This document shows positions 1 through 64,000 of a stretch of 64,000 nt of DNA, one piece after another. A program made the position numbers and the translations under genes. Location: positions 8,262,075-8,326,074 of the forward strand of contig OZ004587.1 in NCBI GenBank assembly GCA_963924555.1, read 5' to 3'. Every line of letters starts with the position of its first letter. Position 1 is the first letter of the stretch. Below the pieces are notes generated by a model. That model was not told the DNA's origin and ran no database searches. It worked only from the letters and a program-made list of their open reading frames with translations. Source of the stretch: Crambe crambe (lineage: Eukaryota > Porifera > Demospongiae > Poecilosclerida > Crambeidae).

Positions 1-6
1 ACTCAC

Positions 7-1035
7 GTTGATTGGAGCAGGTGATGGCAAGGTCTTTACTGTGGTCACAGTTGCCAGCAGCAATACTTGTAGTAGTGCAGTCGATTAGGCGTGTATCAGT
101 TCTGTCACAAGTCACACTGCCATAGTGGATGACCCCTGTCCCCTGTGAAAATCTAAATAACAAAGAGTTATAATTATTTAAAAGAATCATTCACTACTGA
201 ACATAGCTATAAGATAAGATATCACAGTATTTAATACTTATTATTGTAACCACAAGTGTTGGGAGTGGCAATATAAAATCATATAGAATTACACATAACA
301 TGGGAACTGATATATCCAGTGTTTCTTCTCTTTTATTATTGTAGGTTTCTTATAAGTGTATAGTATCATCTTCACTCCGCACGCACACAGCCGATTGGAA
401 TTTGCACAATGTAGGATGAGTTCCTTGCATAAACAATGTATCATGACATCCATGACTGTACTTAAAATGTTCATGTATACGTTGTGAAACAATTGGATGC
501 ACTAATAATAATAATAGTATTGATATATTGACATGAGTCAGTCCTAAAATTGACACAGAAATAAGTTTGCTTGTTTCTATTATAATCATGTATTGTGATA
601 TTTTATGAGCCTGCTTACCCTAGTCTTGCAAGCCCTTTATTGGGCAGGGGAAGAAATGGGTCTGCCTTGTGAGACTGTTCACTTACCCCAACTCCGATAC
701 AGTGGATGCTCTAGTGGCATACAAGAAATTAGAGTTGAGTTGCCTGCACGCTATGTCAGCTTCATGCATCCGAATGCCATTACTACAAATAGTTCCCCAT
801 TGCCCATTCAAGAAGATTTCCAAGCGTCCAGAACTAGAAGTGGATCCAATGAGCCTCAGATCTCCATTTGACTGACCTGTAGTTATGCATGTTGCCAGTT
901 TAGTGAAGGAAAGGGTTGACTAACTATAGCTATTAGCGAATCGGCTAGTGATCGCTTACCTTGAATCACCAAACTGCAGGCAGAGACCGTCAAAAAAACT
1001 GCAGCAACTTTTAATCCGTCCATCATCATCATCAT
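7..1035 (-). CDS. SRCR-domain receptor, 5' part (runs off the left edge)
   Basis: Three exons read right to left: 960..1035, 687..876 and 7..152, with GT..AG borders and matching phases. Exon 1 starts with five ATGs in a row and encodes a signal peptide (hydrophobic AAVFLTVSACSLVIQ). Exons 2 and 3 form one SRCR domain: the SGRLEIF opening, WGTIC, ACRQL, then SQGTG, the cysteine pair around LIDC and the closing CDHSKDLAITC. This exon split, just before the SQGTG segment, is the same in the neighbouring receptors. SRCR domains are extracellular and bind proteins or microbial ligands; the ligand here is unknown. A donor at 1..6 shows that the gene continues outside the window, so any further domains and membrane anchor are unseen. 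Confidence 0.85.
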
Positions 1036-1070
1036 GCATTGCAATTAACTCTGCATGCTTGAGATTACCT

Positions 1071-1110
1071 ATGCGCATGCTAGTCTGGCCACGCGAGACT
1101 ATGCGCATGC
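1071..1110. promoter_or_regulatory. paired ATGCGCATGC elements upstream of the first SRCR gene
   Basis: ATGCGCATGC occurs at 1071..1080 and again at 1101..1110, 36-75 bp upstream of the start codon at 1035. It resembles one arm of the NRF1 palindrome (TGCGCATGCGCA). The 20 bases between the copies include an inverted TAGTCT/AGACTA pair. Promoter function is inferred from position and from recurrence upstream of the other receptor genes. Confidence 0.5.
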
Positions 1111-1250
1111 TCGGTAAAAGATGGCATAACTCGTTGCAATTCATACCTCTATGAATGATATTTTTATTTATTAGAAATCTGGCTAATATGGAAGTCAGTT
1201 AGCTAATTCTAATTGATGATGATGTTGTGTTGCATAAGGTGGGTACTGGC

Positions 1251-4652
<3,402 letters not shown>

Positions 4653-4706
4653 GTGGTACTAGCTAGCACTTCGTCTTCAGGTGTGATTCTTTTAAACTAA
4701 CATGGG

Positions 4707-4715
4707 TGCGCATGC
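4707..4715. promoter_or_regulatory. TGCGCATGC element upstream of the three-SRCR gene
   Basis: TGCGCATGC lies about 55 bp upstream of the start codon at 4651, with a GCGCGCGC run at 4733-4740. Position and sequence match the elements upstream of the other receptor genes, so it is probably part of the core promoter. Confidence 0.45.
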
Positions 4716-4740
4716 TCAGATAAATTAGCACAGCGCGCGC

Positions 4741-5053
4741 GGTCTAGATAATTAACAGTTATAGGGTGGAGGCTGTTTTTGGGATGAATGTTTTTCTGAC
4801 TTTTGCTTTGCAAGTCGGGTACAATACAGCATTTTTGTAAGAAGAAGGGGGTTCTTCTTGCAGGGTGCTCTGAGCTGGATCAGACGTCTCTGGGTGGTTT
4901 GTTTATGCTGTAATGAAGTAATTGTTGGTGCTGGAGCTGAGGGAAGTGTGTAGGATGCTGACTGCAGTGGAGTCGTATGTACATGTGCAGCTGTTGTTGA
5001 TGCAGGGATATCATGGGAAAGTGGTCACCTGACGGACATGTTTTTTATTGCAG
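4741..5053. other. Intergenic, no gene recognised
   Basis: Between the 5' end of the three-SRCR gene and the orphan exons. Reading both strands I see no domain, splice-consistent exon or repeat that I can name. It may contain the 5' part of the orphan plus-strand gene that follows. Confidence 0.3.
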
Positions 5054-5482
5054 TGGACATGGACACAAATCACAAGGATGGGAATTCCCAATAAAAATTA
5101 GTAATGCAACCACACCCACTCCTAGTCCCAGTAGTACAGTGCTTGCCTCGCTTCCTGCAAGTGAGAAAAGATGGGAGAGAGGGAAGGTACGTCCAGTAAT
5201 CTAACTAGTGCTTTAGGGCAGGTGTAATTACCTCAGCATGTTTCCTGTGGAATATTATTTCATTGACCTTGGCATCTCACTCCAGCATCTTCAATTCAGC
5301 ATGGGAGCATTTATAATGCAATGCCGGCAGTGTTTCTTGAAGCTGGACAAGATACTAGCGTTTCTTCTGATCCAGTGCACCGTACAAGGACGATATTCCC
5401 ACTTCCTGGCCCAAATCAAGCACTTCTAAATGAAGTAGCTATTTATAAGCTTGATAGAATATCCCGAGAATATACTGTATAG
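5054..5482 (+). CDS. Orphan two-exon C-terminal tail of an unrecognised protein
   Basis: Candidate exons 5054..5186 (acceptor TTTTTTATTGCAG, donor GTACGT) and 5300..5482 (acceptor TTCAATTCAG, stop TAG) join in phase 0. The encoded stretch has a Thr/Pro/Ser-rich segment (TTPTPSPSS), then a basic patch (EKRWERGK). It closes with a tail of about 60 residues containing two tyrosines near the end (AIYKL and REYTV). It looks like a cytoplasmic tail, but no membrane span or upstream exon was found, and I do not recognise the family. It could be the remnant of a receptor gene or a chance open frame; the phase-consistent splice pair is the only support. Confidence 0.3.
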
Positions 5483-5625
5483 CCATCTATACAAACCTTG
5501 TGAAGATTCTGAAGAATTGAGGCCAAACTCCCTACATAGCTACCACTCGACTAGCATCATCATCCATCATCACACGCTGTCCCCCATGCACGATCCATCC
5601 ACACACACCTCCACTTGACCCTCAT

Positions 5626-5925
5626 CAGGGTTTCATCTAGGACTTTCACCTTGGAGGGGAAGTTCATGGAATGTGTGGCTGTAAGGCCAATATGCGGGAG
5701 GGGGATGTGCCCCCTCCTGCACAGAGCGTGAAGCTAAAATAATACTTAGAAGTATTTTTTAAATGCTTGGATCCAACTACTTAAAAGTATTTTTTTTTGT
5801 CCTAAAACTGGCAATATCTTGGGGGGGAGGGGGGGGGGCGAAGCTGGTCAGTTTGGGGGGGGGGGGAAGTTGAGCTGTTTGGAGGGGAAGCTTCCCCTGC
5901 GCCCCCCTCCTTAGATGAAACCCTG
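5626..5925. mobile_element. MITE-like element with CAGGGTTTCATCTA terminal inverted repeats
   Basis: The left end is CAGGGTTTCATCTAGGA. The right end is the reverse complement of CAGGGTTTCATCTAAGGA. The interior is G-rich with long poly-G runs. CAGGG ends are common in hAT elements, but I see no clear 8-bp target duplication, so the superfamily is open. Confidence 0.6.
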
Positions 5926-6219
5926 CAGTCACATTGTGTGACTCCCCCGCAATAACAACCTCAGTAGCTATGGATGTGAATTCCATTGTGCAGTTAGCTA
6001 TTATCTCATTTAAGAATGACTCATCATAAGTACATGTGGTGACTACGTGTAGCTACACTCCATTTAATAACTGTAGGTACCAACTTTGACATCTCACTCC
6101 GTGTCATCGTGCCCACGTCACATACATACACATAATGACATTATAAGCATTCATAATAACCCAAAGTGCTCTGTAAATAATTGTTGTACTGTAATAAAGT
6201 TTATCATGGCCATATTATT
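5926..6219. other. Intergenic spacer
   Basis: Holds the 3' flank of the two-SRCR receptor, with an AATAAA at 6192 on the plus strand. No gene is seen. Confidence 0.3.
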
Positions 6220-9066
<2,847 letters not shown>

Positions 9067-9235
9067 CTTTTCAGTTCGTGGTTGCCTTGCAGTTCTAGCT
9101 CTGTGGCCTTTTTATACACTCCCACACGCATGCGCAGAATCCTACGCATGCGCAAAATGCCGTGCATGATTTTCCCTTTTCGGTAAGCCACGTTGTTATG
9201 TTAAGATCGGCAATTCCACCGTAGAACAAAGAGTT
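9067..9235. promoter_or_regulatory. Divergent promoter with two GCATGCGCA elements
   Basis: The 169 bp between the start codons of a minus-strand SRCR receptor (9066) and a plus-strand divergent-SRCR gene (9236). GCATGCGCA lies at 9128..9136 and 9146..9154, each within an ACGCATGCGCA(G/A)AAT context. NRF1 binds YGCGCAYGCGCR-type palindromes and is common in bidirectional, CpG-type promoters. Shared control of the two genes is inferred. Confidence 0.6.
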
Positions 9236-11342
9236 ATGAGGATATCGATGACGGCGATCGGGGCTGCAGTTTTCTTGCTGCTGTCGGCAGTAACCTGTAT
9301 ATCTTCCTCACTCCCCCCGCCATCCCATGGCGATATCAAACTGGACAATGAAAGCGTCGTCTTGATCTACATGGGACGTGGTTATGAGTACAACGAGAAT
9401 ATGTGGGGGACCATAGAGTTCTATGACTCGCAGTATAGGCCCGAAGTGACGCATACACTCTGTCATCAGCTGGGATACAACGATGGGACTTTATCCGGCC
9501 AGGTTGTAGATGCAACAGAATATGCGAAGTGAGTGGTTAGTTGTATACACTTTGGAATCAGCCACTTTCACTTTATCCTTTGAAGCTTTGAGAGGATCGG
9601 AGGTTCCACTGTATTCTGAGATCTGGAGAGCTATAGCTATAGTTAGCTATAGAAACTTTTTTTTTCCTTCTTCCCTCCGACCTACTATTATTATATTGAT
9701 ACTTGCAGTGTTCCAGTGTGGCTGAAAGATCTAAAATGCACAGAGAGAATGAGTCATATCTTGGGTTGCACACATATAGTTCACCAGGAGAAGTACAGCG
9801 ATCAGCAGATTATAACACTAACATGCTGGAATAAAATTACAGAAAAATATGAAGGCCAAATCAGCCTGTACCGTCCAGATGGTCTACCACCGAGTCAAAG
9901 TGTTTCAACAGGTGTGATTTCTCTCTATAGTGGGAAGGACCCCTATTTCATCCAGGCCGACAAACGACTGACTGCAGAGGCAGCTAACACCATTTGCAGA
10001 CAGATGGGATTCACGGAGTCCCGTCCTGATTCCATCATGAACATCAGCGTGGCTAAATCATCCCTGGGATACACATTTGACACATATTTTTCAAGTGATG
10101 TGTAAGCAGACAATTATTTTTAAATGATGCACTTCACACCCATCAATCGAGAGTCCATCGAATACAATTGATATGTCCCAATACAGTGCAATAATTTAAG
10201 GGATTCTCAGGACATGTTTCATTTGTTATTTTTTCCACAGAACACTTAGTATCAATGCAAGTCTGATAAAATGCTCACAGTCTAGTGAGTGTACTCGTTG
10301 CTGTACCAACAATGCTATTCCACCACAGAACGAAAATCCTGGCCTCCCAAATGGTGCTTTGGTTATTCAATGTGGTGAGTACATGCTAGCTATATCACTG
10401 TCTCAAATTGTGAATTCTTCTTACCCAATTGCAAAAGGCAATGACCTCTTTTCTTTCTCTGAATTAATTCATTAGCTAAGTGTCTTGTTAAATATTACTT
10501 AGTGTTCAATGATGCACCATCTTCACTATCATTGTCATCTGAAGAAACAGAGAAGGAATGTCAGATTTCTGATTCTAAGACCTACAATAATGATGGCCAA
10601 ATATGTATGTGTACAGTATAACTAATCCTCAATCATGCATGGTGAGGTTTAGTGGTTTAGCTAGCTACAAATAACAGGTGCTGTACCTGGCTACCAGTAC
10701 ATGACTGTGGTACCTGTATAGTGCCTGTTAGTTACATGACTTTAACAGCTTGCATGCACCTGGCAATGAAATATTGACACCCAATAGCTAAGTACAATTT
10801 TGCAGCTTTATAGAAAAACTGGAGTTGGGGTAGGAAGTACCACTTTGCTTATAGCTAGTATGGACATAGCTAGCTAGTTACCTCTTCAAAACTGTAGTAG
10901 TGATCTATAATCACATAGAGGTGAAGTGTGCAGGCTAGCTAAGTCTTCCACCATGCAGTGCTTTTCATGAAACAACTGGCTGTGCTAACCAATAATGATT
11001 TCTAACTTAGTCACATGATTAGTGTATCTTTCCCCTCTACTGTATTAACTTGGTCACATGATTATGTTTACAATAATTTATTATACTAAAGGTGGGGCAA
11101 ACTCAGGATTTGTTTCCATGTCAAATGGTGCATTTGCCGGCATGTTAGTTGGAATTTTGCTCGCGGTGATAGCACTTTTGTTGGTAGCGATCATCGTCTA
11201 TAAGATTAGGAGATTCATATACAGACGTGGGTACCAGCAACTACAAAATGGAGGACAGAATGGAGGGAATGGAGGTCATGGTGGACTGAATGGGGGAAAT
11301 GGAGGAAATGGAGGTCATGGTGGCAATGGAGGTGGAGATTAA
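9236..11342 (+). CDS. Divergent two-SRCR membrane protein with Gly-rich tail, copy 1
   Basis: Five exons (9236..9528, 9709..10101, 10241..10374, 10503..10604, 11092..11342) give 390 aa with all phases matching. The signal peptide is MRISMTAIGAAVFLLLSAV. Domain 1 runs from GDIKLD through MWGTIEF and CHQLGY to ILGC and ITLTC. Domain 2 runs from GQISLY through NTICRQMGF to KCSQSS and CTRCCTNN. Both follow the SRCR pattern but are divergent: the Cys expected after WGT(I/V) is missing in domain 1. Exon 4 is a Ser/Glu-rich stalk (SLSSEETEKEC). Exon 5 has a membrane span, a basic stop-transfer (KIRRFIYRR) and a tail of NGGNGG repeats. It is probably a cell-surface protein; the ligand is unknown. Intron 1 holds a decayed MITE shared with copy 3. 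Confidence 0.85.
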
Positions 11343-11556
11343 CACCACTGTAGCTACACTCTAGCTACTGTCTTCCATTTTGTATAAACTTTTTTCTCTT
11401 GGTATGTAATTTTGAACTATAATTCTGGATTCTAATGATTATGAAAAGATGAAACAAAAAAAACAACAAAAAAACAATCAAAAGAAAAACACCAAAACTA
11501 AAAACAACAATTAAACTTAAACCAAAAACAAACAACAGCAACAAAAACGGACTCAC

Positions 11557-11582
11557 GCATGCGCAGAATACTGCGCGTGCGT
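11557..11582. promoter_or_regulatory. GCATGCGCA element upstream of copy 2
   Basis: GCATGCGCA at 11557..11565, followed by GAATACTGCGCGTGCGTA, about 130 bp upstream of the start at 11699. The preceding CGGACTCAC is shared with the elements at 18655 and 20039. Confidence 0.5.
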
Positions 11583-11698
11583 ATAAACCTCATAAATAAA
11601 CCTCAACAACCACAGTCATAATCCCCTGTACAAAGATCTTCAGCAGCTAATTAGCTAATAAGCCGCCAAAACAAAGAGCCAAAACAAAGAGAACAATT

Positions 11699-13936
11699 AT
11701 GTCGATGATGATGATCCAGGCTGCAGCTTTGGTGTTGCTGTTGATCGTAAGTGGTACGTCTTCCATCCCTTCCCCGCTGCCGCCATCCTATGGCGATATC
11801 AAACTGGACAATAACAGCGTGGTATGGATCTACCTGGGACAGGACTATAAGCACAACGACCCGAAAATGTGGGGGCTCATAAATTTCTATAAGTCGCAGA
11901 ACCGGGACGAATTAACGCAAACTCTCTGTCATCAGCTCGGATACGACAACGGAATTTTATCTGGCAAGGTTTTAGATGCAGAGTATGCCAAGTGAGTAAT
12001 CAATCTTTTTCCTACCCACCCACCTCCCCCACCCACACAGACTTATCGATAATAATGATTATTTACTTGCAGTATTCCAGTATGGCTGAGTGATGTGAAA
12101 TGCAAAGAGAAGATGGATCACATTTTGCATTGCTATCATCGCATAGTTAATAACCAGGAAACATACAATAATCAGCGGATTATAACACTAAAATGCCAGA
12201 ATAAGATTGCAAAGAAATATAAAGGCCAAATCAGCTTGTATCCTCCAGATCAACTTCCACCAAATCATAGTGTCTCAACTGGTGTGATTTCTCTCTATGG
12301 TGGGAAGGATCCCTATTTTTTCCCCATAGATGAAACCCTGACTTCAAATGCAGCTGACACCTTTTGCAGACAGATGGGATTCTCAAAGCACATTCCAAAT
12401 TCGATCATGAGCATCAGCGAGGCAGGGCAGCTGGGCTACACATTCGACGATTTCCTAAGTGATGTGTAAGCAAACAAAGGTTCACTTATTTTTATTCACT
12501 ATTGAAAGCACATTTTAGCTGAAGGACACCTAAACTGAGTGATTCTCAAGACATGTTTCTTAATTTTCTTATAATTATCCCAAAAATTTGACTGTATTTG
12601 TTCTTCGTTTCCACAGCACACTTAGCATCAGTGCAAGTCAGATAAAATGCTCGCAATCTTGTGCGTGTACTCGCTGTTGTACCAACAATGCTGTACCACC
12701 GCAGATCGAAAATCCTGGCCCCATAAGTGATGCTTTGTTTATGCGATGTGGTAAGTAGACTGCCTCTCTTATTGGCAAGAATAGTTTTCTGAATTCCTCA
12801 TCTCAAATGTATATAGCTAGTCCCAGGATGTTAGTTTAACAGATTAAAATTTTTGATGGATGCAAAAAGTGAGCTACCCATCATCGAAAGTTCTACTTTA
12901 GCCATGCACTCATTACTTTCTTTAAAAGGTCACTATGAAATAAGGCAATCACCTTTTCTGCTATTTGTACCAACCAGTTGTAAAAGACAATGACAATAAT
13001 TCCCTTTACTCTTTTCCTCTTTCGCTCTCTGAAGCAATCATAGTCTTGTTATGTCCTGTGACATTTTATTTTTAGTGTATGATGATGATGAGTCACCACC
13101 GGTGCCATCTGAGGGAACACAGGAGGAGTGTGAGATTTCTGATTCTCGGACATACACTAACGATGCCACAATATGTAAGTATAATAATTTTATAGGTTGA
13201 GGTTGCTCAACAACAATATATCTGGTGAATAGGTATGTAATAGGCCATGCTGCATGTGTAGTAAATCGCTATCCCAGAATGTCCCTTGCTAGCCAGACAC
13301 TGCACAGTGATGGAATCCAAAGTATAAAATAGCACCCTAGACCCTATGTCACTAGCTAGCTATCATCAAGAATAACACCTGGTGTTATTCTTCAGTGTTT
13401 ATGGAGCAAGTCTGTAAACATTGTGTGTTGTAGTTCTAAATATCTTTGTAGTACATCAGGTATAGCTAACTCCACTACAGTCATATAAAGTAGTAGCTAT
13501 CCAAAAAAGGTGGGAAAGAAGCCAGGTGAATCAGCGAAGTGTTGTGTGCGCGCGCAGGCTATTAAAATCCCTCACATTAAGTGTGTATCTTTCCCTCTCT
13601 TAATGTTATAATAACTAACTTGATCATATGATTTATATTATTATTAAAGGTGGTGCAAAGGACTCTGTCATGACAAAACCACAATTCATTGGCACGATAG
13701 TTGGAGGTGTAGTGGGAGCCGTGCTGATAACAGCTTTGGTGATGGCACTGGTCATCTATGTGAGATACAGATATAAAAAATATCGAAGACGTGATGGATA
13801 CCGGGCAGTTGGTGGAGGTCCCAATGGAGGACCAAATGGAGGACCCAATGGTGGGAACGGAGGCCCCCATGGTGGGAACGGAGGACCCCATGGTGGGAAC
13901 GGAGGTCCCCATGGTGGCAATGGTGGTGGAGACTAA
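11699..13936 (+). CDS. Divergent two-SRCR membrane protein with Gly/His-rich tail, copy 2
   Basis: Exons 11699..11991, 12073..12465, 12617..12750, 13076..13174 and 13650..13936 join in phase to 401 aa. Architecture equals copy 1: signal peptide, GDIKLDNNSVVWIY start of domain 1, CHQLGY, ILHC, LKC; then domain 2 with DTFCRQMGF and CTRCCTNN. The stalk (SPPVPSEGTQEEC) differs from copy 1 and resembles copy 4. The membrane span is followed by a basic RYRYKKYRRRD and a tail of NGGP units with three PHGGNGG repeats, ending GGNGGGD. It is followed by a relic of SMU1 exon 1 (14952) interrupted by a retroelement fragment, so this copy once sat directly in front of an SMU1 gene. Confidence 0.85.
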
Positions 13937-14049
13937 CTGTCCTATTTATGTGTTCTCAACAACTTTGGGGGGAAGTTCTATTACAAAAGTCATTGAGCAA
14001 ACAAAGCACCTTAAAGGGGGGTGAATAAAGGAGGGTGAACCAACTTCTT

Positions 14050-14940
14050 AGAAGTGAATGTACAAGATGATGATAGTAATAATAATGACAAAAATGACTC
14101 TAGAGCGACAAGGTTCCATTGTTTAAGGAATGGTCTCGGCAAGGGCTAAATGAAAATAAAATGAATTATAATTAATGAATAGTGATAAACAAGTAAGATT
14201 AAGGAGGGATTGAGAACCATTCCAAGCTACTTCTCTCCTAGCCATAAAATACACTGGGAGGTGGAGATGGCAATTTTCCCTGAAGCATCCAACAATGATT
14301 TGAATGCATCTTTTTTGATTGAAGGGAATGGTTTGTGTAAGTAGGACATAGTTCCAGGTTGGTGGTGGCCCAAAGCCCTAATTTCTATTGCCAGAAACTT
14401 AGGAGCATAACAACCTTGGGCCTCTAAGTCACTTAGAAGAAGTTCATATTTTTTAGTCTTGAGGTCGTGGGCCTTCTTCATGGACTCCAGTGAGTTGAAG
14501 GGGACAGTTAATTCTAGTATGAACACCTCCTTGTTGTCTCCCACAAATACGATATCAGGTCGAGCCGAGGTCATCAGAATATTCTGGGGGATGGTCGATG
14601 GTGGATTATCTGTGGCCCTGCATCCGTCTAGGTCACCATACAAGTGACCCCAGCCGGAAAGATGTTGTTGCAGGAATGAAAGAATCTTCTGCAGTACACT
14701 ATCATGTCACCAAGTGTAACGACCCTGTGAAAGAGCTGATGGACAGGCATTCAAAATGTGTAGTGTTGTTGGTGTTGGCGAGGAGCAGAGGTAGCAACTC
14801 TTGTCTGTCTTATATCTCCAGCGTGCAAGGTTTAGAGGGGTGGGGAGAGTGTCTGAAGCAGCTCTGATGATAAAGGACAGCTGGTAGGCCTTGACCAAAC
14901 CTTGGTGTCTTTCTCTGGTAAGGATCGTTAAGAGATGTGA
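14050..14940 (-). mobile_element. Decayed non-LTR-type retroelement, C-terminal fragment
   Basis: The minus frame from about 14940 to 14227 reads a Cys/His knuckle-like segment (CYLCSSPTPTTLHILNACP), then QGRYTW, HDSVL, and an RPDIVF...ELTVPF block. I recognise this order from the C-terminal part of reverse-transcriptase ORFs in invertebrate retroelements. A TGA at 14707..14709 interrupts the conserved segment after GRYTW, where a single C-to-T change in an Arg codon would explain it. No reverse transcriptase core remains. It was inserted into the flank between divergent-SRCR copy 2 and the SMU1 exon 1 relic. Confidence 0.65.
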
Positions 14941-14951
14941 GGCTAGCTAGA

Positions 14952-15043
14952 ATGACTTCCCTGGAGATAGAGTCTGCAGAGTAAGTTGGTGCAGCTTTTC
15001 TCCACCCATGAAGTGGTTCTAGTTGTCATTTCTCTGCAGTGTG
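14952..15043 (+). pseudogene. smu1: SMU1 exon 1 relic with intron 1 and four bases of exon 2
   Basis: 14952..14980 matches SMU1 exon 1 (ATG ACT TCC CTG GAG ATA, the MTSLEIESA start with donor GTAAGT). It is followed by intron 1 and the acceptor CTCTGCAG. After TGTG at 15040..15043 the sequence switches abruptly to the ruined SRCR gene. It marks a duplication breakpoint. Confidence 0.85.
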
Positions 15044-16015
15044 GAGTTATAGTTGACGAGACGAACTTGGCCTCTGTAAGGAGTACTCGCAAACCGCATT
15101 GGAAGCTAGAGTTATAATTATAACAATCAATACTGCAGAGCTTCAATGGCTAAAGAATCCACTAGCTGTGAAGAAAGGACTTTAAATTCAGTAGAACCTC
15201 CAAAATTAATCATGGACACAGCCTTTTGTCCTTTGTAGAGAGGTTGTCCAGTTATTTTGTATATAGAGTTTAGATTGTACATATATAGCTAGTTGAAAGG
15301 TTTGTCCTCTTTCAGAGTGTCCGGATCTTGATCCTATTTCAAAAAGGATAACTAGTCCTTGGGTTGGTAAAGGGTTGACCCGCGAGACTATCTAGTCCTA
15401 TTTGCTAGCATGTACGTACGTATACACATACAGTCAAAGTGGGAAAGTTAATTACTAGCTAGATTACAGTTTAGTGTTAATAATTATACTAATTACAATG
15501 CTCTAGTCCAATGCTGGTAGTGGCCATTTTGAGTATCATCTGTTACTACATGATACAAGCTAAACAATTTGCTTTCATGAAAGCATAGCTATGCATGTTT
15601 TATTTGATCAAAGGGACAACTATCATGTGATCATGAGAGCCGATAGCATTAACTATACACCATTTCTCAGGTTTGGGAAGGCAAATGAAAGTGCTCCTCA
15701 TCAGTCCGATGTCTCCATTGGTGTAATTATGTGTGTGCCAACTTGACCTCATCTCCCTCTATCACTTCGAAGAGAAGATGTGGTCATCTTGACCAAAGAA
15801 CTTTCCAAAGTCATAATCTGTATAAAAGAAAGATCTGTAAAGGTCACTAGTCTAAGGTCACACTAGCTATAGCCACCTTCAGGTTTAGTATCCTTTTGGA
15901 GCTGAGATGAATCTCTTCTGGCTATTGCTGGATTCCAACAAGAACCAAAACCAAAATAACACTATATGAAGCCAGTTTGTGGTTGCCCAGTTCTCTGTGG
16001 CCTTTTTATACACTC
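15044..16015 (-). pseudogene. Ruined copy of the two-SRCR receptor at 6220-9066
   Basis: 15044..15555 matches the exon 4 start and intron region near 7331-7870, including the acceptor side of SRCR 2. 15556..15703 matches 8395-8540 but in inverted orientation. 15704..16015 matches 8805-9118, including exon 1. The start codon is lost (ATGGCTTC became CTGGCTTC) and most SRCR sequence is deleted. It stands upstream of divergent-SRCR copy 3 as the intact gene stands upstream of copy 1, so the head-to-head pair was duplicated together and one partner died. Confidence 0.8.
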
Positions 16016-16021
16016 CCTCAC

Positions 16022-16030
16022 GCATGCGCA
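16022..16030. promoter_or_regulatory. GCATGCGCA element upstream of copy 3
   Basis: GCATGCGCA followed by GAATGCCGCGCATGCG, about 97 bp upstream of the start at 16127. This is the duplicate of one half of the divergent promoter at 9128. Confidence 0.5.
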
Positions 16031-16126
16031 GAATGCCGCGCATGCGAAGCTGAAAACCAGGATTTTCCCTTTACGTACGTAACACCATCTTCCACTGTAA
16101 AACAAAGAGTTGGTATTAGTGATCTC

Positions 16127-18563
16127 ATGAAGATATCGATGACGGTGACCGGGGCTGCAGCTTTGTTGCTGCTGTCGGCAGTAACTTGTATGTCTTCCTC
16201 ACTCCCCCCGCCGTCCCACGGCGATATCAAACTGGACAATAATAGCGTTGTCTTGATCTACATGGGACGTGGCTATGAGTACAACGAGAATATGTGGGGG
16301 ACCATAGAGTTCTATAACTCGCAGAATAGGCTCGAAGTGACGAATACACTCTGTCATCAGCTGGGATACAGCGATGGGACTTTATCCGGCGAGGTTGTAG
16401 ATGCAACAGAATATGCGAAGTGAGTGGTTGGTTGTATACAGTGGAACATCCGACATTTTGGAATCAGCCACTTTGTCCCTTGAAGCTTGAGAGGTTGTCC
16501 TTTATTGGAGGTTCCATTGTATCGTAGCTATAGCTATAGCTAGCTATTATCGATATCGTTCTAGAAACATTTTCTTCTTCTTCCCTTTCCTCTACTATTA
16601 TTACAGTATATTGATACTTGCAGTGTTCCAGTGTGGCTGCAAAATATAAAATGCAAAGAGAGAATGAGTCATATCTTGGGTTGTAAACATGATATAGTCC
16701 AGGAGAAGTACAACAATCAGCAGATTATAACACTAACATGCCAGAATAAAATTACAGAAAAATATGAAGGCCAAATCAGCCTGTACCGCCCAGATGGTCT
16801 ACCACCGGATCGAAGTATTTCAACAGGTGTGATTTCTCTCTATAGTGGGAAGGACCCATATTTTATCCAGGCTGACAAACCACTGACTGCAGAGGCAGCT
16901 AACACCATTTGCAGACAGATGGGATTCTCTGAGTCCCTTCCTGATTCTGTCATGAACATCAGTGTGGCTAAATCATCCCTGGGATATACATTTGATACGT
17001 ATTTTTCAAGTGATGTGTAAGCAGACAAGTATAATATTCTAAAATGATGCATGAATGGACCCCCATTAAGTACCCATTGAAATAAGGGATTCTCAGGACA
17101 TGTTTCCTTTAATTAATATTATGCTGACTGTATAGGTATTAGCTATGTCATTAGTTTGTTTCTGAATTCCACAGCACACTTAGTATCAATGCAAGTCAGA
17201 TAAAATGCTCACAGTCTTGCGGGTGTACTCGTTGCTGTACCAAAAATGCTATTCCACCACAGAATGAAAATCCTGGCCCTCCAAATGGTGCTTTGGTTAT
17301 TCGATGTGGTGAGTACATGCTAGCTATATCCCTGCATGTCTCCCTTATTGGTTCCTCAGAAATTTTGAATTCTGGACTTCACATTTACCCTTGTGTGTGA
17401 TTCACGATAATTATAATTATGTTTGCCTTTTCTGTACTAACCAGTTACATAAGGCAATGCCTTCTTTTCTCTGTGTATAGGTCATAATTGTCTTATTAAA
17501 TATTGCTTATAGTGTTCGATGATGCACCATCTTCACTATCATTGTCATCCGAAGAAACAGAGAAGGAATGTCAGATTTCTGAATCTCGGACCTACAATAA
17601 TGATGGTCAAATATGTACGTACAATTTATTTTGGTGGGGGGTTAGTGGCGTAGCTAATAGTATAGTCTAGCAAGTTACCTAGGAGGGAAAATCAATCTCA
17701 GAATGGCCTAAAGTAGATTGTGCCAGTGCAGAATTACTGGGACTTTGGCACAAGTATACATTTTGAGCATAGTGGAGAATAATAGAACTCCTAGCAAAAG
17801 GTGCTAGGAGGCTACAATGTCTTTATTCATGTTTTAATATGATAATTTTTACCAGGCCAGTTTGTAGCAGTGCAGTATATACCTATACCTGCACTGCATG
17901 GCTATAGCTACTGCAGCTTGAACAGCTTGCATGCACCTGGCAATGAATACTGCATGCTATATAGTGACCAATAAGTACAATTATGAAAAACTGACTAAAT
18001 TTTAAGCATAATCACGAGTTGGGGGAGTGTTGTGGTAGGAAGTACCACTTTACTTATATGGACATGGTTATATAGCTACCTCTTCAAGTTTAACTGTACA
18101 ACCACAGAGAGGTGAACGGTGTGCAGGCTATTAGCTAAGTCTTTCAATGGAGTGCTTTTCATGGTTGTACGTATGCTATCTTTCCCAATAATGATTTCAA
18201 ACTTAGTCACATGATTTAGCTATCAATGTTTATGTTTATTTTAGTGTACTGTATTAATAATAACTTTATCACATGATTTTGTTTACTATTAAAGGTGGTG
18301 CAAACTCAGGACTCGTTTCCATGTCAGATGCAAACTTTGCTGGCATGTTAGTTGGAATTTTTTTGGTAACCGTGGTGATAACAGTTTTGGTGGTACTGAT
18401 CATCGTCTATATGAGATACAAACATAGAAGTGGGTACCGGCAACTACCAAATGGAGGACCTAATGGAGGACCGAATGGGGGGAATGGAGGTCCCCATGGT
18501 GGCAATGGAGGTCCCCATGGTGGCAATGGAGGTCCCCATGGTGGCAATGGAGGTGGAGACTAA
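16127..18563 (+). CDS. Divergent two-SRCR membrane protein with Gly/His-rich tail, copy 3
   Basis: Exons 16127..16419, 16624..17016, 17175..17308, 17513..17614 and 18295..18563 give 396 aa in consistent phase. It is the closest relative of copy 1 in both SRCR-like domains and stalk (SLSSEETEKEC). Its tail, however, carries three PHGGNGG units like the other copies. Start MKISMTVTGAA was chosen because it aligns with the ATGs of the paralogues; the frame is open further upstream but that part lies in the ruined neighbour. Intron 1 holds a short MITE (16442..16516) with inverted ends CAGTGGAACATCC / GGAGGTTCCATTG and TA flanks. Confidence 0.86.
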
Positions 18564-18654
18564 CACTTAGTTAGCTACTATAACACTTTTGTCTGTCTTC
18601 CATTATTTGTATTATTATGTTGTGTTCACTCAACAGCTTTTGAAACGGACTCAC

Positions 18655-18663
18655 GCATGCGCA
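18655..18663. promoter_or_regulatory. GCATGCGCA element upstream of the truncated copy
   Basis: GCATGCGCA in the context CGGACTCAC...GAATGCCACGTGG, 31 bp before the ATG at 18694. The same 40-bp block recurs at 20030-20060. Confidence 0.5.
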
Positions 18664-18693
18664 GAATGCCACGTGGGGCTAACTTATAACCCA

Positions 18694-19943
18694 ATGTTGA
18701 GGGTTGTACTCCTCTTGCTTAACTTTGTTGTGCTTGCAACGCAAGATGTGATTCATCTTCTTTTCAACACCTTTTGCAGACAGATGGGATTTACAAAGTA
18801 TATCCCTGAATCGGTCATGAGCATCGCTGATACTTTTCAAAAGCATGACTACACTTTCGACAATTTCTTAAGTGATGTGTAAGCAAAGAAATGATGCATT
18901 TCACAATTGATGGAATCCATTATTAGTGTTCAATGATGCACCATCTTCGTCATCATTGTCATCTGAAGAAACAGAGAAGGAATGTCAGATTTCTAATTTT
19001 CGGACCTACAACAACGATGGCCAAATATGTACGTATATATTAGCTGTATACAATATTATTTCTTCTAGAGTATTATCATGGTGGGGGTTAGTGATGTAGT
19101 TACAGGCCATGCTATGTTTTTAGTTTATAGCAGTTGGGAAAATCATATTCCCTAGGAATTAATGGATTGTGCCAGCAGAATCATTGGGCACATTTTGAGC
19201 ATGAAGCAAGGTGCTAGGAGGCTACAGTGTCTTTATTCATGTTTGATAATTTTACCAGGCCATGCAGTAATTAAGTATTGTACCTATATACCTGTGGCTA
19301 CCATATTATGTAGTAGCTACCCATGAATTGCAGCTGCATGGCAATGAATATTGCATGCTAGTGACACCGCATATTCATAGCCTATTAGGAATAGCTTTTT
19401 ATGGAACATGAGTTTATGGGAGTATTGTGGTACCTGTATGGGAAGTAGCTACCACTTTACTTATTATAGTATAGACATGGTTAGCTACCTCTTCAAAATA
19501 GTAGTAATCTACGTGTGCAGACTATTAGCTAAGTCTTTCAAAAATTTCCATCATGCAGTGGAACGTTTACTGGCTGTATAGCTAGCTATATCTTTCCCAA
19601 TCTTAGTCACATGGTTGTTTTTTAAAATTTTATTTTTGTTTAGGTCACATGATTTGTTTACAATAATTATTATGCTACATGTAAAGGTGGTGCAAACTCA
19701 GGATTCGTTTCCTTGTCAGATGCACACTTTGCTGGCGTGTTAGTTGGAATTTTTGTGGGAACCATGGTGATAACAGTTTTGGTGGTACTGATCATCGTCT
19801 ATATGAGATACAGATATAGACGTGGGTACCAGCGACTACCAAATGGAGGACCGAATGGGGGGAATGGAGGTCCCCATGGTGGGAATGGAGGTCCCCATGG
19901 TGGCAATGGAGGTCCCCATGGTGGCAATGGAGGTGGAGACTAA
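18694..19943 (+). pseudogene. Truncated divergent-SRCR copy with a new signal-like start
   Basis: Only the second half of exon 2 (18770..18880, NTFCRQMGF to FLSDV), exon 4 (18929..19027) and exon 5 (19688..19943, membrane span and three PHGGNGG tail units) remain. Exon 1 and exon 3 are gone. Directly upstream, in frame, ATG at 18694 opens a hydrophobic stretch (MLRVVLLLLNFVVLATQ) that looks like a signal peptide not found in the paralogues. Joining exon 2 to exon 4 creates a phase clash and an early stop (GTT GTT CAA TGA), so a full membrane protein cannot be made. A short secreted peptide ending at the TAA after SDV is possible. Most likely a pseudogene. Confidence 0.65.
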
Positions 19944-20038
19944 CTCTTTGTTAGCTACTGTAACACTTTTGTCTGTCTTGCATTATTATTATTATTATGT
20001 TGTGCATGTTCACTCAACAGCTTTTGAAACGGACTCAT

Positions 20039-20047
20039 GCATGCGCA
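20039..20047. promoter_or_regulatory. GCATGCGCA element in debris
   Basis: A copy of the CGGACTCA..GCATGCGCAGAATGCCACGTGGGGC block, here not followed by a gene start. It is probably carried along by duplication. Confidence 0.4.
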
Positions 20048-20231
20048 GAATGCCACGTGGGGCTATTAGCTAGCTATTCCCATCAGTGCTTTTTGTGCTG
20101 AATATTTACAGTAAGTGTATCTTTCCCTCTCTATGATAATATGATAACATACTATATTTCTAGCTACATTTCTGGTCACATGGCTTTTCAATTCATGCTG
20201 AGCATTTAGTGTAATGATTTTATTCTACTAA

Positions 20232-20458
20232 AGGTGGTTCAAGTTCCATGTTGAATGCACATGAACAATTCACCGGAATGATGATTTGTTGTGTTTTTTT
20301 TGGAGCCATGGTGGTCAGCTTAGCTACATGTAGAGATATAGACGTGGGTATGGGTGACTACCAAATGGAGGACTATTAAATGGAGGACCAAACCCATGAG
20401 GACCAAATGGAGCGAATGGCGGTCCCCATGGTGGCAATGAATGGAGGTGGAGACTAAC
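20232..20458 (+). pseudogene. Decayed membrane-span and tail exon of the divergent-SRCR family
   Basis: Begins after CTAAAG with GGTGGTTCAAGTTCC and ends with GGAGGTGGAGACTAAC, like exon 5 of the paralogues. The hydrophobic core is shortened, the tail has in-frame stops and the reading frame shifts. No other exons are left. Confidence 0.75.
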
Positions 20459-21060
20459 ACTTCTTACTTTTCCTATGCACCAGACCCTATGTCTGTAATT
20501 ATTAGCTATAATATATATCATTCCCTATAGTTGTATTGGAGCATCAATAGTGTCCTCCAAAGCAGAGGTTTGCTGCTCTGAAAAGGTGTTGGTTAGTAGC
20601 AGGGGGAAAAAACACGCTCTGCTGCAGCAGAGGAGGGCTGTACTAACAGAATCAGTTTGCAAGCAGCAGAACCATGCAGTGAGGGAGTTGATTAGCATAT
20701 TTTTTCCACCACTCAAGCCTATCCACTTCAGAAGAACACCATCCACTTTTGCGAGGTAGCTAATAAAGTTTTTAAACAAATAACATTTTGCTTAAATTGC
20801 TGAAAATTAGTTTTAGTATTCTAAAACTAATTTAATAGTAAGCTATAATATCCAAATTACGCCTAAAATGCTTTAAAAATGCTTCAGCACACCTAAAATG
20901 CTCAAATGCTTCCGTGCACCTAACACAGAATACCACGCATACGTAGAACATACTGAAAAATCAGAAATCCCCTTTAGATCTTCAGCAGCTGATAAGCCAC
21001 CAAAACAATGTTTTTTTGGCAGAGGGCCGCGTAGAACAAAGAGCTGGTGTTAGTGATCTC
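20459..21060. other. Spacer before copy 4
   Basis: Contains AT-rich sequence with repeated CTAAAATGCTT motifs near 20865-20930 and a mutated version of the upstream element (CCACGCATACGTAGAA, about 20932). The intact GCATGCGCA is absent here. The open frames at 20525-20779 look like chance. Confidence 0.35.
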
Positions 21061-21856
21061 ATGATGGTATCGATGACAATGATACAAGCTGCAGCTTTGC
21101 TGTTGCTGCTGACAGTAACTTGTTCGTCTTCTTTCTCACTCCCCCCGCCATCCTATGGCGATATCAAACTGGACGATAACGGTGTCGTCTTGATCTACAC
21201 AGAGCATGACTATGATCACCACGAAGATAATGTGTGGATGGCCATAGACTTCTACAACTCCCAGCACCGGGAGGAATTAACGGAAACTCTCTGTCACCAG
21301 CTCGGATACAGCGACGGTATTTTATTTGGCAAGGTGCTAGATACAACAAAGTGAGTGGTGAATCTGTTATATTCTGTAATAAATTAACCCCCCTCCTTCC
21401 CTCCCATATATTATTTTGCAGTGTTTCAGTATATCTGACTGATGTAAAGTGTGAAAAGAAGATGAATCACATCTTACGTTGCAAGCATAAAGCTAAGCAA
21501 GAGGAGTACAGTGCTCAACAGCGGGTTATTGCGCTAACATGCCATAATAAAATTACAAAGAAGTATGAAGGCCAGATCAGCCTGTATCCTCCAGATGGTC
21601 TCTCCCCTTACCAAAGTGTTTCGACTGGGGTGATCTCTCTCTATAGTGGGAAGGACCCCCTTTTTATCATCCAGAATGATGAACCTCCCCTGACCTCAAA
21701 TGCAGCCAACACCTTTTGCAGACAGATGGGATTTACAAAGTATATCCCTGAATCGGTCATGAGCATTGCTGATGCTTATCAAAGGCATGGCTACACTTTC
21801 GACAATTTCTTAAGTGATGTGTAAGCAAAGAAATGATGTATTTCATAATCGATAAG

Positions 21857-21887
<31 letters not shown>

Positions 21888-24165
21888 CTCTCTCCCTCTC
21901 CCTCCCTCCCTCCCTCACCTTAAATGAATGATTCTCAGGATATTTTCATTCCTCTCCTAATAATAGAAGTGTCAACTGTATTGTGTTCGTTTATTTCCAC
22001 AGCACGCTTAGTATCAATGCAAGTCTGATAAACTGCTTGCAATCTTGCCAGTGTACCCGCTGCTGTACAAACAATGTTGTTCCACAGCAGAATGAAAAAC
22101 CCGGCTCTCCAAATGGAGCATTGAGCATTCGATGTGGTGAGTGTTTGGTTTGGATATTATTTCTATTCTACTTGCTATGCCTCCAACTTTGCCTTCATGA
22201 AGAAGTCTCAGAAACATTCAAAATTACCCCACTTTTCGGAATTGTTACTCTAACTTCTTCAATGGTCTCTTTGTGACAAGGAAATCTTTTCGGCTTTCTG
22301 TTTATACTAACCAGTTATAAAAGACAATGACAACAACTCCCTTCTTCCTCTCTCTCTCAAACAATCATTCATTGTCTGTTATCCTTTTTAGTATTCGATG
22401 ATCAAGATTTGCAATCTTCGCACACGTTGACATCTGATGGAACACGGGAGGAGTGTGAGATTTCTGATTCTCAGACATACACTAATGATGCCATAATATG
22501 TAAGTGCTATAACAGCATGGGCATGGGGTAGGAAGATGATGCGAGGTAGGGGTGCTACAATTCCGTGTACTTTCGGGGGGGGGGGGGGGGGCACTGTGAG
22601 AGTGTGAGAAAACAACAACAATAACAACAACTTTAAAAATTTCCAATTCTCCTTTGATTGGTAGAAATAAATTCTCTAGCTACTTTATATTATAATGCTG
22701 TTGCAAGTGGCTGTAGCTGTTTCAAGGGGGTGCTAACTAGGGGTGCTACAAACCAACGTACAGCCTCCAAAATAATACAGCACCCTTAGAGCTAGGGCTA
22801 GGGCTAGGACTAGGGGCTAGAGCTAGGGCTAGGGCTAGGGCTAGGGCTAGACCCTTTCCTACCCCACTGTATAATTATCATTTGGAATGTCCTGAGGTTG
22901 CTCAACAACATATCATGGCGTACCATAGGGCATGCTGTGTATAGTATGTAATATCCCATGCATGCTGTGTTCATTCGGTAGTGTAGTACCTGTGTAACAT
23001 GCCATGCCAGTGTTAATTTGTGTAATTCCGGTAGGCCATGCTGCAGCTGTGTAGTATCATATCTGGTATGATAACTAGAGTTATGTAGGTAGTATATAAT
23101 AATTACCACCATTGATGTAATGGGTCATGTCGTTGTGTTGTGTTAATATTAGCAGTTGGGAAAATCATGTTATAGCTATCATGATTCCCCAGGAGGGAAA
23201 ATAAATCGTGAATACTGTTTGGATCCCAGAATGGCCTTAGCTAGGTAGACTGTCCCCACATAGATTCTGGATGGAATCAAGATCCCTGGGCTTATAATAT
23301 TAATATGCTAGGGTGTTAGGGGCACACTTGAGCATACATACCAATGCAGTGCTACCCGTACCCAGGGGCCCACGTCCACCCAGCCAGCTAGCTACTTCTT
23401 GTAAATGCTGTACGTACTAGACTCCACCTGACCTGTAGCAAATGCTCATGTGCATGTTCTCACATCATCTGCACATGCAGCTGTTAGTTCATGTCAGTAG
23501 CTTTTAGGGCCAATGGCTAGTTACTTCATATATTATAGTTGATTTTAAGAGGGAATCCATTTTGGAGCACTGTGGAAGTATGTTTCCATGACATTAATTG
23601 GGAGTGTTGTGGTACTTGTGAAGTGTCTTTAGTGGTAACTCCACTATAGCAATGAGTATGTTGATAGACATGGCTACCTCTTCAGAAGTATAGTAACCAC
23701 ATTAAAGCTAGGTGAAGTGTGCATGTGTGGGAAGACTATTGAAGCCTCTCAGTGTTTTTCACATTAACGTGTGTATCTTTCCATCCCTTCTAAATGTTAT
23801 TTCTAAGCTAATTAATATTATGGTAAACTAACTTGGTCATATGATTTTGTTTACGATGTATTATTAAAGGTGGTGCAAAGGACTCTATCATGACAAATGC
23901 ACAATTCATCGGTACGATAGTTGGAGGTGTTGCAGGAGCCATAATAATAACAATTTTGGTGGCACTGGCCATAGTCTATGTGAGATACAAATATAAAAAA
24001 GATCGAAGACGTGGTGGATACCAGCCAGTTGGTGGAGGTCCCAATGGAGGACCCAATGGTGGGAACGGAGGCCCCCATGGTGGGAATGGAGGACCCCATG
24101 GTGGGAATGGAGGACCCCATGGTGGGAACGGAGGTCCCCATGGTGGCAATGGTGATGGAGACTGA
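21061..24165 (+). CDS. Divergent two-SRCR membrane protein with Gly/His-rich tail, copy 4
   Basis: Exons 21061..21350, 21422..21820, 22003..22136, 22392..22499 and 23870..24165 give 408 aa in phase. The signal peptide contains AAALLLLLTVTC. Domain 1 has GDIKLDDNGVV, CHQLGY, ILRC and LTC. Domain 2 has NTFCRQMGF and CTRCCTNN. The stalk ends TREECEISDSQ. The tail is the longest in the family, with four PHGGNGG units and the ending GGNGDGD. Intron 2 carries a TC-rich microsatellite and intron 4 a CTAGGG array. Only 193 bp separate its stop from the SMU1 start codon, so the two genes may share a regulatory interval. Confidence 0.86.
21853..21918. repeat. (TC)n/(CCCT)n low-complexity tract
   Basis: CT dinucleotides then CCCT-type units inside intron 2 of divergent-SRCR copy 4. 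Confidence 0.9.
22790..22850. repeat. CTAGGG hexamer array
   Basis: About ten head-to-tail CTAGGG-type units with small interruptions, in intron 4 of divergent-SRCR copy 4. CTAGGG differs by one base from the metazoan telomere unit TTAGGG. Short CCCTAG runs also occur near 31986 and 46782. Confidence 0.8.
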
Positions 24166-24358
24166 ACTTCCCGTATACAACTTCCACATACAATTTCCAC
24201 ATACAACTTCCATATACAATTAATATACTGTGTGTTAATTTATTATCATAATAATAATAATTATGTTCGTTACAAAAGTTGGTAAAGGTTGTTAAACAAA
24301 CAAGCGCCTTTCTATGATATTTGGTACGGGTCGTTAGAAGTTACCAGATCTATCTAGA

Positions 24359-27300
24359 ATGACTTCACTGGAGATAGAGTCTGCAGAGTAAGTTGGCGCA
24401 AATTTTCTCCACCCATGAGGTGGTTCTAGTTGTCATTTTCTGCAGTGTGATTCGTCTCATCCAACAGTACCTCAAGGAGAACAATCTGCACAGAACGCTA
24501 GCCACTCTCCAAGTCAGTTCCAATTAAAGCACACCAACATCACTAAAATTATCACAAAACATGTCCTGCATGCATGCATATATTAAAGAAGAAATCACCA
24601 TAACGTGGACAGCATTGAAGCATGTATTACTAATGTGTATTTTGATCGGGCAGGAAGAGACCACCATAACGTTGAATACAGTGGACAGTATTGAAGGATT
24701 TGTGTCGGAGATCAACCATGGACACTGGGACACTGTGCTCCAAGTCATACAGTCTCTCAAACTGCCTGATAAGACACTAGTGGACCTTTATGAACAGGTA
24801 AGGTGTGGTCACAATGCTATTTTACATGGAGTAGGCTTAATTTCCTCCGAAAATTATGGCCAATTTTTTTATGTGAACATTATTAGCATTCAAATCTGAA
24901 TCTAAGCATTCAGCATAGTGCCTAAGTTGACTTCAGACTGTTTAAACTCTAATCAGTCATGAATTTTTTTTCCTTTTTCCCCAAGGTATTATTATTATAG
25001 ACTTGTGAAAAATGGCCAAATTTTTTACAAGTCCAATAACACTCAAACATGAATATAATGATTCAGCATGATGCCTTAACTCACTTTTGACCATTGAAAC
25101 AGTCACGAAAAGTTTTCAGAAGTTTCCCAAGGCTTATAGGGAATTATCCGAAAAATGGCCAAATTTTTTTATTACAAGTGAATCCTTGAAGGGTAAGGTG
25201 TGATCCCAATGCTGTGGTCCCTGTTTGTGTCATGCAGATAGTGCTGGAGTTGATTGAGCTGAGGGAACTGGGTGCTGCACGCTCACTCCTGCGTCAGACA
25301 GATCCCATGATTAAGTTGAAGCAGGACAATCCTGACCGCTACTTGCACTTGGAGAACATGCTAGCACGTTCGTACTTTGACCCCAGGGAGGTAAGAGCAT
25401 AAAGCAGAGGATGATATTTTTAATTGGGTAGAATCCGCAAAGATGGAAGTCAACTTTCTATGTTCAAGAAACCTCCCTAGGATTAGGGACTTTTTTCCAG
25501 GGAACCAAACCATACATACTGCTAATACTAATTGAACCCCTGAAGAGTGAAACCCTCATAAGGACAAGAATAGTTGGTCCCAATTTATATTTCAGAAGGC
25601 TCAGTCTCACATCTCAACGGTGTTTGGCCGGATCCACTGTAAACTCCCTTCATTGTGTATCTATCAAAACACGAAACCTTTGACCCTGCGAAATCTACCC
25701 AATATGCGGTATGTTAAAACTGGTTGATGTCTGCCTTGTAGGCATATTCTGAAGGAAGCAGTAAGGAGAAGAGACGTACGGCCATAGCCCATGCTCTGTC
25801 AGGGGAGGTGTCTGTGGTTCCCCCGTCCCGTCTGATGGCGCTGCTGGGTCAGAGTCTGAAGTGGCAGCAACACCAGGGACTCCTCCCACCTGGCTCCGTC
25901 ATCGATCTCTTCCGGTGAGCACCAATAGGGTGGAGGGTAGGGGTGACACCAACTGGGTGGAGGGTAAGCTGGTACCAGTGGTATGGCTTATCCCTTATAA
26001 TTTTATTATCGTCCAATGATAGACAGCAGTATAATTGATTGGTCTGCTGAAAGTATTCTCAGTAGACCATAAATAGTGAGCCTCCTAGAGGGAAACTCCA
26101 ATGTGGTCGCTTCAGTTACCGGTGATTGACTACTGCACATGCTCAGAAAATGGTGTAATTAATCTCTTACAGAGGTTTTCAGGTTGATTGACCAGTAGAA
26201 TTTGCGCATGTGCAAGATAAATTCAAGCGAGCAAAATAATTATACTGTCATTCAAATGCTCATTTTTAGCAAGTACGAATTTAATTCTGCACTGTTGGCA
26301 AATTTTATCTGAGGACCTCTGTATTGCCATTGGTGATCTACTGCACATGCTCAAAAAGGATCAGTATATTGTAACTATTGGTTTCAGAGGTCGTGCTGCT
26401 GTCAAGGATCTTGAGGATGAGAAATACCCAACCTTGCTTGCCAAAACCATCAAATTTGGAACCAAATCTTACCCTGAATGTGCGGCCTTTTCTCCCGATG
26501 GTCAGTATTTGGTGACAGGGAGTGCAGATGGTTTCGTGGAGGTGTGGAATTTCACCACAGGAAAGATAAGGAAGGATCTCAAGTATCAGGCGCAGGTAAG
26601 AACAGGGGTTAGTGCAGAGAGGTAAGAGTGTAAAGAGGTGAGAGTAACAAATTCTACTAATTTTTTAATTCTTTTTCCTCACTATCACACTGCCTAATCC
26701 CTCTACCTGTCCCTCTCTTTCTCCCTTTGCCTCCCTCCCCTCCTTCTTTCTCCCTCCCCTCCTTCCTCTTGTTCCCCTCCCTTCCCTCCTCCCTCCCCTC
26801 CTTCCCTCCCCTCCTCCCTCCCCTCCTCCCCCTCCCTTCCTCCCCTCCTCCCCCTCCCTTCCTCCCTCCCCTCCCCTCCCTCCCCTTCCAGGAGAGTTAT
26901 ATGATGATGGATGATTCAGTGTTGTGCATGGCGTTTAGTGTGGACAGTGAAATGCTGGCCACTGGTTCCCATGATGGCAAGATCAAAGCATGGAAATTGC
27001 TGACTGGGCAATGTTTACGGCGTTTCGAGCGTGCTCACTCCAAAGGGGTGACGTCTGTCCAATTCTCTCGAGACGGGGGGCAGCTCTTGAGTGCTTCATA
27101 TGACCAAACAGTGCGTGTTCATGGACTCAAATCAGGGAAGACGCTGAAGGAATTTAGAGGACACACATCCTTTGTGAACATGGCCATCTTTCTCCCTGAT
27201 TCTCCTCAAGTGCTCTCTGCAAGTAGTGATGGTAGTGTCAAGGTGTGTAGGTCCAGTGATATAAAATCTGAGAACCATTCAGCAAAGAGTATTAATGCCA

Positions 27301-28141
27301 TTTGAAGTTTGAGTGATGAATTTGAGAGTGATCTGGCTGGCCTCCAGATCACTCCAGATCACTCCAGATCACCTGGAGAACCAGTAGTCTGGAGGCCTCA
27401 TCAGACCAGGGTCCAGTGGGGGAGCCTGAGAAAAGCTGGAAATTGATATATTTAATCCTGACTATATTTCTATGCAGCTTTGGAGTTTGAAGACAACTGA
27501 ATGTATCAACACTTTCAAACCAACTATTTCTGGGAGTCAAAGTGATGTGACTATCAACTCTGTTCACCCTTTACCCAAATCCAACGACCAGTTTGTGATA
27601 TGTAACCGTAGCAACACAGTCACCCTCATGAATATACAGGGACAGGTAAAGTTTATGATTAAAGAAGAGCTGGGAAGTCCAAAACACCTCTGTATACAGT
27701 GGAACCCCTTTATTCCAACCCCCTGAAATGGAGACACTTCTTGTATATAGTGGAATTGTGGAATCCTAACCCCCCTCCACTTACTATGGTCATGTTTCTC
27801 ATTGCTCCCCCCCCTCCCCTTTCTCCAGATTGTTCGTAGTTTTAGTTCGGGTAAGCGACAAGGTGGGGACTTTGTGGCATGCATCCTGTCCCCCCGGGGG
27901 GAGTGGATCTACTGCGTTGGAGAGGATCACCTCCTCTACTGCTTTAGCACATCCAGTGGCAAACTGGAACACACCATTGTGGTATGCGGCTAAAAAGCTA
28001 TGATGAAAATACAGCAATAAATAGACCTAATACATTGTGCAGGTTCACGATAAAGATGTGATTGGAATAGTGCACCATCCTCATCAAAACATCATTGCTA
28101 CCTTTGGAGAAGACAGTCAACTCAGACTATGGAAGTCATAA
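24359..28141 (+). CDS. smu1: SMU1, WD40-repeat splicing factor (intact copy)
   Basis: Ten exons: 24359..24387, 24446..24512, 24654..24797, 25238..25390, 25742..25914, 26388..26595, 26892..27242, 27478..27645, 27829..27981, 28043..28141. They sum to 1545 nt, 514 aa; human SMU1 has 513. The N-terminus (MTSLEIESA, then [13 protein letters not shown]) is the LisH/CTLH dimerisation part. The middle contains [13 protein letters not shown] and [18 protein letters not shown]. The C-terminal half carries WD repeats ([48 protein letters not shown]). SMU1 pairs with RED in the spliceosomal B complex in the nucleus. Intron 6 ends in a CCTCCC-rich polypyrimidine tract. It lies 193 bp behind a divergent-SRCR gene and tail-to-tail with a GTPase. 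Confidence 0.96.
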
Positions 28142-28691
28142 TTGGTTTTTGTATGTATATAGCTAACCTTTCAACTTTAATAGCTTCACTTGAGAACATT
28201 TACTATCACTGCAGCCTGGGTGAGAGTTGGCTGAGATTTCTATTGTAGCTATGTACAATATCTTTCTGCGACTAAACATTATGTGCATGCCATTTCCTTC
28301 AGAGACATGACATTGTACATTTAACACATGCACAATCCACCATGCACAACCAACATCTATAACTACATTGATCAGGTCACCCCACAATGCCCTGCTGCTG
28401 CATTTCTCTAGCATAACCTGTTCTCGCAATTTAATTTACTCACTGCACATTTACCTAATTAGGCACTACATCATTATCTAAGCTCATAACAAGATTAATA
28501 AGTCACAGTTGTCTGCACATTTGATTGTCAGTGGGTGTAGTATGCATTATTGTATAGCTACTCAAATTAATGAGCCACTACTCTGTGACTTATTTGTTAG
28601 CTTTTCCTCCCACACAAACTCAGCCAGTAAAAAAAAAAAGAAGGTAGACTTAAAAAAATGACAGCCTCATGAATCTTAGAGAGGTTTGTAG
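28142..28691. other. Tail-to-tail spacer between SMU1 and the GTPase
   Basis: No gene seen. Its 28160-28480 part recurs, degraded, at 31770-31990, and almost unchanged at 55405-55740. Confidence 0.5.
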
Positions 28692-29546
28692 CTAACTTTT
28701 ATATCTAGAAAGTATATATACTGTTATGAAACACATTGCGGAAAATGAAGAAAAAATCATAAAAGAAGGACTCAGAATAAACTTCTTGAACCTATTAGAA
28801 TTATTATCTATGTGAATTTTTTCAAAGCCTTTCACAGCATTGCACATTTTTTGCATAACTTCAGCTGTTTCTTCAAATGATTTCTTCAACTTTTGAACTA
28901 TCAAATCTTCAGAAAGTTGCCCACGCCTTTCTCGTGCTTTAGCAAGTAAACTGTATGGGTTATCAATACAGAATGTCCTATCTGTGTCAATCTGATACCC
29001 AAAATATGTCTGAAATTCATTTAGATCAAAATTCAGATCTAGTTCACTGGAAGTGTTTGTAAAGACAATGATGAGGTTTTTGGAAATTGCCCTTGGCAGA
29101 ATGGAGGCTATTTGTGTGAGGACGTACTTCAAATCAGCAGTGTTACGAGATAGGCGGCCATTGATAACCAAGCAAACACAGTTAATGTATTTCTCTTCTC
29201 TAATGCAAGAAATCACTTTATTAATATTTTCTTTGTCCTGTTCTATGCCTCTGGAGTCACCAAAGCCGGGCGTGTCGATAATCCCCCAACTCATCCCGCA
29301 TAATTCAACTTGGTACAATTTAGCACCACTGGTCTTGCTTTGCATAGGGTGTGATGCTGCATTTTCCAACTGAATGTCATTGAAATCTTGGAAACTATCG
29401 AGCTTATAGTCAAAGTTACTTCCAATTGTTTGTATGACGGCTGTGTTACAGATAAGGTTGAGAAAAGAAGTCTTCCCTGATCCAGTTTCTCCAACCAGCA
29501 ACATTTTATACTCCCTTGACTCACATAACCTCCTTAACAACGACAT
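28692..29546 (-). CDS. Short AIG1/GIMAP-like GTPase with C-terminal membrane anchor, copy a
   Basis: 284 aa from the ATG at 29546; the same ATG is kept in the duplicate at 56789. The frame is open 11 codons further, but that part follows a TTGTTGCAG acceptor-like site, so an upstream exon is possible. P-loop GETGSGKTS at residues 19-27, switch II DTPGFGDSRG at 91-100, and a VFTN motif in the place of the usual TKxD. The last 22 residues are hydrophobic (FSSFSAMCFITVYIL) and end RYKS, which fits a tail anchor. GIMAP-type GTPases oligomerise on membranes and are tied to immune cells or defence in animals and plants. The exact subfamily and cellular membrane are unknown here. Confidence 0.8.
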   Translation of the reverse strand: MSLLRRLCESREYKMLLVGETGSGKTSFLNLICNTAVIQTIGSNFDYKLDSFQDFNDIQLENAASHPMQSKTSGAKLYQVELCGMSWGIIDTPGFGDSRGIEQDKENINKVISCIREEKYINCVCLVINGRLSRNTADLKYVLTQIASILPRAISKNLIIVFTNTSSELDLNFDLNEFQTYFGYQIDTDRTFCIDNPYSLLAKARERRGQLSEDLIVQKLKKSFEETAEVMQKMCNAVKGFEKIHIDNNSNRFKKFILSPSFMIFSSFSAMCFITVYILSRYKS

Positions 29547-29919
29547 ATCACTCCAATCAGTTTTGTCCTTCTGCAACAAAAAATGTATATCATGCAGGAG
29601 ACATCAATTCCAGGGGTAATAAACTATAACATACCCAGCCTGCTCATGGCACTAGCTACATAATAATCACTCCTTGTGCATTTTTGGGCACTGCATTTTT
29701 GAGATGTATGTGTACAGACACTGACTTTGGAACTAAGACAGCTGTGCTGTGAATCTATATTTGTATAATTCTGCTATCTTTATGGAAAGAAAGTTGTACT
29801 GTTATTATAGTACACTTGAGTCACCAGATTGCAATGTTATGTTTAGTGAATCTATATTTGTGCTATCTGTTACTACACTCAAGTCACCAGATCGCTAAAT
29901 TATTTACACTCAAGTCAAG

Positions 29920-31156
29920 GTGGTCAAATTGCCATTTGAACGTGCATTTTCAATACCAAATATAAAATCAGGTTTTTCCAAATGTGGAATATATCCATTC
30001 AACCCAAATGCCATATGTAAGGACAAGATGGCCCCTTCAACTCTGTATTCAACTAATCCCCCTATTGCTTCTGATTCTTCAGAATCTTCTACAACAGTGT
30101 ATACAGCTCAATCTACTTCCCAATGTACGTCACCAAATTCAAGTACCTCTGGCATTATATCAGATGCACCAGCTGCCGCTTCAATAGAGTCCTCTCTACC
30201 TCCTGTATCTTCTCCACTAGCTCCATCAATGAGTACATCATTGTCTTCTCCACCTGCTCCATCAACATTGCCATCTGTATCTTCTCCATCAACAAGTACA
30301 CCATTGCCATCTGTATCATCTTCATCAACAAGTGCACCATTGCCATCTATCACACCTGCATCACCCCCCTTGATTGTCAACCCACTAGTATCAACTGGTT
30401 TAATTCCAGCTGAGTTGAGTGACATTCTTGTTCTACCTGAAAAAAAATGCAGCAGTTGCACAGAAGCGAACAAAGCGTATCACAGGTGCAAGGAACTTGA
30501 CAGCAGATGAATATCACAAAATGCTGGAAGATGATGCTAGAAAGAAGGAAGCAGAAGAACTGAAAGAAAAAAAGAAAGTTGAGAGAGAGCAGAAAAAGCT
30601 TGAGAAATTGGAGCAGAAGAAGAAGAGAGAGGAAGCAAGGAAGAAGGCAAAGGAGAAGAAAGAGAAAGCGAGGAAGAATAAGGAAGCAAAAGCTACAAAG
30701 AAAGGCAAAGCAAAGGAGACCCCAGGGCCTTCAAGAAGACGTAAGAGAGCATACATTGAGAGCAGCTCTGAATCTGAAGCTGAAAATAATGTGGTTTTTC
30801 CACCTTCTTCTGAATACGAGGCAGATTGTGGGTCCATGGAAGTATGTAATGAAGATTCGGGGGGACCAAGTTCTGGACGGCCTCAAAGACGAAGAAATTT
30901 ACCGGCTAGATTCCGAGAAGAGGATGAAGATGGGAATGATGGTGTGCTATGTGCTCTTTGTGGTTCCAATGAGCCTGACAGTGTTAAAGATGGAGTTATC
31001 TTTTGGATAGATTGTGAAAAATGTGATGCATGGATTCACAATGTTTGTGCTTTTGGCAAGAATACTGCTTCAAGTAGCGATTCCGGAAACCATACATTTC
31101 CTGAAACTTTGGCCGGCCAGCGCAGCCTGACGGTTATAGAAGCGCTTGATGTTTAG
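29920..31156 (+). pseudogene. Transposase-derived C-terminal region with PHD-like finger
   Basis: Starts KLPFERAFSIPNIKSGFSKCGIYPFNP (split here as KLPFERAF then GFSKCGIYPFNP), the motif ending many DDE/pogo-like transposases. Then come a long Ser/Pro/Thr linker, a Lys/Glu-rich coiled-coil stretch from about 30515, a nuclear-type basic patch (SRRRKRA) and an incomplete PHD-type finger (CALCGSN, DCEKCDAWIHNVC). The linker frame (to 30510) and the coiled-coil frame (from about 30447) differ by one base at an A8 run, 30440..30447. No catalytic core is present. It begins exactly where the duplicated SMU1-GTPase block loses similarity to its second copy. Confidence 0.65.
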
Positions 31157-32100
31157 ATATCACTAGCTAGCTTATAACAAGGCCTACCTGCTGGTGTGGG
31201 TTAACCAAGGAACAGGTGAAGCACATAGATGTTATACAGATTTACCGTTTTCCCCATATAAATCTCCATAGAACTAAAAATCAACGGCGCTAACTGTGAA
31301 CATAACACACTGGTTCATTTGGTGTTTGAGTAGTTAGTACATTTATTAAGCTGCTGCTGGATACGAGTTAAGCGTTCATGTGTTGATTGATCTTTGAGAT
31401 AGAGCTAGTTATATGTGGGCAGGTCTAGCTTCCGGAATCACTACTTCAAGGAAGTATATGTGCCCTAAATGTTCTGATAAATAACTTTTCTTTTATCTAG
31501 ACTTTCTTTGACTTTTTATTCATGAAATTTCAGTTTTTTGTATGCTGGCGATAATAAGGTTTTTTTCCCCAATTATCGCCAGCATGGCGATTACTATATT
31601 CAGTTATTTGGAAAAGAAATTTTTTAAAGCAGTGACTAATGCAGCTTAGTATAGTAGGGGGGTTCCCTTTTGTCTTGGACTTTGAACTGTAGCTCTATTT
31701 CATCGTGGGAGTGTGCAGCAGCAGAAATGGACAAGAACGTGGCGATAATAGGTGCGCCTACGCTATGTAGCTAACCTTTCATCTTTATACTACCTGGGTG
31801 AGTACAGTAATATCTTTCTGTGACTTAACATGAGACAAGTATTTAAAACACATGCACTAATAAACATCAAGCAATCCACCATGCATGACCAACATCTAAC
31901 TACATTGATCAGCTCACCCCACAATGCCCTGGCATAACCTGTTTTCACTGCACGTTTACCTAATTTGGCATTACATCATTACCTAAGCCCTAGCCCTAGC
32001 CTTTGTGATGATGGCTTGATATTTGCCCTAGCCTTTGTGATGATGGCTTGATATTTGCCGTGGTAACCTTAAAGTGGGTGGAAGTGTCGGTGTTTTTATC
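31157..32100. other. Intergenic with a hairpin and SMU1 3' flank debris
   Basis: 31542..31586 forms an inverted repeat (TGCTGGCGATAAT / ATTATCGCCAGCA) with a short loop, possibly the joined ends of a transposon. 31770..31990 is a decayed copy of the sequence behind SMU1 (28160-28480). No gene is seen. Confidence 0.45.
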
Positions 32101-32103
32101 TGA

Positions 32104-33700
32104 TCTGTGTGCATGGAAGGTATATTATCATCATCCACCCCTCAACTGTCTTGATTCAGATGGTGGAATGGAATGGAATACTGGAATCCAAGATTTACAC
32201 ACGTTATGACCTTGGCTTCCATGTTCTATATTGCATGGGTATTAAATCTGTGATTGCTAGCAACAATTGTACCAATGCAGATGCTGACATGCATCAGTAT
32301 GCAGTTAAAGGTGCAGCTTTGTGTTAATGAAAAAATAGGGTTGGAGTGCACAAGAGGAAACTTGATCTGTGATTGGTACATTCACATGATTCTTTGATGT
32401 GCTGTACACTGAAAGTGTGTGCAACACATTCAGTTCTCTTGATACACACTCCAAACAGCATGAGGAAGATATGGGATCACAACTGCATGTTACCAATGAG
32501 ATGCTGATAGCTAGCAATGTTTCCTAACATGAACACTTAATATCTGTTCCTGTTGGAACTGTATCTGCTGAATATGCAACATTGATGAAGATGTCACTTA
32601 GGAATCACCAACAATAGAAAGAAGACTTCATGCGGGAGGGAGTGCTTCTAAACCTGATTATAAACACAAGGACACTAGCTGGTTCACAACATGACAGGTT
32701 TATTGGATAATATTTGGGTGCTTGATAACTGGCACTCCTGTTCAAACCTCTTTGCAAACTTGTCAATCCCCGGATCATCATACTGGAACATGGTCTCGTG
32801 GAGAAGTTTGGCAGCACAAGGAAGCTGACCATACATGGCTCTGTAAACTTTGCCATAAGCACCGGTTCCAAGGGTTTTACCAACGCAAATCTTGATTTTG
32901 ACACCCAAATCCATGCAAGCCTCACGGCGATGGTCCAATCTCTATTTTTCCTGGGTGATTGACAAATGGAGAAAGTCTCTTTTCGACTCCTTTGTTTCCT
33001 GGTCTACCTACTTCTTCAGTCTCTAATAATAGCTGGGAACAGTGGAATGGAATACTGGAATGGAATACTGGACTGGGAATAGTGGACTAGAATACTACCA
33101 ATACTAAATCCAGCCACCAGAATCAGCTGATCTATAGCTAGTAGCTAGCTAGCTATTAGGCCCAGTTAACCTATGATTCAAAATTCATTTCTTCAATGCC
33201 AACAGTACCAATAATTATTTATTGCTCCTCAAATCATGTATGATAAGTGATTATTATAAACTTAATAAAGATCATGCAGCTCTTTCATATTATGCTGAAT
33301 CCCACATCCACATTCCATATTACCATCACTGGTCAGACTGATACTGTACATAGCTATAAACTATTATAATTCTCAGATATTACTCAGCAAACATCCTCAG
33401 GGAACTATAGTAGTAACAGGTGATCGACATGATCATGTCTTCTCTTGTGCACCCCAACCCTATTCCACCTTTAACTGCATCACACTGATGCATGTTATAG
33501 ATTCCTGCATCTGCATTGGTACAATTGTTGCTAGCAATCACAGATTTAATACCCATGCAATATAGAACATGGAAGCCAAGGTCAGAACGTGTGTTAATAG
33601 TGTTAATCTTAGATTCCAGTATTCCATTCCAGTATTCCATTCCATTCCACCATCTGAATCAAGACACCCAGTTGAGGGGTGGATGATGCCATTACTGACA
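32104..33700. repeat. Inverted repeat pair flanking the kinase fragment
   Basis: 32104..32340 on the plus strand and 33400..33690 on the minus strand both match the region upstream of the intact kinase (44800-45050), for example CTATATTGCATGGGTATTAAATC. The arms face each other around the kinase pseudogene. Confidence 0.65.
32690..32914 (-). pseudogene. Kinase pseudogene fragment (N-lobe only)
   Basis: Nearly identical to the first 61 codons of the kinase at 45490 (VGKTLGTGAYGKVY, CAAKLLHETM, KRFEQEC). A 10-base deletion right after EQEC then shifts the frame. Similarity to the kinase ends a few dozen bases later, at about 32690, so the catalytic loop is missing. Upstream sequence to about 33030 also matches the kinase 5' flank. 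Confidence 0.85.
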
Positions 33701-34099
33701 TACCTTCCATGCACACAGATCAGATGAAAAATTCATCACCCACTACAACTGACAGTTCCACCCACTTTAAGGTTACCATGGCAATTGCTTTTATCTGATG
33801 GCATCCCTCTCTACTGGTGTACATGTCAAGATTTAGGGGGCATGAGTCACATAATCATGTGATTACATGATTCTTTGATGTGCTGTACAGTGAAAGCGGT
33901 GTGTGTAACACATTCAATACACACTCCTAGCATGAGGAAGATATGGGATCACAACTGCATGATAGTAATGTTTCCTAACATGAACACTTAATATCTGTTC
34001 CTGTTGGAACTGCATCTGCTGAATATGCAACATTGATGAAGATGTCACTTCGGGGGAGGGAGTGCTTCTAGACACACATGTCTGGACTATAAAACACAA

Positions 34100-34994
34100 A
34101 GACACTGCAAGGGTTGAAAGGCTCTCAGTCTGTAGTGTACCAAATGTATGTTAGATGAAGAGGCAGGCACAACAAGTGATACTATTACTGACAGATCAGA
34201 TACACTCACCCACTTTTAAGGTTACCATGGCAAATACCAAGTCATCATCACAAAACATTCATGCTTTGTTAATAACTAGGTTTATCTTACTTCCTATGAC
34301 ACTCCCACTGAAAAAAAAAGCCCCTTTAAAATTTGAGATGCAAGCCTAAACCACAACTAGAACCTGATGTGCATGTCAGGCTCAAAGGAAGGAGCCATGT
34401 ATTACGTTTGGAGTGGGTTCAGATTAAGAAGTGCCTGTGAGCAAGCCATTTCTCTATTGTAGCCATGAGCACAAAATTAGGGAGTTGAATGGGATATTTG
34501 AGATGTATTGTGCAATCTTACATTGCAGCTTCTTTTTGTGGTGACCTTGGATAAATGAGAATGCATGCATGCTTGCCCCCCAGTATACAACCATTAAATG
34601 GGGACATCTCTGTTTATCCCCCCCCCTCCCGGGAGTGCATGGATCTACTGCGTTGGAGAGGATCACCTCCTCTACTGCTTCAGCACATTCAGTGGCAAAC
34701 TAGAACACACCACTGAAAAGGTCAGGACAAGAGACAGAGATCTTACCTTACTGATATCATATCAGTGGTTTGTGATTCTGATAATTCGAAGCCTTTCTAG
34801 AACTGTAACCTTTCTAATATTTTTCTCCAGGTGTTCAATTGAGGAGCATTAGATGTGTCCTTGGGGCTATTCATTGCTGGTTGGTTGGTTGCCACTAACC
34901 GGTTTGGGGGTTTACACAACAGCATAGTACATAAACCACTGAAAATCAACAGTATACAGAGTTGGTTTGCAGTTGTATGTGCTGGAGATCAGGG

Positions 34995-35030
<36 letters not shown>

Positions 35031-35417
35031 TGCTGTAGAATCTTATACTCCAGTACAGTCGAACCTCGGATACCTTGGTCCAAACTTTTTTTCCAGGCTA
35101 CTGGATAAGTGAATTAGTCCAGATAAGTGAAATGCATTAAAATATAGTGTTGTGGTTATGCTGTGTTGTATAGTTTAATATTATGGGCTAGTACTAACAG
35201 CCTAGAACAGTGTAGATACTACTTATGTAGTTGCTAATTATGTGCCTGTGCAAAGCACTCTCAAAAAAAATTCTCAAACAATTGTTAAAATCTATGCTTG
35301 TAGTACATGTATTTCCAAATCTGGATAACCGAGGTTACACTGTACTACTGCAATAATAATGAATACCTGCACCTATATATAGGTTCACGAGAAAGATGTG
35401 ATTAGGATAGTGCACAT
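34100..35417 (+). pseudogene. smu1: SMU1 3'-end fragment, plus orientation
   Basis: 34628..34722 matches SMU1 exon 9 (GGATCTACTGCGTTGGAGAG onward, EHT ending). 35383..35417 matches the start of exon 10 (GTTCACGAGAAAGATGTG) and is cut by the NUMT. Between them lie intron-like sequence and a GA microsatellite (35001..35026). Flanking 34150-34570 recurs at 36115-36500 and, inverted, at 44400-44770. Confidence 0.8.
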
Positions 35418-36108
35418 AACCGCTGTTAAACTATCAAATTGAAACCCCCAAAAAGTAGTCAACAACTCCAAATCAAATCACCTACCTAACTTCACATTTA
35501 TAAGTCACAGAAGGATTTAATACTGCCTCATAAAAATCTAACAAGACACTACCAAACTCAAAGTCAATATCCCTGCCTCTTTAGTCCCCAATTTTCTCCC
35601 AAATAATCCTGATATTATTGCACTTAATAAAGGCAAAAATATATACATTCCCCCTTATCACTCTTATCAAGAGATAAAACTCATCGACATATATAAACTT
35701 GCCCCCACATCATGAACCACCTCTAACACCCAATTTGGCGAAATCATTAAAAACAACACCATAAACAATACCACCCCCAAAATCACTGACTTCTCCCTTT
35801 CAATTTCTTCAAATCTTTTGCCAAATTAAATCCCCATAGCTAATTCGGAAAATAAATCCATTGAACCACTCTCACATAACAAAACTAACCATTACCTAAA
35901 AACCCGATAATGGAGGAATCCCCACAGTTGAAAAAAACGTTAAACCTAATGTTACCCCCAAAACAGCATTCTCCCTAGATAAACCAGCCACCTCTATTAT
36001 TAAAGCCCGAGTCCATCCTAGAACTGAAAACCCACATATCGACATTAACGCATAAATCAAAACATAAACCAAACTAGCCTCAACACTTTCAAAAGACCCC
36101 AATATTCA
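35418..36108 (-). pseudogene. NUMT: nuclear copy of mitochondrial nad2 (3' part) and nad5 (5' part)
   Basis: The minus strand reads an ND2-type segment from 36102 to 35896 (LIYALMSICGFSVLGWTR, FFSTVGIPPLSGF). Further frame-shifted ND2-like residues (VLEVVHDVGASLYMS) follow. From about 35648 an ND5-type start appears (FLPLLSAIISGLFGRKLGT), then FYEAVLNPSVTY in another frame. Several stops and frameshifts show that it is dead in nuclear code, and base composition (G/T-rich minus strand) differs from the surroundings. The nad2-nad5 order is, as I recall, usual in demosponge mtDNA. It interrupts an SMU1 exon 10 fragment at 35417. Confidence 0.85.
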
Positions 36109-37147
36109 TCCACCACTTTTAAGGTTACCATGGCAAATACCAAATCATCATCACAAAACATTCATGCATTGTTAGTAACTAAAATGTTGTTTATCTTATT
36201 TCCTATGACACTCCCACTCAAAAAAAAACGCCCCTTTAAAATTTGAGATGCAAGCACAACTAGAGAACCTGATATGGGCTCAAAGGAAGGAGCCAAAGTA
36301 TTACGTTTGGAGTGGGTTCAGATTAAGAAGTGCCTGCATGCCCATGTGAGCAAGCCATTTCTCTATTGTAGCCGTGAGCACAGCAAGCACAGAATTAGGG
36401 AGTCGAATGGGATAATTATTATTTGAGATGTATTGTACATTCTTACATTGCAGCTTCTTTTTGTGGTGACCTTGGGTAAATGAGAATGCATGCATGCTTG
36501 CCTCTTGCAATATGTTTGTTTATCAACAGTGAGGTGCTGCAGGTATGTCCATGGTAGTGAGATGAGGGAGGGTGGTGCTCCATCTGAGAAGAGGGGGATG
36601 GGAGGGAGGGGAAGGGGTTGAGGCCTGGTCTAAATTATTATGTTAGGGGTGGTCTGACAACCCATGGTTGCCAATGAAACCTCTATACAAAGACTTGAAA
36701 CTCCACAAAACTTACATACTATAACACTACCACACATACCGAAAATGAGGGGAAATGAACAATTCTTGTACCCAAGATACAAAGCTCTATAATTAAAATA
36801 AAACACTACTCATAAGTCACGTGAATTAAGTAGCTGATTATTAGTCAACTATTCTTTAATCCCTATTGTCTAACTACGAACAATAATTTTGTTGATCCTT
36901 AGTTACTTTTTAAATTTACATTCACAATACAGCTTGCTATCTGAATTTCTAGGTGAGATATGTAATTTTGTTCACCTACGTAAGTAATAATTTAAATCCC
37001 ACTGAAAAACTCTGGAAATGTATATGGGTAGTAATAATTATTGTGACCGCATATTCACATAGTTGCTATGTCAGACTACTCTCTGAAGAAGTCCAACTTG
37101 GAACTTTCACATTACACCAAATGAGATGATATCTTCATTTTCAAACC
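36109..37147. other. Repeat-derived spacer
   Basis: 36115..36510 is a second plus-strand copy of the 34200-34570 repeat. From 36520 to 37140 I see no gene or recognisable element. Confidence 0.45.
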
Positions 37148-37305
37148 AATCGTAACCTACTGTAACCTGCCGCGGCCTGCCATAACCTACTGTAACCTGC
37201 CATAACCTACTGTAACCTGCCATAACCTTCCGTAACCTACTGTAACCTGCCGTAACCTGTCATAACCCACCATAAATTATCATAACCTGCCATCACCTAC
37301 TGTAA
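37148..37305. repeat. Degenerate 10/20-bp tandem repeat
   Basis: Units of the type CATAACCTACTGTAACCTGC run for about 150 bp with substitutions. Confidence 0.85.
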
Positions 37306-37905
37306 TTGTTTTCTTTTTTAAATTCATTTAATCATAACAAATTTTACCTTGTAACCTGGCAACTAGTTTACATAATGATCAATTTTGACCTTTTGGGCCC
37401 AAATGTGTGTAAAAACAACCCAATTTTAGGTTCGTCCCAGACACAGAATTTGAGGGCCTGGTAAGCAAAAGTTTTTGAAATGACATCAAAACTGTGTTCC
37501 ATTGGCCAAATAAAAATAGAACACCACACATTGCTGCTATAGGTCGGTGTGATAGATAAACTCACAGTCCTGGTTTTTTGACCAATGAAAGCTGGATTTG
37601 TGCCCATCCTTATTATGTCCACGAAGGTCGAGGTATGTAGCTTCAACTATAGGAGTGACTTTAGCAATGAGTAGAATGAAGTCAAAAGTCAGGAAGGTAG
37701 CAAATGTTGATGGCCAAACGAGAGGTCAGGTTTGTCATTGTGGAGTGATGATCTAAATGTCAGGATTTCATGAGGCCCTTGGATTTTATAATTATCATTG
37801 AACAATCGTGTAAAAGTTTGCACAAATTAATGGCTATATACATAGCTAGCTAGAAAAAAAAAAGAACAACGCAAAAACAAAATTAAAAAAATTGGTGATT
37901 GCATG
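37306..37905. other. 3' flank of the long GTPase
   Basis: No gene is supported. The minus-strand open frame at 37368-37646 has no recognisable features. Confidence 0.3.
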
Positions 37906-39501
37906 TCACTGTCTTGCTGAAAGTGTTTCATATACAATTTTAAGCCTTTCTTCTAATTTTTCCTGTACTTCTTTAAGATCTTGAACTTCTTTATCTAAAG
38001 AACCTTTAATTCGTAGCTTTATAACTCCAATTTGACTTTCAATTAGTTTAGCATAGCTCCTGCCTACTGACAATTTTTCAAATTCTTTGATCTTTTCAAG
38101 CAGTTGTGCAGATAACTCCTGTCTCTTTGCCAAAGATTCCTTATGCTGGTTTTCAAGCCCTTCTTTGAATGTTTTCGCTCTATCATCAATGGATTCCACT
38201 GCTTTCATTTTATCCCGCATTTCATCATTAACTAAGTCGACTTCAATAATTTTTTTCTCCCATTTTCTGTAAGCATGATAGTGATGCTTATAGCTGTGCC
38301 CACACTCTTTGCAATCTTCACGTTTCCCAAGGTCCATACAAAGACAATTTTTTAAAACTGTCTCATCACGAAGTGACATGGGAAGTCGACATTCTAGGTG
38401 GCAATTGGAATTGCAATCAGGTACGTTACAAAGAGTGTTATGAACTGGAGAAGTATCAACTGGTATAGCTTTTGGAATTTTTTTTGTGCAAGAATTCTTT
38501 TCAAGAGCAGCATTGACTTCCTTTTGAGCAGAGGTTAATTCTTGCTCTAACTTTTTTAGATTATCATAAGCTGAAAGCAAATCCAAAGCACTTCCTTCAA
38601 TTTCTTGCTTTTTTTTATACAACTTAGTAAATAATAGAGTGTGAACTTTTTCAAAATTCTTCATCCTACAACACATTTCTTTCAGAGCTTTTCTTGTTTC
38701 ATTGAACGACGTCTTTAAAATTGGAATAACTTTTTCTTTTATAGTTCCCTCATCAACTGCTCTTTCAAATTTAGAATATGGGTTGTCAATACAGATAAAA
38801 GCAGTTGTATCAACCTGTTCTCCAAAGTAATTTTTAAGCTCTTTTGTTTTGAAATGCAAAACTAAACGATCGGCAACGTTGGTAAACACAAAAAAAATGT
38901 TTTTCAAAACTTGTTTTGGTAGAATTGAAGCTATTCCAGTTAAAACATACTGCAAGTTGGCAACAATGCGAGTTTGACGACCATTGATAACTATACACAC
39001 ACAGTTAATGTACTCTTCTTCCTCGATGCAAGAAAGAACGTTTTGAAGGTTTTCTTCATCCCTATCAAAGCCCCTGGTGTCTCCAAACCCTGGAGTATCG
39101 ATTACAGAAAACTTCAGTTTATCCAAGTTTGCTGTGTACTCATGAGTCATGCTTGCTAAATCAGTTGAGTCTGCTGCCACATCATACAACTTTGCCCCAC
39201 TTGTCTTGCTCTCCATCTCACTTGCCTCTTTATTTTCCAAATCTGGATCGTCAAACTGTTGAAGCTTTTGGAATCCTTCTTTATCAAAATTACATCCCAG
39301 TTTTTCTAAACGGGCATAGTTGCAGATGAGATTGAGGAAAGAAGTCTTGCCTGATCCAGTTTCTCCAATTAACAACATTTTATAATTACTTCTTTTCTGG
39401 AAGCACTTTTTGATTCTCTCAATAACTGGATAAAAAAAGAGAATGAGTAGCTAATTTTCATCCACACATTTCTTAATTTTATTGTTCTTACCGGCTTGCA
39501 T
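37906..39501 (-). CDS. Long AIG1/GIMAP-like GTPase with coiled coil and Cys/His module, copy a
   Basis: Two exons: 39492..39501 (ATG CAA GCC G, donor GTAAGA) and 37906..39425, together 509 aa. The tiny first exon matches the pattern of the paralogue at 58959. The GTPase part has GETGSGKTS, DTPGFGDTRG, CVCIVINGRQ and VFTN. A helical region follows (KKLEQELTSAQKEV). Then comes a Cys/His cluster, CNVPDCNSNCHLEC, a CLCMD segment and CKECGHSYKHHYH, likely binding zinc. A second coiled coil ends the protein. No membrane span is seen, unlike the short type. Its 5' flank is an inverted match to that of the short GTPase at 42836. It acts presumably as a membrane- or filament-associated GTPase scaffold; partner unknown. 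Confidence 0.82.
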
Positions 39502-40596
39502 GACTGTTTTGAGCTAGCTGCTTGCAGTAAATATAACGTATAGCTTATTAACAGCCGATACACCACCGTGCGTTGGTTGATTCTGATCTGAGGAGGGCCG
39601 GCGAAGTAGAGTAAGCCACCGATTTCCGGACACATTAAAATACGGACAGCTATATCTCTGGAGTGGATAGAGCTGTGATCATGTTTCTCTCGCCAGATGA
39701 TAAAGGAAGTCGAGTACTACGTTTAGACAGCCAGCGTGCATCCGGTTGTATTTACGCAATAACATGCTCATCACGCAGAATATACGGACACTAGGATACT
39801 AGGAAATTTTCATGACCTTGTATCTCTGGATTCTGTCAACATAAATCAACAAGACTTGGGCGGCAGTTTTTAGGCCGGCACAGATGACCTTTAGTGTGAA
39901 TTTGGTACACGTAGCTATTACCACTAGAGAGTTATCAAGCCATGTCTCAATTTCAAGTGTATTGTTGGATTATAGGGCCATTTCCTGTAAACAAGTAATT
40001 TCATTTTGATACCAGGGAGTAAACGTGGCCCCTGCTACATTTGTGTCATAAGGAGAGCGTGCAGTATACACATTCAGAGAATATGGAACAAATGTTAATT
40101 TTGGATCCAATGTCAAGCTTGCTATAACCGAGTAGCAGGAAATATAAATTTTCACCCAGGACCGAAGGCCTAAACCAGTAACTACTGGTATATTAAACTG
40201 CAATGCAAAACAGGGTCTACAGGCATACTAACATAGCCACACCTAACAGGGAAATAACTGGTGGTGTTCGCTGTGAATAACACAGTAAACACACTTTCAA
40301 GGAACACTACATTCAGGTTTACAGTACCTTGCAACTTGCAAGCTCATAGGGAGTGAATGTGTATCAGATCCAACACAGAGAACAGTACTCTAAATATTGC
40401 CCATTACCCGACATATCAACCCTTATTTGAGCCAGATCAGTAATGAACAGTCTACCCTATCAAAGTAGACATGAAAATTATTTGAGACAGATGAAAAATT
40501 CTAACTTGAGAATGATTCTAACACTGCTATGATTATATTAAACATTGGGTATGGTGTGGATTAATTTGACATGCATCTATTCTTACATGCATGCAG
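39502..40596. other. Intergenic
   Basis: 39605..39690 is an inverted copy of 42440-42530 (both contain CCGATTTCCGGACACAT and the ATAGAGCTGTGAT segment), so these are related GTPase promoter regions. The rest holds no gene I can support, but earlier exons of the PHD gene could be hidden here. Confidence 0.4.
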
Positions 40597-41217
40597 GAAT
40601 CGTTGCTCCCAGTGGTGATCGAGGAAAGAAAGGTGTGTTAGGTATGGTGTGCATTAATTTGATGTACATCTATCCTTACACGCATGCAGGGTCTGTGATC
40701 ACTGATCCAAGTGGAATCGTTACTCCCAGTGGTGGTCGAGGAAAGAAAGGTGTGTTGGGTATGGTGTGCATTAATTTGATGTACATCTATCCTTACATAC
40801 ATGCAGGGTCTGTGACTGTTCCTCCCAATGGTGATCGAGGAAAGAAAGGTGTGTTAGGTATGGTGTGCATTAATTTGATGTACATCTATCCTTACATGCA
40901 TGCAGGGTCTGTGATCACTGATCCAAGTGGAATCGTTACTCCCAGTGGTGTACCCAGTGGTCCAAATGGTAAAGGATTCGGTGCTGATAGACCAAAGAAA
41001 GGTTCGTTTAGTATGGTATGTTCATCTTGGATTAAATTATATGATAATAATTATAGGTGTCTCCAAGTGCATGGAGCGTTCATGCAGTCATCCTAAAGGT
41101 TATAAATGGGTGGAGTGTTCAGCTTGTAACAGGTGGTGGCATTGCAGTTGTGTTGGGGTACAATCCTACACTGCCAAGAATCCTTCTTTTGTATTCAACT
41201 GTTCAGAATGTCAGTGA
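40597..41217 (+). CDS. PHD-finger protein C-terminus with tandem micro-exons (partial)
   Basis: Exons 40597..40632, 40690..40749, 40807..40848, 40906..41001 and 41057..41217. The first four are multiples of three and share phase, with near-identical introns of 57 bp each between them (GTGTGTTAGGTATGG...CATGCAG). They encode repeats of GSVITDPSGIVTPSG and DRGKKG, a flexible Gly/Ser/Pro/Lys linker. The last exon is a PHD-type zinc finger: CMERSC, WVECSACNRWWHCSCVG, then CSEC and stop. PHD fingers read histone tails; similar fingers also sit at the ends of transposase-derived proteins such as the one at 29920. The 5' exons were not found, so this may be a transposon-derived or partial gene. Confidence 0.65.
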
Positions 41218-42835
41218 TATTAATTTTTGTATTATAATGATGTTAATTTTTAAAATAAGATTATGTCATAATATCGCGTGCGAAAATTAGTGCGAATTTT
41301 TACAGCTGTTTATTTTTGCAAGCTTGCAATTAGAACATGACGTGGGGGGGGGGGGAGGGGTTTATAGATGGATAGTTGTAGTATCTAAATGTAACTCTGT
41401 AGATGCTTGTTCGTACTTTCTGTGCCGGTGTCAAGTAAAAATGGGGGTAATTTTGGGGACCCCCATCCCCAAATTTATCATAAATATGGGGATCCCTCAA
41501 GAATTTTAGGGACCCCCCTTATTTTGGGGATCCCCATGCCAAAATTAATCATAAATAATTATGGGATCCCTCAATAATTTGGGGACCCCCTGATATGGAC
41601 AATTTATTGATTTTTTATCTGTAGCTATAGCTACTTAGCACACATTTACAATACCAATCCATTTTTAAAAAATTTTTTTATTTTTATTTTTTTTGTTCTT
41701 CCAGAAATCTGGTGGTACACATGGGCACACCGATTAGGAAGGCTATGACAGTCCTCAGGAGAACTATCACCAGCTAGCTATAGTTATCCAGTGAGAGCCA
41801 TACACATTCTTCTCTGAATGTCAAATCCAGAATGCCCACTACTAGTGAAGTGGGCTATAATCCTTTCATATTTGGAAACTTTCCCTGAGAAACTTAGTAC
41901 CAGCTGCATCAGTAAGCCACTTGCCAGTAAGGCAGTTTTGTCCTCATTAAATCCTTCTTCTAATATTGAACAGGCTTATAAACAAGATCATTCTTAAAAT
42001 TATGCATGAGTTTACGTTGACGTGTTCCAACCTGTGGAAAACTTTAATACAAATGAATTGCTTAGCCACGATAGCTATTATAGCTACATAGGTTGAGATA
42101 TATAGCTAACCAGGCCAATAATTATTTTTTACAGACTAGATCATTGGTTCGGTGCGGCTATCATCATTAATAGTTGCAGCATCTTCAACCTGCCACAAGC
42201 TTGGATTTAGCTCAAGAATTTCCCTTACCTACTCAAATACAGTCATATAATCGCCTATAGACATAAATGCCCTGCACATGGCTATAAACTCTACCCTCAT
42301 AGCTATAGGGCTATGGAAATGCACCAATTCATGGGTTGTTAATGCATGCACCAGGGTCTCATGACTTTATTAAAGGGTTCCCTCCCTCCCTCTCTCTCTC
42401 TCCCCCCCCCCCCCCCCCCCTATAATCTGGTGAAAGAAACATAATCACAGCTCTATCCACTCCAGAGATATAGCTGTCCGTATTTTGATGTGTCCGGAAA
42501 TCGGTGGCTTACTCTAGCTCGCAAAAATTGTGTGCAAAAAAAAAAAAAAAAAAAAAAAAAAGCAGTTGCGAGCGGCGTCATTGAGGTAAGAGAGGATGAT
42601 AACTCTAGCTAGCTACGAAATCATGACTAGCTTGCCTAGCTACTTAGCTCCCATGGCCCCTCAGGCTCTATACTGGGTAAGCTTTTGAAATTGCCCCAAA
42701 ACCACTGAATGACCAGGTGAATGTTAGCTAATAGGCTGCATATTTTTCATGTCACACAGGTTCCTACCATATGACAAACAGATCGAAGGACGACAAAGAA
42801 CAAGCTCTGAACAGATAGACTACTAACATTATCAA
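41218..42835. other. Intergenic with tandem and low-complexity repeats
   Basis: 41448..41595 holds two imperfect copies of a 65-75 bp GGGGACCCCCAT...ATCATAAAT unit. Poly-C (42402..42420) and poly-A (42537..42560) tracts follow. 42440..42530 is the inverted partner of 39605-39690. No further gene is seen. Confidence 0.5.
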
Positions 42836-43735
42836 ATGTCTGGAAATGATTTAGGTGAGATATGGGTTTGCATACCTTGCCTCAAGAAAAGGATAAACCC
42901 CACAAGAGAGTATAAAATGTTACTAGTTGGAGAAACTGGATCGGGCAAGACCTCTTTTCTTAACCTCATCTGTAACACAGCCGTCATACAAATGTTTGGA
43001 AGTGATTTTGACTATAGGCTTGATCAATTTCAAGATTTCAACAACATTCATTTGGAAAATGCAGCAGAACACCCTATGCAAAGCAAGACCAGTGGTGCAA
43101 AATTGTACAAAGCAGAACTATGTGGGCTGAGTTTGGGGATTATCGATACGCCTGGCTTTGGTGACTCCAGAGGCATAGAACAGGACAAAGAAAATATCCA
43201 AAAAGTCATTTCCTGCATCGAAGAAGAAAAATACATTAACTGTGTTTGCTGGGTTATCAATGGCCGCCTATCTCGTAACACTGCTGATTTGAAGTATGCC
43301 CTCACACAAATAGCCTCCATTCTGCCAAGGGCAATTTCCAATAACCTTATTGTTGTTTTTACAAACACTGAAAGTGAAATAGATTTGAATTTTAAGTTGG
43401 ATGTGTTGAGCACATACTTTGGCAAAAAAATAGACACAGCTTTTTGTATAGAGAATCCCTATTGCATACTTGACAAGGCACGAGAAAGACGTGGACAGAT
43501 TCCAGAAGATAAAATAGTTCAGAAGTTGAAGAAGACATTTGAAGAAACAGCTGAAGTTTTGCAAGATATGTGTGATGCTATGAAAGGCTACAAAGAGATT
43601 CAAATACACGAACATGTGAGTCATTCTCACTATGAGTTTCGACAAAGTTTTAAAGAAATGATTATAAGTTGTATACTTATGCTGTTATCTTCAGGTTTGC
43701 CTGTTGTTTTTTTACTAATATTCTTTCTTTTGTGA
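42836..43735 (+). CDS. Short AIG1/GIMAP-like GTPase with C-terminal membrane anchor, copy b
   Basis: 299 aa in one exon from ATG 42836. P-loop GETGSGKTS at residues 32-40, DTPGFGDSRG as switch II, VFTN as the likely base-recognition motif. The C-terminus is strongly hydrophobic (MIISCILMLLSSGLPVVFLL). It differs from the copies at 28692 and 55935 in its first 25 residues (MSGNDLGEIWVCIPCLKK), which contain a Cys pair that could be lipidated. It ends 120 bp before a minus-strand SMU1 fragment, repeating the tail-to-tail SMU1-GTPase arrangement in inverted form. Confidence 0.82.
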   Translation: MSGNDLGEIWVCIPCLKKRINPTREYKMLLVGETGSGKTSFLNLICNTAVIQMFGSDFDYRLDQFQDFNNIHLENAAEHPMQSKTSGAKLYKAELCGLSLGIIDTPGFGDSRGIEQDKENIQKVISCIEEEKYINCVCWVINGRLSRNTADLKYALTQIASILPRAISNNLIVVFTNTESEIDLNFKLDVLSTYFGKKIDTAFCIENPYCILDKARERRGQIPEDKIVQKLKKTFEETAEVLQDMCDAMKGYKEIQIHEHVSHSHYEFRQSFKEMIISCILMLLSSGLPVVFLLIFFLL

Positions 43736-43854
43736 TCAGTGAGAAATTTTATTATTAATCGTCTCTTGTCAAAAAAATTATTTGAAAGATGCATGAAAAG
43801 ATTACACAGTGATAGTCTAAGTCATGACTTCCACAGTCTGAGTTGACTATGAGG

Positions 43855-43959
43855 TTTTGATGAGGATGGTGCACTATCCCAATCACATCTTTCTTGTGAA
43901 CCTATAATAGGTGCAGGTATTCATCATTATTGCAGGTACGATTCTACAGCATAAACTCC

Positions 43960-44005
<46 letters not shown>

Positions 44006-44390
44006 AAGTCCCTGATCTTATTATGATCCTGGCACATGTGAGTTTGTGCAAACTAACTCTGTATTATACTGTTGGTTTATGTACTATGCTGTTGTGTAAC
44101 AATTGTATTAGTCCCCAAACCTTCCAGTGGCAACCACCAACCAGCAATGGGTAGCCCCAAGGACACATCTTATGCTCCTCAATTGAACACCTGGAGAAAA
44201 ATATTAGTAAGGCTTCGAATTATCAGAATCACAAACCACTGATATGATATCAGTAAGGTAAGATCTCTGTCTCTTGTCCTGACCTTTTCAATGGTGTGTT
44301 CTAGTTTGCCACTGAATGTGCTGAAGCAGTAGAGGAGGTGATCCTCTCCAACGCAGTAGATCCATGCACTCCCCATTTAATGGTTGTATA
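43855..44390 (-). pseudogene. smu1: SMU1 3'-end fragment, minus orientation
   Basis: 44285..44380 matches SMU1 exon 9 ([15 protein letters not shown]) and 43855..43902 matches exon 10 (VHKKDVIG-like, HHPHQN). A TC microsatellite (43972..44003) lies between. This is the inverted counterpart of the fragment at 34628-35417, with the same internal order. Confidence 0.8.
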
Positions 44391-44399
44391 CTAGGGGAC

Positions 44400-45489
44400 A
44401 AGCATGCATGCATTCTCATTTACCCAAGGTCACCACGAAAAGAAGCTGCAATGTAAGAGTGTACAATACCCCATTCGACTCCTAATTTTGTGCTTGCTGT
44501 GCTCATGGCTACAATAGAGAAATGGCTTGCTCACGTACATGCGCATGCAGGCACTTCTTAATCTGAACCCACTCCAAACATAATACTTGGCTCCTTCCTT
44601 TGAGCCTGATATGCACATCAGGTTCTCTAGTTGTGGTTCTCAAATTTTTAAAGGGGCGTTTTATTTTTATTTTTTTCAGTGGGAGTGTCATAGGAAATAA
44701 GATTTTAGCACGAGTGTTTTATGATGATGACTTGGTATTTGCCATGGTAACCTTAAAAGTGGGTGGAATAATGGGTGATGAATTTTTCATCTGATCTGTG
44801 TAATGGCATTATCCACCCCTCAACTGGGTATCTTGATTCAGATGGTGGAATGGAATGGAATATTGGAATGGAATACTGTAATCAGCACTATTAACACACG
44901 TTTCAATGTTCTATATTGCATGGGTATTAAATCTGTGATTGCTAGTAACAATTGTACCAATTCAGATGCAGGAATGCATCAGTGTGATGCAGTTAAAGGT
45001 GGGGTTGGGGTGCACAAGAGAAGACACGATCACCTGTTACTACTATAGTTCCCTGAGGATGTTTGCTGAGCAATATCTGAGAATTATAATAGTTTATAGC
45101 TATGTACAGTATCAGTCTGACCAGTGATGGTAATGTGGAATGTGGATGTGGGATTCAGCATAATATGAAAGAGCTGCATGATCTTTATTAAGTTTATAAC
45201 AATGGATTCATATACATGATTTGAGGAGCAATAATTGTTACGGGCATGTTTGTTAGCATTGAAGAAATGAATTTAGGTTAACTGGGCCTAATACTAATAG
45301 CTAGCTACTAGCTAGATCAGCTGATTCTGGTGGTTGGATTTAGTATTGGTAGTATTCTAGTCCAGTATTCTATTCCAGTATTCCATTCCACTGTTCTCAG
45401 CTATTATTAAAGCTTTGAGACTGGAGAAGTAGGAAACGAAGGAGTCGAAAAGGGAAGAATAAGGATTGGACCGTAACCGTGTGGCTTGC
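44400..45489. repeat. Kinase upstream region, shared repeat block
   Basis: 44400..44770 matches, inverted, 34150-34570. 44800..45480 matches, inverted, 33030-33690. No coding function is evident; the open frame 44803-45048 is repeated at 32161 and 33380 but has diverged freely. Confidence 0.6.
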
Positions 45490-46539
45490 ATGGATTCGGG
45501 TGTCAAGATCAAGATTTGCGTTGGTAAAACCCTTGGAACCGGTGCCTATGGCAAAGTTTACAAAGCCATGTATGGTCAGCTTCCTTGTGCTGCCAAACTT
45601 CTCCACGAGACCATGTTTCAGTATGATGATCCGGGGATTGACAAGTTTGCAAAGAGGTTTGAACAGGAGTGCGAGTTTCTCAGTTTTATCAAGCACCCAA
45701 ATATTGTCCAATTCCTTGGCACTACTACAGAGTCAGGAAAACCTGTTCTTCTGATAGAGCTAATGGATGAAGATCTAACAAAATATCTTGAACGATCTAC
45801 TGGCCCCCTCCCTTACTACACCCAGGTGAACATCTGCCACGATGTATCACTTGCCCTGGCCTACCTCCATTCCATTCCAATCATCCACAGAGATCTTTCT
45901 GGAAACAATGTTCTGCTGATAGGTGGAGGCAGCAGAGCTAAGGTGACCGACTTTGGGATGTCCAAACTCGTGGACATGAAGAAACGTCTCACTGATTGTC
46001 CAGGAAACTCACTCTACATGCCCCCAGAAGCCCTTATAAAACCACCTAGTTATTCCAGCAAACTGGATTGCTTCTCCCTGGGAGTGCTTGCTATTCAGAT
46101 AGTGACAAGGAAATTTCCTGACCCTGGTGATCCACATGGAAAAGACCCCAATGATCCAACTGGACGAGTTATCATGCAGGTTCCTGAGTTGGATCGTCGT
46201 AAAGAACATATTGCTCTGATTGAGCATGGTCACCCCTTACTGACAATTGCTTTGCAGTGCATTAAAGACCAGGAAAGGGAAAGACCATCAGCAGATGAAT
46301 TGTGTGAGCAACTGTCCTCACTGAAGGAGAAAGCAAAGTACGTGCACAGTAAAGATCAAAGCATCGATAAACTTGTACAGAGGCTTCAGTTGGAAGTGGA
46401 AACCAAAGATCAAGAAATCCAATTGAGAGATAAAGCTCTTGAGAGAAAAACTGAAGAACATCAGAGAGAACTGATAGCAAAAGAACAAGTCATTCAAAGA
46501 TTAAAGAACAAAGAAAAAGTTTTACATAAGAAGATACAA
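45490..46539 (+). CDS. TKL-like protein kinase with C-terminal coiled coil
   Basis: The start is ATG 45490 (MDSGVKIKICVGK); the open frame extends 8 codons upstream without an ATG. Kinase marks: glycine loop GTGAYGKVY at residues 16-24, lysine in CAAKLL (K36), HRDLSGNN at 133-140, DFGM at 154-157, PPEAL, and a final RPSADELCEQL. The order and the HRDLSGNN loop suggest the tyrosine-kinase-like group. A charged helix follows (about 295-350, KDQEIQLRDKALERK). A consensus donor GTGAGT at 46540 follows KKIQ in phase 0, so more exons probably exist; without splicing the frame stops at 46650. It stands divergent to an SMU1 fragment. Confidence 0.85.
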
Positions 46540-46650
46540 GTGAGTATTATAAGTATTACAAGGTTTTTCACTATCACTGCTTTATGTAATAATTATTTAG
46601 TTCACTCTTTACCTAGCTCTAAGTGTTTTAATGCGCCTGCACAAGAATGA

Positions 46651-47454
46651 TGCTTGAGGTGAATGTAATGCACAAACCAAAGGCGAGTGCACTACATCAC
46701 CATGCATTAAAATACATGGAGCTTATCTAAACATTTTAGTGCTGATCACATGACTTGAATCCAGTTGGTCCTTACAGAACCCTAGCCCTAGCCTAGCCCT
46801 AGTACCTAGCAAGCTCTGACACATGTTGAGAATGCAATTATTGATCAAATTCAATGATAGTAAAAAAAATAAATGAGGTAAGTTTTCCTTTTTGAAACCC
46901 AATGTAACTAATGAAATGCTAAAAGAAGACTGAAGCGACTGAGGCTGGAAGCTCATAGTCCTAGTGGATCTTCCATGTAAGATTTGTCACAAGTCATGTG
47001 ACCAGCACTAATTAATTTTGGTGATAATGTTTGCATTTGATTTGAATTGCTGTTATTAGCATGCCTGTGGCCGTAATACAGTTATCAACCACAGTACATA
47101 TCCTATGGCCTCTGGGTTGGTAAAACTTGGTACCTTAGCACTCAGTCATGTGTGTATCAACACACTGCCAGTACTGATTAGGATGTTTCAATTTCAGCCT
47201 TAACTAGAGCTCATAGAGTTCAATGCCCAGCTGTAATAAGCCTCTAGGTGCACAACCTCATTCAGCTCCTCAATTTGGTAAGGATCATCAATCTTGAAAT
47301 CTATATCTGGCAGGATAGCCTTGCTTTCTTTATGCTATCAGCATTATGGCTTCAAGAAAATAATCGCAAGTTTTTTTTCTGCCACAGACATAATTATAGT
47401 CAATCAAACCGATTACTTATACCTTTATGTTTATTGATACTAAACACTCTCATA
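46651..47454. other. Downstream of the kinase, no exon recognised
   Basis: If the kinase continues, its next exons should be here or beyond, but I cannot identify them. A short CCCTAG run lies at 46782-46801. Confidence 0.3.
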
Positions 47455-47850
47455 GTCTGGGCGAGCAGACCTTTTGACCTTTGGGGGGAGGGGTAGGAAA
47501 GAAGAAAGGTCTGAAGACTCTTGACACAGTTTTGGGTTCTCTGCAGGAATTTCGATAGGCTAATCAAATTCGAATAGTCACATGACCAGATAAAAATAAG
47601 CCCGTATGTATTTGCATAGTACATGCGCGAAGCTAGTAAGCAGCCTTCTTCTTTTGCTAAGCTATGGGAAATCTACCAGACACAATTGTCTCTCGAGCTC
47701 GAGCTAGATATAAAGCTAGCTATGGCACGTGAGTGTGCAGTGTGTGGGTGCACGTGCATTCTTTGCATGTGATATTGATTTTAATTAGTCTCCAGACCTT
47801 TCTTTCCTTCTCACCCCTCCCCCCGAAGATCGAAAGGTCTGCTCGCAAAC
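47455..47850. mobile_element. MITE with long terminal inverted repeats and TA flanks
   Basis: The left end GTCTGGGCGAGCAGACCTTT and the right end, the reverse complement of GTTTGCGAGCAGACCTTTCG, pair over about 60 bp. TA precedes the left end (47453..47454) and follows the right end (47851..47852), as in Tc1/mariner-type elements. It lies just before the first visible exon of a long GTPase. Confidence 0.75.
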
Positions 47851-47938
47851 TAACAACTCTTAGTGTGCACTGAGGGTTAGCACTTCAGTGCTTTTCACTA
47901 TAGCTCTATATTGATTCAACTTCTCAAATCCATTACAG

Positions 47939-49366
47939 CTCCCTTTCTTTGGTAAACGTAAAAATGATTACAAAGTGTTACTAATTGGAGAAACTGGATC
48001 AGGCAAGACTTCCTTCCTCAATCTCATCTGTAACTATGCCCATCTACAAAAACTGGGGCATCATTTTAATAAAGATGGATTTGAAAAACTTCGACAGTTT
48101 AATGATTCGGAGTTAGAAAAGGGAAGCAAAACCAGTGGGACAAAGTCATATGGAGTTGATGAGCTGGGGCTCTGGGTGATTGATACTCCAGGATTAGGAG
48201 ACTTTGAGAGCGATGAAAAAAATCTAAAGAAGATCCTTTCTTGCATTGAGGTAGAAGAGTACATTAATTGTGTGTGCATAGTTATTAATGGCTGCCAAAC
48301 TCGCATTACTGCCAACATGAAGTATGTCTTAACTGAAATAGCTTCGATTCTACCACTACCAGTTTTGGATCAAATTTTTTTTGTGTTTACCAACACTGCC
48401 AATCCTTCAGATCTGTATTTTGATCCAGGAGAGCTTAAGAAGTATTTTGGAGAAAAGGTTGATATTACTGCATATATTTGTATTGACAACCCATATTCTA
48501 GATTTGAAAGAGCAATTGAGATGGAGATTAAAAGGGAATATATTGTTCAAAGTTTAAGGAAGTTGTTTGATGATACAAGAGAAGTTCTGAAAAAAATGTA
48601 TCACATAATGAAGGAATTTGGAAAGGTTCATGCTCAACAATTTATTCAGCTGCACGAGAAAAGGCAAGCAATCGAAAGAAGAGTGTTAGAGTTATTTTCA
48701 GCATATGACTATCAAAAAAATTTGGAAAAAGAAATAACTTCTGCTCAGAAAGTTGTAGATGCAGCTCTCAGAAAGAAACAGCTCAGTTCTGAATTTAGTT
48801 TCATGTACAAGATTATAATAGCTGAAGTAATTGACACTTATCCAGTTCTTAACCTTCTTTGTACCGTTCCTAATTGTTACTCCAATTGCCACCTACAGTG
48901 TCAGCTTCCCATGTCGTTTCATGAGAGGAATAGTATTTGTTTTGATAATGGGAGATGTGATTGCAGAGAGTGTGGTCACAGCTATAAATATCATTATCGT
49001 GCTTACAGAAGATGGGAGAAGAAAATTAATGATATCAACTTGGTTAATGATGAAATTCGAAAAAAAATCAAAGCAGCAACATCCATGGAAGATAGAGCGA
49101 AAGTAATTAAAGAAGGGTTCGAAAAACAGCATAAAGATTCTGAGGCAGAAAGACAAAAGTTATCTGCACAACTGCTAGAAAAGATTGAAGAATTCGGAAA
49201 ATTATCAGTTGGCAGGAACTATGCCAAATTAATTGATAGTCAAATTGAAGTTATAAAGCTACGAATTGGTGGTTCTACAGAACCAGAGGTTCAAGATCTT
49301 ATAAATGTAAAAGAGCAGTTGGAAATGAAACTAGAAGTTGTACATACAACACTTGATATTATATAA
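47939..49366 (+). CDS. Long AIG1/GIMAP-like GTPase with Cys/His module, copy b (first exon not found)
   Basis: The exon opens after CATTACAG at 47938 in phase 0 (LPFFGKRKNDYK) and runs 475 codons to the stop. The P-loop GETGSGKTS is intact. Switch II reads DTPGLGDFESD, shorter than in the paralogues, and the following loop is also shortened. The Cys/His module (CTVPNCYSNCHLQC, CDCRECGHSYKYHYR) and the final coiled coil are kept. Codon 13 is GTG where the paralogues have ATG, so there is no start in this exon. A tiny upstream exon, as in the paralogues, is expected but not seen, perhaps lost with the MITE insertion. It could be a pseudogene at its start. Confidence 0.72.
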   Translation, partial: LPFFGKRKNDYKVLLIGETGSGKTSFLNLICNYAHLQKLGHHFNKDGFEKLRQFNDSELEKGSKTSGTKSYGVDELGLWVIDTPGLGDFESDEKNLKKILSCIEVEEYINCVCIVINGCQTRITANMKYVLTEIASILPLPVLDQIFFVFTNTANPSDLYFDPGELKKYFGEKVDITAYICIDNPYSRFERAIEMEIKREYIVQSLRKLFDDTREVLKKMYHIMKEFGKVHAQQFIQLHEKRQAIERRVLELFSAYDYQKNLEKEITSAQKVVDAALRKKQLSSEFSFMYKIIIAEVIDTYPVLNLLCTVPNCYSNCHLQCQLPMSFHERNSICFDNGRCDCRECGHSYKYHYRAYRRWEKKINDINLVNDEIRKKIKAATSMEDRAKVIKEGFEKQHKDSEAERQKLSAQLLEKIEEFGKLSVGRNYAKLIDSQIEVIKLRIGGSTEPEVQDLINVKEQLEMKLEVVHTTLDII

Positions 49367-50231
49367 TTTTCACTGTGTGCTGTTGTTGTAGTTGCTGTTG
49401 TTTTATGTAATTCCAAGTATAACCGAAAGTTCAAAAATTCATTTCAAAAACGCGCTTGATACAGCATTGATGATGGTGTGCCAACACTCTTGACAAACCT
49501 AGCCTCGTACCCAAGCCCAATCCCCCCCCCCCCCCCCAAAAAAAAGGGCCTAACAAAACCTGGGCACAAGGCTATTAACAGACCCTGCAAACCTCTTGTG
49601 TGTTTCCACTCCCTATCCAATACCCTATCCCATAGTACGAGATGTGGGTGTGGTCATTTTTCCTGTCAGCATTTAACTGGAACAATTACGCTTAATTAAA
49701 ATTTTATTTTCGGTATGGACAAGATAATGGTATCTCTTTGAGAAGCCAGACAAGAGTAGCCCTAATTCCTCCATACTCCCAGATTTGAGCTTCAGCAAAG
49801 TCCAAAGAGGAATATTTTATTTGTGACCCTTGTTTAGCTGCTGCTTAGTTCATAATGGCTTTACCTGGAAATGTGCAGCTTCTATACTTAAGTGACCTCT
49901 TAGGTCAATAGCTTAAATACTGTGCTATAAAAATTAATTACAGCTGGACATGGCACCAATTTGTGTGGTGTTCCAATTGGAGCAGCACTTAGCAGCTAAT
50001 CATCCAGGGTCTAAAGGTTGGTCGTTGCTACCCAGTAGCCATGTCTGAGCAACTGGAAGTTGAGGTATGTGTATTTCACTTGGAGCCGCCTAAATAATAA
50101 TTACCGACATCATTGGTACATTTTTAGAATGAATAAATTCATCATTGCTGTCAAGTGGCTCAGAGTTATGTTATCCACTAGCTATTATTATTATAGACTT
50201 TGAAAAATTTCCAACTTTGAACTCGAAACGT
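49367..50231. other. Intergenic
   Basis: Poly-C/poly-A tract at 49522..49545. ATG TCT GAG CAA at 50041 followed by a GTATGT donor might be a small first exon, but nothing downstream supports it. Confidence 0.3.
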
Positions 50232-50390
50232 GAAGATTGCAAAGTGTGGGCACAGCTACATATAAACATCACTATTATGCTTACAGAAAATGTTTGTTGA
50301 TATCAATTTAGCTAATGATGAAAAGCAAAAAAATAAAAAAAATTTGAAGACATGAAAGATAGAGCGAAGGCAATCAAAAAAGGTTTGAAA
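50232..50390 (+). pseudogene. Fragment of a long GIMAP-like GTPase (Cys/His module and coiled coil)
   Basis: Matches the KREDC..CGHSY segment and following coiled coil of the long GTPases (closest to 60150-60310). It carries deletions and stops, and the GTPase domain is absent. Confidence 0.7.
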
Positions 50391-50399
50391 TTGAATTGA

Positions 50400-51240
50400 A
50401 TTGAGAGGAGGAGAAGGCATACATGTATACAAGTGATTTCATGGTTGTGGCAAGGAATGGAGGGCATATAGCTATATAAGTACACTGGGTCTTGATAGCA
50501 TGATGTCAAACAAGAGTTCTACAGTGGTGGATCTAGGAGTGGGCATTTCAGGCACATGCCCCCCCCCCTTTTTGGTGTGGCCACTTATAATAATTTACAG
50601 TGGTGCATGACAGTTTGCAAGTTAGCTGGTTAGCCAAAGCTGGGTAAAAAAAAAATTTTCACGCGCAAGCGCGCGGATATTTTTTCCATAAGCCTGTGTG
50701 CCCCCCCTTTTTGAAAATCCTGGATCCACCACTGTTCTATTCTTCTCATTCTTACTGTCATCACCTTTATACCATTCCCTACTATCACCATGGTAATCGT
50801 TAACTCGACTAACAGGTACTGCTCCAGCTTCAGACTGGAATAACTTGTTATAATCAGGAGGGGGACATATTGGAATATCGGTTGTTGGAATTCTGTGTCC
50901 CATTCCAAAGCCATTGCTCGTAGAACTACTGGTAGCGGATCCATTCCCAATATGTTGCACATGGTATCCATTGCCTTTAGAATGTCGACCTTTGACCTTT
51001 GTTTTGGGGGCAATGTAACTATCTTCTCTCTCGTGGGAGTGGTTGAGAGCATGGAGGATCACGTCATGGTGAGGGGAGAGGGGGGAGTGGTCATATGGGG
51101 TCTGAGTGGGGGAATTGTGCATCTCCATCTTGTCCTTCGGGTCATCAAATCCTCCTTCCTTCTCTTGAGCAATCTTTCCAACCACTCCATTGTGGTGGTG
51201 ATGATGATGATGGTTCTGTCCACATGTAAACATACTTCGG
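50400..51240 (-). pseudogene. Truncated copy of the SRCR receptor tail at 61195
   Basis: The minus strand reproduces the cytoplasmic tail of the receptor at the right end (NGVVGKIAQEKEGGFDDPKD, CPPPDYNKLFQSE, EWYKGDD), with small differences. The membrane exon and all SRCR exons are missing, and the C-terminus is cut by a MITE at 50522. Confidence 0.82.
50522..50734. mobile_element. 213-bp MITE with 5-bp target duplication
   Basis: Left end CAGTGGTGGATCTAGGA; right end the reverse complement of CAGTGGTGGATCCAGGA. TTCTA flanks both sides (50517..50521 and 50735..50739). The intact homologue near 61205 has a single TTCTA, which proves insertion. A truncated relative begins at 51279 (CAGTGGCGGGTTCAGG). 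Confidence 0.92.
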
Positions 51241-51337
51241 TTCCACAGTGCTCCAAAATGTTAAAATGATACTAGTTACAGTGGCGGGTTCAGGATGTGA
51301 GAAAGGGGGTTACAGAAAGGGGCTATTCATATGATTT

Positions 51338-51585
51338 TGTTTACTTATTAAAGGTGGTGCAAAGGACTCTGTCATGACAAAATCACAATTCATCGGTGCG
51401 ATAGTTTTGTAGCAGCCATACTAATAACATTAATGGTGGTACTGGTCATAGTCGGTGTGAGATGCAAATACAAAGACGTGATGGATATCGGCCAGTTGGT
51501 GGAGGTCCCAATGGAGGACCAATTCCCCATGGTGGGAATGGAGGACCCCATGGATTGGTGGGAATGGTGATGGAGACTGAACTTC
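51338..51585 (+). pseudogene. Decayed membrane-span and tail exon of the divergent-SRCR family, second copy
   Basis: Matches exon 5 of the copy at 23870 (AAAGGACTCTGTCATGAC, GGTGGAGGTCCCAATGGAGG) with internal deletions that shift the frame and shorten the tail. It is followed, as in the original, by the SMU1 start. Confidence 0.85.
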
Positions 51586-51730
51586 CCATATACAACTCCC
51601 ATATGCAACTTATTAATTTATTATGTTCTGTTACAAAAGTTGGTAAAGGTCATTAATCAAACAAGCGCCTTTCTATGATATTTGGTACGGATCGTTAGCA
51701 GTTGTGATGCTAGATATATATCGATCTAGA

Positions 51731-54700
51731 ATGACTTCCCTGGAGATAGAGTCTGCAGAGTAAGTTGGCGCAGATTTTCTCCACCCATGAGGTGGTTCTA
51801 GTTGTCATTTCTCTGTAGTGTGAACGCTAGCCACTCTCCAAATAAGTTCCAATTAAAGCACACCAACACCACTATCATAAAACATGCCCTGCATGCATGC
51901 ACGTATTAAGGAAGAAATCACCATAGCACAACGTGGACAGCATTGAGGCATGTATTACTAATGTGTATTTTGATCGGGCAGGAAGAGACCACCATAACAT
52001 TGAATACAGTGGACAGTATTGAAGGATTTGTGCCAGAGATCAACCATGGACACTGGGACACTGTGCTCCAAGTCATACAGTCTCTCAAACTGCCTGACAA
52101 GACACTAGTGGACCTTTATGAACAGGTAAGGTGTGGTCACAATGCTATTTTACATGTAAACTCTAATCAGTCAAACTCTAATCAGTCATGAAAATTTTTT
52201 TCCTTTTCCCCCAAGGTATTGAAAAATGGCCAAATTTTTTACAAGTCCAATAACACTCAAACATGAATATAATCATTCAGCATGATGCCTTGACTCACTT
52301 TTGACTATTAAAACAGTCACGAAAAGTTTTCAGAAGTTTCCCAAGGCTATAGGGAATTATCCGAAAAATGACCAAATTTCTTATAACAAGTGAATCCTTG
52401 AAGGGTAAGGTGTGATCCCAATGCTGTTGTCCCTGGTTGTGTCATGCAGATAGTGCTGGAGTTGATTGAACTGAGGGAACTGGGTGCTGCACGTTCACTC
52501 CTACATCAGACAGATCCCATGATCAAGTTGAAGCAGGACAATCCTGACCGCTACTTGCACTTGGAGAACATGCTAGCACGCTCGTACTTTGACCCCAGGG
52601 AGGTAAGAGCATAAAGCAGAGGATGATATTTTTAATTGGGTAGAATCCTCATGATTTTGAAAAGATGGAAGTCAACTTTCTATGTTCAAGAAACCTCAGG
52701 GACTTTTTTCCAGGGAACCAAACCATACATACTGCTAATACTAATTGAACCCCTGAAGAGTGGAACCCTCTCTATTAAGGAAAATAAGGATAAGAATAGT
52801 TGGTCCCAATTTATATTTCAGAAGGCTCAGTCTCACATATCAATGGTGTTTGGCCGGATCCACTGTAAACTCCTTTTATTGTGTATCTATCAAAACACGA
52901 AACCTTTGACCCTGCGAAATCTACCCAATATGCGGTATGTTAAAACTGGTTGATGTCTGCCTTGTAGGCATATTCTGAAGGAAGCAGTAAGGAGAAGAGA
53001 CGTACGGCCATAGCCCATGCTCTGTCGGGGGAGGTGTCTGTGGTTCCCCCGTCCCGTCTGATGGCGCTGCTGGGTCAGAGTCTGAAGTGGCAGCAGCACC
53101 AGGGACTCCTCCCACCTGGCTCCGTCATCGATCTCTTCCGGTGAGCACCAATAGGGTGGAGGGTAGGGGTGACACCAACTGGGTGGAGGGTAAGCTGGTA
53201 CCAGTGGTATGGCTTATCCCTTATAATTTTATTATCGTCCAATGATAGACAGCAGTATAATTGATTGGTCTGTTCTAAGTACTGAAAGTATTCTCAGTAG
53301 ACCATAAATAGTGAGCCTCCTAGAGGGAAACTCCAATGTGGTCGCTTCAGTTACCCATTGCCATTGGTGATTGACTACTGCACATGCTCAGAAAATGGTG
53401 TAATTAATCTCTTACAGAGGTTTTCAGGTTGATTGACCAGTAGAATTTGCGCATGTGCAAGATAAATTCAAGCGAGCAAAATAATTATACTGTCATTCAA
53501 ATGCTCATTTTTAGCAAGTACGAATTTAATTCTGCACTGTTGGCAAATTTTATCTGAGGACCTCTGTATTGCCATTGGTGATCTACTGCACATGCTCAAA
53601 AAGGATCAGTATATTGTAACTATTGGTTTCAGAGGTCGTGCTGCTGTCAAGGATCTTGAGGATGAGAAATACCCAACCTTGCTTGCCAAAACCATCAAAT
53701 TTGGAACCAAATCTTACCCTGAATGTGCAGCCTTTTCTCCTGATGGTCAGTATTTGGTGACAGGGAGTGCAGATGGTTTCGTGGAGGTGTGGAATTTCAC
53801 CACAGGAAAGATAAGGAAGGATCTCAAGTATCAGGCGCAGGTAAGAACAGGGGTTAGTGCAGAGAGGTAAGAGTGTAAAGAGGTGAGAGTAACAAATTCT
53901 ATCTAATTTTTTAATTCTTTTTCCTCACTATCACACTGCCTAATCCCTCTACCTGTCCCTCTCTTTCTCCCTTTGCCTCCCTCCCCTCCTTCTTTCTCCC
54001 TCCCCTCCTTCCTCTTGTTCCCCTCCCTTCCCTCCTCCCTCCCCTCCTTCCCTCCCCTCCTCCCTCCCCTCCTCCCCCTCCCTTCCTCCCCTCCTCCCCC
54101 TCCCTTCCTCCCTCCCCTCCCCTCCCTCCCCTTCCAGGAGAGTTATATGATGATGGATGATTCAGTGTTGTGCATGGCGTTTAGTGTGGACAGTGAAATG
54201 CTGGCCACTGGTTCCCATGATGGCAAGATCAAAGCATGGAAATTGCTGACTGGGCAATGTTTACGGCGTTTCGAGCGTGCTCACTCCAAAGGGGTGACGT
54301 CTGTCCAATTCTCTCGAGACGGGGGGCAGCTCTTGAGTGCTTCATATGACCAAACAGTGCGTGTTCATGGACTCAAATCAGGGAAGACGCTGAAGGAATT
54401 TAGAGGACACACATCCTTTGTGAACATGGCCATCTTTCTCCCTGATTCTCCTCAAGTGCTCTCTGCAAGTAGTGATGGTAGTGTCAAGGTGTGTAGGTCC
54501 AGTGATATAAAATCTGAGAACCATTCAGCAAAGAGTATTAATGCCATTTGAAGTTTGAGTGATGAATTTGAGAGTGATCTGGCTGGCCTCCAGATCACTC
54601 CAGATCACTCCAGATCACCTGGAGAACCAGTAGTCTGGAGGCCTCATCAGACCAGGGTCCAGTGGGGGAGCCTGAGAAAAGCTGGAAATTGATATATTTA

Positions 54701-55387
54701 ATCCTGACTATATTTCTATGCAGCTTTGGAGTTTGAAGACAACTGAATGTATCAACACTTTCAAACCAACTATTTCTGGGAGTCAAAGTGATGTGACTAT
54801 CAACTCTGTTCACCCTTTACCCAAATCCAACGACCAGTTTGTGATATGTAACCGTAGCAACACAGTCACCCTCATGAATATACAGGGACAGGTAAAGTTT
54901 ATGATTAAAGAAGAGCTGGGAAGTCCAAAACACCTCTGTATACAGTGGAACCCCTTTATTCCAACCCCCTGAAATGGAGACACTTCTTGTATATAGTGGA
55001 ATTGTGGAATCCTAACCCCCCTCCACTTACTATGGTCATGTTTCTCATTGCTCCCCCCCCTCCCCTTTCTCCAGATTGTTCGTAGTTTTAGTTCGGGTAA
55101 GCGACAAGGTGGGGACTTTGTGGCATGCATCCTGTCCCCCCGGGGGGAGTGGATCTACTGCGTTGGAGAGGATCACCTCCTCTACTGCTTTAGCACATCC
55201 AGTGGCAAACTGGAACACACCATTGTGGTATGCGGCTAAAAAGCTATGATGAAAATACAGCAATAAATAGACCTAATACATTGTGCAGGTTCACGATAAA
55301 GATGTGATTGGAATAGTGCACCATCCTCATCAAAACATCATTGCTACCTTTGGAGAAGACAGTCAACTCAGACTATGGAAGTCATAA
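51731..55387 (+). pseudogene. smu1: SMU1, second copy with broken exon 2
   Basis: Exon 1 51731..51759 is intact. Exon 2 survives only as 51819..51841: 44 bases are deleted after TGTG and the donor GT has become AT. Exons 3-10 are open and nearly identical to the first copy (51982..52125, 52450..52602, 52968..53140, 53633..53840, 54138..54488, 54724..54891, 55075..55227, 55289..55387). Even introns agree closely, so the duplication is recent. The lost part is the LisH dimerisation helix, and the deletion shifts the frame, so a normal product is not expected. A shortened protein starting further downstream cannot be excluded. Confidence 0.85.
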
Positions 55388-55934
55388 TTGGTTTTTGTAT
55401 GTATATAGCTAACCTTTCAACTTTAATAGCTTCACTTGAGAACATTTACTATCACTGCAGCCTGGGTGAGAGTTGGCTGAGATTTCTATTGTAGCTATGT
55501 ACAATATCTTTCTGCGACTAAACATTATGTGCATGCCATTTCCTTCAGAGACATGACATTGTACATTTAACACATGCACAATCCACCATGCACAACCAAC
55601 ATCTATAACTACATTGATCAGGTCACCCCACAATGCCCTGCTGCTGCATTTCTCTAGCATAACCTGTTCTCACAATTTAATTTACTCACTGCATATTTAC
55701 CTAATTAGGCACTACATCATTATCTAAGCTCATAACAAGATTAATAAGTCACAGTTGTCTGCACATTTGATTGTCAGTGGGTGTAGTATGCATTATTGTA
55801 TAGCTACTCAAATTAATGAGCCACTACTCTGTGACTTATTTGTTAGCTTTTCCTCCCACACAAACTCAGCCAGTAAAAAAAAAAAAAGGTAGACTTAAAA
55901 ATGACAGCCTCATGAATCTTAGAGAGGTTCGTAG
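55388..55934. other. Tail-to-tail spacer, second copy
   Basis: Near-identical to 28142-28691; no gene. Confidence 0.6.
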
Positions 55935-56789
55935 CTAACTTTTATATCTAGAAAGTATATATACTGTTATGAAACACATTGCGGAAAATGAAGAAAAAAT
56001 CATAAAAGAAGGACTCGGAATAAACTTCTTGAACCAATTAGAATTATTATCTATGTGAATTTTTTCAAAGCCTTTCACAGCATTGCACATTTTTTGCATA
56101 ACTTCAGCTGTTTCTTCAAATGATTTCTTCAACTTTTGAACTATCAAATCTTCAGAAAGTTGCCCACGCCTTTCTCGTGCTTTAGCAAGTAAACTGTATG
56201 GGTTATCAATACAAAATGTCCTATCTGTGTCAATCTGATACCCAAAATATGTCTGAAATTCATTTAGATCAAAATTCAGATCTAGTTCACTGGAAGTGTT
56301 TGTAAAGACAATGATGAGGTTTTTGGAAATTGCCCTTGGCAGAATGGAGGCTATTTGTGTGAGGACGTACTTCAAATCAGCAGTGTTACGAGATAGGCGG
56401 CCATTGATAACCAAGCAAACACAGTTAATGTATTTCTCTTCTCTAATGCAAGAAATCACTTTATTAATATTTTCTTTGTCCTGTTCTATGCCTCTGGAGT
56501 CACCAAAGCCGGGCGTGTCGATAATCCCCCAACTCATCCCGCATAATTCAACTTGGTACAATTTAGCACCACTGGTCTTGCTTTGCATAGGGTGTGATGC
56601 TGCATTTTCCAACTGAATGTCATTGAAATCTTGGAAACTATCGAGCTTATAGTCAAAGTTACTTCCAATCATTTGTATGACGGCTGTGTTACAGATGAGG
56701 TTAAGAAAAGAAGTCTTCCCTGATCCAGTTTCTCCAACCAGCAACATTTTATACTCCCTTGACTCACATAACCTCCTTAACAACAACAT
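55935..56789 (-). CDS. Short AIG1/GIMAP-like GTPase with C-terminal membrane anchor, copy c
   Basis: 284 aa from ATG 56789, almost the same as the protein at 28692. I note Met/Thr, Ser/Leu, Arg/Trp and Leu/Pro type differences, for example MLLLRRL at the start and KKFIPSPS before the anchor. P-loop, DTPGFGDSRG and the hydrophobic end are intact, so unlike the neighbouring SMU1 copy this gene may still work. Confidence 0.82.
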   Translation of the reverse strand: MLLLRRLCESREYKMLLVGETGSGKTSFLNLICNTAVIQMIGSNFDYKLDSFQDFNDIQLENAASHPMQSKTSGAKLYQVELCGMSWGIIDTPGFGDSRGIEQDKENINKVISCIREEKYINCVCLVINGRLSRNTADLKYVLTQIASILPRAISKNLIIVFTNTSSELDLNFDLNEFQTYFGYQIDTDRTFCIDNPYSLLAKARERRGQLSEDLIVQKLKKSFEETAEVMQKMCNAVKGFEKIHIDNNSNWFKKFIPSPSFMIFSSFSAMCFITVYILSRYKS

Positions 56790-57179
56790 ATCACTCCAAT
56801 CAGTTTTGTCCTTCTGCAACAAAAAATGTATATATCATGCAGGAGACATCAATTCCAGGGGTAATAAACTATAACATACCCAGCCTGCTCATGGCACTAG
56901 CTACATAATAATCACTCCTTGTGCGTTTTTGGGCACTGCGTTTTTGGGATGTATGTGTACAGACACTGGCTTTGGGACTAAGACAGCTGTGCTGTGAATC
57001 TATATTTGTATAATTCTGCTATCTTTATGGAAAGAAAGTTGTACTGTTATTATAGTACACTCTTGAGTCACCAGATTGCAATGTTATGTTTAGTGAATCT
57101 ATATTTGTGCTATCTGTTATTACACTCAAGTCACCAGATCGCTAAATTATTTACACTCAAGTCACCAGATCGCTAAATT

Positions 57180-57862
57180 ATTTTGATGGGGACTATTATT
57201 TAACCAGCTTATGTAGCTGAGCCCTGTCCCTTTCACCTTTGACCTTGCTAACACGATTGATAATGGCACATACTCAACGATGAATGTGACATCCTGCTAG
57301 CTAGCTAGCTTCAAGACTTATTGAGTCTTCATCTCGTCGATCATCTTGTTACAAATGCAATGATCGAGTGTACTACTATATGGTTCTATTGTATTGTGAG
57401 GGTGGTATCACAGATGATAATTATTAATTTTTGAACCAGAAACTCATTGGTTTTGTCATATTGTGTTACTATTATTGCCAGCCAATATGTAGCTACCTTA
57501 TGTATTGAAATTAAACAACTTTGAGTTTTTATTTTTTTCAAAATTTATTTTTAATGCAAGCTGCTTACTGTTAGGTTTAGTTAGATACAGAGGTTAAGAA
57601 AATACTATGATATAGCTAAAAGGGATAGCTATCTTTTTCGTGAATAAAGAGACAATTGCTAGCAAGTCAGCTATAGCTATAACTTAGAAGGTACCATCAC
57701 GGTAGAACGAGGCTACCATCACGGAGGACTACATAGTACTGCAGATTTTTCACTTGCGTTTGAACATTGTGTGGGCTACTGTGCAAGTTTTGTATTGCAA
57801 TTTTATACAGTGGTAATGAGGGTCAAAGGTCATACGCAAAACTCAAAGCAGTAGCCCTTTTA
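57180..57862. other. Intergenic after the duplicated block
   Basis: Similarity to the first block ends at about 57167. From here to the MITE I see AT-rich sequence without a supported gene. Confidence 0.35.
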
Positions 57863-58095
57863 CAGTGGATTCACGTTCCGTTCGAATAAACATTGCATAT
57901 TGCGGTTGGCGTATGTTTCTCCGCAAATAATATCAATGATGGAAACTGAAGCTAATGGTCAATAGACATCCTCTCTTCTCATTGTAAGTGCAGCGGTGTG
58001 CTTGTGCGTTGAAATAATCAATGAATATCATTACGGAATATCTCTCATGGGGTCACGGAAAATTTTTTTGATTCAAACGGAACGTGAATCCACTG
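57863..58095. mobile_element. 233-bp MITE with 24-bp inverted ends and TA duplication
   Basis: Left end CAGTGGATTCACGTTCCGTT, right end its inverted copy with a single C/T difference in the 24 bp. TA lies at both borders (57861..57862, 58096..58097). This fits a Tc1/mariner-type non-autonomous element. Confidence 0.9.
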
Positions 58096-58336
58096 TATGC
58101 ACATGGGCACTTAAGGGGTCCGTTCCTATATAGTGAGCTGCCTCTCTTTTTCCTATCGATGCACACAAGCTACCGACTGACATGACATCTATCAGGTTGT
58201 GGGCATTTTATATTGTAGGGCCAAGCACAAAAAAGCATGATGTGAGCATGGTGGCTCCTCCCCGCCCAATAATAATGTCTAATCAGCTAACACTATCCAC
58301 TCTCACTTGGCTACTGGCTACCATTCTCTTACCTCG

Positions 58337-58440
58337 GTCAGTGTAGCAAATGGTTCCTGATAGCATTAAATCGGACAGTGTAGCAAATGGTTCCTGATAG
58401 CATTAAATCGGACAGTGTAGCAAATCGTTCCTGATAGCAG
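58337..58440. repeat. 37-bp tandem repeat, nearly three units
   Basis: Unit begins GTGTAGCAAATGGTTCCTGA; starts at 58341, 58378 and 58415. Confidence 0.9.
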
Positions 58441-58958
58441 GAAACTGGTCTCTGGACATGCGTAGTGGTGGAACGCATTCGACGTCCTTAATTAACTAGC
58501 TAGTTTTCTCTTGGTCTACAATAGCTGCAATAACGCGGTAAGTTCGCTGGGGATATTATTATTTTATTATCTACATGGTGGGGAATACGAACTAGCTAGG
58601 AAAGATCTTTACCATCCACTAGGATATCTGGTGGATACTTTCTGGGAACGATGCTCTATTTCTGGCAACATGTATCCACAAAGATCGAAAGCTCTTCGGA
58701 GGGTAGAACGATGCTCTATTTCTGGAGTTTTAATAGTGGAAATGACTGCAAACATCTTAATTAAGCTACAATGTTCCAATAGAAATAATGTTACCTAGTA
58801 GCTAGCTAGATACAGTACAAAGTATCCGTGTATCTGGATACAAAGTATCCTAGTGGATGGTAGCTAGACTTTACATGATTACTGATTTTGCAGGTATCAG
58901 TCTAGTCAGCTGTTTCATCAAACTTAGCTCAATAATTGTTCTAGCTCTCTGATCTGAC
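58441..58958. other. 5' flank of the long GTPase
   Basis: Contains a repeated ACGATGCTCTATTTCTGG (58648 and 58709) and ATCC-type repeats. No separate gene; the open frame 58511-58798 has no recognisable features. Confidence 0.35.
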
Positions 58959-60568
58959 ATGGCTGGAGGTAAGAGTAAAGTTTTAGCCAGAAATGCATAA
59001 TTATTTTCTTTATCCACTTGTACCCCCAAGTTTTGCGAGCGGCAAAGAAATTCTTTCGTAGAAGAAGTGATTATAAAATGTTGTTAATTGGAGAAACTGG
59101 ATCAGGCAAGACTTCTTTCCTCAATCTCATCTGTAACTATGCCCATCTGGAAAAACTGGGACGTAAGTTTGATAAAAATGGCTTCGAAGATCTTAAACGG
59201 TTTGACGATGAAGATTTGGAAAACAAAGATGCACGTCGTATGGAGAGCAAGACTAATGGGGCAAAGTTGTATGATTTGGCAGCAGACTCAACTGATTCTA
59301 CATACAAAGCAGACTTGGATAAATTGGAGTTCTGTGTAATCGATACTCCAGGGTTTGGAGATGTCAGGGGCTTTGACAAAGATGAAGAAAACCTTCAAAG
59401 GATTCTTTCTTGTATTGAAGAAGATGAGTACATTAACTGTGTCTGCATAGTTATCAATGGCCGTCTAGCTCGCATTACTGCCAACTTGCAGTATGTTTTA
59501 ACTGGAATAGCTTCAATTCTACCAACACCAGTATTGGATAAAATTTTGTTTGTGTTCACCAATGTTGCCGATCCTTTAGAGTTGAATTTTGATCCGACAG
59601 AGCTAAAGATATATTTTGGAGAACAGGTTGATACAACCAATTATATTTGTATCGACAACCCATATTCTAAATTTGAAAAAGCAATCAAGAAGGAGAAAGA
59701 GGGGAAAATGAAAAAGGAACAAATTGTTCAAAGTTTAAAAAAGTCCTTCAATGATACAAGAGGAGCTTTGAATACAATGTGTCGCATGATGAAGAAATTT
59801 GAAAAGGTTTATACTCGAAAATTTACTCAGTTGCATGAGAAAAAGCAAGAAATTGAAGCAAGTGTTTTGGGTTTGCTTTCAACTTACGATACTCAAAAAA
59901 AGTTGGAAAAAGAATTAGTTGCTGCTCAGAAAAAAGTAGATGCTGCTCTCAAAAAGAAACAGCTCCATTCTGGATTTAGTCTCACAAAAAAGATTCCAAC
60001 AGCTGAATTAATTGATACTTCTACAGTTCATAACACTCTTTGTAGGGTACCTGATTGCAATTCCAATTGCCACCTAAAGTGCCGACTTCCCATGTCATCT
60101 GATGATATAACAGTTATAAAAGATTGTTATTGTATGGACCTTGGGAAGCGTGAAGATTGCATTGAGTGTGGGCACAGCCTAGAACATCACTATCATGTGT
60201 ACAAACGATGGGAGAAAAAAACTGTTGCTACTGACTTGGTTAATGACGACATGCGAAAAGAATTTGAAGAAGCAACATCCATGGAGGATGGGGCAAAGAA
60301 GATCAAAAAAGGGCTTGAAGAACAGCGTCAAGATTCTGAGGCAAAGAGGCAAAAGTTATCTGCGCAATTGCTCGAAAAGATTGAAGAATTTGGAATATTA
60401 TCGGTTGGCAGAAACTATGTCAAACTAATCGAAAGTCAAATTGGTGTTATAAAATTACGAATTGGTGGTTCTACAGGACCAGGAGTTCAAGATCTTATAA
60501 AAGTAAAGGAACAATTGGATGAAAAACTAAAAGTTTTATACGAAACACTCGGAATAAGCATTCAATGA
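58959..60568 (+). CDS. Long AIG1/GIMAP-like GTPase with coiled coil and Cys/His module, copy c
   Basis: Two exons: 58959..58968 (ATG GCT GGA G, donor GTAAGA) and 59031..60568, giving 515 aa. Residues from MAGVLRAAKKFFRRRSDYK lead into the P-loop GETGSGKTS, then DTPGFGDVRGFD, CVCIVINGRLAR and VFTN. A helical segment precedes the Cys/His module (CRVPDCNSNCHLKC, CYCMDLGKREDCIECGHS), and a coiled coil closes the protein. It has the clearest gene structure of the long type and served as model for the others. The basic N-terminus (RAAKKFFRRR) could touch membranes. The function is inferred from the GTPase family only. Confidence 0.85.
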
Positions 60569-61194
60569 ACTGTTTTGTCTTTGTTTGTTTGTTATGGTTG
60601 CTTTTGTTATTGTTTTGTTTATTGTTTTGTTATTTTTTTCACATTGTTAAAACTAACTAGCATAACGTTTTTTCCTAGTGTGTGGCTACAGATACAACTA
60701 TTATAATTCAAATGCAAACGTTGGTAGTGCTGTCATGATCTATGTGATGTAAATATCACTATTCTAAGTGTACATGTAACCATAACCTCTACTAGATGCA
60801 AGATACTTCATAACAGGCTAATTCCATTCCCATAATAATTATAATTAACGAATCAAAAAGAAACTTAATTGGTGTGTTGATCATTGTGGTTAATTGCAAC
60901 AAAATAATGACTAAAAAATAATGATTTTGCCAATGCATTATGTTAATTAAGGTACAGAGTTCAATGATTACACAGTGACATAACAAAAAATAATGATTTG
61001 AATTTCAGTAAATACGTCAGAAGTATATACCAATGATAGTTATAGGACTCAATAATGCAATAAAAAATTAATATACTATTATCATAATTAGAGAGTTGAG
61101 AGGAGGAGAAGGAATACATGTATAAGTGATTTCATGGTTGTGGCAAGGAATGGAGGGCATATATATAAGCGCACTGGGTCTTGATAGCATGACA
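60569..61194. other. Convergent spacer
   Basis: 3' flanks of the GTPase and the SRCR receptor; T-rich near 60590-60650. The 61090-61194 part is also present next to the pseudogene at 50400-50515. Confidence 0.4.
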
Positions 61195-62999
61195 TCAAAC
61201 AAGAGTTCTATTCTTCTCATTCTCACTGTCATCACCTTTATACCATTCCCTACTATCACCATGGTAATCATTAACTCGACTAACCGGTACTGCTCCGGCT
61301 TCAGACTGGAATAACTCATTATAATCAGGAGGGGGACATGTTGGAATATCGGATGTCGGAGTTCTGTGTCCCATTCCAAAACCATTGCTCGTAGAACTAC
61401 TGGTAGCAGATCCATTCCCAATCTGTTGTACGTGGTATCCATTGCCTTTAGAATGTCGACCTTTGACCTTTGTTTTGGGGGCAATGTAACTATCTTCTCT
61501 CTCATGGGAGTGGTTGAGAGCATGGAGGATCACGTCATGGTGAGGGGAGAGGGGGGAGTGGTCATACGGGCTCTGAGTGGGGGAATTATGCATCTCCATC
61601 TTGTCCTTCGGGTCATCAAATCCTCCTTCCTTCTCTTGAGTGATCTTTGAAATATCTCCGACCACTCCATTGTGGTGATGATGATGATGGTTCTGTCCAC
61701 GTGAATTCCTCATATGGTAAGAGGACGTCCACGTCCCCTCACGCTTGCTCCTCTTCCTCCTCACGTAGCAGCAAACACAACAGATGACGGCCAACACAAC
61801 CAGCAGTATCAAGGCCACACCCCCTGCAATGATGTAGTAGACGAACAAGGGTGGTTTTTTGGAGGGTGGCTTGGGAGGTGGCGTGGTGACGAGACCCTCT
61901 GGGGGGGCAGGAATAAGAGAAGATGTAACATGAAATCTGTCAACTACAAGATTAAGAGAGATCATATCATGAATGAAGTCATAGGAGCATGCAACATTCT
62001 CAATCCATAATGAGAGGTTCAATAATAGGAATGTGTATCCACTTACCACATAAGAGGCCGACATCTCTGCTGTGGTTACAGGCTTGATGGTGACGACGTC
62101 CCCTGGGACAATCCAACAATCTCTCCTCATCACCTAAACACCTGGACTCCACGAAATAGACTTCACCAGAACCTTCGCCAAAGCTGTGAGAAAGGAGGTG
62201 GAGGATTATTATGAAACAATAATAACAAAAACAATAATGGCACATGTAATTAGACCCCAATAATGACGATAATGACAACAACTAATGACGATGACAACAA
62301 CAATAACAACAACAACAACAACAACAACAGTCAAGTTTTACTTACCAGGAGTCATTGCAGTAGTGAGAGGCTGATGTGTAGCCCAGCTGTCTACAGGCTA
62401 CTCCAGCAGCTTCAGGGGAAAAGAGGGTGCCACACACACTCTGCCACTCCCCATTCAGCGAAACCTCTAAGCGACCTGATTGGTTGGTTGCAGTCGTTTC
62501 CCCATCCACTAGTCTCAGATCTCCATTAGATGGAAGAGGGGAAGACCCTGGGTAATTGTATAGTCAAATTGGATTTCTTGGTTCAGATAAAACATTATCT
62601 AACTTACCACACTCAATGCTAATATCAACATTCTGTGGTGAGATGCATCCTTCCAGGGAGAAACTGCAGTGTAGCAGACTCAACTCTATCCCGGAACAAG
62701 TGAGATTGGTCAAATGGATAGGGCCACTCCCCACTCCATTACTGCGAGAAAGAACATATTTACTTAATGTAAAAATTACATTAGCTATTTGGACAAACCT
62801 TGCATCGATGTGAAATGAAATGACAGATTGGTAGCCAAGGTTCTTACATACCACCAAAGCTTCACTGCGGCCAAACCCCGCCCCACAGACACGCCCCCAC
62901 ACCCCATTGAATTTGACTTCCAATCGACCTGCACTTGTATTGGTGGAACTCGCATCATCCACCAGTTGCAGCTCTATGTCATTAGATACTAATAACAGG

Positions 63000-63085
<86 letters not shown>

Positions 63086-63945
63086 TTTTAGTATATTTAT
63101 AATAATAAAGTGACTTACAGCATTGAACAGCAACTTCGTCGAATCTTGGCCTACAATCTGAGGATTGGTCCGTCTCCATTGAGATAAGACGAGAGCAAGA
63201 CAAAAGCTCAGATTCAGAACCAGAACAGGATCCAGAGAGTCGGACCAATGCATTGGAACTCTGACTCATTTCAAAGCTGCACCAGGGAAGAGAGGGTGGG
63301 TGTGGTTAGTCATATAATACTAATGGTCTGGGTGGCCATTTATAGAGAGAGATTACTGATAAAACACTCACTATGAATTATTGATGGCCATGCCTCCTTT
63401 GTATCCCAGCTGACGGCAGGCCACTTGTGCCTTGCTTATTCCGAAGTCAGAGTCACACACAGGGTAGAACACAGAGCCATTGTACAGGAAGAGGGTCCCG
63501 CTGGCACCTGCCACATGGTTCACAGGACCTCGCAGGGCTAGAGACCCATATGGCCCTCGGATTCCTGAACCTTAGAAGCAAAGAAATACGTTTAACAACT
63601 ATAGAATAGGAAATTTGAATATCTTGATCATTCGCTATAACTTTCTCAATTCTAAAAACCAGCTGATAGAGTGGGTGATCAGCTCTTTGCTGGTGCTTTA
63701 AGTGTGAATTTAGTCAAGAATTGAGAAAGTTAGAGCAGATGTAGTGAATGATCAAGGGGTCAAGTAGGAGGTCCTCTCAATGGTGATTACTGTATATGCT
63801 CCCAAACTTACAACTGATGATGACATCTCGAGCATGTGATGTGCAGTTGGGGGAGGTTGATGGTGAAATAGTGCAATCTGTCACACGGTCCTCTAATCCA
63901 CTGCACCTCAAGTCGTAGACACGCCCACTTCCTCGAGGAACATCG
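61195..63945 (-). CDS. Multi-SRCR membrane receptor with long PPxY-containing tail (runs off the right edge)
   Basis: Exons in the window: 63812..63945, 63372..63564, 63119..63276, 62799..62988, 62608..62741, 62346..62547, 62047..62183, 61195..61898. They encode the end of one SRCR domain and three further complete ones, again split between the ACRQLGY half and the GSG/GEGSG half. The last exon has a Pro-rich stalk (TTPPPKPPSKKPP), a membrane span (YYIIAGGVALILLVVLAVIC), a basic RRKRSKR and a tail of about 180 residues. The tail has a His run, many Ser and His residues and CPPPDYNELF, a PPxY motif that WW domains of NEDD4-type ligases could bind. A CT microsatellite lies in one intron. A dead tail copy is at 50400. 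Confidence 0.88.
63002..63080. repeat. (GA)n microsatellite in an SRCR intron
   Basis: About 79 bp of GA on the plus strand, CT on the coding strand, in the intron 62989..63118, about a dozen bases from the acceptor. Confidence 0.95.
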
Positions 63946-64000
63946 CTGTGAAAACAATGAACCATGATAATAATGATTTGGAACAAGTAGAGAGAGAGAG

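Follow-up and report, generated by a model that had tools for sequence, protein, structure and literature searches.

The question raised by this locus, which lies in a 64,000-nucleotide stretch of DNA from the sponge Crambe crambe (the window), is what kind of protein its four neighboring genes encode and from what they arose. Splice-site modelling yields four intact genes of five exons each, all on the forward strand: g1 at 9236-11342 (exons 9236-9528, 9709-10101, 10241-10374, 10503-10604, and 11092-11342; 390 aa), g2 at 11699-13936 (11699-11991, 12073-12465, 12617-12750, 13076-13174, and 13650-13936; 401 aa), g3 at 16127-18563 (16127-16419, 16624-17016, 17175-17308, 17513-17614, and 18295-18563; 396 aa), and g4 at 21061-24165 (21061-21350, 21422-21820, 22003-22136, 22392-22499, and 23870-24165; 408 aa). 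The introns are GT-AG in 16 of 16 cases and follow the phases 2,2,1,1 in all four genes, which bears out the tandem family with a strict five-exon plan and identical phases proposed in an earlier note on this DNA. Exon 1 measures 293 bases in g1, g2, and g3 and 290 in g4, exon 2 measures 393 bases in the first three and 399 in g4, and exon 3 is 134 bases long throughout; identity to g1 is 62% for g2, 84% for g3, and 63% for g4. By hydropathy, each protein has a signal-like segment at the N-terminus and one transmembrane (TM) segment, located within residues 313-352, with two cysteines in the stalk and basic juxtamembrane residues after the TM segment. The four genes are almost certainly tandem duplicates of a divergent type I membrane receptor with two SRCR domains.

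The neighborhood and the wider receptor family

Head-to-head with g1, on the reverse strand, lies another two-SRCR type I receptor gene, M1 (6220-9066; Pfam SRCR match 9.3e-37), with seven exons (9066-8964, 8907-8589, 8431-8286, 7402-7192, 7013-6883, 6707-6645, and 6365-6220; the donor GT of exon 6 at 6645 was placed by eye, with no effect on the phase), the intron phases 1,2,1,2,1,1, and a tail ending in RYEELN. The start codons of the two genes, 170 bases apart, flank a common upstream region (9067-9235) that contains two GCGCATGCG-type cores, at 9127 and 9145, and has a duplicate upstream of g3. Three broken copies or fragments of the g1-g4 type are also found in the window, all on the forward strand: a degraded copy at about 18686-19943, with part of exon 2, exon 4, and an open exon 5 (exons 1 and 3 had no match at E up to 1e-10 over at least 80 bases); an exon-5-like remnant at about 20233-20460, with stops and a broken frame; and an exon-5 copy at 51327-51553, also with a broken frame, which adjoins a segmental duplication. 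The degraded copy includes a short inverted piece at 18686-18766.

Genome-wide (143 Mb), at least 175 SRCR matches were obtained at E up to 0.001 (150 of 2833 candidates scored). Two further families, II and III, were aligned with g1-g4 (family I) and M1. Family II is represented by six models (L038, L039, L041, L042, L043, and L049); L040, L044-L048, L050, and L052 (interrupted, partial, or incomplete) and L051 (a different build, with three SRCR domains) were excluded, and weaker profile matches of the genome search lie outside the modelled set. Family III is represented by four models (L068, L069, L071, and L073) of seven matches to the first domain located on C8, the other three (L070, L072, and L074) being incomplete; L037 is a further, partial locus of this family. 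The tails of L069 and L071 derive from TM exons of the overlapping loci L034 and L033, assigned by position and unspliced.

The order of signal peptide (SP), two SRCR domains, stalk, TM segment, and tail is common to g1-g4, M1, and families II and III, which leaves the novelty of the build, as the earlier note saw it, mostly unsupported. In an unrooted tree, family I is joined with family III against family II and M1 (87/90, unstarred, with long branches flagged), and this grouping is likely. Taken together, g1-g4 have the appearance of a branch of an ordinary two-SRCR receptor family that occurs elsewhere in the genome, the adjacent M1 included.

SRCR identity of the two domains

All four proteins score above the Pfam SRCR (PF00530) cut-off of 26.1 bits (g1 41.1, g2 39.5, g3 40.9, g4 33.2). 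The first domain (D1) passes it alone in 4/4 and the second (D2) in 0/4, so that the expectation that standard profile searches may miss the family applies to D2 alone; the second domain of family III likewise stays under the cut-off, at 17.8 bits. For D2, the best link is to the second domains of family III (hhalign, 96.1% over 105 columns), followed in extent by those to all domains of family II and M1 (96.3%, 51 columns) and to their second domains (95.7%, 44 columns), the match to family II and M1 extending over no more than roughly its first half. Among 20 column-shuffled versions of D2, the maximum was 3.1% against all domains of family II and M1 and 2.0% against the second ones. A direct profile match between D1 and D2 reaches only 13-18%. 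In a profile search of the PDB, six sequences matched at E up to 0.1, all of them CD163, the best with a whole-chain value of 1e-6; no single domain was significant by itself (best i-Evalue among the matches listed, 5.0). Structure prediction for exon 2 alone (130 aa, with a four-row alignment) gave a mean pLDDT of 35, too low to guide a reading of the fold.

The genes also agree with their relatives in layout. The proteins align co-linearly with the two-SRCR receptors M1 and families II and III, and both domains are interrupted by a phase-2 intron in the loop before cysteine C5, as in M1 (C5 follows the split codon at residues 10 and 11 in D1 and D2 of g3, and at residues 17 and 13 in M1). 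The genes g1-g4, M1, and family III also agree in the position of a phase-1 intron, directly after cysteine C8. The profile evidence on D1 and D2 favors SRCR, as the earlier note had proposed for both domains, through the Pfam matches for D1 and the comparison with the relatives' second SRCR domains for D2; that g1-g4 are SRCR receptors in identity and origin seems nearly certain from these comparisons. It is very improbable that they represent a new fold or domain family, SRCR-like merely in the C(R/H)Q(L/M)G(Y/F) core: the failure of D2 alone at the Pfam cut-off would fit such a fold, but the Pfam match on D1, the hhalign links with their shuffled controls, the co-linear alignment to relatives with the full cysteine set, and the common loop and phase of the introns speak against it. 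An isolated orphan family was rejected in view of the Pfam matches, the profile links, and the relatives with the same build in the genome.

Cysteine pattern and selection

In both domains of g1-g4, cysteines C3, C5, and C8 are present in all four proteins, and C2 and C7 in none; C6 is found in D1 in 4/4 and lies within a CTRCC cluster in D2. D1 has four cysteines and D2 six in g1 and seven in g2-g4. The earlier statement that the cysteine following WGT is missing is literal for D1 only, D2 having no WGT motif; the cysteine is absent there and at the matching column of D2 in 4/4. The CTRCC cluster itself (4/4) proved less unusual than the note had supposed, with clusters at the same columns in M1 (CFKSC), family II (CLNGC, CLSSC, CLRSC, CLSGC, and CLSHC), and family III (CFGCC).

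C2-C7 is a known SRCR disulfide, stated for group B in PMC3100851. M1 and family II have both cysteines in both domains (7/7), whereas family III lacks C2, keeps C7, has the CxxCC cluster, and carries extra cysteines near strand 1. As read from the alignment, the domains of g1-g4 have lost both ends of one conserved disulfide, in D1 as in D2. The six-cysteine set of group A (C2-C7, C3-C8, and C5-C6) is therefore incomplete in g1-g4, as is that of group C, described as these six plus an extra C1 (PMC10855680), C2 and C7 being absent. A literature search on SRCR domains with four cysteines found no report, and among the papers listed in further searches there was nothing on the cysteine pattern or tail of g1-g4; receptors of this type are not covered by the published cysteine classes A, B, and C. 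One genome holds apparent steps in the loss and re-wiring of an SRCR core disulfide, in both domains in parallel: the full set (M1, II), one end gone and other cysteines gained (III), and both ends gone (g1-g4). These form a natural series that bears on the question of which SRCR disulfides the fold and binding require.

Selection on D1 and D2 of g1-g4 is purifying: over both domains, dN/dS is 0.26-0.52 in the six pairs, and dN reached or exceeded dS in 0 of 500 bootstraps in five pairs and in 7 of 500 in g1-g3. For D1 by itself the ratio in the g1-g3 pair is 1.23, from a small number of changes (dN 0.086, dS 0.070), and stalk values go up to 0.96. The D1 ratio, the three broken copies, the absence of C2 and C7 from both domains, and a minisatellite-like tail repeat could be taken to mean that g1-g4 are decaying or decoy copies in a cluster heading to pseudogenes, with cysteine loss as relaxed constraint. 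We consider this quite improbable, given four intact frames with regular introns, the constraint over D1 and D2 in every pair, and the fact that C2 and C7, the cysteines lost, pair with each other in a known SRCR disulfide.

Cytoplasmic tail, putative function, and known systems

The tail is glycine-rich in all four proteins, as described earlier, but the PHGG-type repeats are limited to three of them: GGPHGGN occurs three times in g2, three times in g3, and four times in g4, and g1 has none, its Gly/Asn/His-rich tail showing shorter-period G-rich repeats instead. The unit is encoded by a 21-bp tandem repeat on the forward strand (g2 13838-13917, g3 18462-18554, degraded copy 19842-19934, g4 24046-24146). 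Its matches are confined to the g1-g4 cluster, with 0/11 among the models of M1, II, and III (two of the III models lack a tail there). Repeats of His and Gly bind Cu or Zn in some other proteins. The absence of GGPHGGN from g1 slightly lowers a metal-binding reading of the tail. It would be a long shot to suppose that both SRCR domains are stable without C2-C7, that family III re-pairs C7 with a new cysteine, and that cytosolic GGPHGGN binds Cu or Zn, so that metal or pH tunes receptor trafficking.

After the TM segment, g1-g4 carry a GYxx(L/V) motif (GYQQL, GYRAV, GYRQL, and GYQPV, respectively). A YxxPhi motif at this place is found in 4/4 of them, in M1 (1/1), in 3/6 of family II, and in 3/4 of family III; the four models of 15 that lack it have YESA (twice) or YKQR (once) in II and YNRQ (once) in III. 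Endocytic recognition is the preferred reading of what g1-g4 do, with chances that seem about even. The ectodomain would bind a ligand outside the cell, perhaps material of microbial surfaces, the membrane-proximal tyrosine motif would recruit clathrin adaptors, and receptor and cargo would then be routed to endolysosomes; tandem duplication and altered domain surfaces may have produced a small set of receptors of differing specificity. The bacteria-binding stretch of DMBT1, as given in section 9.1 of PMC3100851, has a close counterpart in D2 of M1 and is not recognizable in g1-g4, so bacterial binding by the latter is without motif support. A literature search on sponge SRCR proteins and tyrosine-based endocytosis found no report. 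That stretch being unrecognizable would also suit receptors for adhesion or self-recognition, in which the repeat tail serves as a cytoplasmic spacer or docking segment; SRCR domains act in adhesion as well (PMC4491621), and the odd number of cysteines (13) in the mature ectodomain of 3/4 proteins makes covalent dimers possible. We regard this role as less likely, though far from negligible, the tyrosine motif occupying the same post-TM place in 11/15 models.

Among known systems, g1-g4 resemble SRCR group A (PF00530) in the CRQLG-type core, in C3, C5, and C8 of both domains and C6 of D1, in the receptor build with SP and TM segment, and in the splitting of each domain over two exons, which PMC3100851 describes for group A and which the phase-2 introns within D1 and D2 reproduce in 4/4; they differ in lacking C2 and C7, in the CxxCC of D2, and in the glycine-rich tail, with GGPHGGN in 3/4. 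M1 and families II and III share with them the domain order with a short tail, mostly with YxxPhi, and the D2 cysteine cluster; M1 and II differ in keeping C2 and C7. SRCR receptors are already known to have expanded in sponges, and the expansion in Amphimedon queenslandica offers tandem arrays, two-SRCR genes, shifting exon-intron plans, and altered cysteine counts (PMC10855680). There, however, a cysteine is added (Group C, with seven) and a domain takes three exons, as against two cysteines lost and two exons per domain in g1-g4, which sets the two apart by the description in that source. In the tail, the nearest likeness is to LAMP proteins, whose basic juxtamembrane residues are likewise followed by GYxx(hydrophobic), GYXXPhi being a lysosomal signal at LAMP C-termini (PMC9221867); the LAMP ectodomain is unrelated, and the g1-g4 proteins continue for another 32-44 residues beyond the motif, which in LAMPs stands at the C-terminus.

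Probable SRCR identity of the two domains

The four tandem plus-strand genes g1 (9236-11342), g2 (11699-13936), g3 (16127-18563) and g4 (21061-24165), together family I, follow a single plan: exon 1 encodes the signal peptide and the first half of the first SRCR-derived domain (D1), exon 2 the remainder of D1 and the first half of the second (D2), exon 3 the remainder of D2, exon 4 a stalk, and exon 5 the transmembrane segment and tail; the intron phases are 2,2,1,1 in each gene, and every one of the 16 introns has GT-AG ends. dN/dS over D1 and D2 is 0.26-0.52; the closely related g1 and g3 give 1.23 when D1 is taken by itself, a value resting on few changes.

Judged from sequence comparison, D1 and D2 very probably belong to SRCR. 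The four proteins score 33.2-41.1 bits with PF00530 (cut-off 26.1); D1 alone exceeds the cut-off in all four, D2 alone in none of them, giving in a profile search one weak match each to PF00530 (E=0.031) and Hepsin-SRCR (E=0.025). Structure prediction of exon 2, which holds no whole domain, reached a pLDDT of 35. As D1 and D2 match each other directly at only 13-18%, the link between them goes via relatives: the neighbouring two-SRCR type I receptor M1, and families II and III, two-SRCR receptors of the same genome. The D2 profile matches the second SRCR domains of II and M1 at 95.7% (44 columns), those of III at 96.1% (105 columns), and all II and M1 domains at 96.3% (51 columns, in the first half of the domain), where 20 column-shuffled D2 profiles reached at most 3.1% against all II and M1 domains and 2.0% against their second domains. 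D2 of family III is the best link, yet scores 17.8 bits, under the Pfam cut-off; D2 of M1 (72.0 bits) and of the family II model L038 (49.9 bits) lie well over it.

Searching the 143 Mb genome, in which the window is C10:8262075-8326074, with g3 gave strong matches within the window only. A distant match on contig C8 (residues 16-210, E=1.3e-7, 30%) is a member of family II, and four further matches, of which two fall outside the window, have E between 1e-4 and 0.003. Family II genes, at C8:7.898-7.922 Mb and C5:2.046-2.048 Mb, are one open frame from signal peptide through tail, and partial relatives occur in other places; family III (C8:7.537-7.645 Mb, seven D1 matches) has the build of g1-g4 across several exons, residues at the junctions being uncertain. 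Counts given for the large SRCR family are minimum values, and the wealth of SRCR in this genome points to a sponge as its probable source. Read by eye, L051 (C17:1504169) is a single 789-aa open frame with three SRCR domains, a transmembrane segment and a long Ser/Pro-rich tail.

Cysteines and introns

The earlier note had described a missing SRCR cysteine and a CTRCC cluster ending D2, and both are borne out in an alignment of 15 models (four g genes, M1, six II, four III). Among the standard positions C1-C8, C2 is present, in D1 and equally in D2, in 0/4 g genes, 1/1 M1, 6/6 II and 0/4 III, and C7 in 0/4, 1/1, 6/6 and 4/4, respectively. C3 and C8 occur in both domains of all 15 models, as does C5, with the one exception that D2 of family III has it three columns further along; C6 of D1 is likewise universal. 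The group B pairing scheme applies to group A as well. For group B it is given as C1-C4, C2-C7, C3-C8 and C5-C6 (PMC3100851). Since C2-C7 is a known pair and both residues are absent, both ends of one predicted disulfide are missing from D1 and D2 of g1-g4; family III lacks one end (C2), for which its additional cysteines close to the first strand could substitute. The first and last Cys of CTRCC are common to all 15 models, the middle one to g genes and III (8/8; M1 and II, 0/7). In the tree, which is unrooted and has long branches flagged, I groups with III (87/90, not starred). Mature ectodomains hold 12 cysteines in g1 and 13 in g2-g4.

M1 (minus strand, 6220-9066) lies just upstream of g1, its ATG 170 bases away, and has seven exons (phases 1,2,1,2,1,1), the build of g1-g4 and every group A cysteine (Pfam SRCR, E=9.3e-37). 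Each SRCR domain of M1 and g1-g4 carries a phase-2 intron in the loop preceding C5, and C5 follows the split codon as residue 17 (D1) and 13 (D2) in M1, and as residue 10 (D1) and 11 (D2) in g3; a phase-1 intron immediately after C8 is common to g1-g4, M1 and III. g1-g4 have no counterpart of two M1 introns, the one that follows the signal peptide and the one that separates the two domains; III (L069, read by eye) has the between-domain and within-D2 introns and none within D1. A CT repeat of about 240 bases (about 6369-6606, minus strand) stands immediately before the acceptor of the last M1 exon.

Duplications and neighbouring features

The M1/g1 head-to-head region (8797-10400) recurs before g3 (15701-17334; 82%) and the adjoining M1 piece (8401-8543) recurs inverted at 15557-15702 (95%), which suggests that a bidirectional gene pair was duplicated as a unit. 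Six GCGCATGCG/CGCATGCGC cores, resembling NRF1-type sites, occur in the 64 kb, all of them in the receptor cluster (9127, 9145, 11556, 16021, 16038, 18654); five stand immediately upstream of g1/M1, g2 and g3. The last intron of g4 contains a TAGGGC hexamer array (22787-22851). A segmental duplication of ~5 kb (24944-29917 and 52173-57164, 97.6% identity) adjoins, at its second copy, a receptor exon-5 fragment (51327-51553). Six long ORFs with GETGSGKTSFLNLICN (28692-29603, 37906-39450, 42827-43735, 47915-49366, 55935-56834, 58979-60568) are, we assume, putative GTPases of AIG1/GIMAP type, and an open frame at 45463-46650 reads like a putative protein kinase with a charged tail.

Tail, putative function and known systems

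On the best reading, g1-g4 are putative endocytic SRCR receptors. Past the transmembrane segment, basic residues precede GYQQL, GYRAV, GYRQL or GYQPV. YxxPhi stands at the equivalent position in M1 (RYEEL), 3/6 II (YQPI, YQNV, YRAV) and 3/4 III (YNNI twice, YENI); the misses are YESA twice, YKQR and YNRQ. All four g genes have a glycine-rich tail, which contains three GGPHGGN units in g2, three in g3, four in g4 and none in g1. A degenerate DNA pattern for this unit, searched genome-wide with very common words skipped, gave 14 exact matches, all inside the cluster: these units, plus three and one in the degraded copies at 18686-19943 and 20233-20460 (plus strand). In the open-access literature that we searched, no description of this cysteine pattern or of this tail came up.

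In D2 of M1, GRVEVYQGQAW is a close counterpart of the DMBT1 bacteria-binding stretch as described in PMC3100851; such a stretch is not recognisable in g1-g4, which suggests that their ligand surface may have changed. GYXXPhi is the lysosomal signal that, according to PMC9221867, stands at LAMP C-termini, whereas in g1-g4 32-44 residues follow the motif. Amphimedon queenslandica is credited in PMC10855680 with 296 SRCR genes, of which 158 are tandemly arranged and some encode two SRCR domains, and with a seven-Cys Group C; there each SRCR domain is encoded by three exons, here by two.
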